Assembly (NCBI GenBank): GCA_902520195.1
Contig: CABYND010000001.1
Coordinates: 1 to 64,000, forward strand
Direction of reading: 5' to 3'
Origin: Halieaceae bacterium
GTDB lineage: Bacteria > Pseudomonadota > Gammaproteobacteria > Pseudomonadales > Halieaceae
DNA length: 64,000 nucleotides
Part shown: positions 1-64,000 of the stretch, one piece after another
Layout of the letters: each line of letters begins with the position of its first letter
How positions within the stretch are numbered: the stretch's first letter is position 1
The notes under the pieces: generated by a model
The model's input: only the letters and a program-made list of their open reading frames with translations
Told to the model about the DNA's origin: nothing
Databases searched by the model: none
Position numbers and translations under genes: made by a program

Positions 1-1
1 C

Positions 2-910
2 ACCGGTGATGAAGAGTCCTTCCAGGAAACCGTGCAGCAACTGGCCCGAGACTACCGCGATCTGGTCGATGCTGAATACGCGCTGGTCGTCGATGGTGGA
101 GGCGGCGTACTGAATGATGCGGGGGAAGCCATCCAGTTTCAGGTGGGCTTTGCCGAAAAAACCTACGCCACGTTTGCGATGACTGCGAAAAACCCGGGCG
201 GCCATAGTTCAATGCCCCGGGCAGACAACGCGATCTATGACCTCGCTCGCGCCATTCAGCGCCTTGAGACTTACACCTTCCCCGTGGAGACCAACGAGAT
301 CACGCTGACCTACTTTGCCCGCACCGCGCCTCTCCTCAATAACGAGGTGGGTGACGCCATGGCCGCACTGGTTGCTGACAAGGGCGATGAAGAAGCGATC
401 GCCTTACTGCGTGCACAGCCCGCGTATGTGGGGACGCTTGGCACCACCTGTATACCGACCATGCTCTCTGGAGGGCATGCAGAAAACGCGCTGCCCCGTG
501 CCGTCACCGCGTTGGTGAACTGCCGCATTTTTCCGGGCCATACGCCTGCAGAGATCATGCGAGAGCTTCAGCGCGTGAGCGATAACCCGGATCTCGAATG
601 GCGTGTTGTGGGGGTGCCAGTCGCCAGCCCCGCTTCACCTTTCAATACAGAAGTGATGGACGCGATTGCCGCGTCATTGGAACCGATTCACGGCGCTCTG
701 CCGATCGTTCCAAAAATGGGCTCTGGCACCACTGATGGCGCCTATTGGCGTGCGGCGGGCATACCGAGCTACAGCTTTACGGGGATTTTCATCAACCCCA
801 AAGACAGCTTTGCCCATGGGCTAAACGAGCGTATACCCAAAGCCGCAGTGGGTGAATCGTTGCGCTTCTGGCGGGCGATGATCATTGAGCTGGCGTCGTC
901 TAAAAACTGA
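2..910 (+). CDS. M20 family metallopeptidase, 5'-truncated by window edge
   Basis: Zinc-dependent peptidase/deacylase of the M20 (ArgE/DapE/carboxypeptidase PM20D1) family that hydrolyses peptide or N-acyl bonds. The frame is open from base 2 and begins TGDEES, the metal-ligand DEE segment of M20 enzymes, so the gene starts upstream of the window; the GTG at 32 is not its start. Downstream are the dimerisation-domain segment GGHSSMP, the VNCRIFPG strand, GSGTTDGAYWRAAGIP, and the C-terminal ligand region AHGLNERI, all as expected for the family. About 300 residues of an expected 450-500 are present. Its TGA (908-910) directly abuts the stop of the convergent hydrolase gene. The exact substrate cannot be told; family assignment is secure. 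Confidence 0.9.
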   Translation, partial: TGDEESFQETVQQLARDYRDLVDAEYALVVDGGGGVLNDAGEAIQFQVGFAEKTYATFAMTAKNPGGHSSMPRADNAIYDLARAIQRLETYTFPVETNEITLTYFARTAPLLNNEVGDAMAALVADKGDEEAIALLRAQPAYVGTLGTTCIPTMLSGGHAENALPRAVTALVNCRIFPGHTPAEIMRELQRVSDNPDLEWRVVGVPVASPASPFNTEVMDAIAASLEPIHGALPIVPKMGSGTTDGAYWRAAGIPSYSFTGIFINPKDSFAHGLNERIPKAAVGESLRFWRAMIIELASSKN

Positions 911-3022
911 TTAGCGGGTACTGGCAAGCGCGGGTGAGCGCGTGTACTGACTGAAAAACTGCCACACCAGCTCCATTCCCCATCGCTCCTCGGCCGGTGA
1001 GATCTCTGGGCAGACCGGCTGTCGGGGTAAATCCTGTTGTTGGGCAGGCGCGACACAGTCCGCTGGGATAGCGTGAATGCGCTGAGCCTCCCACTCATGG
1101 CCTGCCGCCGGGTCACCGCAGCTCACCACCGCGACACCCTCACTCTGACAATCAGTGTAAGCCTCGCACTGCAGATCATGTTCCTGCGTTAGCGCGGTCT
1201 GCCAAGGAACAGCTGGCCCGTTACAACCCATGGTCTCTGCCCAGACACGAGTATTCTCCGCTGCTGAGGTGTAAACCCACCCATAGGGAGAAGGTTTTCC
1301 ATCGTGCGGCACTTCGTCGTCGTGAACGCCATAGTAATGGAGCATAGGCAACGCCTCTCTGGGCCCACAGGCGTGGCCCGGGGGCATCTGATAAATCATG
1401 ATGCCGACGGCAGCATAGTGATCCGGATAATCACAACCCAGTCTCTGCACCATGCTTCCGCCATTACTGTTTCCGAGCAGATAAAAACGATCGGGGTCGA
1501 CAAGCAGGCTCTCTTTCAGGGATTGGGTAATTGAAAGCAGAAAGCCGATATCATCCTCACAGGAGATCCAGTTGCAAGCTTTGCAATCACCGCACTCAGG
1601 ATAACAGGGGTAATCGAGACGATCGGGCAAACAATGTGGGCCAGCCTCGGTAGGTACATTGCTCGCGAGATCGTTCCATGTGCTCACCAGATCGTCATCT
1701 CGCTGCCAGGCGACCTTGGAGTAAAACCCGGCACCCTGGGGATACACCACAATGTAGTCATTGGCGTTGGCGTGGCGGTTGATCTCATGGGCAGAAGCGA
1801 GCCCCGTAGCGGTAGTTCCATAACCGTGAAGCGCCATCACCACTGGCAATGGCCGGCTGCCGTAAGCATCGGGCAGATACACGTAGTACCTCCGGGATTT
1901 CTCTCCGATTGTCATCGTGCGTCGTTGGAACTGTGCCTTATCAGGCCCCCGGAGAAATGCCGAGACGCGCTTAATCACCTGCTGCTGGTAACACTCGGGA
2001 TTCGACCCATAGTGTCCGCAGTCTCCGGGGATCACGACAACTTCGAAACCAAGCTGCTTGGCGAGCACTTTGTTGGGCTCCGGATTGATGGTCATGTCTC
2101 GCTCAAATACTATGGCCAACATTCTGGGCCTACCTATTGCCTCTAATCGCGATTCAAAATCTGGACGACCCCGCCTAATATCATGTTGAGCGCTGGATGC
2201 GTTCTGGCTGGCACGATCGGCAATGGCCGGCGCGTTATCAAACCGCGCCATACCCGCCAGCCACTCGTCAAACTGCTCGAGTGACCGCTCGCGATTAAGG
2301 TATTCGGGTGTCCAGAACACCATGCCGTCGATCAACGCCAACAAATGGGCCTTACGTTGTATTGCCTCGGGCGAATCCTCGGGCAGTGCCAGCACTTCCA
2401 GCCAAGCGCGGCCCTTCAGTCGGTCGTAAAACGTGTACCAAGGCGTGCCTTCAATCGGCACAAAGTGCGTGACGAAGTCCGGATACATCATGAGCCACTC
2501 ATAAGTCTGATAACCGCCCATCGAGGCGCCGACCACGGCGTGGAGGTGCTCAATATTCAGATGTTCGTTCAACAACTGATGCTGCAACCTGACCTGATCC
2601 CGAATGGTGAACGCGGGGAAAGGACTTTGCGCGCTGTTAGAGGGAGACGAGGAGATACCATTGCCCAATGCATTGACGGCGATAACGAAGTAGTCGTCGG
2701 TATCGACAATGCCGTCCGGGCCGAGATAGTTATAGGTGGCCAGCCCCTCGGCGTTACCGTTGAGCCAGGTGGGCATGAGCACAATGTTGCTGAGATCCGG
2801 TGCCAGCCGGCCGTAGGTGCGGAAGGTCAGCTGGCAGGCCTCGATGACCTGATCGTTCTCGAGAACACACTCCCCCATCTTTGTCGTGTGGAGCGTGCCG
2901 TCATGGGTTTCTGACAGCCAGTCGTCGATCGACACTGCGCGTGCCAAGGGACTGACGAGCAAACAAAGCGCGGCGAGCACGCTAAGCAGTTCAGTGCCGA
3001 TCAAATTGTCACGACGACGCAT
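911..3022 (-). CDS. Secreted fusion of two alpha/beta hydrolases (MetX-like + PHB-depolymerase/LpqC-like esterase)
   Basis: A 703-residue protein with an N-terminal signal sequence (hydrophobic to about residue 29, then ARAVS). Residues about 35-355 resemble the homoserine O-acetyltransferase (MetX) hydrolase fold: TYGRLAPDLSN, then the nucleophile elbow GASMGG (Ser167) and a late GDCGHYG. Residues about 365-703 are a second complete hydrolase of the polyhydroxybutyrate depolymerase/feruloyl esterase type, with an ALHGYGTTATG oxyanion segment, elbow GNSNGG (Ser519), the GVHDDEVPH acid region and AAGHEW His. A Cys-rich insert (about 464-488) may carry disulfides, fitting export. It is last in a leftward run after an SDR and a quinone oxidoreductase, overlapping the latter by 22 bases. 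Substrate unknown; probably an ester. Each domain assignment is good, the joint role is inference. Confidence 0.8.
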   Translation of the reverse strand: MRRRDNLIGTELLSVLAALCLLVSPLARAVSIDDWLSETHDGTLHTTKMGECVLENDQVIEACQLTFRTYGRLAPDLSNIVLMPTWLNGNAEGLATYNYLGPDGIVDTDDYFVIAVNALGNGISSSPSNSAQSPFPAFTIRDQVRLQHQLLNEHLNIEHLHAVVGASMGGYQTYEWLMMYPDFVTHFVPIEGTPWYTFYDRLKGRAWLEVLALPEDSPEAIQRKAHLLALIDGMVFWTPEYLNRERSLEQFDEWLAGMARFDNAPAIADRASQNASSAQHDIRRGRPDFESRLEAIGRPRMLAIVFERDMTINPEPNKVLAKQLGFEVVVIPGDCGHYGSNPECYQQQVIKRVSAFLRGPDKAQFQRRTMTIGEKSRRYYVYLPDAYGSRPLPVVMALHGYGTTATGLASAHEINRHANANDYIVVYPQGAGFYSKVAWQRDDDLVSTWNDLASNVPTEAGPHCLPDRLDYPCYPECGDCKACNWISCEDDIGFLLSITQSLKESLLVDPDRFYLLGNSNGGSMVQRLGCDYPDHYAAVGIMIYQMPPGHACGPREALPMLHYYGVHDDEVPHDGKPSPYGWVYTSAAENTRVWAETMGCNGPAVPWQTALTQEHDLQCEAYTDCQSEGVAVVSCGDPAAGHEWEAQRIHAIPADCVAPAQQQDLPRQPVCPEISPAEERWGMELVWQFFSQYTRSPALASTR

Positions 3023-3984
3023 CCGCGCACGCTCCCTTCTTCAATGATTTCATGGGCCTTCGCCATCTGATCGAATGGTAGCGTCTCGGCAATACGATGC
3101 TGCAGGCCACCCTCAATCAAAGCAGCTTGGGTATCTCCCGCCGCCTGCGCCTTGGCCGCTTCCGGCATGGCGTACACAATCACCATCCGGACCGTGAGGT
3201 CCATAAACATCATGGTCCTGAAGGGTAGCGAGGGTTCAGGCACCAAGGTACTGGAGTACGTCGCAATCGTGGCGCCGATCCTAACGCAATGCAGCAGCTC
3301 GGGCAGGTTAGCGCCGAACTCGACATCAATCACCCGATCGATCTTTTGGCCCCCGGTCAAATCCAGCACGGCCTTCCCCCACTCGGGTTCGCGATGATTA
3401 ACCACCGCCTCAGCGCCAGCTTCCCGGCACGCTGAGACATCTTGTTCGTTACTCGCCGTCGCAATCACGCGCGCGCCGGCGCGATGCGCCCACTGGGTGG
3501 CGTAATGGCCGACGCGGCCTGCGCCGCCCGGAACCAGTATCAACTGATCGGCAACGGGGCCATCCGCAAAGACGCACCGGTGAGCGGTCATGAGGGGTAT
3601 GCCAACGCAGGCCCCCACCTCAAACGAAGCATTATCGGGCAGTGTTGGTGCGCGCACGCTATCGAGCGCTACGTACTCCGCGGCCGTGCCCAGCTGGCGG
3701 CCGTATTGCGCCTGATACACAAACACCCGTTCACCGACGCGAGAAGGCGACACGCCCTCACCCACTGCGGTAATCAAACCCGCGCCATCGCTATGGGGTA
3801 TCACTGGCCCAGCTTCCAATAAGTCAGGAAACGCCCCGGCGCGGTTTTTCACATCAGAAGGGTTTACCCCAGTGGCATGGAGCTGCACCAACACCTCGCC
3901 CGAACCGGGCTCAGGTGTGGGCCACTCACCCTGCTGCAGTACGTTCTGCGCCGCACCAAATGCCTCAAACCAACACGCTTTCAT
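3001..3984 (-). CDS. Quinone oxidoreductase-like MDR family oxidoreductase
   Basis: NADPH-dependent medium-chain reductase/dehydrogenase, 327 residues, zinc-free quinone-oxidoreductase type. The N-terminal GroES-like half includes LHATGVNPSDVKNRAG and PHSDGAGLITAVGEGV; the Rossmann half has VPGGAGRVGHYATQWAHRAGARVIATAS, the usual nucleotide-binding pattern. Ligands for catalytic and structural zinc are absent, as in QOR proteins. It starts 10 bases after the stop of the upstream SDR gene and overlaps the downstream hydrolase gene by 22 bases, so the three are probably one transcript. The substrate (quinone, enone or similar) is not evident. Confidence 0.88.
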   Translation of the reverse strand: MKACWFEAFGAAQNVLQQGEWPTPEPGSGEVLVQLHATGVNPSDVKNRAGAFPDLLEAGPVIPHSDGAGLITAVGEGVSPSRVGERVFVYQAQYGRQLGTAAEYVALDSVRAPTLPDNASFEVGACVGIPLMTAHRCVFADGPVADQLILVPGGAGRVGHYATQWAHRAGARVIATASNEQDVSACREAGAEAVVNHREPEWGKAVLDLTGGQKIDRVIDVEFGANLPELLHCVRIGATIATYSSTLVPEPSLPFRTMMFMDLTVRMVIVYAMPEAAKAQAAGDTQAALIEGGLQHRIAETLPFDQMAKAHEIIEEGSVRGCVVVTI

Positions 3985-3994
3985 CGATTCACCC

Positions 3995-4777
3995 TTATGG
4001 ATCCAGCCAATTAGCGAGACTCTCGGTATGACCGTCGATACCGAGTGTCTGGCCAGAAATCATGCGACCGCCGGGCCCCGCAAGAAAACACACCATCGCT
4101 ACGATATCTTCGGGGCTCACAAAGTCTCGTAGCGAGCTTTGGCGTTGGTAGACCTTGCGGATCTCATCCGGCCTCATGCCACGCTCAGCGGCATCGCGAT
4201 CAATCACGCGATCAATCCGCTCCCCGCCCACACTGCCCGGGCACAGCGCATTGACCCTGATATTCCAGGGGCCCAGCTCCATCGCCCAGGTCTGAGCGAG
4301 CCCAATCGCAGCCCACTTGGCTGCCACGTAGGGCGAGCGCATTGGGCAACCGTGTCGCCCGGCACTGGAAGACATATTGAGAATCAGACCGCTGCGCTGA
4401 GATTTCATCAGCGGGATCACCAAACGCGTCAGATAAAAGACGCTGTTGAGGTCAGTATCGATCGTCGACTGCCACGCCGCTACCTCGATGTCTTCCACCG
4501 GTTGCTGGGGGCCCGCAATACCCGCGTTGTTGAATAACACATCAACGCGCTGGTAGGGGTCGACCAAGGAATGAAAGGCCGCCTCGACCTGCGCCGCATC
4601 CGACATGTCGCAGACCACCGCGCTGCCCTCGCCAAATTCATTTTGAAATTGCGCAATGGCCTCAGCATCAATATCGAGGGTGAGCACGCGATGACCCGCC
4701 TCGGCCAGCGCTCGCGCGCAGGCCAGCCCGATGCCTGAGGCACCAGCCGATATCAGTGCAACGGGTTGATCTGTCAT
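3995..4777 (-). CDS. SDR family NAD(P)-dependent oxidoreductase
   Basis: Classical short-chain dehydrogenase/reductase, about 260 residues. Visible motifs are the cofactor loop SAGASGIGLACARAL, the NNAG motif, the catalytic Ser in NMSSSAGRHG and YVAAK (Tyr-x-x-x-Lys), followed by NVNALCPGSVGG-type sequence. I start it at the ATG at 4777 (MTDQPV), which places the Rossmann strand at the usual position; a longer in-frame start at 4798 exists, but its codons contain the AAGGAG that may serve as ribosome site. First gene of a leftward SDR / quinone oxidoreductase / hydrolase operon. Substrate unknown. Confidence 0.9.
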   Translation of the reverse strand: MTDQPVALISAGASGIGLACARALAEAGHRVLTLDIDAEAIAQFQNEFGEGSAVVCDMSDAAQVEAAFHSLVDPYQRVDVLFNNAGIAGPQQPVEDIEVAAWQSTIDTDLNSVFYLTRLVIPLMKSQRSGLILNMSSSAGRHGCPMRSPYVAAKWAAIGLAQTWAMELGPWNIRVNALCPGSVGGERIDRVIDRDAAERGMRPDEIRKVYQRQSSLRDFVSPEDIVAMVCFLAGPGGRMISGQTLGIDGHTESLANWLDP

Positions 4778-4884
4778 GGCTAGGGACAACTCCTTCATCC
4801 CGGGCTACCGCCCGCAGTGCGTTTAGAGTGACGCACCGCCGCGCCATTGCCCATGGGACCGTGCGGCCTGTGAGAGATGCTGTT

Positions 4885-6420
4885 TTATCGCGGAGGGTGG
4901 TCGGCGCGCAACGATTTCAGAAGGGCAATACCTGTTAGCCAGAAAGTGAACGTCAGGGGTAGCGAGACCACCAGTGTGGCTGTTTGCGCCTCGCGCACAC
5001 CGCCGGCGTACATCAAACCGATCGGCAAGATAGCGATGGCGATCGCCCAGAACACCCGATGCCAGCGCGCGGGGTCGTGGGATGCGCCCAGTTCGGTCGA
5101 AGCGGTTGCCGCCAAGGTATAGGAGGCACTGTCGTACGTCGTGGCGACAAAGATGATGGCGACCACACAGAACAGTCCAATCGCGACGGCAGCCAAGGGT
5201 AGCGCATCGAGGCCGGCCACAATTGCGACGGTGCCGCTTTCAGCATTCATCACGCCAATCACGTCGAGCTCACCGCTCAGCTGTAATCCCAAGGAGTGGT
5301 TACCCAGCACAAAGAAGAACAGCCACACGCCGAGGGAACCGAGGCACAGCATGCCAAACACCACCTCGCGTAGGGTGCGGCCTCGGGAGATGCGCGTGAC
5401 AAAAATGCCAATGAAGGGCGCGTAAGCAATCCACCATGCCCAGTAGAAGACCGTCCAGTCACCGACAAAGCCGGTGTTGGCGATGGGGTCTGTCCAGAAG
5501 GTCATGGCCAGCGTGTTCTGTAGGAGATGCCCTACCGAATTCACGGCCATGTTTAAGATAAAGAGCGTGTCACCGGCAAACAGCACAAAAAGTAAGAACA
5601 GGAAGGCCATCAGAAGATTCACGTCGCTAAGCCGGCGAATACCCCGCGTCAGGCCCAGCCACACGCTCAATGAGAATAGCGCCACGCAAATGCCCACCAC
5701 GACCAGCTCCAATGCGAATCCATTGGGTATGCCTGTGAGCCGCGCAATCAGCGCAGAAATCAACGGCGTCGAGATGCCCAGGGAACTGCCGGCCCCGCCA
5801 ATCAGGGCGATCATGAAGAAAGTGTCCATGAGACGTGCCGGCCAGGAATTTTCCCTGCCCTTCAGCCAGTACTGCGCGGAGTTACTGTATTTGAGTTGCG
5901 GCGCTTTGCGCACATAAAACGGATAGGCGATGGCCAGCGTCGGCAAACTGTAGAAGGCCCAGGCTACAAAGCCCCAGTGATGGAGCCCATAGGAGGCCGC
6001 CCAGTCATAGGCTTTATCGGAGAAAGGCTCGGCACCAAAAGGCGGCGCCTGCACATAGTAGGCCCACTCAATCGCACTCCAGTAAAGCATGCCCGAGCCA
6101 ATACCCGCCCCGAACAGCATGCCCACCCAGCTCACGGTTGGGAACTCCGGCTCCTCTGACCCTAAGCGAATAACGCCGTAACGGCTGAAGGCAATGTACA
6201 ACACCAATGCCAAGGTGCTGGCACCGGTGAGGACGTAAAACCAACCGAAGGTGTTGGCGATCCAGGCATAAATAGTCGCGAGGACAGCAGCGGTTTCACT
6301 GGGAAACACTAACAACGGTAGCGTCAAGCCCAGCAGTACCGAAACCGTGAGCCCGAAATTCACCCTATCGATTTGTTGAGCCAAAAGTACCGCGCTTTTT
6401 ATTCTGTGGCGTACTGCCAT
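4885..6420 (-). CDS. BCCT family betaine/choline/carnitine-type transporter
   Basis: A 511-residue inner-membrane carrier of the BCCT family, which moves quaternary ammonium compounds or the sulfonium DMSP with Na+ or H+. It shows about 12 hydrophobic segments, the glycine-rich TM3 motif GMLFGAGIGSGMLYWSAIEW and the conserved WTVFYWAWWIAYAPFIGIFV segment carrying the Trp-rich substrate box. It ends in a short hydrophilic tail without the long osmosensing extension of BetP. It is transcribed away from the TonB receptor at 6557. The exact substrate is not readable; betaine, choline or DMSP are all possible in a marine organism. Confidence 0.92.
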   Translation of the reverse strand: MAVRHRIKSAVLLAQQIDRVNFGLTVSVLLGLTLPLLVFPSETAAVLATIYAWIANTFGWFYVLTGASTLALVLYIAFSRYGVIRLGSEEPEFPTVSWVGMLFGAGIGSGMLYWSAIEWAYYVQAPPFGAEPFSDKAYDWAASYGLHHWGFVAWAFYSLPTLAIAYPFYVRKAPQLKYSNSAQYWLKGRENSWPARLMDTFFMIALIGGAGSSLGISTPLISALIARLTGIPNGFALELVVVGICVALFSLSVWLGLTRGIRRLSDVNLLMAFLFLLFVLFAGDTLFILNMAVNSVGHLLQNTLAMTFWTDPIANTGFVGDWTVFYWAWWIAYAPFIGIFVTRISRGRTLREVVFGMLCLGSLGVWLFFFVLGNHSLGLQLSGELDVIGVMNAESGTVAIVAGLDALPLAAVAIGLFCVVAIIFVATTYDSASYTLAATASTELGASHDPARWHRVFWAIAIAILPIGLMYAGGVREAQTATLVVSLPLTFTFWLTGIALLKSLRADHPPR

Positions 6421-6556
6421 TGCGCACGAGTATACACAGGCCAGCCCTAGTGAGCAGGTTGGCGCTCTCTCGCATCCGCAATACGGTTATAGCGCGAGCT
6501 AGCCGACCGACAGTAAATGTCTATACTCCGCGCCTGACTGATTAACTCGAACTTCA

Positions 6557-8593
6557 ATGCGCTTCACGCTCACCGCCATATTGTGTTTTCTGTGCCTGCC
6601 CGCAGACATCAGCGCGCACCCTGCCGAGGAGACGCTCGAAGAGCTCGTGGTCACCGGCCGACGCGAACACCTCGCGGGTGAGGCACGCAGCGCATCCGAA
6701 GGGGTCGTTGGGCAGATGGACCTCTCTATCAGGCCTCTGCTGCGACCTGGCGACGTGTTGGAGGCCGTACCCGGCCTGATCGTCACGCAGCACAGCGGCT
6801 CGGGTAAATCGAACCAGATGTTCCTGCGCGGCTTCAATCTGGATCACGGGACCGACTTCTCCACTGCGATTGATGGCATGCCCATCAATGTGCGCAGCCA
6901 CGGCCACGGGCAGGGCTACACCGATATCAACTTTTTGATCCCGGAAACCATCGCGCGCATCAACTTCGTTAAGGGCCCCTACCACACCGAGCTCGGTGAC
7001 TTCTCTTCAGCGGGTGGCGCAGAGATTGAGACCGCGGATGTCTTCAGTAATCAGCTCGCATGGACGGCGGGCGAAAACGGTTTTCATCGCGCGCTCGCCA
7101 TGGGTACTCTGACTGCAGGCAGCACGCGACTCGCTGGTGCCCTGGAGGTGCAACGCTACGACGGTGCCTGGACTGACGTAGACGAGGACGTCAAAAAACT
7201 GAACGGGCTGATCAAGCTAGGCGGCGGGAACGACGCCGCGCGATGGCAAACCACCATGATGCACTACGACAACGAGTGGAACGCCGCGGATCAGATACCC
7301 GAGCGGGCCGTAGCAGCGGGGATGATCTCACCGCTGGGCTCGATTGACACGACGCTGGGGGGCAATACCCGGCGCTCCAGCCTCTCTGGGGAGTATCAGC
7401 GCAATCGAGGTGATCAGACCACCCGCTGGACCGCTTATCTCGTTGACTACGAGATGAACCTGTACTCCAACTTCACCTATCGACTCGATGACCCGGCACG
7501 GGGCGATCAATTTCAGCAAGTGGACGACCGGCGCACTCTCGGTGGCAGCTACCACCATCATTGGAACGCCAGTGACACTCTGCAGCATCGCTGGGGCGTT
7601 GCGGTGCAACACGACGATATCGGCACAGTCGGCTTGTACCGCACTCAAGCGAGAGTTCGCACCGGCACCGTGAGGCAAGACACCGTTGAGGAAACCAGCC
7701 TCGGCGCGCACTTCGAAGCCATCTGGTCAATGAGTCCGAGATGGCGAACCGTGCTGGGTGCCCGGGCCGATCACTTCCGCTTTGATGTGGACGCGGAGGA
7801 CCGGCGCAACTCAGGTACCGAGCAAGACACCCTGATCAGCCCGAAAGCGAGCCTGATTTACCGCGCGAGCCCCGTTACCGAATGGTACGCGAGTGCCGGG
7901 AAGGGGTTTCACTCCAACGACGCGCGGGGTGTAACCCAGCAGTTTGACCCCGTTACCGAAGAGGCGGCGTCCTCTGTGGACCCTCTGGTCAGTTCAAGTG
8001 GCGCGGAGCTTGGGGTGAAGACCCAATGGCAACAGCGCTGGAATCTGGCGGCAGCGCTCTGGTACCTGGAGCTGAATTCGGAGCTCTTATTCGTCGGCGA
8101 TGCCGGCACCACCGAAGCCAACCGGCCCAGCGAACGCTGGGGTCTTGAGCTCAATAACTTCTGGATGATCGATGAGGTGTGGTCACTCGAAGCTGATATC
8201 GCCTGGACCGACGCACGATTCAGCGATGATGCGGCCGAGGGGCGTCATATCCCTGGGGCGCTGGAAACCGTGGCCAGCGCCACCCTCTCGGCACAAACCC
8301 CCGCCGGCTGGTTCGGCGCACTGCGGGTGCGCTACATCGATGGTGCGCCACTCATCGAGGACGGCTCTGTCACAGCTCACAGCGCCACACTCACTCACCT
8401 GTCACTGGGGTGGGCCGGTCAGCGCTACGCACTGCGCGCCGATGTTCTGAACCTGTGCGACTCCGATGACCGGGATATCGAGTACTTCTACGCCTCACGG
8501 CTTACCGGTGAGCCGCTGCAGGGCGTCGAGGACCGACACTTTCACCGCTTTGAACCCCGGCAGGTGCGCGTCACCCTCACCATCAACCTGTAA
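6557..8593 (+). CDS. TonB-dependent outer-membrane receptor
   Basis: A 678-residue ligand-gated porin. The signal peptide (about residues 1-20) is followed by a TonB-box-like EELVVTGRR, then the plug domain (PGDVLEAVPGLIVTQHSGSGKSNQMFLRGFNLDHGTDF, quoted in pieces: PGDVLEAVPG, LIVTQHSGSG, MFLRGFNLDHGTDF). A beta-barrel with alternating polar/aromatic residues follows, ending in the expected strand VRVTLTINL. A His-rich loop (RSHGHGQGYTD) lies in the plug; the FNLDHGTDF/HGHGQGY pattern occurs in small receptors of uncertain ligand. It is divergent from the BCCT transporter across 136 bases and convergent with the TauD-like gene. The ligand is unknown. Confidence 0.92.
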   Translation: MRFTLTAILCFLCLPADISAHPAEETLEELVVTGRREHLAGEARSASEGVVGQMDLSIRPLLRPGDVLEAVPGLIVTQHSGSGKSNQMFLRGFNLDHGTDFSTAIDGMPINVRSHGHGQGYTDINFLIPETIARINFVKGPYHTELGDFSSAGGAEIETADVFSNQLAWTAGENGFHRALAMGTLTAGSTRLAGALEVQRYDGAWTDVDEDVKKLNGLIKLGGGNDAARWQTTMMHYDNEWNAADQIPERAVAAGMISPLGSIDTTLGGNTRRSSLSGEYQRNRGDQTTRWTAYLVDYEMNLYSNFTYRLDDPARGDQFQQVDDRRTLGGSYHHHWNASDTLQHRWGVAVQHDDIGTVGLYRTQARVRTGTVRQDTVEETSLGAHFEAIWSMSPRWRTVLGARADHFRFDVDAEDRRNSGTEQDTLISPKASLIYRASPVTEWYASAGKGFHSNDARGVTQQFDPVTEEAASSVDPLVSSSGAELGVKTQWQQRWNLAAALWYLELNSELLFVGDAGTTEANRPSERWGLELNNFWMIDEVWSLEADIAWTDARFSDDAAEGRHIPGALETVASATLSAQTPAGWFGALRVRYIDGAPLIEDGSVTAHSATLTHLSLGWAGQRYALRADVLNLCDSDDRDIEYFYASRLTGEPLQGVEDRHFHRFEPRQVRVTLTINL

Positions 8594-8599
8594 GCGCGC

Positions 8600-9574
8600 T
8601 CAAACAGATACCGAGTCCAGACACAGGGAGGCCAGCACGCTTCGCTGGCCCGAGAAAGGCCGCCGGCCGTGCATGACCTGGTAGTTATCGATCAGCGCCA
8701 CATCGCCGGATTCCCAAGTAAGGTCGAAAACCAGGTCGTAGGCAATCTCGACCGCCGATTGCACATCGGCGTCATCAAAGGCTGAGCCATCACCATAGGT
8801 CACCGAGCGAGCACCCTCGTTGCGCTGATCCTGCCAGCCACAAAACGCAGCGATCAGCTGGTTAAAGAAGACTTCGTTACCGGAGGGCGCGTGCCGGATG
8901 AGCGATAGGGCCGGCGTGGTGGTGCGGATCGCATCATCAGGTAACCACTGCCAGTCATACTCGAGGGCTTCCAGCCTGGCCTCGGCCGCCTCTTTAGTAT
9001 CGACATTCAACGTCTGGCGCCAACTCCTGCCCTGTCCCGACGTGGCGTCAGCTTCGGCGGGCATGGTGAGGCAGTAGCGCGCGCCGTGCGCTCTAGAACG
9101 GGCCACGAACTCGGGTAAGTGCTGCGTCAATTTTTCGAGTAGGACATCGGAGCGACAAAGCGGCGTAGCACCGCCCGCTGCAGCGGCCTGCTCACAGAAG
9201 AAAAACAGATGACTCGGGTAGTACGGGGTCTGCGCCATCTCGTGGTGCAGGAAAATCTCCACATCCTGCGGTGCCTCATTGGCGGTAAAGACCCGCGGCG
9301 TGCGGTTGTGCCGCACGGCGTTCGACAGCGATTCGTCATAAGCAAAATTCGGGAGGCCAACTCCTGTGACAAAGTCATCGAAGGCCTGCGCATCCGTCAC
9401 CCCGCAGCCGCGAAACAGGATGGCACCATGGGTCGCGAGCTGTTCCATGAGTGCCGCCGACTGGGCGTGGAGATCCTGCGTCGACAACGGTTCCTCGGCG
9501 ACCAATACCTGTGGGAATTCGGAATCGCCATGGCGCTGCTGGCCAGCTAGGGAAGAGGACTTAAAACTCATCAT
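8600..9574 (-). CDS. TauD/TfdA-type Fe(II)/2-oxoglutarate dioxygenase
   Basis: A 324-residue non-heme iron oxygenase that would couple 2-oxoglutarate decarboxylation to oxidation of a substrate. The iron-binding HxE motif is in FLHHEMAQTPYYPSHLFFF and the distal His in NYQVMHGRRPF, followed by the 2-oxoglutarate-binding Arg region. The GGATPLCRS segment aligns with the GGxTPxxD region of clavaminate synthase/SyrP-like members, so it is closer to that subgroup than to taurine dioxygenase itself. The start ATGATG at 9574-9569 has a GGAG about 10 bases upstream. It follows the aldo-keto reductase in the same direction, with a short linking frame between them. Substrate unknown. Confidence 0.85.
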   Translation of the reverse strand: MMSFKSSSLAGQQRHGDSEFPQVLVAEEPLSTQDLHAQSAALMEQLATHGAILFRGCGVTDAQAFDDFVTGVGLPNFAYDESLSNAVRHNRTPRVFTANEAPQDVEIFLHHEMAQTPYYPSHLFFFCEQAAAAGGATPLCRSDVLLEKLTQHLPEFVARSRAHGARYCLTMPAEADATSGQGRSWRQTLNVDTKEAAEARLEALEYDWQWLPDDAIRTTTPALSLIRHAPSGNEVFFNQLIAAFCGWQDQRNEGARSVTYGDGSAFDDADVQSAVEIAYDLVFDLTWESGDVALIDNYQVMHGRRPFSGQRSVLASLCLDSVSV

Positions 9575-9732
9575 GCATAAATCGCTCCGAGCGCGGCAGG
9601 CTGTGTACCGGCGCTCATCGCCATTACCCAGCTCTTGCTGCTGCTCGCGCTAATGCCCATACCCATGCCCCTGCCCACGTCGGTGCTTCTGTCCTCGCCT
9701 CTGCCTGTGAGCCCTGTCGGCATCTCAGTCAT
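9571..9732 (-). CDS. Possible 53-residue linking small ORF
   Basis: An open frame of 53 codons whose ATG (9732) overlaps the stop of the aldo-keto reductase gene and whose TGA overlaps the ATGATG of the TauD-like gene. The product is rich in Gly, Ser, Met and Ala (GRGMGMGISASSSKSW) with no motif I recognise. No clear ribosome site precedes it, so it would rely on termination-reinitiation. It could be a coupling leader, a small peptide, or chance open frame in a 150-base spacer. Confidence 0.25.
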   Translation of the reverse strand: MTEMPTGLTGRGEDRSTDVGRGMGMGISASSSKSWVMAMSAGTQPAALGAIYA

Positions 9733-10702
9733 AGATGGGGAAGAAGGTACCAAAGGCTTCCTCACAGAAATGGCCCGGATCATTAAATCGCCGGTTGCGG
9801 TTTAGATCAGAGATCGCCGTCATCTCCGATTCATTCAACTCAAAATCAAACAGCTGCTGATTCTCCTTCAGGCGGTCCAGCCTGCTGGTCTTCGGGATGA
9901 CCGCCGTGCCCCGCTGGATGCCCCAACGCAAGACCACCTGCGCGGGCGTCCGACCTACGCGCGCAGCGGCATCTTTCACCGCCGCTTGCTCAAGCACCGA
10001 CTCGCCGGCCTCCGCCATGTCGAGCTCCAGATAGGACAGCGCACCCAGCGGTGAGAACGCCGTCACAGCAATGTCATACTGCGCTGCGGCGCGCAGCAGT
10101 CGCTCCTGGGTCAGGTACGGATGCGACTCGATCTGCAGCATGGCCGGCTTAATCCGTGAGTAGGCCATCAGATCATGGAGGAGACCGGTATTGTAGTTGC
10201 AGACCCCGATCTCCTTGACCAGGCCCGCGCGCACCAGCTCCTCCATCGCGCCCCAGGTCTCAGAGAGCGGCACCGGGTCGGGCACCATCACAGGATTCTC
10301 GGCAACCGGGTCGGCGATCCACTCCGGGGGGTAGCGGACGTCAAAGTCGACGTACTGGAGCGAAATCGGGAAATGAATGAGATAGAGGTCCAGCTCACTC
10401 AAGCGGAGATCTTTCAAAGTGCGCTCGCAAGCAGCGCGCACATGCTCGGGCCGGTGATAGGTATTCCAGAGCTTTGAGGTGACCCAGAGCTCATCGCGGC
10501 TCACGAGGCCCTCAGATAGCGCCGCCTGCAACCCCTCGCCCACCTCAGCTTCATTGCCATAGTCCGCCGCGCTGTCGAGGTGGCGGTAGCCCTCGACCAT
10601 GGCCGAGCGGACCATCTCCGCAGTGTCCTCTCTGGCGATCTTCCAAAGACCGAGCCCAATTGCGGGCATCTCACCGCGACCCACAGAAATCATTGCACCC
10701 AC
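9725..10702 (-). CDS. Aldo/keto reductase
   Basis: NADPH-dependent aldehyde/ketone reductase with the AKR barrel, about 325 residues. The catalytic tetrad is visible: Asp and Tyr in HLDSAADYGNE, Lys in WVTSKLWN and His in LYLIHFPI. The cofactor-binding C-terminal segment AVIPKTSRLDRLKENQQLFDFEL is also present. I favour the GTG at 10702 because GGGGAG lies 6 bases before it; an ATG at 10693 (MISVGRGEMPAIGLG) is an alternative and a longer frame reaches 10729. It follows the Gfo/Idh/MocA gene after 90-odd bases that hold a duplicated palindrome. Sequence resembles sugar/xylose reductase-like AKRs, but substrate is not determined. Confidence 0.9.
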   Translation of the reverse strand: MGAMISVGRGEMPAIGLGLWKIAREDTAEMVRSAMVEGYRHLDSAADYGNEAEVGEGLQAALSEGLVSRDELWVTSKLWNTYHRPEHVRAACERTLKDLRLSELDLYLIHFPISLQYVDFDVRYPPEWIADPVAENPVMVPDPVPLSETWGAMEELVRAGLVKEIGVCNYNTGLLHDLMAYSRIKPAMLQIESHPYLTQERLLRAAAQYDIAVTAFSPLGALSYLELDMAEAGESVLEQAAVKDAAARVGRTPAQVVLRWGIQRGTAVIPKTSRLDRLKENQQLFDFELNESEMTAISDLNRNRRFNDPGHFCEEAFGTFFPIYD

Positions 10703-10785
10703 TGTCGTCTCCCCTTTCCACCCCAGCATCGGGTCACATCATTACCGCAGGATAATGTTCACCAACCTGCACCTTACGCATCTCT

Positions 10786-10806
10786 CCCATGGGTTTCGCC
10801 CATGGG
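10786..10806. repeat. Tandem pair of the palindrome CCCATGGG
   Basis: Two copies of CCCATGGG (10786-10793 and 10799-10806) separated by TTTCG. As each copy is self-complementary, the pair can form an 8-bp stem with a 5-base loop in the leftward transcript between the Gfo/Idh/MocA stop and the aldo-keto reductase. No T-run follows, so it is not a clear terminator; it may be an mRNA processing or stability element. Confidence 0.5.
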
Positions 10807-10820
10807 TTTGGGGGTGGCCG

Positions 10821-12035
10821 TTAACGTCCTTCGTAAAAATCGCCGATGCCCTCTGCTTCACAGAACGCGCCGACGTCGACTTCGCGCCCAGTCTGCATCG
10901 AGTGCTGGGCAGCGCTGGCCACAATCAGCGACCAGAGTGCCTGCTCGGGCGTGGCCGCGTCCACCGCCTGCCCCGCTAGCTGCAAATTAAAGGCGATATG
11001 TTCAAAAAAGGTGGCGCCATAGTGGCCGCTGGCTTCGATCCAGTCTGGGTAGCCAACCGGCACACCCCGATAGGCGGGATGCTCCGGCACCTCTACCAAT
11101 AGCTCTGCCTTCGAAGGCGTATCGGGCTGGAAGCTGGCCTGCTCGCTGGCCACCAAACGGCCACGCTCCCCCACTACTACCAACTCTTCATAGAGCTCCT
11201 GAGAGAACATATTGAGCGTAAAGCTGGCCCGCATGCCGTTCTCGTAGTCGATGATCACCATGGCGTGGTCATCGATGTCGGATTGTTCGCCCCGCCAATC
11301 AAAATCCAGGAAGTTCACCGCCTGGCCGCCGCTGGCATACACCCGCCTCGGGCGTGATTGCGCGACGACATTGATGAGATCGAAGTAGTGGCAGCATTTT
11401 TCGACCAGGGTGCCACCACTGTTGCGGTTGAACTTATTCCACTGATCCACCTTGTCCAAAAAGGGTGGCCGATACTCCGACATTGCAACAGTTTTCACCT
11501 GCCCCAGTGTGCGCTGTGCTGCCACCGCCTGCAGCGCGTCCACGTATTGCGCCTTAAAGCGATACTGCATGCCCAGCTGGATAACCGCGGGGTAATCCCG
11601 CGCGAGGCTCACGATGTCCATGGCGTCTGCCAAGGTCGTGGCCATCGGTTTCTCGAGCAACACGGGTTTGTGGGATGTTGCAACGGCGTGCAGGACGTCC
11701 CGGTGGGTGTGATTGGGCGTTGCGATCACGATCGCGTCTACCGCGTCATCGGAACAGGCCTCACTCAGATCGCGATAGATCGTGAGCGGCGCATCAGTCA
11801 GCAGGCGCCAGTCCGTGCACGCCCACTCGAGGCTGCCCCCGTCGGGATCGAAAATGCCCTGCACGTCTGCCCAACCGAGTAATTGCGAGACGCGTAGGTG
11901 CTCCCGACCCATCATGCCCGCCCCCACGATCAGCAGGTGTGGTTTGCGCCCACTCGACAGGTACGGGTTATCTTGTGTGAGCGCGGCGACACGCTCTGCG
12001 GCGTTACCTTTAAGCGGTGATGAGAGCTTCGTCAT
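10821..12035 (-). CDS. Gfo/Idh/MocA family oxidoreductase
   Basis: NAD(P)-dependent dehydrogenase of sugars, cyclitols or related polyols, about 404 residues. The N-terminal Rossmann motif is LLIVGAGMMGREHLRVSQLLG, then VIATPNHTHRD and the catalytic-region EKPMATTLADAMD (Glu-Lys-Pro), followed by the family's alpha/beta C-terminal domain. The start at 12035 gives an ATGA overlap with the stop of the SSS symporter gene (12032-12034), the usual arrangement for coupled translation; an upstream start at 12074 is less likely. Co-transcription with a symporter suggests the pair imports and oxidises one polyol-like substrate. Confidence 0.9.
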   Translation of the reverse strand: MTKLSSPLKGNAAERVAALTQDNPYLSSGRKPHLLIVGAGMMGREHLRVSQLLGWADVQGIFDPDGGSLEWACTDWRLLTDAPLTIYRDLSEACSDDAVDAIVIATPNHTHRDVLHAVATSHKPVLLEKPMATTLADAMDIVSLARDYPAVIQLGMQYRFKAQYVDALQAVAAQRTLGQVKTVAMSEYRPPFLDKVDQWNKFNRNSGGTLVEKCCHYFDLINVVAQSRPRRVYASGGQAVNFLDFDWRGEQSDIDDHAMVIIDYENGMRASFTLNMFSQELYEELVVVGERGRLVASEQASFQPDTPSKAELLVEVPEHPAYRGVPVGYPDWIEASGHYGATFFEHIAFNLQLAGQAVDAATPEQALWSLIVASAAQHSMQTGREVDVGAFCEAEGIGDFYEGR

Positions 12036-13744
12036 GCGTGAGCTCCGGAACCAGCGGTGAGTCGGCGATGCCAACCGAACCAGAACGCCAGGTTGAGCGC
12101 GACTAGGCCCAGCAAAACCGGCGCAAAGAGATTCGAGCCGTCACCCACCAGACCGATGGGCGAGAACACAACGTAAAGCGCCAGCACGCAAGACAGCAAC
12201 GTCACCGCGCAGGGTTGAGCATAAGCCCAAGGAGTCAGGTCCACTTCTGCGGTCTGTCTGATAGCAGTCTCCTGTCCTCGCGGGCACCACACACCGATCG
12301 CGAGCATCATCGCCACCTCCAACACAAACAGGATCGCGTAAAGATGCAAAAAGTGCACCGGCAGTAGCTCCTTGAGCACAAACTGGAAAGTGCCATAAGC
12401 GACGATGTGGAACACAATCACCACCTTGGCCGCCACCGCAGGCACCTGCCGGGTGAAGAGCCCGATGATCACAATTGCGATCATCGGGATGTTGTAGAAG
12501 CCCGTGAAAATCCGAATGACCTGCCAGAGCCCCTCGGCGGCAAACTGTAAAAGCGGCGCGACCATTAAAGAGAAGCCGGTCATCACCAGACCCACCCGCT
12601 TCGCCACCCTCACCATTTCCGTGTCAGAGACCGCCCTGCCGACGAGGGGCTTATACACATCAATGCAAAACAGCGTCGACGCACTGTTGATCAGCGAGTT
12701 GAAGGAACTCAGCACCGCGCCTAACAGCACGGCGAGGAAAAACCCGGTGGCGTAGACGGGCAGTACGTCGCGCACCAGCTGAGGGTAGGCCAGATCGATC
12801 GATTGCAGCTCGGGTCCGTAAAGGTGATACGCCACGACGCCCGGGATCATCATCAGTAGCGGCACCAGCACCTTGAAAAAGCCTGATAGCAGCACGCCCT
12901 TTTGTCCTTCGGCGAGGCTGCGGGCCGCAAGGGTACGTTGAATCACATATTGGTTGGTGCACCAGTAGAAAAGATTGGCGAAGACCATACCGGTAAAGAG
13001 CGTGGCAAAGGGGGTCGGATCGGTTGGCCCGCCGATGGCATTGAGTTTGTGGGTCTCGGTGGTCAGCACCATGCTGAGGCCGGAACCCACACTCCCTTCA
13101 CCCAGGGCCCGCAGCCCCAGCCAGGGTACCGCCACACCTACGATCAGCAAGCCAACGCCGTTGAGGGTGTCGGAGACCGCCACCGCCCGCAGGCCGCCGA
13201 GGATGGCGTAGGACGCCCCCAAGGCCCCGATGACCATAATGGTCAGCACCAGCGACATGCTGTAATCCAGTTGCAGGAGCTCAGGCACGTCAAAGAGTTT
13301 AAGTACCGCGATCGAGCCGGAGTACAGCACGCTGGGAATCGTCACCAAGCCATAGCCCAGCATAAAGAGCACCACCGTCATGCGGCGCACGCCCTCGTCA
13401 AAGCGTGCACTGAGAAACTCAGGCAAGGTCGTAAAGGCCCCGGCGAGGTACTTGGGCAAAAAGAAAAACGCCATCAGCACCGTGGCGACCGCGGCGGTCA
13501 CCTCCCAACCCATGCTGCTCAGGTTGTAGCCATAAGCTGACCCATTGAGGCCAATGAGCTGCTCCGCAGAGAGGTTCGTGAGCAGTAGCGAGCCGGCAAT
13601 AAAAGTGGCGCCCAAACCCCGCCCGGCGAGGAAGTAGCCGGCACCGGTATCAACCCGGCCAAGGGTTTGCCGCCAGGAGACAAATGCCACCAGCCCCATA
13701 AAGCCAATACAGCTCAGGATCGTCAGCAGCAGATCAGCCGTCAT
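12032..13744 (-). CDS. Sodium:solute symporter (SSS/SLC5 family, YidK-like)
   Basis: Inner-membrane Na+-coupled symporter, about 570 residues with roughly 14 membrane segments. Conserved stretches match the YidK/SGLT group: GYFLAGRGLGATFIAGSLLLTNLSAEQLIG, LNAIGGPTDPTPFATLFTGM and FYWCTNQYVIQRTLAARSLAEGQKG (quoted as shorter pieces: AGYFLAGRGL, LLLTNLSAEQLIGLNG, FYWCTNQYVIQRTLAA). I start at the ATG at 13744 (MTADLLLTIL), where the first helix begins; an in-frame extension to 13834 looks non-coding. First gene of the leftward symporter / Gfo-Idh-MocA / aldo-keto reductase / TauD-like run. It is divergent from the TetR gene, with the TetR operator in the shared 142 bases. Confidence 0.9.
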   Translation of the reverse strand: MTADLLLTILSCIGFMGLVAFVSWRQTLGRVDTGAGYFLAGRGLGATFIAGSLLLTNLSAEQLIGLNGSAYGYNLSSMGWEVTAAVATVLMAFFFLPKYLAGAFTTLPEFLSARFDEGVRRMTVVLFMLGYGLVTIPSVLYSGSIAVLKLFDVPELLQLDYSMSLVLTIMVIGALGASYAILGGLRAVAVSDTLNGVGLLIVGVAVPWLGLRALGEGSVGSGLSMVLTTETHKLNAIGGPTDPTPFATLFTGMVFANLFYWCTNQYVIQRTLAARSLAEGQKGVLLSGFFKVLVPLLMMIPGVVAYHLYGPELQSIDLAYPQLVRDVLPVYATGFFLAVLLGAVLSSFNSLINSASTLFCIDVYKPLVGRAVSDTEMVRVAKRVGLVMTGFSLMVAPLLQFAAEGLWQVIRIFTGFYNIPMIAIVIIGLFTRQVPAVAAKVVIVFHIVAYGTFQFVLKELLPVHFLHLYAILFVLEVAMMLAIGVWCPRGQETAIRQTAEVDLTPWAYAQPCAVTLLSCVLALYVVFSPIGLVGDGSNLFAPVLLGLVALNLAFWFGWHRRLTAGSGAHA

Positions 13745-13854
13745 CTGGTGAAGAAAGGTGCGGTCACCATGACTGCAGGGTACGCACAGACCTCCCCACC
13801 GGCAAACTCCGGGCGTTTTGCGCCCCTGTGACAACGCGCCGGCATTGCATTACT

Positions 13855-13877
13855 ATACCGTCTGGACGGTTTATAAT
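13855..13877 (+). promoter_or_regulatory. TetR-type palindromic operator and -10 element before the RND operon
   Basis: A perfect inverted repeat ACCGTC-TG-GACGGT lies at 13857-13870, flanked by AT-rich bases, and is followed by TATAAT at 13872-13877, just upstream of the TetR ATG at 13887. The position is right for autorepression of the regulator/RND operon. I found no well-spaced -35 box. It may also affect the divergent symporter gene. Confidence 0.65.
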
Positions 13878-13886
13878 TGGTGCAGC

Positions 13887-14435
13887 ATGAAATCGGAACA
13901 GACCCGCGCGCGCATTCGCGTTGCCGCGGCCAAAGTGATTGAGCGCGACGGTGCGGGGCACCTGACGCTAGAGAAAGTGGCAGCCGAGGCTGACCTCTCG
14001 AAGGGTGGGTTGCTGTACCACTACCCCTCCAAGGATGCGCTGCTACAGGGTCTGCTGGATCACCTGCTGGAGAATCGCGCGGGATTAATCGAGAGCTCAG
14101 GCTCGGCAAAGGGTGTCAGTGACGCGACGCTGCTCAATAGTCTGATCGATGCCGATTTCGACCTCCCCAAGGACGAGCGGATCATGGCGCAGGGGCTGAT
14201 CGCGGCATCGGCCGAGAACCCGGAGCTGATCGCGCCAGCCCAGCACCACGTCGAGGCCGTGTTCGCACAGTTGGGGAAGGTTAAGACCACGGCCACGTCG
14301 GCACGCACCATTTTTCTGGCCTCACAGGGGCTCCAATTTCTGGAGCTGCTAGGCCTGCTCTCACTCAGCACCGCCGAGCGCAACGAGATCCGCCGACACC
14401 TCAAGGCGCTGACAGAGGAGCTCGCGCCATGCTGA
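13887..14435 (+). CDS. TetR/AcrR family repressor of the RND pump operon
   Basis: One-component transcription regulator, about 182 residues. The N-terminal DNA-binding domain runs from TRARIRVAAAKVIERDGAGHLTLEKVAAEADLSKGGLLYHYPSKDALL (pieces: AAAKVIERDG, TLEKVAAEADLSKGGLLYHY), a textbook TetR helix-turn-helix with the YHYPSKDALL helix 4. The C-terminal ligand domain is of the AcrR-like type seen beside efflux genes. The start at 13887 follows a palindromic operator; a frame reaching 13818 would cover the operator and is rejected. Its last 7 bases overlap the adaptor gene, so all three genes are one operon, presumably derepressed by a pump substrate. Confidence 0.92.
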   Translation: MKSEQTRARIRVAAAKVIERDGAGHLTLEKVAAEADLSKGGLLYHYPSKDALLQGLLDHLLENRAGLIESSGSAKGVSDATLLNSLIDADFDLPKDERIMAQGLIAASAENPELIAPAQHHVEAVFAQLGKVKTTATSARTIFLASQGLQFLELLGLLSLSTAERNEIRRHLKALTEELAPC

Positions 14436-15478
14436 GACGTGTATTCGCCACACTCTGGATCATTGCCGGGCTGTCTGGCTGCGGGACCGACTCCACTGTC
14501 GAAACAGGCCTTGCGGCACGTCCCGCTCGCTTGATAACAGTAGGGGCTGGAGACCACTCGGCGCCCAGCCAGTTTGTTGGCAAAGTGGCGTCGGCACATA
14601 CGGTGGAACTGGGCTTTGAAATCGACGGCACGCTACAGCAGTTGCCCTTGCCAGAGGGGGCGTTGGTACAGGCTGGCGATGTGATTGCGCAGTTGGACCC
14701 CGAACGATTCGAGCTCGCACTGGAAAGCGCCCGGGCTGATCACGAACTGGCGGAAAAAACCTTGTCGCGCGTCGAGTCACTCAAAGCCTCTGGCACCGTG
14801 TCACAGGCGGAGCTCGATGAGGCCGTGGCGCGCGCCAAACTCACCGGCCTCGCAGTAGAGACGGCGCAAAAAGATCTGGATGACACGGTACTGCGCGCAC
14901 CCTTCGCGGGACAGCTGACCAAACGTCTGGCAGAAAACTTCTCTCCCGTCGCGAGACTCTCGCCGGTGGTTCGCTTGGCGCCAGTTGAGAGCATCGAGGT
15001 CGTGATCGGCGTGCCCGAGCAGCTGATGGCACGATTAAATCCGGCAACTTTGAGCAAAGCTGCGGTGCGCTTCACCGCCGATCCAGAGCGGCTATTCGAA
15101 GCGCAATGGCTCGATTACGAGGCAGAGGCGAGCCGGGATACCCAAACCTACGACGTGCGGTTTTCGCTGACCGAAAGCCCGTCCTGGCCTGTGCTGCCTG
15201 GCATGACCGCTACCGTGTTGCTGTCTATGGCCACACCCAGTGACGCCGTCATCCAACTGCCCCTCAGTGCGGTGCAGAGTGATGCCGCAGGCAACTTCTT
15301 CGTCTGGACGGTAGAGCGCGACACCTCGCAGGTGACAAAGCGACCCATCGAAGTGGGGATGCCCAGTCGCAAGCAGGTGCCGGTACTCGCAGGGCTTGAG
15401 CTCGGCGAACAGGTGGTCGCTGCGGGGGGCGCCTGGCTTTACGACGGTATGCAGGTGCGGCCTCTCGGGGATAACTAA
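14429..15478 (+). CDS. RND efflux periplasmic adaptor (membrane fusion) lipoprotein
   Basis: HlyD/AcrA-type adaptor that links the inner-membrane RND pump to an outer-membrane channel, 349 residues. A lipoprotein signal ends in the lipobox LSGC (Cys about residue 15-16). The lipoyl half-motifs are HTVELGFEIDGTLQQLPLPEG and DDTVLRAPFAGQLTKRLAEN, separated by a helical hairpin (LAEKTLSRVESLKASGTVSQAELDE region), then beta-barrel and membrane-proximal segments (GLELGEQVVAAGGAWLYDGMQV). It overlaps the TetR gene by 7 bases and ends 3 bases before the pump ATG. No outer-membrane factor is encoded nearby, so it probably uses a TolC from elsewhere. Confidence 0.93.
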   Translation: MLRRVFATLWIIAGLSGCGTDSTVETGLAARPARLITVGAGDHSAPSQFVGKVASAHTVELGFEIDGTLQQLPLPEGALVQAGDVIAQLDPERFELALESARADHELAEKTLSRVESLKASGTVSQAELDEAVARAKLTGLAVETAQKDLDDTVLRAPFAGQLTKRLAENFSPVARLSPVVRLAPVESIEVVIGVPEQLMARLNPATLSKAAVRFTADPERLFEAQWLDYEAEASRDTQTYDVRFSLTESPSWPVLPGMTATVLLSMATPSDAVIQLPLSAVQSDAAGNFFVWTVERDTSQVTKRPIEVGMPSRKQVPVLAGLELGEQVVAAGGAWLYDGMQVRPLGDN

Positions 15479-15481
15479 TTG

Positions 15482-18400
15482 ATGTCTCGTTCATCGCTCA
15501 CTGAATTTGCGCTCGCGAACCCGCTGTATGTGTGGGTCATCGTGCTCACCTGCATGGTCGGTGGGTTGGCCGGCGGGCAGCGGATTGCACAGCTCGAGGA
15601 TCCGCCCTACCCGATCAAGATCGCCTATGTGTTCACCGAATATCCGGGCGCCTCAACACTCGATGTGGAACAGGAGGTCACCGAGGTGCTGGAGCGCTCG
15701 ATTCAAGAGCTGCCCTGGATTGAAAATATTGTGTCGAGGTCACTGCCCGGGCGCTCTGAGATCGAGATTGAGCTCAATCACTCGGTGTCAGCCAGCGATA
15801 CGGGCCAGATCTGGGATGAGCTGCGCCGCCGGGTCGCCGAGGCGGCCATGCAGTTACCAGCGGGCGCACACCCTCCCTGGGTCGAGGATGATTTCAGCGA
15901 CGTCTATGGCTTGCTCTATGGATTCACCGTCCCGGATGGTTATGACATCGCCACCATTCGCGATGCCGCCCGCTTGCTCGAAACCGAAATTAAGCGTGTC
16001 GAGCACGTGGCCAAGGTGCGGGTCGAGGGCGTGCCGGAAGAGCAGGTCCAGATCGATTTTGATTATGCGCAGTTACGCCAGCTGGGCGTGCCCTTTTATC
16101 GCATCGTCGAGACCATCAACAGCGCCTCGGGGCTCTTCCCCGCTTCCATGATGGAGTCGGGTGATCAGCGGATGCGCATCGATATTCCGCTGGAGCGGAG
16201 TGAGGCGGTGCTGGAAGAACTGCTGATTGCCCTGCCCAGGGAGACGTCAATGATTCGCCTCGGCGACGTAGCCAACGTCTCCCGCGAGGAGACCAATCTG
16301 CCCTCACTGATTGTGCGGCATGAAGGCCAGCGCATTTTCGCGTTGGGGATTGCCATCAACGAAACCCAGAACGTGGTCCGGGTAGGCAAAGTGGTGGAAG
16401 CGCGACTGCTCGAACTGCAGCAACTTCTCCCCGTCGGCATCGAGATGATTCCGCTTTTTGAGCAGCATCGCCTGGTCGACCGATCCATCGGTCAATTTCT
16501 GCTGAACCTCACAGCCTCCATCACCACGGTCATCGCCGCACTGTGTCTATTTATGGGTTGGCGCGCCGGCGTCATGGTGGGCGCAGTGCTATTACTAACG
16601 GTGACCGGCACGATCGGCGTGATGGCCGCTGCGGGGATTGAGCTGCAACGGATTTCGCTGGGCGCGATGATGATCGCGATGGGCATGCTGGTCGATAACG
16701 CCATTGTCGTGACCGAGGGCATGATTACCCGGATCAAACAGGGTCTCAGCCCCCGGGAGTCGGCTATCGCGGCGGTGGCGACCACGCGCTTCCCCTTGCT
16801 AGCAGCCACGGTCATCGGGATTGCCGCCTTTGCCCCCATTGGCCTGTCGAATGACTCAACGGGTCAGTTTCTGGGGTCGCTGTTAACGGTTTGCGGCATA
16901 TCGCTGCTGTTAAGTTGGATACTTGCGATTACGCTGGTGCCCTCCATCGGGATGGCGCTACTCACCTCTGTACCCGAAGCTGTGCTCGAGAGCCGCCTTT
17001 ACGCCGGGCCGGTTTTCGCGGGATACCGCAAACTCATGGCGTGGGGTATTGCCCGGCGAGGTTTGACCACGCTTATCCTGCTGGCCGTCATGTTGTCGAG
17101 CATCGTGGGCTTCACGCAGCTAAAGCAGGGATTTTTTCCTGCAACCAACACGCCGCTCTTCTTTGTGGATCTCTACCAAACCCAGGGCACGGATATCCAC
17201 GCCAGCGATCGCATGGCGGATCGTGTGCGCAAGCGACTGCTCAGTCTTGAAGGCGTGACCCAAGTCTCAACCTGGGCAGGCCGAGGCCCCATTCGTTTCA
17301 CCATGATTCTGCTACCCGAGCGACCCGACCCCGCCTACGCGCAACTGGTGGTGAATGTCGATGACGTCGAGGCAGTGACGGGCCTGATGGAGCAAACCGG
17401 TGAGCTGATTGCAGCCGAATTCCCAGAGATCCATCACATGGTGCGGCGGCTCGAGTTCACGAGCAGCACCGCGAGCAAAATCGAGGCACGCTTTTATGGC
17501 AGCGACCGCACCGAGCTCCGCGGGCTCGCCGAAGAGACCATGCAGCACTTCATTGAGCACCGGCTGATCGATCGCAAGATCGACTGGCGGGAACAACGGC
17601 TGTCAATGGCCGTGATGCCAGATCACGCCCGGGCGCGACGCGCAGGTATTCAGTTACCCGATGTCTCGCGAGCCGTGGCGTCCAGCACCGTCGGTACCCC
17701 TGTCGGCGTGCTGCGCGACGGCGACAAACCCGTTCCTATTGTCGCGCGCATCATGCCGCTGGCAGAAACCGCAACGGAACTGCTTGAACGGGACCTGTGG
17801 AGCGAGAGCACCCAGTCGTTTGTATCAGCACGGCAGGTGGTGTCAGCCGCCACACTTCTTGCCGAAGATAGTTTTCTGATGCGGCGTAACCGGGTCCGCA
17901 CCATTACCGTTCAAGCGAATGCGCCACCGGGTGAAACCGCCACCAGCGCGTTCAACGCAATCCGCGGTGACATTGAATCCATTCCCCTGCCGCCCGGCTA
18001 TGAACTGGAGTGGGGCGGTGAATACGAATCGATGAAGTTGGCCAACGATATGGTCATCTCGCGCTTCCCAATCGCCCTGCTGGTGATGATCCTTGCGACG
18101 CTGATGCTGTTTGGCAATGTGCGGCAAATGCTGGTCACCTGGATGACGGTGCCGCTCATTATGGTGGGCGTCTTTGTCGGGCTCTTTGTGACCGACTTGT
18201 CTTTTACCTTCCCCGCGATGCTGGGCCTGCTAAGCCTGGTTGGCATCTTGATCAAGAACTGCGTGATCATGGTGGAAGAGATCAATCTGCGCTCCGCTGA
18301 TGATGGCCTGACCCAACATGCCTTGGTATCGGCCTGTGTCAGCCGCCTGCGCCCGGTGCTACTGGCGGCAGGGACGACCATCGTCGGCATGGCGCCGCTC

Positions 18401-18538
18401 TTGAGAGATGACTTTTTCCGCGAGATGGCGGTGTCGATCATGGGTGGCCTAGCCTTCGGCTCGGTGCTGGCGCTCATTGCCGTACCGGTTTTTTACGCGC
18501 TGCTATTCTCGATCGGGAGCAACCGCAAAGCGGCCTGA
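15482..18538 (+). CDS. RND superfamily efflux permease
   Basis: Proton-driven inner-membrane efflux pump of the HAE1-like RND group, about 1018 residues with 12 membrane segments and two large periplasmic loops. The proton-relay motif in TM4 is MLVDNAIVVTEGM; it keeps the first Asp but has Asn where AcrB has its second Asp. The TM10 Lys is present in GILIKNCVIMVEEINL. I choose the ATG at 15482; a TTG immediately before it (15479) directly follows the adaptor stop. Third gene of the TetR/adaptor/pump operon. The substrate range cannot be read from sequence. Confidence 0.94.
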   Translation: MSRSSLTEFALANPLYVWVIVLTCMVGGLAGGQRIAQLEDPPYPIKIAYVFTEYPGASTLDVEQEVTEVLERSIQELPWIENIVSRSLPGRSEIEIELNHSVSASDTGQIWDELRRRVAEAAMQLPAGAHPPWVEDDFSDVYGLLYGFTVPDGYDIATIRDAARLLETEIKRVEHVAKVRVEGVPEEQVQIDFDYAQLRQLGVPFYRIVETINSASGLFPASMMESGDQRMRIDIPLERSEAVLEELLIALPRETSMIRLGDVANVSREETNLPSLIVRHEGQRIFALGIAINETQNVVRVGKVVEARLLELQQLLPVGIEMIPLFEQHRLVDRSIGQFLLNLTASITTVIAALCLFMGWRAGVMVGAVLLLTVTGTIGVMAAAGIELQRISLGAMMIAMGMLVDNAIVVTEGMITRIKQGLSPRESAIAAVATTRFPLLAATVIGIAAFAPIGLSNDSTGQFLGSLLTVCGISLLLSWILAITLVPSIGMALLTSVPEAVLESRLYAGPVFAGYRKLMAWGIARRGLTTLILLAVMLSSIVGFTQLKQGFFPATNTPLFFVDLYQTQGTDIHASDRMADRVRKRLLSLEGVTQVSTWAGRGPIRFTMILLPERPDPAYAQLVVNVDDVEAVTGLMEQTGELIAAEFPEIHHMVRRLEFTSSTASKIEARFYGSDRTELRGLAEETMQHFIEHRLIDRKIDWREQRLSMAVMPDHARARRAGIQLPDVSRAVASSTVGTPVGVLRDGDKPVPIVARIMPLAETATELLERDLWSESTQSFVSARQVVSAATLLAEDSFLMRRNRVRTITVQANAPPGETATSAFNAIRGDIESIPLPPGYELEWGGEYESMKLANDMVISRFPIALLVMILATLMLFGNVRQMLVTWMTVPLIMVGVFVGLFVTDLSFTFPAMLGLLSLVGILIKNCVIMVEEINLRSADDGLTQHALVSACVSRLRPVLLAAGTTIVGMAPLLRDDFFREMAVSIMGGLAFGSVLALIAVPVFYALLFSIGSNRKAA

Positions 18539-18741
18539 GCAATAAACCAGAGAGGGAACACGGCCTAGCCGCTCGCCACCGTACGTTTCTCGTTGTGGCA
18601 GATGACACTGCCGCGAGAAGGGCGCTGATATAACTTTTCCTACTGATGACCTGGTCGCTGCCAGTCACGTATACCTCACGAAAGCGCAGCCCTATACTTA
18701 TGGTCCTCTCAACGGACGGTCGATTGATACAAGGATCAAAT

Positions 18742-19662
18742 ATGACTCACGGTGTATTGCTACTGGACGGCGGTCTCGGCCAAGAATTGATTCGCCGCAG
18801 TCCATCACCTGCACATCATCACTGGTCGTTGCAGGTCATGCTGGAGGAGCCTGACCTCGTTGCGGAAGTGCATCGCGATTTCTGCGATGCCGGCGCCAAC
18901 ATCGCGTGCCTAAACACCTATGCCATTACGCGTAAGCGTCTCGCGCGGGGACAAAACCTCCCTCCCATTGGAGAGCTCTTGGATCGCGCGCGGCAGCTGG
19001 GCGAGCAAGGTGCCGCGGCCAGTCAGAATGCGGACGCCGCCATGATCGCGTCGCTCCCACCGCTAGTGGCCAGCTACCGGCCAGACACCCAGCTACCCCT
19101 TGAGCAAGCGATTGGCGAGTATCGTGAACTCATCGCGCTGCAAAAAGAGACTGTCGATGGCTTCCTGGCCGAGACGATTCCGTCGATCAGTGAAGCGGAG
19201 GCAGTCTTGACCGCGGCTGAGCAGGAGGGCGTCAGGATCGTGCTGGGCCTGACCGTCTCCGATGAAGACGGTCAGCAATTGCGATCGGGGGAATCACTGG
19301 CTGACGCACTGGCCGCTATTGAGCGATTCAATCTGTTGGCAGTCGTGATCAATTGCTCCAAACCCGAAGTCATCTCCGAGGCGTTGGCCATCCTCAGCGA
19401 GTCACGGCTCCCCTTCGGCGCCTTTGCCAATGGCTTCACATCAATCGACGCGCTGGAGCCCGGCGGGGTTGTCGACGTGCTCGAGGCAAGGAAAGACCTA
19501 GGCCCTGAGCAGTACGCCGCATTCGCAGAGAGCTGGCTGGACGCCGGCGCGAGCGTCATTGGCGGCTGCTGCGAAGTCGGTCCGGACCACATCAGAGCGC
19601 TCTCGACACTGCTGAAAAGTCGAGGGCATGAGCAGCTCGCCTGGAGCGATCTGGCCGCCTGA
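18742..19662 (+). CDS. Homocysteine S-methyltransferase family protein
   Basis: Zinc-dependent methyltransferase barrel (Pfam S-methyl_trans: MmuM/BHMT-type) that moves a methyl group from a donor such as S-methylmethionine, betaine or a sulfonium compound to a thiol. It opens with LLLDGGLGQELIRR, the family start, and holds the three zinc-binding Cys: one in VINCSKPEV and two in IGGCCEVGPDHI. About 306 residues. The ATG at 18742 has AAGGAT six bases upstream; in-frame sequence back to 18646 is not family-like. No neighbour identifies the methyl donor. Confidence 0.9.
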   Translation: MTHGVLLLDGGLGQELIRRSPSPAHHHWSLQVMLEEPDLVAEVHRDFCDAGANIACLNTYAITRKRLARGQNLPPIGELLDRARQLGEQGAAASQNADAAMIASLPPLVASYRPDTQLPLEQAIGEYRELIALQKETVDGFLAETIPSISEAEAVLTAAEQEGVRIVLGLTVSDEDGQQLRSGESLADALAAIERFNLLAVVINCSKPEVISEALAILSESRLPFGAFANGFTSIDALEPGGVVDVLEARKDLGPEQYAAFAESWLDAGASVIGGCCEVGPDHIRALSTLLKSRGHEQLAWSDLAA

Positions 19663-19834
19663 TCAGCCCCTCCCGCTCTCCCTTTTCAGGACCGTTTTCT
19701 GGGCAAAAATGAGACGCCGTTAACGGTACTCCGCGCTCGCCAAAAATTCACGAATTTGTCGCTTGTGAGCCATGGGTTTGCAGGCAAAATGCGCGCCTTT
19801 CCGAATCACTTCACAGCATAGTAGAGCGCGCACC

Positions 19835-21145
19835 ATGAGTACCCTCCGGCCCGTATCGTCACTGCTCCTTACGACTGCATTTCTGTTGGCTGGCCATGGC
19901 CTACACATGACCTTTTTGCCCCTGCGCGCCAGCGAGCTCGGTTTGTCGCAAACGCTGATCGGGCTGAGTGGCTCCGCCTACTTCGCAGGCTTCCTGACCG
20001 GTGCGCTGATGATTCCGCCCATCATCGCCCGGGTGGGACACATCCGCAGCTTCACGGCGTTGCTGGCCATCTTCCTGTCTAGCTTCCTGTTCCTCAGTCT
20101 TGTCGACAAGGGCATCTTCTGGGTGCTGGTGCGCTTTGTGCTGGGCGCCGTGATGTGCGGCTCCTACACCGTGATTGAGAGCTGGCTCGCCGAGCAGAGC
20201 GACAGCAGTCGCCACGGCCGAGTGCTGTCGGTATACACCGTGATCGTCCTCGTCTCGATGGCGGTGGGCCAGTATCTGCTAGGCCTGACCGAAGCCAATC
20301 CGCTGTACCCCTTCATCCTGGTGTCACTGTTGGTGGGCCTGGCCATCGTGCCCGTGAGCCTTACCCGCACTCTGGCGCCGGCGCCGGTACCGGCCACGCG
20401 GTTTGACTTCTTCAAGCTATACCGCCGCTCCCACACTGCATTTGCCGGTGCACTGGGGTCGGGCGTGGTCATGGGTGGCTTCTGGGGACTGGGCGCGATT
20501 TACGTACTCTCGCAGACTAACGACCCCAGCTTTGTCCCCGTGTTTATCGCCGCCAATATCATCGGTGGCGCCGTGGCCCAGTACCCGATCGGCATGGCGT
20601 CCGACCGTATCGACCGGCGCTATGTATTGGCCGCACTCTGTGCTGCCAGCGGTTTATCTGCCTTTGGCTTACTGATGGCCGAAACTCGCGATGCACTACT
20701 ACTCGGTGCCTTTGCCTTCGGCGCCTTCGCCAACTCACTTTACGCGGTCTCCTTGGCTAAAGCTGCGGATAACTCCAAGAGCGAAGAATTCGTGACCATT
20801 GGCTCATCGGTGCTCTTGCTAAATGCGCTGGGCTCCGCCAGCAGTGCACTGGTCATCGGCTGGGCGATGCGGAGTCTGGGCGATAGCGCGCTGTTTGGTT
20901 TCCTCGGCGTGGCCAGTCTGATAACTGGCGTGTTCATCATCCTGCAGCCGCCAGGTCGCACCGCGGTGACCATCGAAGAGCAAGGCACCTTCATGCCCGC
21001 CACCTCGGCCATGGCGCCCGCAGCCTTTGATCAGGACCCGCGCTCCGATGAGGAAGTGGAGTACGAGCCCGTCGTGCCACCCGATTCTGAGCTGGAGACG
21101 CCGCTGGAGTTTGCCGATACCGAGGTGTCTGGCGCCGCGGCCTGA
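19835..21145 (+). CDS. MFS transporter (YcaD-like)
   Basis: Major facilitator superfamily inner-membrane transporter, about 436 residues, 12 predicted helices. It resembles the YcaD group: LPLRASELGLSQTLIGLSGSAYFAGFL in pieces (ASELGLSQTLIGL, GSAYFAGFLTGAL), VIESWLAEQSDSSRHGRVLSVYT and YPIGMASDRIDRRYVLAALC. The last 50 residues are acidic and cytoplasmic. Start at 19835 chosen because the first helix follows at once; an in-frame ATG at 19772 is upstream. A palindrome CCGTTAACGG lies at 19717-19726 in the leader. Substrate unknown. Confidence 0.88.
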   Translation: MSTLRPVSSLLLTTAFLLAGHGLHMTFLPLRASELGLSQTLIGLSGSAYFAGFLTGALMIPPIIARVGHIRSFTALLAIFLSSFLFLSLVDKGIFWVLVRFVLGAVMCGSYTVIESWLAEQSDSSRHGRVLSVYTVIVLVSMAVGQYLLGLTEANPLYPFILVSLLVGLAIVPVSLTRTLAPAPVPATRFDFFKLYRRSHTAFAGALGSGVVMGGFWGLGAIYVLSQTNDPSFVPVFIAANIIGGAVAQYPIGMASDRIDRRYVLAALCAASGLSAFGLLMAETRDALLLGAFAFGAFANSLYAVSLAKAADNSKSEEFVTIGSSVLLLNALGSASSALVIGWAMRSLGDSALFGFLGVASLITGVFIILQPPGRTAVTIEEQGTFMPATSAMAPAAFDQDPRSDEEVEYEPVVPPDSELETPLEFADTEVSGAAA

Positions 21146-21189
21146 TTCCGACAACCCAAGTCAATTCTGCTGGCTGAAACGACCTTACC

Positions 21190-21210
21190 TAAAGCGCCGA
21201 TGGCGCTTTA
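21190..21210 (+). terminator. Perfect 9-bp hairpin after the MFS gene
   Basis: TAAAGCGCC, a 3-base loop GAT, then GGCGCTTTA. It sits 45 bases after the MFS stop and ahead of the DmdA-like gene. No T-run follows, so it is either a weak intrinsic terminator or a 3'-end-stabilising hairpin. Confidence 0.5.
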
Positions 21211-21300
21211 CGAAGCTGACAAAAAGCATTCCGTAGCGGGGCTTCCAGCGCCATAATGCCGCGAGAATAGTAAGCCGCGCGCTGCTCACGGAGTCACGTC

Positions 21301-22440
21301 ATGTCATCACCCGCCATCACCATCGGGCCCCGCGTCCGCAAATCCCCTTTTTATGACGCCACCATGAAGGCGGGCGCCAAAGCATTCACTATCTATAACC
21401 ACATGTTCATGCCCACCAGCTATGGCGACCCCACAGCCGAGTACTGGGCGATCGTCAAAGGCGTCTCTCTATGGGACGTGGCGGCCGAACGTCAGGTGGA
21501 AATCATCGGCCCCGATGCGCTGGCACTCACACAATTGCTGACTCCTAGAGACATCGACAAGTGCCCTATCAATCGGGCCCGTTACGTGGTCTTTGTGGAT
21601 GAGAACGGCGGCATCATTAACGATGCCGTCATGTACCGACATACCGAAAACCATTTCTGGCTGTCACCGGGTGATGGCGATGTCCTGCTGTGGGCCAAAG
21701 GCGTGGCCGCACAAAGTGGTCTAGAGGTCACCGTCCGCGAACCTGATGCTTCGCCGCTGCAGCTGCAGGGCCCACTGGCACCGCGGGTGGCGCACAAGCT
21801 CTTCGGCGATCTCGCGATCGAACTCGGCTACTACCACTTCTGCCATACCTCCCTAGAGGGCATTCCGGTGGTGCTTAGCCGCACCGGGTGGAGCGGCGAG
21901 CTGGGCTACGAGATCATCCTCAAGGACGGTAGCAAAGGCACCGCTTTATGGGACCTGTGTATGGAAGCGGGTGCCGAGTTCAACATCCAAGCTGCCTGCC
22001 CTTCCTTGGCACGCAGTATGGAAGGCGCGCTGCTCTCTTACTGCAGTGATATCACCCTGAACGACAGCCCCTTCACCATCGGCATGGATCGACTACTAGA
22101 TATCGACAAGCCCCATGACTATGTAGGCAAGGCCGCGCTTCAGGCCATCGCCAAAACAGGCCCTGAGCGTCGCTTGGTCGGCGCCAACTTTGGCGGCGAC
22201 CCTGTCATTCCCAACCAACATTTTATGGACGTGAAGTCGGGCGACGAGGTGGTTGGCCACGTGACGCGGTACTCCTGGTCGCCCAGGCTGGAACACAACA
22301 TTGCGCTCATTAACGTGCCCACCGATCTCTCGGCTCCGGGTACAGCGCTGTCACTAAACGCAGGAGATGGATGGCGAGAGGCCGAAGTCGTCGACATTCC
22401 ATGGATATCAGCCGAGAAGGTCATTCCGCCCCTTGATTAG
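21301..22440 (+). CDS. DmdA-like aminomethyltransferase (GcvT family)
   Basis: Tetrahydrofolate-dependent enzyme of the GcvT fold, 379 residues. Sequence features recall DMSP demethylase DmdA rather than the glycine-cleavage T protein: AFTIYNHMFMPTSYGDP, LWDVAAERQVEIIGPDA, ENGGIINDAVMYR, PLQLQGPLAP, RTGWSGELGYEI, and the C-terminal VTRYSWSPRLEHNIALINV. DmdA removes a methyl group from dimethylsulfoniopropionate to tetrahydrofolate. Close relatives of DmdA with other substrates exist, so the substrate is not certain. GGAG lies 7 bases before the ATG. No gcvH, gcvP or dmdBCD is adjacent, arguing for a stand-alone demethylase-like role. Confidence 0.75.
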   Translation: MSSPAITIGPRVRKSPFYDATMKAGAKAFTIYNHMFMPTSYGDPTAEYWAIVKGVSLWDVAAERQVEIIGPDALALTQLLTPRDIDKCPINRARYVVFVDENGGIINDAVMYRHTENHFWLSPGDGDVLLWAKGVAAQSGLEVTVREPDASPLQLQGPLAPRVAHKLFGDLAIELGYYHFCHTSLEGIPVVLSRTGWSGELGYEIILKDGSKGTALWDLCMEAGAEFNIQAACPSLARSMEGALLSYCSDITLNDSPFTIGMDRLLDIDKPHDYVGKAALQAIAKTGPERRLVGANFGGDPVIPNQHFMDVKSGDEVVGHVTRYSWSPRLEHNIALINVPTDLSAPGTALSLNAGDGWREAEVVDIPWISAEKVIPPLD

Positions 22441-22592
22441 GCTGGAGCGTGACGCGGTATATCAGGCTGAAACGCCCGCCTCATGACCCAACTCGTTGGA
22501 CCGATTCACTGCAAATCAAAGTGCGTGAACGGTTTTCCTTGGAGGAACGTATATACCCCCACTAGCGCGCAAGATTTAGGCGGACTGTGACA

Positions 22593-23039
22593 ATGGCCAA
22601 ACATCAGCTGGGTACCGACTATCCCGAAGCCACCGAGAAGCTCGATCGCGGCGTACTGAGCTTTTTCAGCGCGGCCGAACGCCTTCTGCTGGTCATCATA
22701 AGCATGCTGACTATGCTGGCGGTAGCACTCGAGCTCACCTCATTTTTTGACGAAGGCCGCATCCGACTCGCCGATCTCCTGTTGCTATTCATCTATCTCG
22801 AGGTGATCGGCATGGCGTATGCCTACTATGCCACCCACAGCGTACCCGTCACGCTGCCGGTGCTGATCGCTATTACTGGCATTACGCGACTGATCATTCT
22901 GCAGGGCAAAGAAGCAGAGCCCAGCAAGCTCTTGTTTGAGGCGGGTGCCGTGTTATTGCTCGCGGTGGCGCTCGCCATTTTGAGCTGGGCATCGCAACGC
23001 TCACCCTCAATCAACTCAAGCGAAAATCCCGAGCACTGA
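22593..23039 (+). CDS. PsiE family phosphate-starvation-inducible-like membrane protein
   Basis: A 148-residue inner-membrane protein with four hydrophobic segments. The core LLLFIYLEVIGMAYAYY, then SVPVTLPVLIAITGITRLII, is the pattern of the PsiE family, whose E. coli member is under PhoB and cAMP-CRP control but has no known biochemical function. I use the ATG at 22593; a GTG two codons earlier (22587) is equally open. It stands alone between the DmdA-like gene and the phosphopantetheinyl transferase. I do not see a convincing Pho box. Confidence 0.8.
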   Translation: MAKHQLGTDYPEATEKLDRGVLSFFSAAERLLLVIISMLTMLAVALELTSFFDEGRIRLADLLLLFIYLEVIGMAYAYYATHSVPVTLPVLIAITGITRLIILQGKEAEPSKLLFEAGAVLLLAVALAILSWASQRSPSINSSENPEH

Positions 23040-23147
23040 TCCGGCAGGTTCAAGCAACGCGTCCAAGCTTCGCCTTGGCGACAGCGCTGCCACACCACGG
23101 TCGCTATGTGCCTCAATGCCCAGGACTCGCGGTGCTACCATCGCGCC

Positions 23148-23804
23148 ATGACCATTCACCCTCTTCTCCCTGACCTAACGGGCCCTGATCTCGCGATCTC
23201 CTGGGCACCGCTCGAGGCGCTATCGGGTGATCCACACCCGGACGAGTGGGAAGACATCGCCAGCGCTGCATCCAATCGGCAGAAGGAGTTTGCCGCCGGC
23301 CGACTGCTTGCGCACGTGCTATCTGATCAACTTGGTTTGCCGCCCGCTCCCCTACGCCGCGCCGACGATCGTTCACCGGTATGGCCAGCTGATCGCACGG
23401 GCAGCCTGTCGCACTGCGATACGATCTGTGCCGCCGCTGTTGGCAAGCGGAGCGCTTTTCAGTCGGTCGGCGTCGACATCGAAACCATCGGCCGGGTGGA
23501 GCAGAAGCTTTGGCCAACCCTGTTCACCGAGAAAGAGGCGGGTTACTTCAGCTCGCTTGCGCCGGACACCGTTGCGCTTGAGACCACCCTGTTCTTCAGC
23601 GCCAAAGAGAGCTTCTATAAGTGCCAATACCCGCTCACGAAGGAATGGGTGGGCTTTCAGGACGTCGCGATCACACGCACCGACCAGCACGCATTGGCCA
23701 TCGCCCCAACCCGCGGCGCGGCCCAAGCCTGGCATGCGGCACCGATCCATACAGTGAAAATCAGCGCGTCACACGTGGCAACGGTGATGTTGTTGCACGC
23801 CTGA
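23148..23804 (+). CDS. 4'-phosphopantetheinyl transferase (EntD/Sfp-type)
   Basis: Transfers the phosphopantetheine arm of CoA to a Ser on carrier proteins of fatty-acid, polyketide or nonribosomal-peptide synthesis. About 218 residues. Diagnostic motifs: GSLSHCD, SVGVDIETIGR (Mg2+-binding Asp and Glu) and FFSAKESFYKCQYP (WxxKEAxxK equivalent). The N-terminal half with QKEFAAGRLLAHVL matches the EntD subgroup. The ATG at 23148 is preferred to an upstream GTG-type frame start at 23106. No carrier-protein or synthase gene is in this window, so its partner is elsewhere. Confidence 0.92.
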   Translation: MTIHPLLPDLTGPDLAISWAPLEALSGDPHPDEWEDIASAASNRQKEFAAGRLLAHVLSDQLGLPPAPLRRADDRSPVWPADRTGSLSHCDTICAAAVGKRSAFQSVGVDIETIGRVEQKLWPTLFTEKEAGYFSSLAPDTVALETTLFFSAKESFYKCQYPLTKEWVGFQDVAITRTDQHALAIAPTRGAAQAWHAAPIHTVKISASHVATVMLLHA

Positions 23805-23818
23805 GGCCGGCCCCAGCT

Positions 23819-24808
23819 TCAGAACAGGCTGTGCTCACCCCGCTCCAGCATTTTTAGCTCACCCGACGCCAGCCCGGCATAAAAGGCCTGCAGCGTGTCG
23901 TCACCATACTCGGGCGTGGCCTCGGCGTCGTACCGCTCGGCAGTCGCGTCCCAACACAGCATCGACTCGGTGGCATAGAACTTGGCAATGCGGAGAAACT
24001 CCATGCGGTCTCGCATGCGTCGTGACACCAGCCCCAGCGGGCTGATCAGCCAGCGGATCCAGTCAAACATCTCGGGCGGCAGTGAAGTGGTGCGAAAAGG
24101 CTGGCCCAGTGTTTCGCACAACAACCGCCCCTGATCCTGTGGGGTGAGCGCCGGGCCCGGACCACCGATTGGCAGCACAGCGGTATTCGATGGTGGCGAC
24201 GCCAGCTTCGACACGATGAACCTAGCCAGATCGCGATCGGAAATGGGTTTGCAGGCGGTGGTGTTGCCGCTGCTGAACAACAAGAAAGGTTTTCCCGCGC
24301 GGACCCGCTCGACTTGCCCCACCAGTGAGCGAAAAAACGCGGTGGCGCGGATGATCGTTGCGGGCACCGACGACTCATCTAGCAACGCCTCGAACTTCAA
24401 CTTTTCCCGCTGAAAAGCGAGGCGCGGCATCTGCACACAGATCGCTGATAACAGCACAAAATGCTGCACCGCCGCCCCCTCCGCGTAGGCGAGTAGCCGG
24501 CGATTCGCCTCGTACTCAACGAGCCTGGCGTCAGCAGGCGCACCACTGCGGCTTGCGAGACAGGAAACCACTGCGTTGGCGTTCGGTAGCGACGCCGCCC
24601 AGTCCTCATTAGCCGTGATGTCCGCCTCCACGACGGTGACTGCATCAGACAATTCATCAGGCGTTTGATTGAGGCTTTCATCAGAAAGCGCCAGAAACAG
24701 CCTCCGACCTGGCCGCACCAGCGCCACCACCTCGTGACCTTGAGCCACTAACTCGCGCAGCACTGCCTGCCCGATGTAGCCTGTTGCGCCTGCTAGCAGT
24801 ACCCGCAT
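23819..24808 (-). CDS. bciA: 3,8-divinyl (bacterio)chlorophyllide 8-vinyl reductase, BciA type
   Basis: NADPH-dependent reductase of the C8 vinyl group of divinyl (proto)chlorophyllide, part of bacteriochlorophyll synthesis. About 329 residues of the NmrA/atypical SDR class. Family-characteristic stretches are VLLAGATGYIGQAVLRELV, NAVVSCLASRSGAPADA, HFVLLSAICVQMPRLAFQREKLKFE, RATAFFRSLVGQVERV, CKPISDRDLA and VLPIGGPGPALTPQDQG, which together mark BciA rather than a general NmrA protein. The ATG at 24808 is chosen; a GTG three codons earlier (24817) is possible. No other bch, puf or crt gene is near. It is convergent with the phosphopantetheinyl transferase and divergent from DUF2805. Confidence 0.88.
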   Translation of the reverse strand: MRVLLAGATGYIGQAVLRELVAQGHEVVALVRPGRRLFLALSDESLNQTPDELSDAVTVVEADITANEDWAASLPNANAVVSCLASRSGAPADARLVEYEANRRLLAYAEGAAVQHFVLLSAICVQMPRLAFQREKLKFEALLDESSVPATIIRATAFFRSLVGQVERVRAGKPFLLFSSGNTTACKPISDRDLARFIVSKLASPPSNTAVLPIGGPGPALTPQDQGRLLCETLGQPFRTTSLPPEMFDWIRWLISPLGLVSRRMRDRMEFLRIAKFYATESMLCWDATAERYDAEATPEYGDDTLQAFYAGLASGELKMLERGEHSLF

Positions 24809-24835
24809 CACTCGCACCCGTCTTCCATTTGCCCA

Positions 24836-24859
24836 CCCTAGGGGGGGTGCTCCCTAGGG
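24836..24859. repeat. Paired CCCTAGGG palindromes in the bciA promoter region
   Basis: CCCTAGGG occurs at 24836-24843 and again at 24852-24859, 16 bases apart centre to centre, 28 bases upstream of bciA in the 172-base divergent gap with DUF2805. A GCTGGC/GCCAGC hairpin follows at 24865-24879. The spacing of about one and a half helix turns is compatible with a dimeric regulator, but no known factor is implied. Confidence 0.4.
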
Positions 24860-24980
24860 TCAATGCTGGCTGGGCCAGCCGGCAATTGCCCCGCGTTTTC
24901 GCTAGAGTTGCTACCTCAAAAAGCGAGCTCCCCTTAGGCGCATTCCTCCCTTATGACCACCATCAAGTTTCAGACCCAAT

Positions 24981-25316
24981 ATGACTGATCTGGCACCTTC
25001 GCCGCCCGTCACCGCCGCGGAAGAATCCGCAACCAATGGCGCCACGGCCAACGTCTGGCTCGGCCTAAGCGCCGCGGATCACTCGCGGGTTATCGAAATG
25101 GCCTGGGAGGATCGCACGCCCTTCGAGGCCATCGAGCGTCTCTACGGGCTACCCGAAGGAGACGTGATTCGGCTGATGCGTGGGTCACTGAAACCGAAGG
25201 CCTTCAAGAACTGGCGCCAGCGTGTTTCCGGCCGCGTCACCAAACACGGTGCACGTCGGGACCCGTCAGTATCGCGCGGCTACTGCGCCACCCAATACAA
25301 ACAGCGCTCAAAGTAG
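24981..25316 (+). CDS. DUF2805 / TIGR03643 family protein
   Basis: A 111-residue soluble protein of a conserved family of unknown function. The core VIEMAWEDRTPFEAIERLYGLPEGDVIRLMR, then LKPKAFKNWRQRVSGRVTKH, is the family signature (quoted as VIEMAWEDRTPFEAIERLYG and KAFKNWRQRVSGRVTKH). The helix-loop-helix AIERLYGLPEGDVIRLMR looks like a small DNA-binding-type fold, but no activity is known. It precedes the DUF4149 gene by 7 bases and the LysE gene further on, so the three may be co-transcribed. Confidence 0.85.
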   Translation: MTDLAPSPPVTAAEESATNGATANVWLGLSAADHSRVIEMAWEDRTPFEAIERLYGLPEGDVIRLMRGSLKPKAFKNWRQRVSGRVTKHGARRDPSVSRGYCATQYKQRSK

Positions 25317-25323
25317 GCTCGCC

Positions 25324-25728
25324 ATGGAAACTCTTGCGCTTTACGTTGTCGCCGCCACTTTAGGTGCCATGCTGTTCTTTGCTGTGGGCGTGGCGCCCAC
25401 GGTGTTCCAGGCGCTCCCGATCGCAGAAGCCGGCCTGTTTCTGCGCACACTTTTTCCGCGGTATTACCTCGCGCTGATTGTGGGCTCTGGCCTCGCGGGT
25501 GGCTTGTGGATCAGCAGCGCACCGCTGGCGGCGGCAGTGTGTTGGCTGATCGCACTATCAACACTCTGGATTCGGCAAAGCTTGGTGCCCCGCATTAACC
25601 AACTGCGCGACGCCGAGCTTGCCGGTGACGCTGCGGCCGGCACGCGCTTTGCCACGCTGCACCGTGTGTCGGTCATTATCAATATGGTTCAATTGTTGGC
25701 GTTGGTCTTTCTACTGCTGAAGTACTGA
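25324..25728 (+). CDS. DUF4149-like small membrane protein
   Basis: A 134-residue integral membrane protein with four hydrophobic segments and a conserved start (ATLGAMLFFAVGVAPTVFQAL) typical of the DUF4149 family. The loop LVPRINQLRDAELAGD between helices 3 and 4 is also family-like. Function unknown. The ATG at 25324 is 7 bases after the DUF2805 stop; 12 bases separate its stop from the LysE-type gene. Confidence 0.7.
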   Translation: METLALYVVAATLGAMLFFAVGVAPTVFQALPIAEAGLFLRTLFPRYYLALIVGSGLAGGLWISSAPLAAAVCWLIALSTLWIRQSLVPRINQLRDAELAGDAAAGTRFATLHRVSVIINMVQLLALVFLLLKY

Positions 25729-25740
25729 GGTTGCCTCGCC

Positions 25741-26355
25741 ATGAATCCGGAGCTGTTGTGGGTGTTTATTCCCACGATCGCCGCCATTTCGCTCACCCCC
25801 GGCATGTGTATGACCCTGGCTTTCACGCTGGGTCTATCTCAAGGCTATCGGCGCACGCTGTGGATGATGGGAGGTGAACTCACAGGCGTCACAACGGTGG
25901 TTTCGACCTGCGTGCTCCTGCTCGCCTGGATCCAGTCACTATCGGAGATGTATTTCGCCCTGCTGGCGTTGGTGGCCGGCAGCTATCTACTGTGGATTGC
26001 TTACCGGCTGTGGACGCAACCCGCCCGCTTCGCGGGCGACGAAAACCAACCGCATCTCTCAGCCAGCGCGTTGCTCATCCTGGGATATGTAACGACGGTG
26101 ATGAACCCCAAGGGCTGGGGCTTCATGATTGCCCTACTCCCGGGCTTTATGTCCATGGCGTACTCAACGCCTGAACAGCTCGCCGCGTTTCTGGGCGTGA
26201 TGCTGCCCTCGGAGTTTCTCTCAATGACGCTCTATGCCACGGGTGGGAGCGGTCTCGGGCGATTCCTCACCACCGAGCGGCACCTCGCTAACTTGAACAA
26301 GATCGCGGCGGGTCTGATGGTGTTGGTTGCTGCGTTGATGCTCGTAAGGATCTGA
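25741..26355 (+). CDS. LysE/RhtB family exporter
   Basis: Inner-membrane amino-acid or metabolite exporter, 204 residues, about six helices. The family pattern is visible at the start (TIAAISLTPGMCMTLAFTLGLSQGYRRTL, in pieces SLTPGMCMTLAF and LGLSQGYRRTLWMMGG) and in YVTTVMNPKGWGFMIALLPGF, where NPK is conserved. Probably the last gene of the DUF2805/DUF4149/LysE run. The exported substrate cannot be predicted. Confidence 0.88.
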   Translation: MNPELLWVFIPTIAAISLTPGMCMTLAFTLGLSQGYRRTLWMMGGELTGVTTVVSTCVLLLAWIQSLSEMYFALLALVAGSYLLWIAYRLWTQPARFAGDENQPHLSASALLILGYVTTVMNPKGWGFMIALLPGFMSMAYSTPEQLAAFLGVMLPSEFLSMTLYATGGSGLGRFLTTERHLANLNKIAAGLMVLVAALMLVRI

Positions 26356-26374
26356 GCCTCAGCGGCGCGACAGA

Positions 26375-27880
26375 TCAGATGCCCGGCGCCCAGCTAGCGT
26401 GAAAACCAAACGGCACCCGCTGCGGTAGGGTCACGCGGGCCATGGGACCCGCCGCGACATCCGTCGCGTCGAACACCAGGCAATGGGATGACCAATCGGT
26501 GCTGTCGGTGACCAATGTCACCACATAGCCATCGTCCTCGGCATCATCACGCGTCGCGCCGGTCTTGGGTGCGTACACAGCCTCGCTGCCAAACACACCC
26601 TCACCGTAATCCCACTGCTGCCGACAACCGTTTTCATTGTCGTACTTCACCAATCCGGTAAAGCGAAGGGTATGCCCGCCCTCTTCCAGCAGCGGGATAC
26701 GCTGATGATAGGCGAAGCGGCTTTTCACGCCGGCATACAGTGGGTTGGTCTTGTTGAACTCGGTGTTGAGGTCGTCGATGTCGCCCTCGCGCACTTCTCC
26801 CGTGCGCAAATTAAAGCGCCAACGGTAGTTATTTGCCTCGAGACGCATATAGGCCAGCATGTGCGAGAGTTCGCCCTCCCCATTGGTAGCCGCAGGCATG
26901 GGGTTAATTGACCGGCAACCGTCCATCACCACCCAGTCGCCCTCTTCCCAACAGTTGCTCACATGCAGGATGTAGCAGGGCTCACACTCGAACCAGCGGA
27001 TCTCATCACCCCGGCCGTAGCGCGGAATAAAACCGAAGCGGGTCGGGATATCTCGGTGGAAAGTCAGCACCCGCATTTGGTGACGCTCGAGCACCTTCGG
27101 GTCATGGAAGAAAGGCAGGTCATGCAGAATGGTGTAGTTGGGGGTAAAGCCAATGTCATGGGGCAACCGCGGGCCGGGCAGATCGATCTCTGCTTCATGC
27201 AATAGCTTGCCAGAAGGATCGGCCACACCGCAGGTCATGTAGGGTGGCTCATCTCCGTAATCGAAGAACAGCAATTCCCCCGTCGTCCAATCCACTTTGG
27301 AGTGTGCCGACAGCCGACGATGGCACCTGCCCTCGAGCTCGAAGTAACCCTCGGTTTCCAGCGTCTGGGGATTCAGGCGATAGGGATGGCCCGCGTTGTA
27401 CCACAGGGTCATCAGGCCGCCTGCGTAGTAAAAGAGATCCGTATTGGAGGTGTCCTTGATGCCAAAGGGTGAGACCTCAAAATCAAAGGGCCCCATGACG
27501 CCGTTCGACATAGAGCGGCCAGCCTGACGCTCCTCGGCGAGGGCCACGGTATCGACATAGCGGTTGCGGTAGGCGGCCTCGCCCTGGCAAAACGAGACGG
27601 CGTGCACCATGCCGTCACCGTCGAATGGGTGGTACCGGTTCTCCGGCTGGTGGATCGGGTTCGGGCCGTTGCGAAAGTAGGTGCCCAACAGGTCTTTAGG
27701 CAGCTCGCCCTCCACCCGCAGGCCGGATTCGCTGAGCTGAAGCGTGGTCGGCGCATAAACGCCGTGCAGATAGGGGTTATCGAGCCCATAAATCCAGGGC
27801 TGGGTATGCTCAAATTCTGCGACGCCACCAATACAGTCATCGGTGACCGGGTAAGCCGGCAAGTGCAGTGCTTGATTCAT
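26375..27880 (-). CDS. Carotenoid cleavage oxygenase family protein
   Basis: Iron(II) dioxygenase of the RPE65/carotenoid- and stilbene-cleaving family, about 501 residues. It opens with LPKDLLGTYFRNGPNPI and HPFDGDGMVHAVSF, family hallmarks. The four iron-ligand His lie in SAHSKVDWTTGE, ILHDLPFFHDP, CYILHVSNCWEEGD and the C-terminal VPFGFHASW. ATG at 27880 is preceded by GGAG at suitable spacing; a frame reaching 28186 crosses the promoter region and is rejected. It is divergent from the thiolase pair. The substrate could be a carotenoid, apocarotenoid or stilbenoid phenol. Carotenoid fits a phototrophic lineage but is inference. Confidence 0.92.
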   Translation of the reverse strand: MNQALHLPAYPVTDDCIGGVAEFEHTQPWIYGLDNPYLHGVYAPTTLQLSESGLRVEGELPKDLLGTYFRNGPNPIHQPENRYHPFDGDGMVHAVSFCQGEAAYRNRYVDTVALAEERQAGRSMSNGVMGPFDFEVSPFGIKDTSNTDLFYYAGGLMTLWYNAGHPYRLNPQTLETEGYFELEGRCHRRLSAHSKVDWTTGELLFFDYGDEPPYMTCGVADPSGKLLHEAEIDLPGPRLPHDIGFTPNYTILHDLPFFHDPKVLERHQMRVLTFHRDIPTRFGFIPRYGRGDEIRWFECEPCYILHVSNCWEEGDWVVMDGCRSINPMPAATNGEGELSHMLAYMRLEANNYRWRFNLRTGEVREGDIDDLNTEFNKTNPLYAGVKSRFAYHQRIPLLEEGGHTLRFTGLVKYDNENGCRQQWDYGEGVFGSEAVYAPKTGATRDDAEDDGYVVTLVTDSTDWSSHCLVFDATDVAAGPMARVTLPQRVPFGFHASWAPGI

Positions 27881-28030
27881 CGTTGTCTCCGCCCATTCGC
27901 GTATGCGGCGATCCGGGCCACAGCCTAGCAAGGAAAAATGGCTGGCCGCAACGCGCAGCCGGCCTGCCGGTAGCGCTTGCCACCCCACGGCGCGCCGCCT
28001 AGGATCAGCGTCAGCACAAGGAGAATCACC

Positions 28031-29266
28031 ATGCATGCGCCAATTTATATCCTCGGCGGCAGCCAAACCGACTTCGCGCGCAACTGGGCGCGGGAAGAGC
28101 TGGAGATCTACGATCTCTTTGCCGAAGCGCTGCAAGACGCCGTGCAGCACGCGGCAATCGAGCCGGCTCAGATTGAGGCGGGCCACGTGGGCAACTTCGT
28201 GGGTGACCTGTTTACGCGTCAGGGTCTGATCGGGGGATTCTTCGGCCAGGTCTACCCTGAGCTGGGCAATTTACCGACCGCCCGGCACGAGGCCGCCTGC
28301 GCGTCGGGCTCAATGGCGCTGCTGGCGGCCATGCGCGACATTGAGGCGGGGCACTATGACGTGGCCTGCGTGGTGGGCCTGGAGCTGATGCGCAATGTCG
28401 ATGGCAGAACCGGAGCTGAGTATCTGGGAGCCGCGGCGTGGCAGGGACATGAAGCCACAAGCTGCGAATTCCCCTGGCCGTTCCTGTTCGATCGCATTAC
28501 CCAGGAATATGACCACCGCTACGGAATCGCTGACGAGCCGCTGACCCGCATCGCAGAAATCAATTTTGGCAACGCCAAACAGAACCCGCGGGCACAGACA
28601 CGAGACTGGGCCTTTGCCGAGGGCAGCTTTGGCAATGACCCCGCACTCAACCCCTCTATCGAAGGCCGGGTGCGTAAACTCGACTGCGGGCAGATCACCG
28701 ACGGCGGGGCCTGTGTGATTCTGGCCAGTGAGCGCTTCGCCCGGGCACACGCTCAGGATCGCGGTCAGCAGCTCGTCGATATGCCGCGCATCAAAGGGTG
28801 GGGGCATCGTTCCGCACCCATTTTGTTGGAAACAAAGCTGGCCGCCTCAAAGGACCGCGAGCTGATATTTCCCCATGCGGCGCAGGCGCTGGCCGACGCG
28901 CGCGCGCGAGCGGGGATGACAGACATTACTGACCTCGATGGTCTGGAGACCCACGACTGTTTCACTATCACCGAGTACATGGCGATTGATCACTGTGGCC
29001 TGACCGCCCCCGGTGAGAGCTGGAAGGCGGTGGAAGAAGGCCGCATCACCCGAGACGGTGACTTTCCGATCAACCCCAGTGGCGGGCTGATCGGGCTAGG
29101 GCATCCGGTTGGCGCGACAGGCGTCCGCATGGTGCTCGATTGCGCGCGACAGGTCACCGGCCAGGCCGGTGATTATCAGATTGCCAATGCCGAGAACATG
29201 ACCACCTTCAATGTGGGCGGCAGCACGACGACCTGCGCCAGCTTTGTCGTAGGCGTGGGTTCGTGA
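28031..29266 (+). CDS. Thiolase family protein (SCP-x/acetyl-CoA acetyltransferase type)
   Basis: About 411 residues of the thiolase superfamily. The nucleophilic Cys is in HEAACASGSMALLAAMRD and the C-terminal region has NPSGGLIGLGHPVGATGVRM. The usual CxG motif is replaced by the SCP-x-like NVGGSTTTCASFVVG. Such enzymes cleave or form 3-ketoacyl-CoA esters, often branched or steroid side-chain types. ATG at 28031 with AAGGAG about 8 bases before it. Its TGA overlaps the GTG of the next thiolase (GTGA), so the two are translationally coupled, suggesting a shared pathway. Confidence 0.9.
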   Translation: MHAPIYILGGSQTDFARNWAREELEIYDLFAEALQDAVQHAAIEPAQIEAGHVGNFVGDLFTRQGLIGGFFGQVYPELGNLPTARHEAACASGSMALLAAMRDIEAGHYDVACVVGLELMRNVDGRTGAEYLGAAAWQGHEATSCEFPWPFLFDRITQEYDHRYGIADEPLTRIAEINFGNAKQNPRAQTRDWAFAEGSFGNDPALNPSIEGRVRKLDCGQITDGGACVILASERFARAHAQDRGQQLVDMPRIKGWGHRSAPILLETKLAASKDRELIFPHAAQALADARARAGMTDITDLDGLETHDCFTITEYMAIDHCGLTAPGESWKAVEEGRITRDGDFPINPSGGLIGLGHPVGATGVRMVLDCARQVTGQAGDYQIANAENMTTFNVGGSTTTCASFVVGVGS

Positions 29267-30459
29267 AAGATGTTTTTATCTACGATGCTATCCGCAGCGC
29301 GCGAACCCGGGCCAAAGCCAACGGCGGGCTGCACCCTTTAACGCCACCGGAGTTACTGAAGCCGCTGTATCAGGCACTGGCACAGCGTAATCAGCTGGAC
29401 CCCACACTTGTGTCGGAGGTCATTCTGGGCTGCGTAACCCAACACGGGGAGCAAGCCGGCAATATCGCTAAGACCTCTGCGCTGTTTGCCGGTTGGCCAG
29501 AATCTGTGTCTGGGCTGACGGTGCACCGCTTCTGCTCATCCAGTATCGATGCCATTGCGCTGGCAGGACTCAAGGTGGCGGCCGGACACACTCAGGCTAT
29601 TGCCGCCGGTGGCGTCGAGATGATGTCCCGCGTGCCGATGCTTTCTGACGAAGCACGGGTCTTCAGCGATCCCGCATATGCCGTCCGCCATCAGGTGTTG
29701 TTGATGGGTAGCGGTGCTGATCTGATCGCCACGCGCATTGGTGCCAGCCGGGAGGATTGCGATGCGGTGGCACTGCAGAGCCAGCAGCGCGCAGCGCTGG
29801 CGCAGCAAGAGGGGCGGTTTCAGTCGATCGTCCCCATCGAGACACCCGAAGCGCTGATCAGTGAGGATGAGTGTATCCGCGCCGACATGACCGCAGAGCG
29901 ACTGGCGAGGTTACCCGCGGCGTTCGCGGAGCTCGGTGCGGCGGGCGCCGACCAATTACAACTCGCGAAGTTCAGTGAGCTGGTGGCCATCGAGCACGTC
30001 CACACCCTTGGCAACTCCCCTGCGATGTGTGACGCCGGGGCGCTGGTTTTGCTTGGAGACGCCGCCTTGGGTGAGTCACTCGGCATATCGCCCAAAGCCC
30101 GCCTTATGGCCAGCACCACGGCATCGGGCGAGCCGCTGGAAGTGGTGAGCGGCTGCGTGACGGTGACCGAGGCGCTGTTGGCGGATCAAAGTCTCCACGC
30201 TCAGGACATCGATTTGTTTGAGATACACGAGGCCTTCGCCGCAACCGTGGTCAAAACCCGCCAGGAGCTCGGTATCGACGACTCGCGGCTTAACGTGAAC
30301 GGCGGCGTGATCGCACTGGGTCACCCGATGGGCGCAACGGGGGCGATCATGACCGGCACGTTGATTGATGAACTCCATCGACAAGAGCTGAGCAAGGGTA
30401 TCGTTGCCGCCAGCGGCGCTGCCGGTAGCGGCAGCGCACTGTTGCTTGAGCGCTGTTAA
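29263..30459 (+). CDS. Thiolase with second catalytic Cys replaced by Ser
   Basis: A 398-residue acetyl-CoA C-acyltransferase-like protein. The N-terminal half has the nucleophile in VHRFCSSSIDAIALAG, and the C-terminal half has LFEIHEAFAATVV (His variant of NEAFA) and GGVIALGHPMGATGAIM. At the C-terminus, where FadA/FadI-type thiolases have a Cys that acts as general acid/base (GLVAAC-type), this protein has GIVAASGAAGSGSALLLE, so Ser384 stands in its place. GTG start at 29263 overlaps the upstream thiolase stop by 4 bases. It may have reduced or altered chemistry, or work as a heteromer with its neighbour. Confidence 0.88.
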   Translation: MKDVFIYDAIRSARTRAKANGGLHPLTPPELLKPLYQALAQRNQLDPTLVSEVILGCVTQHGEQAGNIAKTSALFAGWPESVSGLTVHRFCSSSIDAIALAGLKVAAGHTQAIAAGGVEMMSRVPMLSDEARVFSDPAYAVRHQVLLMGSGADLIATRIGASREDCDAVALQSQQRAALAQQEGRFQSIVPIETPEALISEDECIRADMTAERLARLPAAFAELGAAGADQLQLAKFSELVAIEHVHTLGNSPAMCDAGALVLLGDAALGESLGISPKARLMASTTASGEPLEVVSGCVTVTEALLADQSLHAQDIDLFEIHEAFAATVVKTRQELGIDDSRLNVNGGVIALGHPMGATGAIMTGTLIDELHRQELSKGIVAASGAAGSGSALLLERC

Positions 30460-30529
30460 ATCTGGCGTCTTGAGTACCGCAGTGCGAGGAACATCCACCG
30501 ACGGCAGTGAGCGGATCAGTACCTGACCC

Positions 30530-32509
30530 TTAACGCACCCAGATGGGTGAGCTCCAGACGCGCTCTTGAAGGGTGGTGTGCAGATCAGGCCGCGGCTCAA
30601 CGCCCGCGCGGATCGCATCCCAGGTCGACCATCGGCAGGTCGGATTCTCCAGGGCCCGCACGTAGTAGAAGGCGCGGCTGTCGGGATCATAATCGGGGTC
30701 CTGCCACACGGTCTTCAACTCGGCGGCACCGACGCCCTCGGTGATGCTGCAGTCAGATATGTTGACCCGGGCACCGTTGTCGCCGCAGCGGTGGGTATTG
30801 GGGTCAGGGGTCAGACCGTCTGAGCATGCGACATCGTAGACCTGCTCATAGGTTTCACCATGCTTTTCCCAGCCCTTGATGATTTGGAGCCGTTGTAGCG
30901 CCGTGCCACGCGGATCGGCACTGGCCCAGGCGACGAATTGCGGAGCCTCATCCGTTTTAGCCAGCTCGCCACCCATCGCCACGCCTCCCGCATAAGCCTT
31001 CTCGATCATGGTCTCGGAATTCAGAATGTCCAGGGCGTAATCGTGGCCCGCAAAAAACCGCACGCGCATGCGCGGGCCTGAAGTGGCGAAGGTCTCCTTG
31101 CGGCGGAAAGCATCATAAATAGCATCCCGGGTGTTCTCCTCGGCCCAGACACCGGTCACGCCCGAGGCGCTCCAGCTCTCGAAGCCACCACCGTAGGTGT
31201 AAGTCCGTCCGTCGACCTCTGTCAACGTATCGGGGGCCAGAAATCGCGCGAACAGGCCGTACATGGTGTCCACCGGTACCGAGCCGCGGCGCTCGGGCAG
31301 TCCATCCAGAAGGCCCGCCTTGGAGAAATAGGTCTCCTCGTCGTCACTGGTGCCTGCCACGTGGGTATCGCTCGCCGCGACAAAGCCGAACTGATAGGGG
31401 TTCTTCACACCCTGTGCTTCCAGCGCCAGACCATTGAGCAGGGCCTCACGAACATAACTACCTTTCTCTTCGCTGTGCAGGCTGGTGCCCACGCGGAACC
31501 TGTAGATCTCAAAGTCAGCCCACTCATCGTTAGGCGACAATAGAGGATGGGTATCTGAAGTGCCCTTGACCTGGGTGATCTCCACAATCGGCTCATTGCG
31601 CACGCGCTGATCGGCGTAGGCGTCGTCCATTGGGTCACCCGCCCAGTCCACCAACTTGAACATCTGACCGTTGGAGCCATTCGAGTTGTGGGGAATCGCC
31701 AGACTTTCGATGCCCTGGTCTCTCAGCGTATCCATCCAGTCCCAGAGACCCTCCGGGTTCTGGGAGTTCAGTCGGGAAAACGGCACAGCCGGCAATTTGT
31801 CGGCGCCGCGAAATACGACGTTACGGTGCAAATTGCCGACATCGTCAGTCGAGGAGGTGTATTCGTAGGCCACAAAGGTCGTGAAGTGACCGGGGTCATT
31901 ATATTGCTCAGCCGCATTGATGATGTCCGCCCAGGCACGGCGGGTCACCCCGATCGCCATTTCTTCTGAGATCTCTCCCGAGAGAATGCCCGCCAACGTG
32001 TCGGGAATGAATGAGGCAAAGTTCGCGAGCCGGGTGACCAGACTCAGCTCACCCATGTTGTCTTCGGCGTTCAGGTTATGCAGCGGCTGCGAAACGGCGT
32101 ACTGGGAAAACGACGTGGTGGTGTCGCCCGCTTCCAGCGCGAGGCCGAGGAACATGGCGTGGTCAGTGACGGCGTAAAAGTCGAGGGGCGTCGCCATCTG
32201 AATTTGATAGCCTGCCGGGTGCTCGATCGTCTCGCCCTGAGCAAAGCGGTAGGCGTCATAGGGGGTGGCGGTGGTGCCAAAGTTATAGGCGTCAAAGGAG
32301 TATTCGGTGTGCACATGCAGATCGCCGAAATACGCATTGCGTAGCGGATTAGCGGGTGGCGGCGTGCGATCCAGAATATCCATCACCGGCTCGAGGGAAT
32401 TGCCCCCGCGCCCGCCAAAGTTGCGATCCTCGTCGAGCAGGCCGACTTCTTCGGTACAGGCAGTGGTGAGCGCCAGCAGGCTAGCAGCAAAAACCAAACG
32501 TTTACTCAT
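30530..32509 (-). CDS. DUF3604 lipoprotein
   Basis: A 659-residue exported protein with lipobox LTTAC, so probably membrane-anchored. DUF3604 family: metal-binding PHP-like start YFGDLHVHTEYSFDAYN, then FYAVTDHAMFLG, AYEYTSSTDDVGNLHRNV, IPHNSNGSNGQMF, and VAASDTHVAG. The GDLHVHT and TDH His residues resemble the PHP phosphoesterase site, so a metal-dependent hydrolase is likely, but no substrate is established for the family. It is the last gene of the leftward GST/nitronate monooxygenase/acyl-CoA dehydrogenase operon, 38 bases after the preceding gene, and is therefore probably in the 23-bp-palindrome regulon. Confidence 0.88.
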   Translation of the reverse strand: MSKRLVFAASLLALTTACTEEVGLLDEDRNFGGRGGNSLEPVMDILDRTPPPANPLRNAYFGDLHVHTEYSFDAYNFGTTATPYDAYRFAQGETIEHPAGYQIQMATPLDFYAVTDHAMFLGLALEAGDTTTSFSQYAVSQPLHNLNAEDNMGELSLVTRLANFASFIPDTLAGILSGEISEEMAIGVTRRAWADIINAAEQYNDPGHFTTFVAYEYTSSTDDVGNLHRNVVFRGADKLPAVPFSRLNSQNPEGLWDWMDTLRDQGIESLAIPHNSNGSNGQMFKLVDWAGDPMDDAYADQRVRNEPIVEITQVKGTSDTHPLLSPNDEWADFEIYRFRVGTSLHSEEKGSYVREALLNGLALEAQGVKNPYQFGFVAASDTHVAGTSDDEETYFSKAGLLDGLPERRGSVPVDTMYGLFARFLAPDTLTEVDGRTYTYGGGFESWSASGVTGVWAEENTRDAIYDAFRRKETFATSGPRMRVRFFAGHDYALDILNSETMIEKAYAGGVAMGGELAKTDEAPQFVAWASADPRGTALQRLQIIKGWEKHGETYEQVYDVACSDGLTPDPNTHRCGDNGARVNISDCSITEGVGAAELKTVWQDPDYDPDSRAFYYVRALENPTCRWSTWDAIRAGVEPRPDLHTTLQERVWSSPIWVR

Positions 32510-32547
32510 GACACGTTCTCGATCTTTATTGTTGTCGGGGCTGGAGT

Positions 32548-32943
32548 TTACGCGTCATCGGGTGCGGGCGGCACCTCTGATACACGGCGCCACTCCACCG
32601 AACGGCGGACAAACCCGACAGTCACGTTGAAGACCATTCGGTCGTCAGCCGCTAAGGTGATCTCTGCTTTGCGGTACTCACCCAATCGCGCAGCGAAGAC
32701 CTGCGCGGACCATTCATTGGGGTCGTCGCTGGCCTCAAGGTCGGTGACGACCAAAAAGCCCAAGCGGTCCGACCGGATGTCGTTACGAATCATGACCCCC
32801 TGACCGGCTTCCGGCTGCATCTCAATCCACACCGGATCGCTCTCATGCTGCCAGTAGCCGGCGAGCTGGGTTTCGGCGTTGCCGGGCATCGTGACCATGG
32901 CGCTCAACATGAGAGGTAACAGTTTGGGTAGCAAGCGAGTCAT
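32548..32943 (-). CDS. Small secreted DUF2147-like protein
   Basis: About 131 residues with a signal peptide (LLPKLLPLMLSAMVTMPGNA). The mature part starts GYWQHESDPVWIEM, alternates beta strands, and has RLGFLVVTDLEASDDPNEWSAQVF and KAEITLAADDRMVFNV. This looks like the small beta-barrel DUF2147 fold, but the match is only by pattern. ATG at 32943 has GGAG 9 bases before it; a longer start at 32958 overlaps the dehydrogenase stop. It lies between acyl-CoA dehydrogenase and DUF3604 in one transcript. Function unknown. Confidence 0.65.
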   Translation of the reverse strand: MTRLLPKLLPLMLSAMVTMPGNAETQLAGYWQHESDPVWIEMQPEAGQGVMIRNDIRSDRLGFLVVTDLEASDDPNEWSAQVFAARLGEYRKAEITLAADDRMVFNVTVGFVRRSVEWRRVSEVPPAPDDA

Positions 32944-32957
32944 GACAGGGGGCTCCA

Positions 32958-34172
32958 TTAGGGCGTCAGTTCACGAGCGGTCAGTTTGCCCAACTGGGAC
33001 ATGTGTACCTCATCGGGGCCGTCTGCGATGCGGCAAAAGCGACCGATGGTGAAGACCTCGGGGATCATGGTGTCCTGACACACGCCCATGCCACCGAAAA
33101 TCTGCATGGCGCGATCGGCAACTTCCTGTGCCATTTTGGGCGCCACGATCTTGATCATGGAAATATAGGGTCGCGCCCCGTCGAGTCCTTCGCGGTCCAT
33201 AACCTCCGCCGCCTGCAATGTGAGCAACCGGCACTGCTCGATGTCACACCGGCTCCGCGCGATCTCATGCTGAATCGAGGTCTTTCTGATGAGCGGCTCG
33301 CCGAATGCCACCCGTTCTTGGGCGCGGGCACACATGAGCTCAAGGCAGCGCTGGGCCATCCCCACAAAACCCATCGCGTACTGAAAACGGCCGGGGCCGA
33401 GGCGCCCCTGAGCAATCTCAAAACCGCAGCCCTCCCCCTTGATCATATTGCTGACCGGCACCCGCACATCTTCGAACAGCAGTTCCGCCTCACCGCCGGG
33501 CGAATGCAGGCTGTCGAAGGCGCGCAACGTTCTGACCAGTTTCACACCGGGGGTGTCCCGGGGCACCAGAATCGTCGAGTGCTGGCGATGCCGGTCGTTC
33601 TCAGGATTGGACTTGCCCATCACCAGCATGATCTTGCAGCGCGGCCCCACCGCGCCGGTGGTCCACCACTTGCGGCCATTGAGCACGTACTCATCCCCAT
33701 CCCGCCGGATCTCGAGCTCCATATTGGTGGCATCTGATGACGCCACCTGCGGCTCGGTCATCGCGTAAGCGCTGCGAATCTCGCCCGCCAACAGCGGCTT
33801 CAGCCACTGCTCCCGCTGCTCTGGCGTGCCGTACTTGGCGAGCACTTCCATGTTGCCCCGATCTGGCGCGTTGCAGTTGAACACGCTCTGGGCCCACATG
33901 ACCTTCGACATGGTCTCAAAGAGCGGTGCGATCTCAACGTTGGTCAGGCCCGGACTCCAGGGCGCGTACTCCTCAGGCAGAAACAGGTTCCACAACCCCT
34001 CGGCCTTGGCCTTGTCGCGAATGTCGTCATACCAAGCAGGCACTTCCCAGAGGTGCTCCGGGTCATGGCACCACTCGTGCCATTCACTCTCGCGCGGATA
34101 AATATGCTCGTCCATGAAATGCTGCAGATGCGCATTCAATGCCCGAACTTGGTCGCTTTTCTCAAAACCCAT
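32958..34172 (-). CDS. Acyl-CoA dehydrogenase
   Basis: FAD-dependent alpha,beta-dehydrogenase of acyl-CoA thioesters, 404 residues. Motifs: YAMTEPQVASSDATNMELE (FAD/substrate loop), GRKWWTTGAVGPRCKIMLVMGK, then the C-terminal QIFGGMGVCQDTMIPEVF and the RIADGPDEVHMSQLGKL end typical of the acyl-CoA dehydrogenase 10/11 (ACAD10/11-like) group, where the Asp after GP stands near the FAD and the catalytic base position is in this region. AGGAA precedes the ATG by 6 bases. It follows the interrupted GST-like gene by 15 bases in the leftward operon. Substrate chain type unknown. Confidence 0.93.
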   Translation of the reverse strand: MGFEKSDQVRALNAHLQHFMDEHIYPRESEWHEWCHDPEHLWEVPAWYDDIRDKAKAEGLWNLFLPEEYAPWSPGLTNVEIAPLFETMSKVMWAQSVFNCNAPDRGNMEVLAKYGTPEQREQWLKPLLAGEIRSAYAMTEPQVASSDATNMELEIRRDGDEYVLNGRKWWTTGAVGPRCKIMLVMGKSNPENDRHRQHSTILVPRDTPGVKLVRTLRAFDSLHSPGGEAELLFEDVRVPVSNMIKGEGCGFEIAQGRLGPGRFQYAMGFVGMAQRCLELMCARAQERVAFGEPLIRKTSIQHEIARSRCDIEQCRLLTLQAAEVMDREGLDGARPYISMIKIVAPKMAQEVADRAMQIFGGMGVCQDTMIPEVFTIGRFCRIADGPDEVHMSQLGKLTARELTP

Positions 34173-34187
34173 ACGGCGTTCCTATTG

Positions 34188-35318
34188 CTACTTCCTGTTT
34201 CGTCTAAGGAGTGTGTCGTGCACACCCACCATTTTCGTATCGGCGCGAAAAGGCAGTCCCTGCTCCTGCCCCTCGAGCAGCGGTAAATCACGATCGCGCC
34301 ACAGGGGCTCCCAGCAGCCGGTGCTCTTCAGCAGTGCCTCTGCATCAGTCTTGGCATCAGCGGGTAGCGCCTCAAAATGGTCTCGCAACTGCTGCAGGCA
34401 CCAGACCCGGTATCTCGAATAACGCGCACCCTCACAGCGGATGCCATCGATCTCAACGGTAAAACGTTTGCTTCCCACTCGCACTGCTTCCACATTCGCC
34501 GACAGGTAGAGCAAATAACCGCGCCCCATATGCTCCAGAAGCGCGGTCACACCGGATGGGATGCCGGTCTGCCACTCGCCCTGAACGGTATCGAGCCGGG
34601 TGTCCCATGAATGGGTGACCCACTGCAGTACTGCCGGCGCCTGCTGCCTAAGCAATTCGAGCGGCACGGGGTCCAGCGCAAAATGCCGGAAGAACGACCC
34701 GGCAAACCCCACATCGGCGAGAGACGGTCGCGCTCCCAAGAGAAAAGGCTGTTGGCTGAGCGTGGCCTCAAGCTGTTGCCAGAGCGCGGCGACGTCGGCT
34801 TCGACCGCTTTAAAGTCAGCCCGGGTGATGCCATCCCCGGTAGTGTAGCCACTGCGCTGTCGATGCATCAGAAGGCGCCGTTTAAACCAGACCGGGAGCG
34901 GGTGGTGAACCATGACCTCAGTTGCCAGGTGATACGACGCAAAGCGCGCGCCCTCGGCATAGTGCCAGCGGTAATGCATGGCGGGTCGCCACCACCACTC
35001 ATCGGCCCAGTCCTCCAGCAGGTGGCAGACAAAACGCTGCAAAGGATCCGGCGGCAGAATCGGGTGCTCTGGATGGCGCGCCTCAAACTACTCGATCATC
35101 TTGGTGGAATCGGTCATGTATCGACCTTCGGGCAAGATGATGGCAGGCATCTGCATCACCCCGAGCTCCCGCTCCAACACCTTGCGCACGGCTGGAAACT
35201 GCATGCTCTCCAGCCGATAGGGAATTCGCTTGAGCCGGAGGTAGTTCTCCATCTTCCCAGTGAAGTAGGAGATATTGGAGCCCAGAAGAGTGAGCGGTGC
35301 GGTACCCTGGTCAGACAT
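34188..35318 (-). pseudogene. GST-like protein gene interrupted by one in-frame TAG
   Basis: One continuous reading frame of 377 codons is broken only by TAG at 35090-35088 (codon 77). Before it is a thioredoxin-like GST N-domain (TLLGSNISYFTGKMENYLRLKRIPYR, in pieces TLLGSNISYF and ENYLRLKRIPYR; MPAIILPEGRYMTDSTKMIE). After it, still in frame, FEARHPEHPILPPDPLQRF and the helical domain LLEDWADEWWWRPAMHYRWH, closely parallel to the intact paralogue at 36262-37302 (LIEDFADEWCTKYMFHYRWH). The paralogue has Arg at the stop position. No good restart codon follows the TAG. It may be a recent nonsense mutation, a readthrough site or a base-call error. Its ATG overlaps the nitronate monooxygenase stop by one base. 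Confidence 0.85.
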
Positions 35319-36265
35319 TACGGGCTGGCATAGTCCTGCAAGTGGCCCAGCGACTCATAAAAACCGGTCATGGTGCCCTGAATCACCTCCGCCACGGGTT
35401 GGACCGCATCGATGCGGCCCACTACCTGACCAGACAGCGGAATCGCCGCTTCCATGTCCCCTCCAAAATATAACTCTTGCACACCAGCCAACTGCTCGCG
35501 AAAGTCGAAGGCCCCCAGCGGCTGCAGTGCGGCGGTGCGCTCAGTGCGCAGTGCCCGGAGTGCCGGCCGGGACTGCTGATTCAAAAACACCGTATCGGTC
35601 TCCTTCGCCTCGACCACCGCCTGCTTCCAGTTCTGATGGACCGGGGACTCAGCGCTACTCAGCATGCGGGTGCCCATTTGCACCCCCTCGGCACCCATCG
35701 CGAAAGCGGCGGCCATCGAGGGGCCGTCGCAAATGCCGCCTGCAGCGATAACCGGGATATCAGTGCGCGAACGAATGAGGGGTAGGAGCACCATCAGCGA
35801 GACCGGGCTGGGGTTTTTAAAACCACCGCCCTCGCCGCCCTCGACGATCAAGCCATCCACGCCACAGTCGATCGCCTTGAGCGCCATATCGAGCGTGGGC
35901 ACCACATGAAAAACCTTAATGCCCGCCTGCTGAAAGATCTCGGTGCAGACCGCCGGGCTGCCTGAGGAGGTGGTGACAAAAGGCAGGTTCTGTTCGATCA
36001 CGAAGTCGATAAAGTCGCTGCCCTTCACAAAGGCGAGCGCGACATTCATGCCAAAGGGCTTGTCCGTGAACTCACGCATTTTCAAGACCTCGCCACGGAT
36101 CGCGTCGAGCTCACCGGAACCGGTTTCGATAATGCCCAGGCCACCGGCGTTGCAGACTGCTGAGGCGAGTTGGGCTCTGGCAATCCAGCTCATAGGCGCC
36201 TGAATGATGGGGTAGTCGGTCCCCGTGATCTCGGTCACTCGATTTGTGATTGGTGGGGCGCTCAT
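35318..36265 (-). CDS. Nitronate monooxygenase / 2-nitropropane dioxygenase family
   Basis: FMN-dependent TIM-barrel oxidoreductase, 315 residues. Family features: YPIIQAPMSWIARAQLASAVCNAGGLGIIE at the start (pieces PIIQAPMSWIA and AVCNAGGLGIIE), GVDGLIVEGGEGGGFKNP, IPVIAAGGICDGPSMAAAFAMGAEGVQMGTRML. Members oxidise nitronates, but several act in other pathways or as enoyl reductases, so the reaction here is open. ATGA overlap with the upstream GST-like gene and one-base overlap with the downstream one show tight operon coupling. Confidence 0.9.
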   Translation of the reverse strand: MSAPPITNRVTEITGTDYPIIQAPMSWIARAQLASAVCNAGGLGIIETGSGELDAIRGEVLKMREFTDKPFGMNVALAFVKGSDFIDFVIEQNLPFVTTSSGSPAVCTEIFQQAGIKVFHVVPTLDMALKAIDCGVDGLIVEGGEGGGFKNPSPVSLMVLLPLIRSRTDIPVIAAGGICDGPSMAAAFAMGAEGVQMGTRMLSSAESPVHQNWKQAVVEAKETDTVFLNQQSRPALRALRTERTAALQPLGAFDFREQLAGVQELYFGGDMEAAIPLSGQVVGRIDAVQPVAEVIQGTMTGFYESLGHLQDYASP

Positions 36266-37302
36266 TTCACTCCCTCCAACATGGGCTCAATCCCGGTGCC
36301 GGCGATTAACGCATCGACGAGCGCCTGATCGGCTGCCGACAGCTGACCATATTGGTCGCGGGTCCACTGCAGGCACTTGGCCTGATAGGGGAAGGTCCGC
36401 TGGTGCCACCTCGCGCCATCGATCTCGCATTCCCAGGTCTTCTCCTGCGCCATCACGGCTTGCGCGTTAGCAAGTTGCGCCGGTGTGTAGACCCGCCCGA
36501 TTTCCTCTAATAACCCCCTGAGGCTCGCCGGCTGATCCTCGATGGCGATCCAATCTGAGTCCTCCGGCATCAGGCCGCTGCCATCCGGCATGCGATCGAC
36601 CCAACCGACCGTGCGCGGCGCAATCGCATGGGCAATTTCCCGCGAGGTGGGATCAAAGCCCACCAACTGACTCAACTGACCGAACAAACCAAAGTCGCCG
36701 GCACCCGGGCGACGGCCCAGCATGAACGGCTGGTTGGCGAGATGTGCGTCCATCGCGCCAAGAAACCGCCGGTAACTGGCGTCAATAATGGGTGCCGTTT
36801 CCTCGTTGGAGCCCACAACCCAGAGTCTCTCGATCTGTCGCTGAGAGACATAGTCCTTGAACTGCTGGAAGGCCTCTTGAGGCATAGAGACATCCATGCT
36901 GAGCGGTAACTTGGTGCCGGCATTGGCGGCGTCCGCTTCGAAATGCCAGCGGTAGTGGAACATATATTTGGTACACCACTCGTCGGCGAAATCCTCAATC
37001 AGGTAATCGATAAAGGCGAGTGCTGGATCTTCAGGTAATACCGACCGGCCAACGTTGTCCGCTTCCAGTCGACGAATGATGGGCGTGGAGTCACAGTGCG
37101 CAGTGAGCTCGCCGCCCTCCTCAAAAAAGAAGGTTGGCATAAAGGTCGGCGTGGGAGCCTCGACACCCAATGCCTCGCACCTTGTCTCGGGCTGACCCCA
37201 GGTAATAGCGTAGGGGATGCGTCGGTATCGCAGCAGGGCCACCATCTTCTGGGTGTAGGGCGAGCCGGTGCCCCCCACCAGCTGGACGGGTTCGAGAGAC
37301 AT
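36262..37302 (-). CDS. Glutathione S-transferase-like protein, first gene of the operon
   Basis: About 346 residues. N-terminal thioredoxin-like domain VQLVGGTGSPYTQKMVALLRYRRIPYA (pieces GGTGSPYTQKMVALL and RYRRIPYAITWG) with CDSTPIIRRLEA for the gamma-glutamyl contact (DST), then an all-helical domain with LIEDFADEWCTKYMFHYRWH and NQPFMLGRRPGAGDFGLFGQL. A C-terminal extension of about 90 residues contains WECEIDGARWHQRTFPYQAKCLQW, also present in the interrupted paralogue, so the pair forms its own subgroup. ATG at 37302 has AAGGAG 8 bases before it. The palindromic operator lies 38 bases upstream. Role probably conjugation or isomerisation in a degradation pathway. Confidence 0.8.
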   Translation of the reverse strand: MSLEPVQLVGGTGSPYTQKMVALLRYRRIPYAITWGQPETRCEALGVEAPTPTFMPTFFFEEGGELTAHCDSTPIIRRLEADNVGRSVLPEDPALAFIDYLIEDFADEWCTKYMFHYRWHFEADAANAGTKLPLSMDVSMPQEAFQQFKDYVSQRQIERLWVVGSNEETAPIIDASYRRFLGAMDAHLANQPFMLGRRPGAGDFGLFGQLSQLVGFDPTSREIAHAIAPRTVGWVDRMPDGSGLMPEDSDWIAIEDQPASLRGLLEEIGRVYTPAQLANAQAVMAQEKTWECEIDGARWHQRTFPYQAKCLQWTRDQYGQLSAADQALVDALIAGTGIEPMLEGVK

Positions 37303-37339
37303 CTTTGGCACTCCTTGCAGCGTCTTGAAACGATCTATA

Positions 37340-37362
37340 TATTGGCATAAACAGTGCCAATA
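37340..37362 (-). promoter_or_regulatory. Regulon operator copy 1: TATTGGCA-N7-TGCCAATA
   Basis: Perfect 8-bp half-sites TATTGGCA (37340-37347) and TGCCAATA (37355-37362) with spacer TAAACAG. On the minus strand TTGGCA (37360-37355) can act as -35 and TATAGA (37339-37334) as -10, though 15 bases apart, which is short. It is 38 bases before the GST-like gene. The same palindrome occurs at 46026, 48916 and, degenerate, 50972. Confidence 0.85.
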
Positions 37363-37585
37363 AGTAAGCGCCGGGTCGCTCGTAGAGGATCGTCACTGTG
37401 TGATGAAAACGCCATCGCCACAGCGAGTATCAGGGTTATGGCGACAACAAAATAGCGCTGTGGTGTATCAGATTTGATGATTGCCGGGACGAGCAACCTG
37501 ACGGCCGGCCCTCACGAAAGTCTATTGCGGGTACAGTTTGCAAGTGCTGCCTACAGGTAGCTCTTAAAGCACTGTTAACAGGTAA

Positions 37586-37601
37586 CAGGCACCTGTGCCT
37601 G
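37586..37601. repeat. 16-bp palindrome before the membrane protein gene
   Basis: CAGGCAC-CT-GTGCCTG is a perfect inverted repeat, 32 bases upstream of the ATG at 37634. It could be an operator or an mRNA leader hairpin; it is unrelated to the TTGGCA palindromes. Confidence 0.4.
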
Positions 37602-37633
37602 ACATGTTGTCGCTCACTACGGAGACTGCCGAT

Positions 37634-38284
37634 ATGACATCACGACGCAAACTGTGGCTCAGCTCCATCGTGCTTTATGCGCTGTTCGTCAGCTGGTACA
37701 CCGATTTCGGTGGCCCACTGACTGAAGCAGAAATACAGGCATATATCAGCAAGAGCGAAAACCTCGACCTGGGCGGAGACCCTTCCGCTCACGGCGCGCT
37801 GCTTGAGTTTCTGCGCAATGACACGGGTGGCCAATTTCTGATGTTCAATGCTGTCGATCTAGCGAAGAACCCGCCGCCAATGGAGGGCGCGCCGCCCGAT
37901 GCCGACGGGCAAACGTTCATCGACCTCTACATGGAATACATGATCCCTGCGCTGCTCTCCCGAGCGAGTCACCCCGTTGTGGTGGGCAAGTCGGTCGCCG
38001 ACAGCCTCGATCTACTAGGTATCGAAGGTGCCGAGGCGTGGTCGGACGGCGCGATCATGCGGTACCGCAGCCGACGCACGCTGGTCAACATCATCAGCAA
38101 TCCAGAGTTTTACGCGCGGCACGATTTCAAACTGGCGGGGCTCGAAAAGACCATTGCCTACCCCATCGAGCCACGGATTTTTCTCGGTGACCTGCGTCTA
38201 TTACTGGGGCTCTTCATGCTGGCGGTCACAGCACTCCTTGATGCCCGCCTCGCGCGAAAAGCGCTCCGCGTCGATTCCGCTTAG
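37634..38284 (+). CDS. Two-TM protein with a probable dimeric alpha/beta-barrel (DUF1330-like) domain
   Basis: A 216-residue protein with a membrane helix near each end (LWLSSIVLYALFVSWY and LRLLLGLFMLAVTALLDARLA). Between them, GQFLMFNAVDLAKN, YMEYMIPALLSRASHPVVVG, AEAWSDGAIMRYRSRRTLVNIIS and DFKLAGLEKTIAYPI follow the strand-helix order of small ferredoxin-like domains such as DUF1330 (antibiotic monooxygenase-like). I do not recognise the exact family. ATG at 37634 has GGAG 9 bases upstream. It precedes the Baeyer-Villiger monooxygenase gene by 72 bases in the same direction. Confidence 0.6.
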   Translation: MTSRRKLWLSSIVLYALFVSWYTDFGGPLTEAEIQAYISKSENLDLGGDPSAHGALLEFLRNDTGGQFLMFNAVDLAKNPPPMEGAPPDADGQTFIDLYMEYMIPALLSRASHPVVVGKSVADSLDLLGIEGAEAWSDGAIMRYRSRRTLVNIISNPEFYARHDFKLAGLEKTIAYPIEPRIFLGDLRLLLGLFMLAVTALLDARLARKALRVDSA

Positions 38285-38356
38285 CTTTCTTGGTTTTTCA
38301 CCGCAAGTTGTATAGCTTGCAGCAACTGACAGTTTCCTCTCCCGCTCACTGACCCT

Positions 38357-40150
<1,794 letters not shown>

Positions 40151-40158
40151 GCGGTAGT

Positions 40159-41034
40159 TTAAGAGCGCTTTAAAGCGTCCTTATGCAGGCGCGGTAACAG
40201 ACGCGGTGTACTGGCGACATAGGCCTGGTACGCCGGGTCATCGCCCCATAGCTCCTGACCCCGCCTCATGAGTGTTGGAATGCCGCTAACGCGCGTGAGC
40301 AAGGCGTGCACAAAGAGCGGCGAGAGCATCACCACCCACTGGGTGCCCGATAGATAGGGTATCGCTATCACCGCAATGCCAGCCCACAGCAGGATTTCGC
40401 CAAAGTAGTTGGGGTGGCGGGCGCGGGCCCAAAGGCCAACGTTTATAAATTGACCGGCGTTGGCCGGGTCTGCCCTGAAGCGCAACTTTTGCTGATCAGC
40501 GATCACTTCGACAGTAAAGCCTGCCATCCACATCACGGCGCCGATGACATAAATCACGCCCACCGCTGTCGGTTCTTCACTCAGTATGGCGGTCAGTGCG
40601 GCACAGCTGGTCATCACCACCCAGGCGCCCTGCAGCGTCCAGGCGACGAAAAAGCGCGACGACGAAACCTTGATGTGATCGAAGCGTTGATCACCACCTG
40701 CCGCGTTGATGCGGCGGAACAAAAAGCTGCCGAGACGGCCGGCCCAGAGGAAGATCATGACCGCGATAAGCCATTGTGCGCCCGAAGGCGCGGCGACAAC
40801 ACTAATGGCCGCCAGTGTGACTGCGATATAGGTGATGCTCCCGATGAGGTCATAGAACCGCTCGGTCTGAAAAAGCCGGGCGGGAATAAATGCCAGCCAC
40901 TGGATACCAAAAGCGCCCAAGGCCAAGGTGGTCATTGCGGGCCAGCCTGCCAAAGTATGCCCCGCGGGATTGGCCAGCGAGGCGACGCCGAGGGGCAGAC
41001 CCACAGCCAGCAGAATAAAAATGAGTTTCTTCAT
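40159..41034 (-). CDS. DUF1295 (steroid 5-alpha-reductase-like) membrane protein
   Basis: A 291-residue integral membrane protein with about seven hydrophobic segments. The C-terminal half has the family region FRADPANAGQFINVGLWARARHPNYFGEILLWAG (pieces AGQFINVGLWARARHPNYFGE), where Arg-His-Pro-Asn-Tyr-Phe-Gly-Glu is the conserved cofactor-binding pattern of the steroid reductase/ICMT fold. DUF1295 proteins are thought to be NADPH-dependent reductases, mostly uncharacterised. It is convergent with the Baeyer-Villiger monooxygenase gene, 8 bases apart, and followed upstream by a DUF2855 gene in the same direction. Confidence 0.88.
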   Translation of the reverse strand: MKKLIFILLAVGLPLGVASLANPAGHTLAGWPAMTTLALGAFGIQWLAFIPARLFQTERFYDLIGSITYIAVTLAAISVVAAPSGAQWLIAVMIFLWAGRLGSFLFRRINAAGGDQRFDHIKVSSSRFFVAWTLQGAWVVMTSCAALTAILSEEPTAVGVIYVIGAVMWMAGFTVEVIADQQKLRFRADPANAGQFINVGLWARARHPNYFGEILLWAGIAVIAIPYLSGTQWVVMLSPLFVHALLTRVSGIPTLMRRGQELWGDDPAYQAYVASTPRLLPRLHKDALKRS

Positions 41035-41136
41035 TGCGTCACGGCTCTTGTTATTGGGGGCGAACGCCCTCTTATGCTTTCGAGCTAAATACTCTCTACG
41101 CCGATATCCGGTTCAGGGAGCGTTTTAGCGTTGGGC

Positions 41137-42231
41137 TCAGGTCTCGGCCTGCAGCGACACCATGACTCCACGCTGACCCGAAACCTGATTGCATAATAGG
41201 CCTTGCCAGATCGCGTCGCAGGCGTCGGCACCCGTGTGGGATTCCATCAGGAGCTTTGGAGCCAGCTGAGTCACCAGCTCGATACTTGCCGCGTAAGCCT
41301 TGCCCATCATGACACCGCGACCCCACTCGCCATCACGCTTTTCAATTTGTGCCGGCGCAAAGAACACTTGCGGCTCGCTCCCAGGGAACGGCTCACCATC
41401 CACTGACCGGCCAAACTGATCCCAGTGGGTCGCCCCCACCAATAGCGTGTGAGCGGCATTGTTCTGGAGGCTGTGATGCAGGCGCGACCGGACTTCAACA
41501 TCCCCGGCGATATCAATATATGCGCTCGGTTCATTCGCAACACTTCCAACCTCGCTATAGGACACGACGCGGTCGTAGCAACCGAGCGCCTCGGAGAAGG
41601 CAACGTTTTGATCGCTGGTGAGACCAGCGATGGCGCCCTGGAAGCCCGCAGCGCGAATAAATGCTGCGGTGCTGAAACCCGTCTTGGAGGAAGCAGAGCC
41701 AATTAAGATTTGCTCCACGCCGAACCAGTCGTTATCCAGAAGCAAATCGGCAATCACGTAACCGGTCATAAATAGAGGGAAAAAGATGCAGCGCTGATCC
41801 TCGAGTGCCTGAAGCTGAGCCGGCTCCGACTGGGTGCGTGCGTAATCGTTGTAGAGACTTGGGAGCTCTCCTCGATGGGGCATCGCGTCAGTAAACCCCC
41901 GCTCGGAGCGTTCACCCGGCCTCATCACCACATGGCTCGCCATGGGAAAGAACCCATAGAGCCGCTCCCCGACAGCAATGCCTTCAGCATGGCTCACGAG
42001 CACCTCGGCAATACCCCACACCGTGACCTTGCCCCAGGGATCTTCCCCGGTGGGATAGAACTGCCAATAACCGAACATGTCTCCTGACGCCGCGTAAGTG
42101 ACGTTGTTGGCAGTCATTGCAAACTTGTCGATGGCGACCAGTATCTCGCCCTCACTGGGCGTCGGCATATCACCCTGCACCACTCGAGTGTGGTGATAAT
42201 CGGTTCGGTCGACCCACATTTCCGTGAGCAT
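41137..42231 (-). CDS. DUF2855 family protein
   Basis: About 364 residues. Matches the DUF2855 pattern, a family distantly related to medium-chain oxidoreductases: EILVAIDKFAMTANNVTYAASGDMFGYW, WGIAEVLVSHAEGIAVGERLYGFFPMA, then LIGSASSKTGFSTAAFIRA in the Rossmann-like part. No activity is established. The ATG at 42231 has AGAGGAG six bases before it, so I reject the longer start at 42252. Directly downstream of the anchored hypothetical protein (42278-42964), 46 bases apart, probably the same transcript. Confidence 0.85.
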   Translation of the reverse strand: MLTEMWVDRTDYHHTRVVQGDMPTPSEGEILVAIDKFAMTANNVTYAASGDMFGYWQFYPTGEDPWGKVTVWGIAEVLVSHAEGIAVGERLYGFFPMASHVVMRPGERSERGFTDAMPHRGELPSLYNDYARTQSEPAQLQALEDQRCIFFPLFMTGYVIADLLLDNDWFGVEQILIGSASSKTGFSTAAFIRAAGFQGAIAGLTSDQNVAFSEALGCYDRVVSYSEVGSVANEPSAYIDIAGDVEVRSRLHHSLQNNAAHTLLVGATHWDQFGRSVDGEPFPGSEPQVFFAPAQIEKRDGEWGRGVMMGKAYAASIELVTQLAPKLLMESHTGADACDAIWQGLLCNQVSGQRGVMVSLQAET

Positions 42232-42277
42232 GGGAATCTCCTCTAGCATCATGGAGTTAAGTCAGTGCACAGGCGCT

Positions 42278-42964
42278 TTAAAAAAACTCGAAACGCATGC
42301 CGCGAGGCTTGGGCACTTTGTTTTCCTCAGGCAGGGTGCATAACCGCTCCATGCGCGTCACAGAGCTGTCGGCGTATTCCCAGATCAGCTCGTCACCATC
42401 TCGGTAACGGCGAACTACTCTCGGCCCCCAACCAAAAACATAAAAGTTAAGGATTTTGTCTTCCCAGATCATGCTTGCTGAGGTCCGCATACAGTGCTCT
42501 TTGCCCGCCAAAGTGAAAAGCACCGAACCCTCCGTGTCGTTGGTGTTGAGCCCGCCAGTACTGTTTGGACCGTAATCGTGTATGAGCCCCGCCGCGGTCA
42601 CAACAACCCGGTTACCACATTGCTCCACCCGCTCCACATGCCCTACGTGGCCCCCGGATATCCCACGCCAGAGGCCACGAATGTCGTCGGCTTCCGGCGG
42701 CAGTGGATCAGTGCACGCCGCCAGAACCGGTAACGGGAAATGATCATAAGCGCATCCGGGCGTGTTGGCTTTGGGAATATCGGAAGCTCTTCTTCCCGAA
42801 CCATCCAGTAACGGCAGTGCACAGTAGTTCACTGATGAGCCGTCACCGGCTAAAGTCGCGGGGTCAATGGTTAAGGGTGGTCGCGGAGAAAACCACCCGA
42901 GCCAAACTAACAAAAGAAGGAAAACGAAGATAACGGAAAGGCCGCGGATGAAAAGAGTTTTCAT
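42278..42964 (-). CDS. Membrane-anchored hypothetical protein with a Cys-rich external domain
   Basis: A 228-residue protein with one N-terminal membrane helix (GLSVIFVFLLLLVWLGWF) and an outside domain. Six Cys are spread through it (VNYCALP, GCAYDHF, LAACTDP, VEQCGNRV, EHCMRTS, RLCTLPE), suggesting disulfides in the periplasm. The DIRGLWRGISGGHVGHVERVEQCGNR and GDELIWEYADSSVTRMER stretches look like a lipocalin-type beta barrel. I do not recognise the family. It sits between DUF2855 and the TonB receptor terminator, in the same direction as DUF2855. Confidence 0.65.
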   Translation of the reverse strand: MKTLFIRGLSVIFVFLLLLVWLGWFSPRPPLTIDPATLAGDGSSVNYCALPLLDGSGRRASDIPKANTPGCAYDHFPLPVLAACTDPLPPEADDIRGLWRGISGGHVGHVERVEQCGNRVVVTAAGLIHDYGPNSTGGLNTNDTEGSVLFTLAGKEHCMRTSASMIWEDKILNFYVFGWGPRVVRRYRDGDELIWEYADSSVTRMERLCTLPEENKVPKPRGMRFEFF

Positions 42965-43014
42965 GAATATATTAAGAGTGCCGTAACGTTGTCTTAATTA
43001 ATTGACTAAGCACA

Positions 43015-43039
43015 ATAAAAAGGGCGGCCAGAGCCGCCC
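43015..43039 (-). terminator. Intrinsic terminator of the TonB receptor gene
   Basis: Read on the minus strand: GGGCGGC, loop TCTG, GCCGCCC, then TTTTTATT. A 7-bp GC stem followed by a T-run 27 bases after the receptor stop, a textbook rho-independent terminator. It isolates the receptor from the downstream genes. Confidence 0.9.
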
Positions 43040-43065
43040 TAATCAACCTAATCAGCTACGAAATA

Positions 43066-45771
43066 TTAAAAATTCCATGCCGCCTGAATGCCCCAGACTT
43101 CACCTCGGGTGTAGTAAGACATGTGCGAACCTCGCGCCAGGGGCACATCTGCGCCCCCGCTTCTTATACTTTCGTCAGTAATGTTTCGGCCGTACAGCAT
43201 TAACATCCAATTGTCTCCACGCAAACCTGTCCTGAGGTTAATCTGCTCGACGCCCTCTTGGAAATCGACTGGATCAAGGTCTCCGGTATAGATGTAGTCA
43301 TCGGTGAAATTCACATCAACCTCAGTGAACCAAATCATAGAGCCGATGGGCTGTACATATACAGCACCAAGCGAACCGCTATATTCAGCCGTACCAGTCC
43401 AGGCGCCAGAAAGGTCCTGAGAAATACCGGTGCGGTTGCCAGCTGCGTCAAACTGTTGCTCGCAAAGGCCATCTGCGGAGGAGATATTTGGGGAACTCGG
43501 AGTCAGACCACCGGTAGCAAAATTCAAAAACTCAATGTCTGATGTTTGCAGTGCTGTACACGCGGCACCCTCAAACGATCCATACTCAGCATCAACATAG
43601 CCAATCGCGGCGTTTAGGCGCAGCTTATCCGTCACCTGGAAAGCAGCGTCAACTTCGAAACCAGAAATTTCAGTGCTAGCGGCATTTGTCACAACAAATC
43701 CTAAGCCAACGAAAGTTGAGACCTGTTGGTCTTCATATTCGCTATTGAAATAAGCCCAGTTCAGTCGCATCCGACCGTCAAGAAAGGTGTGCTTTCCCCC
43801 TAATTCAACGGACCAGGCGGTCTCGTCATCGTATTCAAAACCTGGCCCTGGTTCGGTCCTGTTAATACATCCTGGCAAGTTTTGTAATGGGCAGAATGGG
43901 GAGCGGTTTATGACCGGATTTTGATCATCTACTGCGTTAAAACCACCACTCTTGAAGCCTTCCGTGTAGCTAGCATAGAGCAGGTGGTTATCCGAGGCAC
44001 TCCAGTTCAAAGTCACCGCTGGAATGACCTGATCGGTCTTACGCTCGTCTATAAAATGATGCGCCCAAGCATCGAAGAACGAACCCGAAAGTTCATGTTG
44101 TAGCAAATTCCCGATATCTGGCTGGCCTGCCAATATTGAGTCTTCCGGATTGAGTGTCTGGGTTGCCAACCCTTGAGCATCAGCAGTGCTATTGAGCCAT
44201 GTTTGCGCATCCGCCTCCTTAGTCTCTTCGGTGTAGCGAACACCTGCAATAAGGCTTAAGTTGTCCGTAATGTTAAAGGTGCCCTGAGCAAAAACGGCCC
44301 ATGATTCAGTATCCTGAGACCACTCTGACAATCGACCTGTCCTGCTCCACATACTGAGACCCTCAACGCCTACCGGGAGTGCTTGCGGCGGCAGGCCAAA
44401 GGCTGCAGCGACACCGGCGAGTTGTGCTGGACTGTAAGCTAAGATAGTTGGCAGCCCGCCTGTGAGCAGGGCTGTTACGGCGGGCTGACCGAATGTCCCA
44501 TCGACAGACACATTTCGACTTATGTCTTGGCTGGAGTCGATATAATTAGCCCCGATCACCCAGCTAAATCGCCCATCTAAATCAGACGCCAGCCGAATTT
44601 CCTGGCTAAACTGTTCAAACTCCGAATCATCGCTGCGCCCGATAAAATCTACCGGGAGAAAATCTGCCTCAATGCCGTCCTTATACTCGTATTCGGAAAC
44701 CCCCGTCACTAACGACAGGGTCATACCATTGGCAAATTCATGCTCAATATTTAAAGAAAACTCTTGGTTTTCCGTATCTGTTCCCGAAACTCGCTCCGGA
44801 CCATTTCCGTTATCCAAAGCTTCGGTACCGCCTATGGACAAGCCATCATAGTAAACGTCCCTGGATGAACGATTTGCATAGGTGGAGGCATTAAAACCCG
44901 GGTACGCAATACCCATTATTCCGTACATTGCTGCATTGGAGGCGGGCACAAATGGAGTCTCGCGAACACCATCACCATTTGCATCAACCAGAGTGGGCGC
45001 AAAAGTGGTCACAACAGAATTGCTACCAATTCTCTCGTATTCCGCGTACGTGTAGCGCAAACCAACCGAAGTGTTCTCGGAGGGCTGCCACTGCAAACCC
45101 AAGCGCATTATTGTCTCATCGGTGGTTGGTGAGTCGGAATAGGTGGCATTTGGCGCGACATTGTCGAGGTAACCGTCGATGGATCGATCCATCACGGAAA
45201 GCCTGATAGCAGCATTCTCCCCTAAACTCGTGCCGATATACCCTTCAAGGTACTCTCCGTTATCTGACTCAAAGCTTGCTGCAATCCGGCCCGACATTTC
45301 CTCACCAATCTCGGGCGCAGCTGAACGGACGTTGATCGCCCCGGCCAAAGTGTTTTTTCCAAACAAAATTCCTTGCGGCCCCCTAAGGACCTCCACCTGC
45401 TCCAGATCAAAGAGGCCTATTCTCGATTGTCGGCTTCGACCCAAATAAACGCCGTCGAGAAACAGTCCTACAGACTGCTCAAAGGATTGGTTTGATCCAA
45501 TAGAAATGCCGCGCATCGTGATGATCGTATTAACAGGGTTTTCGGCGACTGTGAAATTGGGCACGTAAGCACCAAGCTCCTGAAAGCTCCGTATAGAGGC
45601 ATCTTGAATCAAGTCTCCACTGATCGCGGTTACTGAAATTGGCACGTCCTGAAGACTTTCGGCGCGCTTCTGCGCTGTCACGACGACCTCTTCGAGTGCC
45701 TGACCAAAAGCTGTCGCCGACAGACTGGCCACCGCAGCACTCAAAGCTACTTTCGCATATGTTTTAACCAT
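43066..45771 (-). CDS. Large TonB-dependent receptor of the catabolic regulon
   Basis: A 901-residue outer-membrane receptor. The signal peptide ends SATAFGQA, followed by the TonB box EEVVVTAQKR and the plug start ESLQDVPISVTAISGDLIQ, typical of receptors for organic substrates in sphingomonads and marine gammaproteobacteria rather than siderophore receptors. The barrel ends in VWGIQAAWNF with the C-terminal Phe needed for assembly. ATG at 45771 has GGGAG 9 bases upstream; the in-frame extension to 45927 is rejected. It is divergent from the MBL-fold hydrolase; operator copy 2 lies in the 330-base gap. It would import the regulon's substrate. Confidence 0.93.
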   Translation of the reverse strand: MVKTYAKVALSAAVASLSATAFGQALEEVVVTAQKRAESLQDVPISVTAISGDLIQDASIRSFQELGAYVPNFTVAENPVNTIITMRGISIGSNQSFEQSVGLFLDGVYLGRSRQSRIGLFDLEQVEVLRGPQGILFGKNTLAGAINVRSAAPEIGEEMSGRIAASFESDNGEYLEGYIGTSLGENAAIRLSVMDRSIDGYLDNVAPNATYSDSPTTDETIMRLGLQWQPSENTSVGLRYTYAEYERIGSNSVVTTFAPTLVDANGDGVRETPFVPASNAAMYGIMGIAYPGFNASTYANRSSRDVYYDGLSIGGTEALDNGNGPERVSGTDTENQEFSLNIEHEFANGMTLSLVTGVSEYEYKDGIEADFLPVDFIGRSDDSEFEQFSQEIRLASDLDGRFSWVIGANYIDSSQDISRNVSVDGTFGQPAVTALLTGGLPTILAYSPAQLAGVAAAFGLPPQALPVGVEGLSMWSRTGRLSEWSQDTESWAVFAQGTFNITDNLSLIAGVRYTEETKEADAQTWLNSTADAQGLATQTLNPEDSILAGQPDIGNLLQHELSGSFFDAWAHHFIDERKTDQVIPAVTLNWSASDNHLLYASYTEGFKSGGFNAVDDQNPVINRSPFCPLQNLPGCINRTEPGPGFEYDDETAWSVELGGKHTFLDGRMRLNWAYFNSEYEDQQVSTFVGLGFVVTNAASTEISGFEVDAAFQVTDKLRLNAAIGYVDAEYGSFEGAACTALQTSDIEFLNFATGGLTPSSPNISSADGLCEQQFDAAGNRTGISQDLSGAWTGTAEYSGSLGAVYVQPIGSMIWFTEVDVNFTDDYIYTGDLDPVDFQEGVEQINLRTGLRGDNWMLMLYGRNITDESIRSGGADVPLARGSHMSYYTRGEVWGIQAAWNF

Positions 45772-46101
45772 TATTGTGGACTCCCATGGATAGGTTCTGA
45801 CTCGTTGTTTTTTATTAGAAAAATGCACGCATGTGGTGTTACGCGCACCCTCTCTACTTTTACTGACGCGATAGTGCCACAGCCGGGGGGAAACACAAGC
45901 TTCAAGCGGCATGGCGCGGGCCAACAAATACCGGGCCCCCGGGCTGAAACTAATTAGGATTTCCGGGGTCCGGAGTCAACGCCTAGTACCCGCTTTGACG
46001 ATAATGGCGTCGGCGTTATAGCTTATATTGGCATAATCAATGCCAATAAGTATAGACTATTCAGAAATCAAGACGTCAGTCTAGATAAAAAGGGTCCTGA
46101 G
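45772..46101. other. 330-base divergent control region of TonB receptor and MBL hydrolase
   Basis: No gene is visible. The palindromic operator and a sigma70-like promoter lie at 46026-46056 on the hydrolase side, leaving about 255 bases of leader for the receptor transcript if the same site controls it. A GGGCCCCCGGGC stretch near 45935 is GC-rich but not clearly structured as a terminator. Confidence 0.6.
46026..46056 (+). promoter_or_regulatory. Regulon operator copy 2 overlapping a sigma70-like promoter
   Basis: Palindrome TATTGGCA (46026-46033), spacer TAATCAA, TGCCAATA (46041-46048). The left half holds a -35 TTGGCA (46028-46033), and 17 bases on is TATAGA (46051-46056), so the operator occupies the -35 and spacer of a promoter reading toward the MBL-fold hydrolase gene. 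A bound repressor would block RNA polymerase. The site is also upstream of the divergent TonB receptor. Confidence 0.85.
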
Positions 46102-47172
46102 ATGAAGAGATTGCTGGTTGTTCTGGGTTGCGGGTTGATGTTGCTCGGGTTGGGCTACTCCCAGCGGGCGACGATTGCCGAAAGGCTACTCGCGGCTGCT
46201 CTCCCGAACCAGATGGGCACGAATCAGTTGGAAGTGCTGCAAGATGGCCTGCACGTCGCGCTCTGCGGCGCGGGCGGTCCGATGCCCTCACCTCGCGCCT
46301 CGGGCCCTTGCGTGGTGGTGGTTGCAGGAGACCAATTATTCCTTGTTGATGCCGGCGCCAATGGCCCACGTAATTTCGCGCGACTGGGCTTCCCCCTCGG
46401 TGGCGTAGACGCCGTGTTTCTCACGCACTTTCACTCTGATCACATAGACGGGCTTGGTGAGCTGGCTACCTTACGCTGGGCCACGGGCGATGACCTGACC
46501 CCCCTGACTGTATACGGCCCTGAGGGCGTCGAGGGCGTCATCGCCGGCTTCAACGCTGCTTATACCGCCGACTTCGGCTATCGACACGATCATCACGGAG
46601 ATCTTGTCGCACCGCTCTCGGCTGCGGGCTTAAGCGCGGCGCCTTTCGCGTCACCGCCAGATGGCGAGCTCGTCACTCTCTGGAGCGAAGGTGGCTTAAC
46701 GATAGAGGCATTGCGAGTCGATCACGCACCCGTCTCGCCCGCGGTGGGTTATCGGTTCACCTACAGGGGGCGAACCCTACTCATCAGCGGCGATACTGCT
46801 CAATCCGACAATATCAGGCGCTTCGCAGAGGGCATCGACCTTTTGGTCCATGAAGCGCTCTCGCCTGAAATCATTGGCATGATGGAAAATACCGCCAAAA
46901 GCCTGGGTAACGAGATTATGGCCAAGGTCATGTTTGACGTGCCCGACTATCACGCCAGCCCGCGGGAGGCCGCAGAAACCGCACGGGACGCCGGCGTCGG
47001 TCACTTGCTCTATTACCACGTGGTGCCGCCCATCATTCTGCCGGGACAAGAGGCACTGTGGCTCAACGGCGCGGGGGATATCTTCCCCGACTACACGGTC
47101 GGGTACGACGGGGTCTCGTTCAGCCTGCCGGCCAACTCATCGGAGATCATTCAGACCCGCAAAGGCATGTAG
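46102..47172 (+). CDS. Secreted MBL-fold metallohydrolase
   Basis: A 356-residue metallo-beta-lactamase-fold hydrolase with an N-terminal membrane/signal helix (LLVVLGCGLMLLGLGYS). The two-metal motif HxHxDH is THFHSDH (residues 109-114), preceded by FLVDAGANGPRN and followed by VDHAPVSPAVGYRF, LISGDTA and LLYYHVVPP. This order is that of the RNase Z/arylsulfatase-like (AtsA type) branch, whose exported members act on sulfate or other esters. It is driven by the promoter overlapping operator copy 2 and is convergent with the sulfatase gene, 23 bases apart. Substrate unknown, perhaps an ester of the compound imported by the neighbouring receptor. Confidence 0.88.
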   Translation: MKRLLVVLGCGLMLLGLGYSQRATIAERLLAAALPNQMGTNQLEVLQDGLHVALCGAGGPMPSPRASGPCVVVVAGDQLFLVDAGANGPRNFARLGFPLGGVDAVFLTHFHSDHIDGLGELATLRWATGDDLTPLTVYGPEGVEGVIAGFNAAYTADFGYRHDHHGDLVAPLSAAGLSAAPFASPPDGELVTLWSEGGLTIEALRVDHAPVSPAVGYRFTYRGRTLLISGDTAQSDNIRRFAEGIDLLVHEALSPEIIGMMENTAKSLGNEIMAKVMFDVPDYHASPREAAETARDAGVGHLLYYHVVPPIILPGQEALWLNGAGDIFPDYTVGYDGVSFSLPANSSEIIQTRKGM

Positions 47173-47195
47173 GCCAGGTGCAAAGCTCTACTGCA

Positions 47196-48875
47196 TCAGT
47201 TTGGCACTGATACCCATTCATCGCCCTCCTCGAAAGGCAACGCCAAGTGTTTATCGATCGCCACCGGGGCCTCGAGCTCTGGCTCATAAAGCGCGGGCCG
47301 GCTCTTGGCAGCATGTGCATCGAGTAGGACCATCAACTCTGAGACCTTATCGGGGCGCGACTCAGCCAGATTCACCTGCTCAGTGGGGTCCTCGGCGAGA
47401 TTAAAGAGCCATTGCATTTCGGGGCGTGCGGCAATCTGTAGCTTCCAATCACCATGACGAACAATGCGGTTGTGCCCCGATGACCAGTAAAGGGTCTGCC
47501 GCGGCCATTCGGCCCCGGCCAGTGCGCCCTCAGTGATCAGTGGCAACACGTTCTCGCCGTCAATCTCGCGATCTTGAGGCAGGCCTTGCTCAGCTGCGGC
47601 CAACAACGTGGGCATAACATCAATGTGCGCAACGGGCGTGTCGATGGTCTGGCCAGCGGGAACTCTATCGGGCCACTTCACAAACAGCGGCACGCGAATA
47701 CCACCCTCAAAGTAAGTGATCTTCCAACCGCGATATGGAACGTTCACGTCAGCCAAACCCACATAGCCGGCACCACCGTTGTCGCTGGTAAACACAACGA
47801 TAGTGTTGTTGGCCAAGCCCTCCTGCTCCAGCGCGGCCATCACTCTTCCCACGCTGCGGTCTAGCGCCCGGGTCATGGCGGCGTAAACCCGCAGACGATG
47901 CGGCTGAATATCCCCCACCGCCTCATAGTCGGCGCGGGTCGCCTGCAGGGGAGTGTGAATACCCCAATGCGCGAGGTAGAGGAAAAATGGCCGGTTGCGA
48001 TTGGCCTTAATGACCTTGATCGACTCATCGGTCCAGTAGTCGGTGAGGTAACCACCTGGTTCAAACAAATCGGTTGTGCCGCTGTTGTAGGAATTGGCGT
48101 AGGTGAGGGCGGACCACAAAAACTGATCAATCGGATCAAAGTCGAGTTTGGCGTTCACTACGTCAGGATGATCTGCGGGCAGGTACAAGCCGCTCGCCAT
48201 CAGCAGACTTTCATCAAAACCCTGTTCGTGGGCCGCCATGCCGTTCTCGCGTCCGAGGTGCCACTTGCCGATGTGCACGGTGTGGTAACCGCGCGCTTTG
48301 AGCGATTCAGCAAGGGTGATTTCCTCAGGCGGTAGCCCTTGAAGGTCATACGGCGGCTTAGTGGCCGCTGCCTCCGGGTCATACAAAGTGTCGGGCGATG
48401 CTCGATCCATATCCGCAGCGACAGTGGACACCGCTCGACCCATGGAAGGCGGCATGGGCGTGTAAGCAAAGCCAGTTCGGCTGGGATATCTGCCCGTCAT
48501 CAGCATGGCTCTGGAGGGCGCACATGTTGAGGCGCCCGAGTAGGATTGGGTGAACACTGCACCCTGCGCCGCGAGCGCATCGATATGGGGCGTCTGCAAA
48601 CGTCCGTCCGCTACGCCGCCACCAAAGGTCGAAATATCGTTGTAGCCGAGGTCGTCGGCCATGATCACCACAATATTGGGGGGTCGTTCAGCCGGCGCCT
48701 TTCTCGCGGCAGCAGGGCCTTGTTGCCAGACGATGTCGCGTGGTGGGCCTATCTGGGTCGTCGCCAAGGCGGTGCGCACCTTGATGGCCGCCAGGATCGC
48801 GGCGCTCGGGTACAGGTAAGCCCCCCCGGCCCCCACTGCCAATACCGCCACCACTGCGGTCAGAACCTTGCGCAT
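47196..48875 (-). CDS. Type I sulfatase (formylglycine-dependent), membrane-anchored or secreted
   Basis: About 559 residues. An N-terminal helix (LTAVVAVLAVGAGGAYLYP) exports or anchors it. The metal-binding IVVIMADDLGYND (residues about 68-80) and the sulfatase signature STCAPSRAMLMTGRYPSR are present; Cys118 in CxPSR would be converted to formylglycine by an oxygen-dependent FGE. Later motifs GKWHLG and FTSDNGG are also standard. I start at ATG 48875: the predicted promoter -10 (48929-48924) would place transcription start near 48917, making the longer start at 48914 almost leaderless. Operator copy 3 lies just upstream. It would remove sulfate from an aryl or alkyl sulfate ester. No maturation enzyme is encoded in this window. 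Confidence 0.93.
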   Translation of the reverse strand: MRKVLTAVVAVLAVGAGGAYLYPSAAILAAIKVRTALATTQIGPPRDIVWQQGPAAARKAPAERPPNIVVIMADDLGYNDISTFGGGVADGRLQTPHIDALAAQGAVFTQSYSGASTCAPSRAMLMTGRYPSRTGFAYTPMPPSMGRAVSTVAADMDRASPDTLYDPEAAATKPPYDLQGLPPEEITLAESLKARGYHTVHIGKWHLGRENGMAAHEQGFDESLLMASGLYLPADHPDVVNAKLDFDPIDQFLWSALTYANSYNSGTTDLFEPGGYLTDYWTDESIKVIKANRNRPFFLYLAHWGIHTPLQATRADYEAVGDIQPHRLRVYAAMTRALDRSVGRVMAALEQEGLANNTIVVFTSDNGGAGYVGLADVNVPYRGWKITYFEGGIRVPLFVKWPDRVPAGQTIDTPVAHIDVMPTLLAAAEQGLPQDREIDGENVLPLITEGALAGAEWPRQTLYWSSGHNRIVRHGDWKLQIAARPEMQWLFNLAEDPTEQVNLAESRPDKVSELMVLLDAHAAKSRPALYEPELEAPVAIDKHLALPFEEGDEWVSVPN

Positions 48876-48915
48876 AACACCCCGCCACTGCGGCCAACGT
48901 AAGCTGCTAGCCATC

Positions 48916-48952
48916 TATTGGCATTTATACTGCCAATAAATGGGAGATGCAA
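48916..48952 (-). promoter_or_regulatory. Regulon operator copy 3 overlapping a sigma70-like promoter
   Basis: Palindrome TATTGGCA (48916-48923), spacer TTTATAC, TGCCAATA (48931-48938). On the minus strand TTGCAT (48952-48947) and TATAAA (48929-48924) are 17 bases apart, so the -10 box lies inside the operator spacer. This would drive the sulfatase gene and be blocked by a bound repressor. Confidence 0.85.
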
Positions 48953-48969
48953 TTACAAGGCTGCTGTGA

Positions 48970-50307
48970 TCAGATAGCGCGCGCTGCCAGGGCATCGCGC
49001 AATGTATGGGCGACGAGCCACAGCCGGTCTTGACCCCAGGTAGAAAGGAGCGGCTCACCCGCCGGGTCCAGCAGCCGGAAACTCGGCACACCCCACAACC
49101 CAGCCTCATACATTGTCTGGCGGTTGTCCTCGAGCAGGGCTTCCCAATTCTTGTCCTCGCGGCGTGGCTGCGCCGCCGACCAGTCAAGGCCCGCGGCTTC
49201 GACCACCTTGCGTAAGCCACGATCATTGTTGGTATTCACGCCCAGCACAAAGGCATGGCGCAGAAAGCTGGAGCAGAGGGCAACGCCTTTACCCTGAGAC
49301 TCAGCCCACGGATACAGCGCATAGCATCGGCGAGCGGGGTCGCCGATCGGGTCGTAGAAATTGCCGTAGGGCACTTCGGCGGCGCGCGCCTCCCGAGCCG
49401 CATCCGTAAAGATGTACATGCCTTTTTCGCGGGTGGCGGGCACACCGCGCATCACCATGGGCAGCACGGGGCGCAGACTCAGCGTCACACCCGCGGCTTT
49501 GGCAAAGGCCACGGCGCGATCGAAAATGACCGCGGTGTAGGGACTGCGCAAAGATGCATACAACTCCAACGTGAATTGCCCCGTATCACGTTGCCCAGCA
49601 AGATCCTCACTGGGCCGGGGCGCGATCAGCGGTTTACCGGGCTGCGTATCTGCGCCTAGCGCCGCGAGCCGCGCCTCAAGGTGATATAGGCGGTCGACAC
49701 CCCAGTACCACTCACCCCCGTAATAAAACATCGCTCCGGAATAGTGCTTAAGCTCGCGCCGTTTCGCGGTACCCGCCTCAATCGCGGCGGTCGTTGCTTC
49801 AGGTGACGCGGTGCCAAGCTCTGCCGCTAACTGCGCCAGGCGATCTGCATCATCACGCCACAGTGCGTCACTCACACTCACAGCCGCCTTGGGGAAATCT
49901 GAATGGGACTGCGCGGCAAGAACCTGCGATGCCGTCTCGACCAGACCCGCCGCGGGCGCCTCGGGATGATTGGGGAAACTCAGGCCATAGCCCGCCGCAA
50001 TATCGTGCGAATCGGCTCGCGCGAGCTGCGCAAGAAGCTCAGGCTCGGGGGCGTTCTTGCCCTCCTGCCCGCGCACCAGATGGCAGTGCAATTCGATATC
50101 GAAGCGCGCCGCCAATCGCTCCAGCGTCTGTGCCGCAAGATAGCTGTAACCCTCATCAACCTGATGGAAATAATCAACCCGATGCGGGGCTGCGGCTTTG
50201 ACGCGGGCCTGCTCGGCCTTCCGGTGCCGCGCTGCGACGGCCGCAGCCCCGGAAATTCTTGTCATCAAGCGGGAGGTCAGCCAGCGGGTCAGGTGGCTGG
50301 GGTCCAT
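48970..50307 (-). CDS. Tandem DsbA-fold / HCCA-isomerase (GST kappa)-like protein
   Basis: About 445 residues made of two thioredoxin-DsbA-like domains. The first (HRVDYFHQVDEGYSYLAAQTLERLA) and the second (LELYASLRSPYTAVIFDRAVAFA) both open with the strand-helix of 2-hydroxychromene-2-carboxylate isomerases, where the S-P-Y turn contacts glutathione. The second continues with VPYGNFYDPIGDPARRCYALYPWA, FLRHAFVLGVNTNNDRGL and ends GLWGVPSFRLLD (cis-Pro). No CxxC is present, as in the isomerases. ATG at 50307 has AGGGTGG upstream; a TTG at 50346 is an alternative. It follows the TetR gene closely and is probably co-transcribed. A glutathione-linked isomerisation is likely. Confidence 0.82.
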   Translation of the reverse strand: MDPSHLTRWLTSRLMTRISGAAAVAARHRKAEQARVKAAAPHRVDYFHQVDEGYSYLAAQTLERLAARFDIELHCHLVRGQEGKNAPEPELLAQLARADSHDIAAGYGLSFPNHPEAPAAGLVETASQVLAAQSHSDFPKAAVSVSDALWRDDADRLAQLAAELGTASPEATTAAIEAGTAKRRELKHYSGAMFYYGGEWYWGVDRLYHLEARLAALGADTQPGKPLIAPRPSEDLAGQRDTGQFTLELYASLRSPYTAVIFDRAVAFAKAAGVTLSLRPVLPMVMRGVPATREKGMYIFTDAAREARAAEVPYGNFYDPIGDPARRCYALYPWAESQGKGVALCSSFLRHAFVLGVNTNNDRGLRKVVEAAGLDWSAAQPRREDKNWEALLEDNRQTMYEAGLWGVPSFRLLDPAGEPLLSTWGQDRLWLVAHTLRDALAARAI

Positions 50308-50356
50308 GGTGGCAACACCACCCTGATCCTTAAACTGCTCGGACAATGGGCCTACC

Positions 50357-50944
50357 TCAGCTCGACGCGATGAGATCGGTCACCAGCGACGTGACGATGT
50401 CAGCACTGGCCTTGGGCGACAGCCCCTGATGCTCGCGCAGGCGGTGCCACATATCGAAAGAAGCGATCGCGTGCAGAGCCTCGCGTCGGTCTTTGGGTAG
50501 CGACGCGACCTCGGGTATCCAGAGCTCGAGCTCTTTCCGCAGCCGCTTCTGATGCCAGCCATAGTTTTCTCGAAGTTTGGGAGAGCGCCACAATTGCGCC
50601 TGGGTGCAAAGAATAATCGCGCGCAACTGATCGAACGCATTGCCATAGAGATCGATTGCCCGCGCAACCCGCTCAGATAACGTGCCTGCTCGATCGTCCA
50701 CCTCGAAGAGCGCCTCGTAAGACGAAAGTAGCATCTCGTCGGCGGCAAGGAAGAGCGAATCCATGTCGGCGAAGTGCCGGAAGAAAGAGCGGATTCCCAC
50801 ACCGGCCCGATCGGCAATCTGCTGCGCGGTGGGCACCAGCGTCCCTTCGTGCATAAGCGACAACGCAGCTTTGATGATGGCAGTTTGACTGCGCTCACTT
50901 CGCTGCCGGCGACCATCAGAAGATTGAACGATGCTCAGGGCCAT
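50357..50944 (-). CDS. TetR family regulator, candidate regulator of the TTGGCA-palindrome regulon
   Basis: A 195-residue TetR-type protein. The DNA-binding domain spans SQTAIIKAALSLMHEGTLVPTAQQIADRAGVGIRSFFRHFADMDSLF (pieces AIIKAALSLMHEG and TAQQIADRAGVGIRSFFRHF), with a C-terminal ligand domain of no clear subfamily. AAGGAG precedes the ATG by 5 bases. A degenerate copy of the palindromic operator lies 28 bases upstream, as expected for autorepression, and the downstream DsbA-like gene shares its transcript. That it binds the other three copies is inference from position; it is the only regulator gene in the region. Confidence 0.92.
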   Translation of the reverse strand: MALSIVQSSDGRRQRSERSQTAIIKAALSLMHEGTLVPTAQQIADRAGVGIRSFFRHFADMDSLFLAADEMLLSSYEALFEVDDRAGTLSERVARAIDLYGNAFDQLRAIILCTQAQLWRSPKLRENYGWHQKRLRKELELWIPEVASLPKDRREALHAIASFDMWHRLREHQGLSPKASADIVTSLVTDLIASS

Positions 50945-50971
50945 GCCGGCTCCTTACTCGGTGTCACCCAC

Positions 50972-50994
50972 TATTGGCAGTCAGTATGCCATGA
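50972..50994 (-). promoter_or_regulatory. Regulon operator copy 4 (degenerate), before the TetR gene
   Basis: TATTGGCA (50972-50979), spacer GTCAGTA, then TGCCATGA (50987-50994), which matches TGCCAATA at 6 of 8 bases with the same 7-base spacing. It lies 28 bases before the TetR ATG. A weaker site at the regulator's own promoter is common for TetR autorepression. Confidence 0.7.
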
Positions 50995-51049
50995 CACAGA
51001 GGGCCACCAAAAGCGATTCGGCTCACATCACGCCGATGAGTGGCACACC

Positions 51050-52462
51050 CTAGATAGACCGAGCATCCCGCGACCGGATGGCAGTCAAGTTAGACTGATG
51101 CTGTGCGCGGTCCAGCCGGTAATAACCCAACGCCACCAGCATGACCCCCCACAAGAACCATTGGGAGGGCACGAGCAAGATACCCAACTGCAGCACCGAT
51201 TCGGTCGGCACGTCGGCGGGGGCCGCACCCTGAGGAAAGGCCACCGCCTGCAAGATGAGACCTGCGACGAAGGCACCGATACCCTGAGTGGTTTTGCGAA
51301 CAAACGTCAGCGCAGAAAAAAGCACACCCTCGCTGCGGCGCCCGGTTTTCACCTCTGAGTGCTCCACCAGATCCGCCAGCATCGAGAAGAAAATCGCCTG
51401 CATGGCGATGATGAGCCCAAGATCAATCGTGTTAACCGAAGCAAAGATGGGAAACAAAAGCGGATCCCCGTTCTCGGGCATCCAGCCCAATAACCTGAAA
51501 AGCACCGGTAAAGGTTGTACCGTGAACGCCAGAACACCGAGTCGCAGCGCCGCCCCTTTCTTGCCCCAGCGTTTTGAGGCTCGGGGCGCAATCCATAGTC
51601 CCATCAGCGCTGAGAGGACCACCAGCGACGTCCAGTAGAACACCTCCAGCGAGGAGAAGGCCCAGAAGTAGGTGAGCATAATAAAAGTCAGCGCCGCGGT
51701 GAGGCCCGTGGCAACTGCACTGGCAATGGAAGAGACAAACAGCGCGAAGAAACTCCTGTCCGCCAGCGTCTCGATCACTTCTCTGAAAACCGCCGTCAAT
51801 CCCGCGCGCTCTCTGGGCGGTGGCGCCGTCAGTGAGCCAATGCGGTGATGCGTCCCGAATGCCGACACCAAGATGGCCACCAGCATCACACCGCCGGAGA
51901 TCACTCCGTAGGTTTCGTAACCGTCGCGATTGAGTGCGCCTACTGGGTAGGTCTCGCTCGGCACCAATAGAAAGGCGTACATAAACACCGCCATGCCGGC
52001 GCCTCCCGCCCAACCGAAGAAGGAGCGCCAGGCCTGGATGGTGGTGCGCTCATCGTAGTCAGCGGTGAGCTCAGGCATCAGGGCAGAGCTCGGGGTCTCG
52101 AAAAAGGTGATAAGCGTGCGAATGAGGACCGCTAATACAACGAGATACAGAAATAACGCCCCTTCGCTCCAATCAGGCGGCTGCCACAGCAACGAGTAAC
52201 ACAGTGCCACAGGGATCGCTGCAGCATACATAAACGGATGGCGACGGCCCCAGCGAGAGCGGGTGTTATCCGACCAGTAACCGACGATGGGATCGCTGAA
52301 GGCATCGAATATGAGCGCGATCAGCAGCGCCGTGCCGGCCAGTGCAGGCTCCAAGCCCACCACGCTGCCGTAGAAAAGCAGCAAGAAATAGGCGAAGCCG
52401 TTGTCCTTCATGCCGTATGCCACGGCGCCAAAGCCATAGGTGAGGTGGACGCTGAGGCTAAT
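51050..52462 (-). CDS. GPH/MelB-type sodium:glycoside symporter family transporter with probable AUU start
   Basis: About 470 residues, 12 helices, of the glycoside-pentoside-hexuronide (GPH) branch of MFS. Family motifs: LIFDAFSDPIVGYWSDNTRSRWGRRHPFMY (pieces FDAFSDPIVGYWSDNT and SRWGRRHPFMY), FETPSSALMPELTADYDERTTIQAWR. The first in-frame GTG is at 52423, inside helix 1. The frame is open further upstream with family-like SLSVHLTYGFGAVAYG, and an AGGAGG (52475-52470) lies 7 bases before ATT at 52462, so I take ATT as start. No ATG, GTG, TTG or CTG lies between the upstream stop and 52423. It is just upstream of the TetR gene in the same direction. Substrate unknown. Confidence 0.8.
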   Translation of the reverse strand: MSLSVHLTYGFGAVAYGMKDNGFAYFLLLFYGSVVGLEPALAGTALLIALIFDAFSDPIVGYWSDNTRSRWGRRHPFMYAAAIPVALCYSLLWQPPDWSEGALFLYLVVLAVLIRTLITFFETPSSALMPELTADYDERTTIQAWRSFFGWAGGAGMAVFMYAFLLVPSETYPVGALNRDGYETYGVISGGVMLVAILVSAFGTHHRIGSLTAPPPRERAGLTAVFREVIETLADRSFFALFVSSIASAVATGLTAALTFIMLTYFWAFSSLEVFYWTSLVVLSALMGLWIAPRASKRWGKKGAALRLGVLAFTVQPLPVLFRLLGWMPENGDPLLFPIFASVNTIDLGLIIAMQAIFFSMLADLVEHSEVKTGRRSEGVLFSALTFVRKTTQGIGAFVAGLILQAVAFPQGAAPADVPTESVLQLGILLVPSQWFLWGVMLVALGYYRLDRAQHQSNLTAIRSRDARSI

Positions 52463-52475
52463 CGATTTGCCTCCT
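52460..52475 (-). promoter_or_regulatory. Strong Shine-Dalgarno before an ATT start codon
   Basis: On the minus strand AGGAGG (52475-52470), seven bases, then ATT (52462-52460). Ideal spacing, and the only codon in that position that fits the coding frame of the GPH transporter. Confidence 0.65.
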
Positions 52476-52619
52476 GCGTCTTCGCTGTCTTCTGCTTGCG
52501 TGATCTCGACTACCTTATGACATGCACAGAGATGCCCGCACTATGCAGCAATTCGCAGCCCATTGGCGAGCATGGCCATGACAACTGCCGGACGCGGGCA
52601 AGGACCGCTCATGGACTAG

Positions 52620-52856
52620 ATGCCGGAGATGTCTGCCCGCCACCGCGACAAACCTTGGCTGTATCACTGGGCCTTCAGCAAGGACTATAACCATCCCCAC
52701 AGTCCGAAAGACTTCGAGATGTTTATGCCCAGACGAGGTGATGACGGCGGTCACGACACCGAACACAAGAGTGACTGCCATCGGCATGACCACTGGCACG
52801 GCCATCATCACTACCACCATACCCCGCATTACCACGAGCATCATCACGATCACTAA
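52620..52856 (+). CDS. Small His-rich protein
   Basis: A 78-residue protein with an ordinary N-terminal part (KPWLYHWAFSKDYNHPHSPKDF) and a C-terminal 34-residue tail with 17 His, broken by Asp, Glu and Tyr (HRHDHWHGHHHYHHTPHYHE). 21 of 78 residues are His. Such tails bind Ni, Zn or Cu in storage proteins and metallochaperones. It stands alone between the GPH transporter and tdk and is followed by a strong terminator 36 bases on, supporting expression. The opposite-strand frame across the same DNA is a Val/Met-rich shadow. No good ribosome site is seen before the ATG, so the start is uncertain. Confidence 0.55.
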   Translation: MPEMSARHRDKPWLYHWAFSKDYNHPHSPKDFEMFMPRRGDDGGHDTEHKSDCHRHDHWHGHHHYHHTPHYHEHHHDH

Positions 52857-52892
52857 AGCTGGCAGCGCGGCCATTCGGTCGCCCAACAAAAA

Positions 52893-52912
52893 ACAGCGGC
52901 TCAGGCCGCTGT
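52893..52912. terminator. Bidirectional intrinsic terminator
   Basis: ACAGCGGC, loop TCAG, GCCGCTGT, with A6 before the stem and T7 after it. It can end the rightward His-rich gene and the leftward thymidine kinase gene, whose stop is 56 bases away. Confidence 0.92.
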
Positions 52913-52967
52913 TTTTTTATTCCCCTCTCATTTGCTCACGCGGCGCCTGCGGGCACCCAATAAGGCC

Positions 52968-53561
52968 TTAGCCGCCCTCCGCCTCCAGATAACAGCGCGC
53001 GCAAAGTGCCTCGTATCGGGCGGATTCGCCGTCGATCATGACCTGCTCGCCCTGGCGGATAATGCCCTGCTCGCCCAAGCGGGCGTTAAAGATGGCCTTG
53101 TTCCCGCAGCGGCAGATCGTCTTCATCTCCTGCAGCGAGTGCGCTACCTCCATCAAGCGTTGGCTCCCCGGAAAAGCTTTGGTGCGAAAGTCCGTGCGAA
53201 TCCCAAAAGCGACCACCGGGATCATATCCAGTACCGCAATCGCCAGCGCCTGATCGACCTGCTCCGGCGTCAGAAACTGGGCTTCATCGATCAGCACGCA
53301 GGCCACGCCGTCACTGAGCTCAGGCCGCTGCGCAGAGAGGGTTTGTAGCGCCGCACGCAGATCCTGACCGGGAGAGAGCAGCAAATCAGCCCGACGCGTC
53401 ACACCGAGGCGCGACACAATCTGATCATCGCCTTTGGTATCCACTGACGACTTCACCAACACGACGCGCTGATCGCGCTCCTCATAGTTATGGGCCACCT
53501 GTAACATGGCGGTGCTCTTGCCGCTGTTCATGGCGCCGTAACGGAAAAAGAGTTTGCTCAC
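52968..53561 (-). CDS. tdk: Thymidine kinase
   Basis: Type II thymidine kinase (thymidine + ATP to dTMP) of the salvage pathway, 197 residues, the usual length. Walker A in YGAMNSGKSTAML, the DEAQF motif in CVLIDEAQFLTPEQ, the lasso-region FGIRTDFRTKAFPGSQRL, and a zinc site with Cys pairs CRCGNKAIF and CARCYLE. Single gene ending at a bidirectional terminator. Confidence 0.97.
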   Translation of the reverse strand: MSKLFFRYGAMNSGKSTAMLQVAHNYEERDQRVVLVKSSVDTKGDDQIVSRLGVTRRADLLLSPGQDLRAALQTLSAQRPELSDGVACVLIDEAQFLTPEQVDQALAIAVLDMIPVVAFGIRTDFRTKAFPGSQRLMEVAHSLQEMKTICRCGNKAIFNARLGEQGIIRQGEQVMIDGESARYEALCARCYLEAEGG

Positions 53562-53629
53562 GGCGTCACTTCAGCGAATCGTGCAGTGCCTGTCAAATCC
53601 TGTCTCTAGGGTTGCGACAGGACACACAA

Positions 53630-55597
<1,968 letters not shown>

Positions 55598-55727
55598 GGC
55601 AAAAGGTAGCTTGGGGCTTCGGTTCCGCCCACAGATCGGTGGCAACAGCGCGAGTATGCCTTTGGCATCACGAAAACAGAATGGCCTGTGCGAAACACCG
55701 ATCAGCCGCAGGCCCTAAAGCGAGTAA

Positions 55728-56932
<1,205 letters not shown>

Positions 56933-56933
<1 letters not shown>

Positions 56934-57781
56934 TGTCACCGGAGTGTTTGAGCACCGTTCGCTGCTTCGGCGGCGAACAGCACCGCTTTCAGCACACGTC
57001 GCGGGTACTCAATTGCGACATGATCTATGCCGTCTACTTACCTCCGCAGGCAGCGGAAGGGCCAATCCCAGTGGTCTACTACCTGTCTGGATTGACCTGC
57101 ACTGATGAAAACTTCATGACCAAAGCGGGTGCACAGCAGTATGCCGCTGCGCTGGGGGTGGCCGTTGTGGCCCCCGATACCAGCCCACGGGGCGAAGGGG
57201 TGGCGGATGACCCCGAGGGCAGTTACGATATGGGGCTGGGCGCTGGCTTTTACCTTAACGCCACCGAGGCCCCTTGGTCAGCCCACTATCACATGTATGA
57301 CTACGTGGTGACAGAGTTGCCGCAGGTGGTAGCGCAGGCCTGCCCGCAGGTGGACACATCGCGTGCCGCCATTATGGGGCACTCGATGGGCGGACACGGC
57401 GCTCTGACAATCGGGCTCAAGAACCCTGACCGCTACGCGTCGTTTTCCGCCTTCTCACCCATCGTGGCGCCGACCCAGTGTCCATGGGGACAGAAAGCGT
57501 TCTCCCAGTATCTGGGCGCGGACGAATCAGCCTGGGCGAACTACGACACCTGCGTGTTGCTGGGTCAGGGGACCGAGCACCGACCTATACTGATCGATCA
57601 GGGCACAGCGGATAACTTCCTCGGAGAACAGCTCAAGACGCACCTGATTGAGGAAGCCAGTAGCGCCGCCAACTACCCGATTGAGGTGCGCATGCAGGAA
57701 GGCTACGACCACAGCTATTACTTCATTGCTTCATTTGTGGAAGATCATCTGCGCTTCCACGCGCGTCACCTGGCGAGCTGA
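56933..57781 (+). CDS. fghA: S-formylglutathione hydrolase
   Basis: Esterase D-type hydrolase releasing formate and glutathione from S-formylglutathione, 282 residues. Family features: PVVYYLSGLTCTDENFMTKAGAQ, GAGFYLNATEAPW, the nucleophile IMGHSMGGHGALTIGLKNP, IDQGTADNFL (Asp) and GYDHSYYFIASFVEDHL (His). It overlaps frmA by one base (TGATG). Supplies the second step of glutathione-dependent formaldehyde oxidation, which a demethylating organism would need. Confidence 0.97.
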
Positions 57782-57919
57782 GATCGCGGCGGGCCTTTTA
57801 TCAGAAGCGCACTGGTATCAAAAGCGCGCTCTTATCGAATTGATTATGGAAAGCGCGCCGTGAGCGTGACCAGAAATATCCTGCCTCACTGCAAGCCGGT
57901 CAAGTCCTGCCGAGATGCG

Positions 57920-58819
57920 TTACGCGGCCTGAGTCTCCTCTGGAGCACTGGTATCCCACGCGCCCGGCCATTTCTCCTCAAGCACAGAGAGGTGCTTGAA
58001 CAACGCGCGGATCCGTGCTGACTGTCGCAGGTCCTTGTGATGCAGCAACCAGGTGTGCCCCCAGTGAGCTGAGGGAACACCGGGCAACAGGATGAGGTCC
58101 GGATGCTGTTTGGCAAGAAAACAGGGCAACGCTGCGACACCCAGTTTATTCCTCACCGCCACGGTGCGGGGTGTAATGCCGTCGATCAAATGCCGGCTTT
58201 TCAGACCCAGTGAATCGGAATCAGGCAGATCCCCCAGTGATAGGGCACGGCCCGAGGCGCGAATACAGGTCAACTCGCGTTGGCCGCGTGACGCCTCGCT
58301 CAGCAATTCTTTGTGGACGTAGTAGCCCAGGGAAATCCGACCCAGTTTGATGCCGACAATATCCTTCGGAGGGCGTTTGTGTTTTGGGATACCCCGAACC
58401 GCGATGTCGGCCTCCCGTCGCGCCAGATCCACCGGGTGGTCGCTGACGGTGATATCCAACTCAATGCGGGGGTACTGAATCGCAAACTCCGCCACGGCCT
58501 CGGAAATATGTGTAAGTGGCACAGCAGGCAAGGAAAGCTTGATACGCCCGCTAAGTTCGGAGTCCTTGCCGGACACCTGTCGCTCGGCCTCGGCGAGCAT
58601 CTCCTCGACCTCGCGCGCGGCGGGTAGCAATTGGTCAGCGAGAGAAGTGGCCCTGAAGCCATCGGGGGTGCGGTCAAACAGGCGCCCACCCACCTTCTCC
58701 TCCAGCGACTCAAGGCGACGCATCACGGTGGTGTTACTAACGCCGAGTGTAGCGGCAGCTTTGCGAGTAGAGCCTTCGCGGGAAAGGGCCAGCAGCACCT
58801 TCAGATCATCCCAGTTCAT
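57920..58819 (-). CDS. LysR family transcriptional regulator
   Basis: A 299-residue LysR-type regulator. N-terminal winged helix: WDDLKVLLALSREGSTRKAAATLGVSNTTVMRRLESLEEKVGGRLFDR (pieces LKVLLALSREGSTRKAA and GVSNTTVMRRLESLEE), then a periplasmic-binding-like effector domain (SGRIKLSLPAVPLTHI). Convergent with fghA, 138 bases apart, so it is not obviously its regulator. Its target is not evident from neighbours. Confidence 0.92.
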   Translation of the reverse strand: MNWDDLKVLLALSREGSTRKAAATLGVSNTTVMRRLESLEEKVGGRLFDRTPDGFRATSLADQLLPAAREVEEMLAEAERQVSGKDSELSGRIKLSLPAVPLTHISEAVAEFAIQYPRIELDITVSDHPVDLARREADIAVRGIPKHKRPPKDIVGIKLGRISLGYYVHKELLSEASRGQRELTCIRASGRALSLGDLPDSDSLGLKSRHLIDGITPRTVAVRNKLGVAALPCFLAKQHPDLILLPGVPSAHWGHTWLLHHKDLRQSARIRALFKHLSVLEEKWPGAWDTSAPEETQAA

Positions 58820-58862
58820 TGGGTTATTCCCCCCCGTTGAGGGGCGCTGCTGGCCTTTTCAA

Positions 58863-59171
58863 TTACGAGACCAGGATGTCCCCATTTTTGTCTTTGAGCA
58901 CCACAGGATCGTCGGACTCGTTATCACTCGAGCACCGCAGCGTCATAGGAGAATCGCCCTTGGGCGTTACCTTCAGCTTGAGTGTCTCGACGCCACGATA
59001 CGACTTGGTGCCATACATTCTGACCCGCGTGCCCTCGCCATACATTGCCTTTAGCTCGGACTTGCAGATCGCTAATTGTTCGGCGGTGTCCGCCGAAACC
59101 TCGACAGAAAACGCCACCAGAGACGCGGCCATCGCCGTCGCCCCACGCTTGAATAGACCAACCATTTTCAT
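58863..59171 (-). CDS. Small secreted protein of unknown function
   Basis: A 102-residue protein with a signal peptide (residues 1-27, ending EVSADT). The mature part of about 75 residues has two Cys (LAICKSE and TLRCSSD) that could form one disulfide, and short beta-like stretches VRMYGTKSYRGVETLKLKV. I do not recognise the family. GGAGG lies 6 bases before the ATG, so the start is secure. It is upstream of the LysR gene in the same direction, 43 bases away. Confidence 0.7.
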   Translation of the reverse strand: MKMVGLFKRGATAMAASLVAFSVEVSADTAEQLAICKSELKAMYGEGTRVRMYGTKSYRGVETLKLKVTPKGDSPMTLRCSSDNESDDPVVLKDKNGDILVS

Positions 59172-59366
59172 AACGGACCTCCATATTGGGTGGGAAGCAA
59201 AGTGCTTCTACGTCAATATACGGAGATCTATTACGCAACGATTGTAACATTAATAATCTCAAAACGTATCGTTTCTGCAACAGCTAGTTTGCACGGCCAG
59301 CCCGTGAGCTGTTGAGCTATCGCGCCAAATCAAGGACGATCCAGCCTCAGTCTTCTTGAGGTTCCA

Positions 59367-60536
59367 ATGCACCGTTTTTTCGATCTGATACCAAGTCACC
59401 TACTCACGCTCTCGCTACTGGCTTTGGTTTCAGCCTGTGGCGGCGGCGGGGGTTCCGGCAGTGCGCCCAAGCCACCCGGTCAGAATGACGGCACAGCACC
59501 ACCGCCGCCAGTCACACCGGACTTCAGCGAGGTCGACGCCGCGTTTCAATCATTTATCGACGAAAGCCTGGTCTTTGATGGCATCAGTTATGTGGTCGTA
59601 GACGCCGGGGGCACGCTCCATACCGGCGCCTTTGGCGACCACAGCGAGGATACGGTGGTGATGCTTGCCTCGACGAGCAAGGTGCCCGCCGTAATGACCC
59701 TGATGGCGCTCGAGGAAGATCCCGCCTCAGACTTCAGCATGAGCCAGCCGATCGGCGAGGTGCTGCCCTTTGACGGGGTATATGCCGATCGCACGCCGGA
59801 GCAGTTGGTGAGCAACACCTCGGGTATTCCCGGCTTGCGACAGCTAGGACTGTATGGGCCGCATCTCTGTCAGTTCAGCTTTGCGGAATCCATCGAGTTC
59901 GAGGCCTGCGGTGAAGCACTGCTGGGCGTGCCGCTGCCCGATAGCCACGATGCGGGTTCGATTTTCGATTACGGCGGCAGCCAGTGGCAGCTGGCCGGGG
60001 TGACGGCGGCTGTGTCGGCAAACGCGACGTGGAACCAGCTGGTGGACCAATACTTGGCAACACCCTGCGAGCTCGAGGTATTCACCTTTGGCAACATGTG
60101 GGAAAACCTGTTGCTGTGGGACGGCACCCCAAGCAGCTTAAGAGGACAGTCCAACCCAAATATTGAAGGCGGGGCCATTACCAACCTCGCTGACTACGCC
60201 AAACTGCTGCAAGTGCACCTGAACGGGGGTTACTGCGGAGAAACCCAGATCCTCAGTGAAGCTGCGCTGGCGGAGATGCGGGTAGATCGAGGCGGTGTGG
60301 TGGCGGAAGATCCGGTTCCTTATGGTATGGGTTGGTGGATCGATACCAACAACCCGGGAGTCTATTATGATCCCGGCGCCTTTGGCTCTGTGAGCTTTTT
60401 GGATATTGAACGAGGCTTCGGCGGCTTCGTCGCGATCGATGACTACACGCGAGTCGATGCCGACACGCCGGCCAGATTGGTCCGCAGGGACATCATCCCG
60501 CTCCTGCAATCTGCCTTTGATGCGGTGACAGAGTAA
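59367..60536 (+). CDS. Beta-lactamase-family serine hydrolase lipoprotein
   Basis: A 389-residue lipoprotein (lipobox VSAC followed by a Gly/Ser/Pro linker) of the serine beta-lactamase/class C esterase fold. The nucleophile motif SxxK is STSK in LASTSKVPAVMTLM. The second motif, YxN in beta-lactamases, is FDYGGSQWQLAG, so Asn is replaced. GMGWWIDTNNPGVYYDPGAFG lies in the third-motif region. Such proteins are esterases or peptidases at the cell envelope. It stands alone between an unknown small protein and dtd. Not expected to be a beta-lactamase. Confidence 0.85.
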   Translation: MHRFFDLIPSHLLTLSLLALVSACGGGGGSGSAPKPPGQNDGTAPPPPVTPDFSEVDAAFQSFIDESLVFDGISYVVVDAGGTLHTGAFGDHSEDTVVMLASTSKVPAVMTLMALEEDPASDFSMSQPIGEVLPFDGVYADRTPEQLVSNTSGIPGLRQLGLYGPHLCQFSFAESIEFEACGEALLGVPLPDSHDAGSIFDYGGSQWQLAGVTAAVSANATWNQLVDQYLATPCELEVFTFGNMWENLLLWDGTPSSLRGQSNPNIEGGAITNLADYAKLLQVHLNGGYCGETQILSEAALAEMRVDRGGVVAEDPVPYGMGWWIDTNNPGVYYDPGAFGSVSFLDIERGFGGFVAIDDYTRVDADTPARLVRRDIIPLLQSAFDAVTE

Positions 60537-60886
60537 TCCTCGAGGCCAGCGGCTGATCTGCCCGTAAGTGGATGTATCGGTGCAGATCACGGCGCTGTAG
60601 CATCGGCATCTCAACTAATTGATGAGCGCCAAAACCCTGAGTTTGCAGGCGCATCGAAGTACAAAAGATCATAACGAGAAAGCACGCACCATGAATGCAC
60701 CTCTGCAAGATGTCAGCGCCCTCCCCATAGACGCGATCGATGTTAGCGACGCCACACCTGCTTAGCAGCGTGATAAGCCGACGGAAAAATGGCCCATTGC
60801 AATTACTGATCGGATAAATCTGGATGTGCGTTAAGGCGTTAGTTTTGAACAGGCTGTCGCTCAGCAGACGAGGCCGGTCCTGACGG
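60537..60886. other. 350-base gap with a possible gene remnant
   Basis: No gene of normal length. A short frame at 60691-60765 encodes MNAPLQDVSALPIDAIDVSD then a stop, and after the stop the same frame stays open to 60834. The peptide resembles the start of some larger enzyme (the IDAIDVSD style is seen at cytochrome P450 N-termini), but the rest is missing. Otherwise nothing recognisable. Confidence 0.3.
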
Positions 60887-61324
60887 TCAGACGTCGAGCA
60901 GAAACGTCACCGGACCATCGTTCACTAGCGCCACCTGCATGTCGGCGCCAAAGCAGCCCGTCTCGACCCGAATATCACCCTTGCGCAGGGCCTCCGCCAG
61001 GGCATCACACAGTCTGGATGCTTGCTCGGGTGGTGCGGCGGTCGAAAACCCTGGCCGGTTGCCGCTCGTGGTATCGGCGGCCAGGGTAAATTGCGACACC
61101 AGCAGGATGGCGCCTCCAGCCTGGGCGACGTTCATATTCATTTTGCCTTCGGCATCGATAAACACCCGGTAGCGCAGCAGGCGCTCCGCCATGCGGGTGA
61201 CCGTCTGCTCGGTGTCCTCGGGCTCAACGCCCACCAGCACCAGAAGCCCGCGATCTATCTCGCCCACGGCCTCGCCCGCCACGGTGACCGATGCCTGAGT
61301 AACACGTTGCAGTAAACATTTCAT
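60887..61324 (-). CDS. dtd: D-aminoacyl-tRNA deacylase
   Basis: Hydrolyses D-aminoacyl-tRNAs in translation quality control, 145 residues, the standard length. [18 protein letters not shown] start, [18 protein letters not shown], the catalytic [23 protein letters not shown] (SQFTL) and the C-terminal cross-subunit [11 protein letters not shown] motif (Gly-cisPro) are all present. ATG at 61324 is chosen; upstream frame to 61396 overlaps the phosphatase gene. Last of a leftward HIT / LMW-phosphatase / dtd run. Confidence 0.97.
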
Positions 61325-61373
61325 GAGATGAGCTCTGGCACTGTTTGATGGGGTTACTGATCGAGTGGGTGCG

Positions 61374-61862
61374 TTAAGAGCGCTCCGCCAAACCATGGCT
61401 TGAGGCGATGTGCGCCAACAACCCCTGCGACGCCGCGGTCAGCATGTCGAACACCCGAATAAACCCCTCGTCGCCGCCATAGTAAGGGTCCGGCACTTCG
61501 TCGCCCCAACCCTCCGCCCAATCGAGCATCAGGCTCAGTCGGTCCTGCGCCTTAGGGGGGCAGGACGCCTCGAGCAAAGCGAGGTTGTCTCGGTCCATCG
61601 CGACGACGTAATCAAACTGCTCAAAATCTGGCTCGCAAACCTGCCGCGCGCGCAGGTCTGTCATATCGATATCTCGCTCGAGCGCCGTCGCAGTGGCCCT
61701 CGCATCGGGCGGGCTGCCGATATGGTAGGCGTGGGTGCCCGCCGAATCTGTCGTGATCTCGTCGTCTAAACGCGCCGCAGTGACTGCCCCGCGGAACAGT
61801 GCTTGGGCGGTTGGAGACCGACAGATGTTCCCCATACAGACAAACAAGACACGAACACTCAT
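61374..61862 (-). CDS. Low-molecular-weight protein-tyrosine phosphatase
   Basis: Cysteine phosphatase of 162 residues. The P-loop C-x5-R is [13 protein letters not shown] near the N-terminus and the general-acid Asp is in [14 protein letters not shown] (DPYY). Removes phosphate from phosphotyrosine proteins or acts on small substrates. No capsule or tyrosine-kinase gene is adjacent, so the housekeeping type is likely. It starts 2 bases after the HIT gene's stop, indicating an operon. Confidence 0.95.
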
Positions 61863-61864
61863 TC

Positions 61865-62302
61865 TTAGGTTGCGGCGGTCAGGCTTAGTGGCTGCTGGAG
61901 CAGACTGCGCAGTTCGCCTTTGAGCACCTCAAGGGCGGGATCGCTATAAAGGACTGCGCTGCCCACGCCCCAGACCGGACCGGGCCAGGCATCATCAGCG
62001 TGAAATCGCGCGATGTGGTGCACATGCAACTGCGCCACCTGATTACCAAGCGCAGCAATGTTGAGTTTGTCGGAGGCAAAGTGTGCTTTCATCGCCGCGC
62101 CCAGCCGCATCGATTCCTGCCACAGCTGCGCCTGATCAGCCTCGCTGAGCTGAAAAGGTTCGGTGACGTCGCTGCGCCGGGGTACCAGAATCAGCCAGGG
62201 GTAGCGGGCGTCGTTCATCAGCAACACCTGACTGAGTGGCGTCTCCCCCACTAAAAAGGTATCGGCCGCCAACCGCGGGTCGAGCTGGAATGGGTCAGAC
62301 AC
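61865..62302 (-). CDS. HIT family protein
   Basis: Histidine-triad nucleotide hydrolase-like protein, 145 residues. The triad region is AALGNQVAQLHVHHIARFHAD, and PWLILVPRRSDVTEPFQLSEADQAQLW (pieces YPWLILVPRRSDV and FQLSEADQAQLW) belongs to a conserved proteobacterial HIT subgroup. The third triad position follows the H-V-H-H-I pattern of that subgroup. Probably acts on nucleoside phosphoramidates or dinucleotides. First of the HIT / phosphatase / dtd run. Confidence 0.93.
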   Translation of the reverse strand: MSDPFQLDPRLAADTFLVGETPLSQVLLMNDARYPWLILVPRRSDVTEPFQLSEADQAQLWQESMRLGAAMKAHFASDKLNIAALGNQVAQLHVHHIARFHADDAWPGPVWGVGSAVLYSDPALEVLKGELRSLLQQPLSLTAAT

Positions 62303-62338
62303 TCGCAGGCACCAAAGCGCGCCGGAGTGGCACAGTCC

Positions 62339-63700
62339 TCATGGGCTGTCCCCTTGCAAGGGAGGCGCCGCTACCCGGCCGCGCGAAATCCAGCGGCTGG
62401 CCACCGCCGAGAAGCGCGCAAGCTGCAGGATCACCGCGGCATCAAGCTCCGCGATGGCGGGCTCGCCCTGCTCATCGGCAACCCGCTGCACGATAGATCG
62501 CTCAAAGCCTGAACCCGTCCACTCAAAGTCGGGGTCGCTGACAAAGCGAGATGGCACATTGCGCTCGATGGCCGCGTCGAACTCGGCCGCCGCCTCGACT
62601 GAATCAGCCGTCAATGCCATGACAAAGGACTCGTATTCGACGGCGGTTGCATCCGGGTTATCGGATATTGCTTTCAACAGCGGCGCTGACCACTGCCGGG
62701 CTTCTAATGCGCGGGTCAGCCGCTGGTATTGGTAAGACTCGATCACGCCGTGTCGGTTGGAGACCAATTGCACCAGCTCTCCTGTTTTGCCCTGCACCAC
62801 CGACCACAATGCGTCGACGGTATCGACGCCGGGTAGCGGGATCGCATGATAGGGCTGGGTGAGATCACCAACGTAGTGCAGACCCCAGCCGAGAAAGCGC
62901 CAGCCCCAATAGTCGTGTCCAGTGCTAAACGCAAGCTCGGCCAACTCACCGAACAATGCGATGCGCCACAGGGGGTAAGTCCGCAGCAGCGAGGGCTGTG
63001 CCGTCCGTGTCAGCCAGTCCAGATGGTAAAACCCCATGTGAAAGGGGGCTTGAGAGCTGTACTCAAGGTTGGGGTTCCCAAAGGGTTGGATACCAAAGCC
63101 GTAGCGCTGACCGAAGTCGGTGCCGTTATCCGCAAAGAGCCCGATGTCCATCCCGAAGTCAGGCTCGTCGTTGGCACTGGCAATCACCTCCGCGATCGAT
63201 ACGGGTTCGCCCGGTGCCAACGCCCAGTAACGCGCCGCCAGCTGCGAGGTACCCCCTCCCAAAAAACTCAGCTCGTACCAGGCCAGCGGCGGCTGCTCCG
63301 GCTGGGCACGCTCGGGGGAAAGATCCACGTAAAGGCGATACGGCAGCATCGGGTTGACCCTGATCGCCGCAAAAAAGCGCTCAGTAGTGGGCGCGTGATC
63401 CGTCCCCCAGCGCAATTCTTCCGGGGTCGGCGGGTAGTGCTCGATGGTGGCGACAGACCACGACTCGACCGCTTCTAAGGTCTCGGTGATACCCGTTTGC
63501 TGAGCGGCCAAAAAGGCGCCGAGCGGCTCGGCCGCTACGGTCTGGTGAATCAGCTCAGGCTGACTCCTGAGCAAGGGCCAGACGAAACTCGCGTGGTCGG
63601 ACCAGGCCCGGACGGGCGACACCAGCGCGACGGCCAGCAACGCCGCGGCCATCGCCTGATTCATGGCGGTGCGCACCAGTGGAATGAGCATCCTGTTCAT
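62339..63700 (-). CDS. Zinc phospholipase C / S1-P1 nuclease-fold exported protein
   Basis: A 453-residue exported protein. The signal peptide ends VSPVRA and would leave Trp as residue 1 of the mature protein (WSDH), as in Bacillus phospholipase C and P1 nuclease, where the N-terminal Trp binds zinc. HYVGDLTQPYHA keeps the His-x3-Asp-x5-His zinc spacing of that fold, and NRHGVIESY supplies His-x3-Glu. The protein is longer than the 250-300-residue enzymes and the overall similarity is otherwise low, so this is a pattern-based call. Start at 63700 or an ATG at 63661 (MNQAMAAALL), which gives a more compact signal. Would cleave phosphodiesters of lipid or nucleic acid. Confidence 0.65.
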   Translation of the reverse strand: MNRMLIPLVRTAMNQAMAAALLAVALVSPVRAWSDHASFVWPLLRSQPELIHQTVAAEPLGAFLAAQQTGITETLEAVESWSVATIEHYPPTPEELRWGTDHAPTTERFFAAIRVNPMLPYRLYVDLSPERAQPEQPPLAWYELSFLGGGTSQLAARYWALAPGEPVSIAEVIASANDEPDFGMDIGLFADNGTDFGQRYGFGIQPFGNPNLEYSSQAPFHMGFYHLDWLTRTAQPSLLRTYPLWRIALFGELAELAFSTGHDYWGWRFLGWGLHYVGDLTQPYHAIPLPGVDTVDALWSVVQGKTGELVQLVSNRHGVIESYQYQRLTRALEARQWSAPLLKAISDNPDATAVEYESFVMALTADSVEAAAEFDAAIERNVPSRFVSDPDFEWTGSGFERSIVQRVADEQGEPAIAELDAAVILQLARFSAVASRWISRGRVAAPPLQGDSP

Positions 63701-63746
63701 GGGAACAGGCTGACACGGTTAGCGTGAGCGTTTCAAGCGGTGGATG

Positions 63747-64000
63747 TCAGGCGTTGGTTATCCAAAGCGTTTGGTAGGGAGCCAGGGTCCACTCGGGTAA
63801 TCCCTCCTCGACGGGCGCCCCGGAGATGAGCTCCCGCCAACGGTGATTGACCACGAGGTTCAGGCGGCTCAACGGCAGGATCTGCTCTTCATGGGTGAGA
63901 TTGTGCACGCAGAAAAGGCTCTGGCACCGATCGAGTGACTGTCGCCAGAACCCGAATAGTTCATCACCCAAGTGCAGGGTGAATTGGGTCGCGTTGGGAT
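63747..64000 (-). CDS. GH13 sucrose/glucosylglycerate phosphorylase-like protein, C-terminal part
   Basis: The open frame runs off the right edge, so the start is outside the window. The visible 84 residues are a GH13 C-terminal beta domain: GFWRQSLDRCQSLFCVHNLT, SRLNLVVNHRWRELISG and LAPYQTLWITN. The RQS-x-F-x-HNL-T and APYQT-WI patterns fit the GH13_18 group (sucrose, glucosylglycerate and related phosphorylases) found in marine bacteria with glucosylglycerate as osmolyte. The catalytic domain is not seen, so substrate is undetermined. Confidence 0.75.
   Translation of the reverse strand, partial: PNATQFTLHLGDELFGFWRQSLDRCQSLFCVHNLTHEEQILPLSRLNLVVNHRWRELISGAPVEEGLPEWTLAPYQTLWITNA

What the first reader, a model, noticed from the sequence alone, without database searches (positions are those of the whole stretch)
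37340..50994. A new candidate regulon defined by the palindrome TATTGGCA-N7-TGCCAATA
Seen directly: three perfect copies (37340, 46026, 48916) and one degenerate copy (50972), all with the same 7-base spacing, all in gaps before gene starts, and none found by eye inside genes. They precede a GST/nitronate monooxygenase/GST/acyl-CoA dehydrogenase/DUF3604 operon, a divergent TonB receptor and MBL-fold hydrolase, a sulfatase, and a TetR gene. Inference: the TetR protein (50357-50944) represses itself and these units until an inducer, probably the substrate or a CoA ester, binds. This would be a coordinated outer-membrane uptake, desulfation/hydrolysis and oxidation system for one compound.
Basis: partly seen in the sequence, partly recalled or inferred. 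Interest (0 to 1): 0.85.

Follow-up and report, generated by a model that had tools for sequence, protein, structure and literature searches.

The report
TetR operator regulon in marine Luminiphilus
A 23-base mirror-image DNA site stands in front of a scattered set of breakdown-enzyme genes in an ocean bacterium and its relatives, most likely the switch by which one TetR-type regulator controls the use of a sulfated small molecule.

Summary
In detail: three perfect and one 2-mismatch copy of TATTGGCA-N7-TGCCAATA (0.12 expected), each before a gene start. It marks a real, conserved regulon that reaches beyond the window. The host is a Luminiphilus-like member of Halieaceae; its 69%-complete genome has five perfect sites and six weaker ones before genes. 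Of 140 Halieaceae genomes, 21 carry exact sites (42; reversed control 0); 35 of the 36 inspected border one of seven recurrent gene units. In relatives fetched by their TetR gene, the arms are 97-99% identical to the window, the rest of the gaps 57-69%. Across the family, core sites lie beside TetR homologues (14 of 103 within 200 bp; 0.05 expected; 11 of the 14 are one paralogue in one genus), and the TetR recognition helix is nearly invariant. So the TetR at 50357-50944 is the likely, autoregulated binder. Further targets include acyl-CoA ligases, a beta-oxidation operon and a haloalkane dehalogenase-like gene. Against it: nine of 18 motif-bearing genus genomes show no such TetR (3.35 expected from incompleteness); four have contigs ending in or near the cluster, five are unexplained. 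Binding, repression, inducer and substrate are inferred. A new TetR regulon, not a new kind of system.

The parts
37340..37362 (.). perfect operator, between the GST/NMO/GST/ACAD/DUF3604 unit and the 229-aa/BVMO unit
46026..46048 (.). perfect operator, between the TonB receptor and the MBL-fold hydrolase
   Evidence: arms 0.97 identical in 9 loci
48916..48938 (.). perfect operator, between the 3' end of the DsbA-like gene and the sulfatase start
   Evidence: arms 0.99 identical in 9 loci
50972..50994 (.). 2-mismatch operator 28 bp upstream of tetR; weakest of the four
50357..50944 (-). TetR-family regulator (195 aa), likely binder of the site
   Evidence: PF00440 34.0 bits, cut-off 24
48970..50346 (-). 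DsbA-domain protein starting about 10 bp after tetR (likely same transcript)
   Evidence: beside tetR in several relatives
47196..48914 (-). type I sulfatase with the CAPSR motif
   Evidence: FGE-family gene in the genome
46102..47172 (+). MBL-fold hydrolase with HFHSDH; closest solved chain by sequence is 8gyg, named arysulfatase
43066..45927 (-). TonB-dependent receptor
42278..42964 (-). 228-aa conserved protein without a Pfam family, recurrent with the cluster
41137..42252 (-). DUF2855 protein
40159..41034 (-). DUF1295 / steroid-reductase-like protein
38357..40150 (+). Baeyer-Villiger-type monooxygenase, fingerprint [12 protein letters not shown]
37595..38284 (+). 229-aa conserved protein without a Pfam family, first gene right of the 37340 operator
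36262..37311 (-). glutathione S-transferase-like, first gene left of the 37340 operator
35318..36265 (-). nitronate-monooxygenase-family flavoprotein
34188..35330 (-). second GST-like gene; the frame holds one in-frame stop in this assembly
32958..34172 (-). acyl-CoA dehydrogenase
30530..32509 (-). DUF3604 protein

Best explanation
The palindrome is the operator of the TetR-family regulator encoded at 50357-50944. A TetR dimer binds TATTGGCA-N7-TGCCAATA (looser family-wide core TGRCA-N7-TGYCA) in front of its own gene and in front of scattered catabolic units. The inferred mode is repression, lifted when a pathway intermediate binds the C-terminal pocket. The units encode an uptake and breakdown route: TonB receptor, sulfatase and MBL hydrolase (desulfation or hydrolysis), Baeyer-Villiger-type monooxygenase, reductases, GSTs, a haloalkane dehalogenase-like hydrolase, acyl-CoA ligases, acyl-CoA dehydrogenases and a beta-oxidation operon. 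The substrate is most likely a small lipophilic sulfated compound (lipid, terpenoid or steroid-like) rather than a polysaccharide. Shown: the site, its conservation, its gene partners, its linkage to TetR. Inferred: binding, sign of control, inducer, substrate.
For: Sites beyond chance in window and genome. 42 exact sites (my count) in 21 of 140 family genomes, 0 in the reversed control; 35 of 36 inspected border one of seven recurrent units. At three gaps, arms 0.97, 0.99 and 0.97 identical to the window against 0.57, 0.68 and 0.69 for the rest, nine loci each (these are all loci holding the gap for the first two, 9 of 12 for the tetR gap). Core sites lie beside TetR homologues: 14 of 103 within 200 bp, 0.05 expected (genomes are related, so the P value overstates). 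Among genus genomes at least 90% complete, 15 of 15 with a TetR hit have core sites (49 sites, 3 in the reversed control) and 0 of 2 without (hand count). Segment IRSFFR-F invariant in the 20 aligned homologues. The model has a TetR fold.
Against: Nine of 18 genus genomes with exact sites show no TetR of this family; the profile search adds only weak partial matches (E 5.8e-5 or worse) in three of them. Completeness alone predicts 3.35 missing, P(>=9) = 0.0018. In G061, G073, G094 and G081 contigs end in or beside the cluster; G069, G076, G093, G106 and G111 stay unexplained. The site at tetR is the weakest of the four (19.7 bits); there the spacer is as conserved as the arms (0.95), and L032-L034 keep only a degenerate form. 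Two TetR-centred relatives (L036, L154) show no core site nearby. One homologue seen (L085) has RSVFRHF in the helix. No sigma-70-like promoter was found at the operators. The nearest solved sulfatases act on carrageenan, a polysaccharide, against the small-molecule guess.
Confidence: 0.76

Rival explanations
1. The palindrome is a real conserved operator, but its main binder is another regulator encoded elsewhere; the TetR gene is only one of the targets.
For: Nine motif-bearing genomes without a detectable TetR of this family. The tetR-proximal site is the weakest of the four in the window.
Against: Linkage of core sites to TetR homologues in several genera, near-invariant recognition helix, and, among genus genomes at least 90% complete, sites only together with TetR (15 of 15 against 0 of 2).
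Confidence: 0.13
2. Two or more paralogous TetR regulators with near-identical recognition helices share the operator, so the sites form an overlapping network rather than one regulon.
For: In 11 genus genomes a second homologue (44-49% identity) has a core site 60-76 bp past the end of its match; in L135 and L146 it sits beside DsbA, DUF2855 and 228-aa homologues. Perfect TGACA-N7-TGTCA variants occur in 8 of 37 genomes searched, 6 of the 9 on the TetR contig within 10 kb (hand count).
Against: Of the 21 genomes with an exact site, 12 have exactly one homologue at E <= 1e-10, 9 none and no one two; but most are incomplete.
Confidence: 0.2
3. Mobile or structural inverted repeat (REP/MITE-like element or RNA hairpin) without regulatory meaning.
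For: It is an 8-7-8 inverted repeat in intergenic DNA.
Against: Few copies, fixed 7-base spacing (18 of 19 matches over spacers 0-20, in loci partly chosen by site), orthologous positions and conserved arms, coherent gene partners.
Confidence: 0.01

Closest known systems
TetR-family regulators of catabolic and acyl-CoA genes, e.g. KstR, FadR (Bacillus), DesT (structures named; their roles partly recalled)
   Same: TetR fold; palindromic sites before catabolic and acyl-CoA genes; likely autoregulation
   Different: 13-22% identity at fold level with modest E-values; their operators are recalled as different and were not compared here; target set with sulfatase, TonB receptor, BVMO and dehalogenase-like gene
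Haloalkane dehalogenases (PDB 6f9o, 5esr, 4mj3; 'HLD-I' group name recalled)
   Same: regulon member outside the window (L020:9846-10928) matches at E 2.8e-89; Asp123, Trp124, Trp203, Asp309 and His339 are invariant in six homologues (catalytic roles recalled)
   Different: residues about 155-249 were left unaligned to the best solved chain; no substrate known
Type I Baeyer-Villiger monooxygenases (PtlE-like; PDB 5mq6, phenylacetone and steroid monooxygenase)
   Same: fingerprint FxGxxxHxxxW[PD] present; 5mq6 matches at E 3e-133
   Different: 805 bits against a 1100-bit cut-off for PtlE, so not assigned to that enzyme
S1 sulfatases (PDB 6prm kappa-carrageenan sulfatase best; steryl-sulfatase further down)
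   Same: sulfatase domain with CAPSR motif
   Different: choline-sulfatase and arylsulfatase models far below their cut-offs; no carbohydrate-active partner among the genes scanned

Membership tests
TetR-family regulators | N-terminal TetR_N helix-turn-helix domain | tested here: met
   PF00440 34.0 bits, cut-off 24
TetR-family regulators | all-helical TetR fold | tested here: met
   AlphaFold model pLDDT 85.8, pTM 0.73; Foldseek's best hits are TetR-type proteins, E 1e-4 and weaker, TM 0.5-0.7
TetR-family regulators | palindromic site near its own gene | tested here: met
   site 28 bp upstream of tetR; core kept in 8 of 11 relatives with the gap, degenerate in 3
TetR-family regulators | ligand-relieved DNA binding | not testable with these tools
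   needs protein work
Named acyl-CoA-sensing TetR subfamilies (KstR, FadR, DesT) | close sequence match to the named protein | tested here: inconclusive
   NCBIfam gave only FabR, MftR and BetI, far below their cut-offs; the profile hits DesT in the PDB at E 9.4e-6
Type I (formylglycine) sulfatase | C-x-P-S-R motif and a maturation enzyme in the genome | tested here: met
   CAPSR at residue 131; PF03781 hit above cut-off; activity untested
Type I Baeyer-Villiger monooxygenase | FxGxxxHxxxW[PD] fingerprint and two GxGxxG/A motifs | tested here: met
Polysaccharide utilisation locus | carbohydrate-active enzymes beside the TonB receptor | tested here: not met
   no glycoside hydrolase or polysaccharide lyase domain among the 20 window proteins scanned around the receptor; an esterase outside the site-bearing units has a secondary AXE1 hit

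The most novel reading that the evidence does not exclude
The regulon is a dedicated pathway for a naturally halogenated and sulfated marine lipid or terpenoid (chlorosulfolipid-like): import by the TonB receptor, desulfation by two hydrolase types, dehalogenation by the haloalkane dehalogenase-like enzyme and GSTs, ring opening by the BVMO, then CoA activation and beta-oxidation, all under one TetR operator. In six genomes that I looked at (not a systematic sample) a dehalogenase-like gene has this site 14-42 bp upstream (in one, L143, a half-site is weaker).
Probability: 0.1. Interest if true: 0.82.

Novelty: new member of a known kind. Interest (0 to 1): 0.5.

Why it matters
It gives a sequence-defined operator, a candidate regulator and a testable gene list for a conserved but unassigned catabolic system in coastal bacteria of the OM60/NOR5 clade. 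The operator ties together genes that are scattered over the genome (dehalogenase-like gene, ligases, beta-oxidation operon, HMG-CoA reductase), so it offers a route to the substrate. Two conserved proteins without a Pfam family (229 and 228 aa) are placed in a pathway.

Tried and rejected
LysR-type site: the symmetric T-N11-A spacing (recalled) is absent, read from the sequence. REP/MITE or hairpin: rejected by copy number and orthology. Promoter placement: the simple sigma-70 scan found none at the operators, so the sign of control stays inferred. TetR-helix/operator covariation (GVLIR with TGACA half-sites): 4 of 8 GVLIR genomes have the TGACA palindrome against 0 of 9 close relatives of the window (helix seen in only 7 of these), but G071, G074, G095 and G104 have it too, and descent confounds it, so it is not claimed. 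Other weak hits: the 2-mismatch C20 hit and one 3-mismatch C5 hit fall inside called ORFs and are taken as chance; eight further 3-mismatch hits (C2 twice, C3, C13, C16, C21, C39 and one more on the list) were not looked into or scored. Literature: 'Luminiphilus' with 'sulfatase' gave five papers, seen as a listing, one of them (PMC10100682) also in passages, none seen to describe this. 'Halieaceae'+'TetR'+'regulon', 'Halieaceae'+'haloalkane dehalogenase', written forms of the motif, and the four-enzyme combination gave none. Half-site strings plus 'tetr' gave 1,542 papers, 20 listed, none relevant by title. Chlorosulfolipid degradation gave two off-topic papers in the listing; HTCC2143 with steroid degradation none.
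Full report
Observation. A weight matrix built from genus and distant sites (the window's three perfect sites are among its training rows) separates them clearly: 35.2, 34.6, 34.0 and 19.7 bits, then 7.6. Genes around the sites are as described, with Pfam support.

The organism. TetR relatives come from Luminiphilus and other Halieaceae assemblies, up to 92% identity, so the host is judged Luminiphilus-like; its own name is not given. The genome has 2,135,850 bases in 57 contigs and is about 69% complete.

Genome-wide. At up to three mismatches there are 20 sites and 6 reversed-pattern controls. Beyond the window, two more perfect sites precede a GST/acyl-CoA ligase pair (C4) and lie between an APH-like kinase gene and an acyl-CoA ligase/acyl-CoA dehydrogenase/CoA-transferase unit (C17). 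Weaker ones, with matrix scores of 26.8-32.6, precede a nitronate-monooxygenase-like/HMG-CoA reductase pair (C5), an alpha/beta hydrolase (C11), a haloalkane dehalogenase-like gene (C1:70959), an acyl-CoA dehydrogenase/MaoC/SDR/thiolase operon (C6) and an SDR gene (C2). These scores come from stretches that I fetched because they held a site. Two of the hits (C20, and C5:98764) fall inside called ORFs, and eight other 3-mismatch hits were not examined.

Conservation. In 140 family genomes the exact pattern occurs in 21, with 42 sites by my count and none for the reversed control. I fetched the surroundings of 36 of the 42. By neighbours (hand tally): 10 ligase/APH, 9 GST after a dinB-like gene, 5 GST/229-aa, 5 MBL, 4 sulfatase/DsbA, 1 nitronate-monooxygenase-like, 1 dehalogenase-like, and 1 (G128) unrelated. 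Seven of the 36 overlap the 5' end of the longest ORF called on one side, which I take as over-extended starts.

Selection on the arms. A view less biased by the site comes from loci fetched by TetR similarity alone. At the MBL and sulfatase gaps, all eight such loci that hold the gap, plus the window, were aligned; at the tetR gap, eight of eleven plus the window (L032-L034 left out; they keep only a degenerate form). Identity to the window is 0.97, 0.99 and 0.97 in the arms, 0.65, 0.84 and 0.95 in the spacer, and 0.57, 0.68 and 0.69 in the rest. So the tetR gap tells less than the MBL gap.

Which protein binds. The looser strict-core pattern WWTGGCA-N7-TGCCAWW gives 164 sites in 57 genus genomes and 61 in the 83 other family genomes, against 13 and 13 for the reversed control (sites summed, controls by hand). 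Of 103 such sites in 52 TetR-bearing genomes used, 14 lie within 200 bp of a TetR homologue (0.05 expected) and 19 within 6.5 kb (0.73 expected). Eleven of the 14 belong to one paralogue in one genus, so they are not independent, but G030, G035 and G117 from other genera repeat it. In distant relatives the TetR often stands with the same sulfatase, MBL, DsbA, GST and nitronate-monooxygenase-like genes, with TGRCA-N7-TGYCA sites before them; in HTCC2143 one lies between tetR and the 228-aa gene, and Litorirhabdus has three with one weaker. Of 17 TetR-centred loci shown, 15 hold such a site and two (L036, L154) do not; most of the 15 had been fetched because of a site. The recognition-helix segment is invariant in the 20 aligned homologues, with one exception seen elsewhere (L085). 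Among genus genomes at least 90% complete, 15 of 15 with TetR have core sites and 0 of 2 without (hand count).

Against. Nine of 18 genus genomes with the exact site lack a TetR hit, and a profile finds only weak partial matches in three of them; 3.35 would be expected from completeness (P 0.0018). Eight of these nine also lack a sulfatase hit. G061's contig stops within the MFS gene next to the place of tetR, G073's within the sulfatase, G094's within the TonB gene, and G081's just past the 229-aa gene. Five genomes stay unexplained.

How it works. Most likely a TetR dimer represses itself and the units, and a pathway intermediate relieves it. The fold comparison is generic, listing NalC, DesT, FadR, KstR and EthR among others, and does not fix the ligand. 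The enzymes point to a small sulfated lipophilic substrate: formylglycine sulfatase motif with an FGE-family gene in the genome; MBL hydrolase nearest to a solved 'arysulfatase'; BVMO fingerprint; dehalogenase-like gene with the expected residues kept in six homologues and the site 14-42 bp upstream of each; no glycoside hydrolase or lyase among the 40 proteins scanned. Against this, the nearest solved sulfatases are carrageenan sulfatases. The substrate is a guess.

Verdict. A genuine TetR regulon, undescribed as far as the searches go: new member of a known kind, of moderate interest, with a clear experimental path.

Noticed in passing
window 34188-35330 (minus): The second GST-like gene carries one in-frame stop at codon 81 of the frame read; L103 has an open 375-aa homologue. 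Assembly error or decay cannot be told apart.
   Followed up: partly
L020:9846-10928 (contig C1, site at 70959, just outside the window): Haloalkane dehalogenase-like gene with the operator 31 bp upstream; similar arrangement in five other genomes looked at.
   Followed up: yes
L135, L144, L146: A second TetR homologue (about 48% identity) in other genus genomes with its own core site; in L135 and L146 beside DsbA, DUF2855 and 228-aa homologues, like a duplicated module.
   Followed up: partly
window 37595-38284 and 42278-42964: Two conserved proteins (229 and 228 aa) without a Pfam family that recur with the regulon.
   Followed up: no
L016:8650-10592: The GST operator sits directly behind a dinB-like gene in nine of the 36 inspected exact-site places; no link to DNA repair is implied.
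   Followed up: no
L018:10460-12642: An HMG-CoA reductase gene follows the site-bearing nitronate-monooxygenase-like gene, a hint at isoprenoid breakdown.
   Followed up: no
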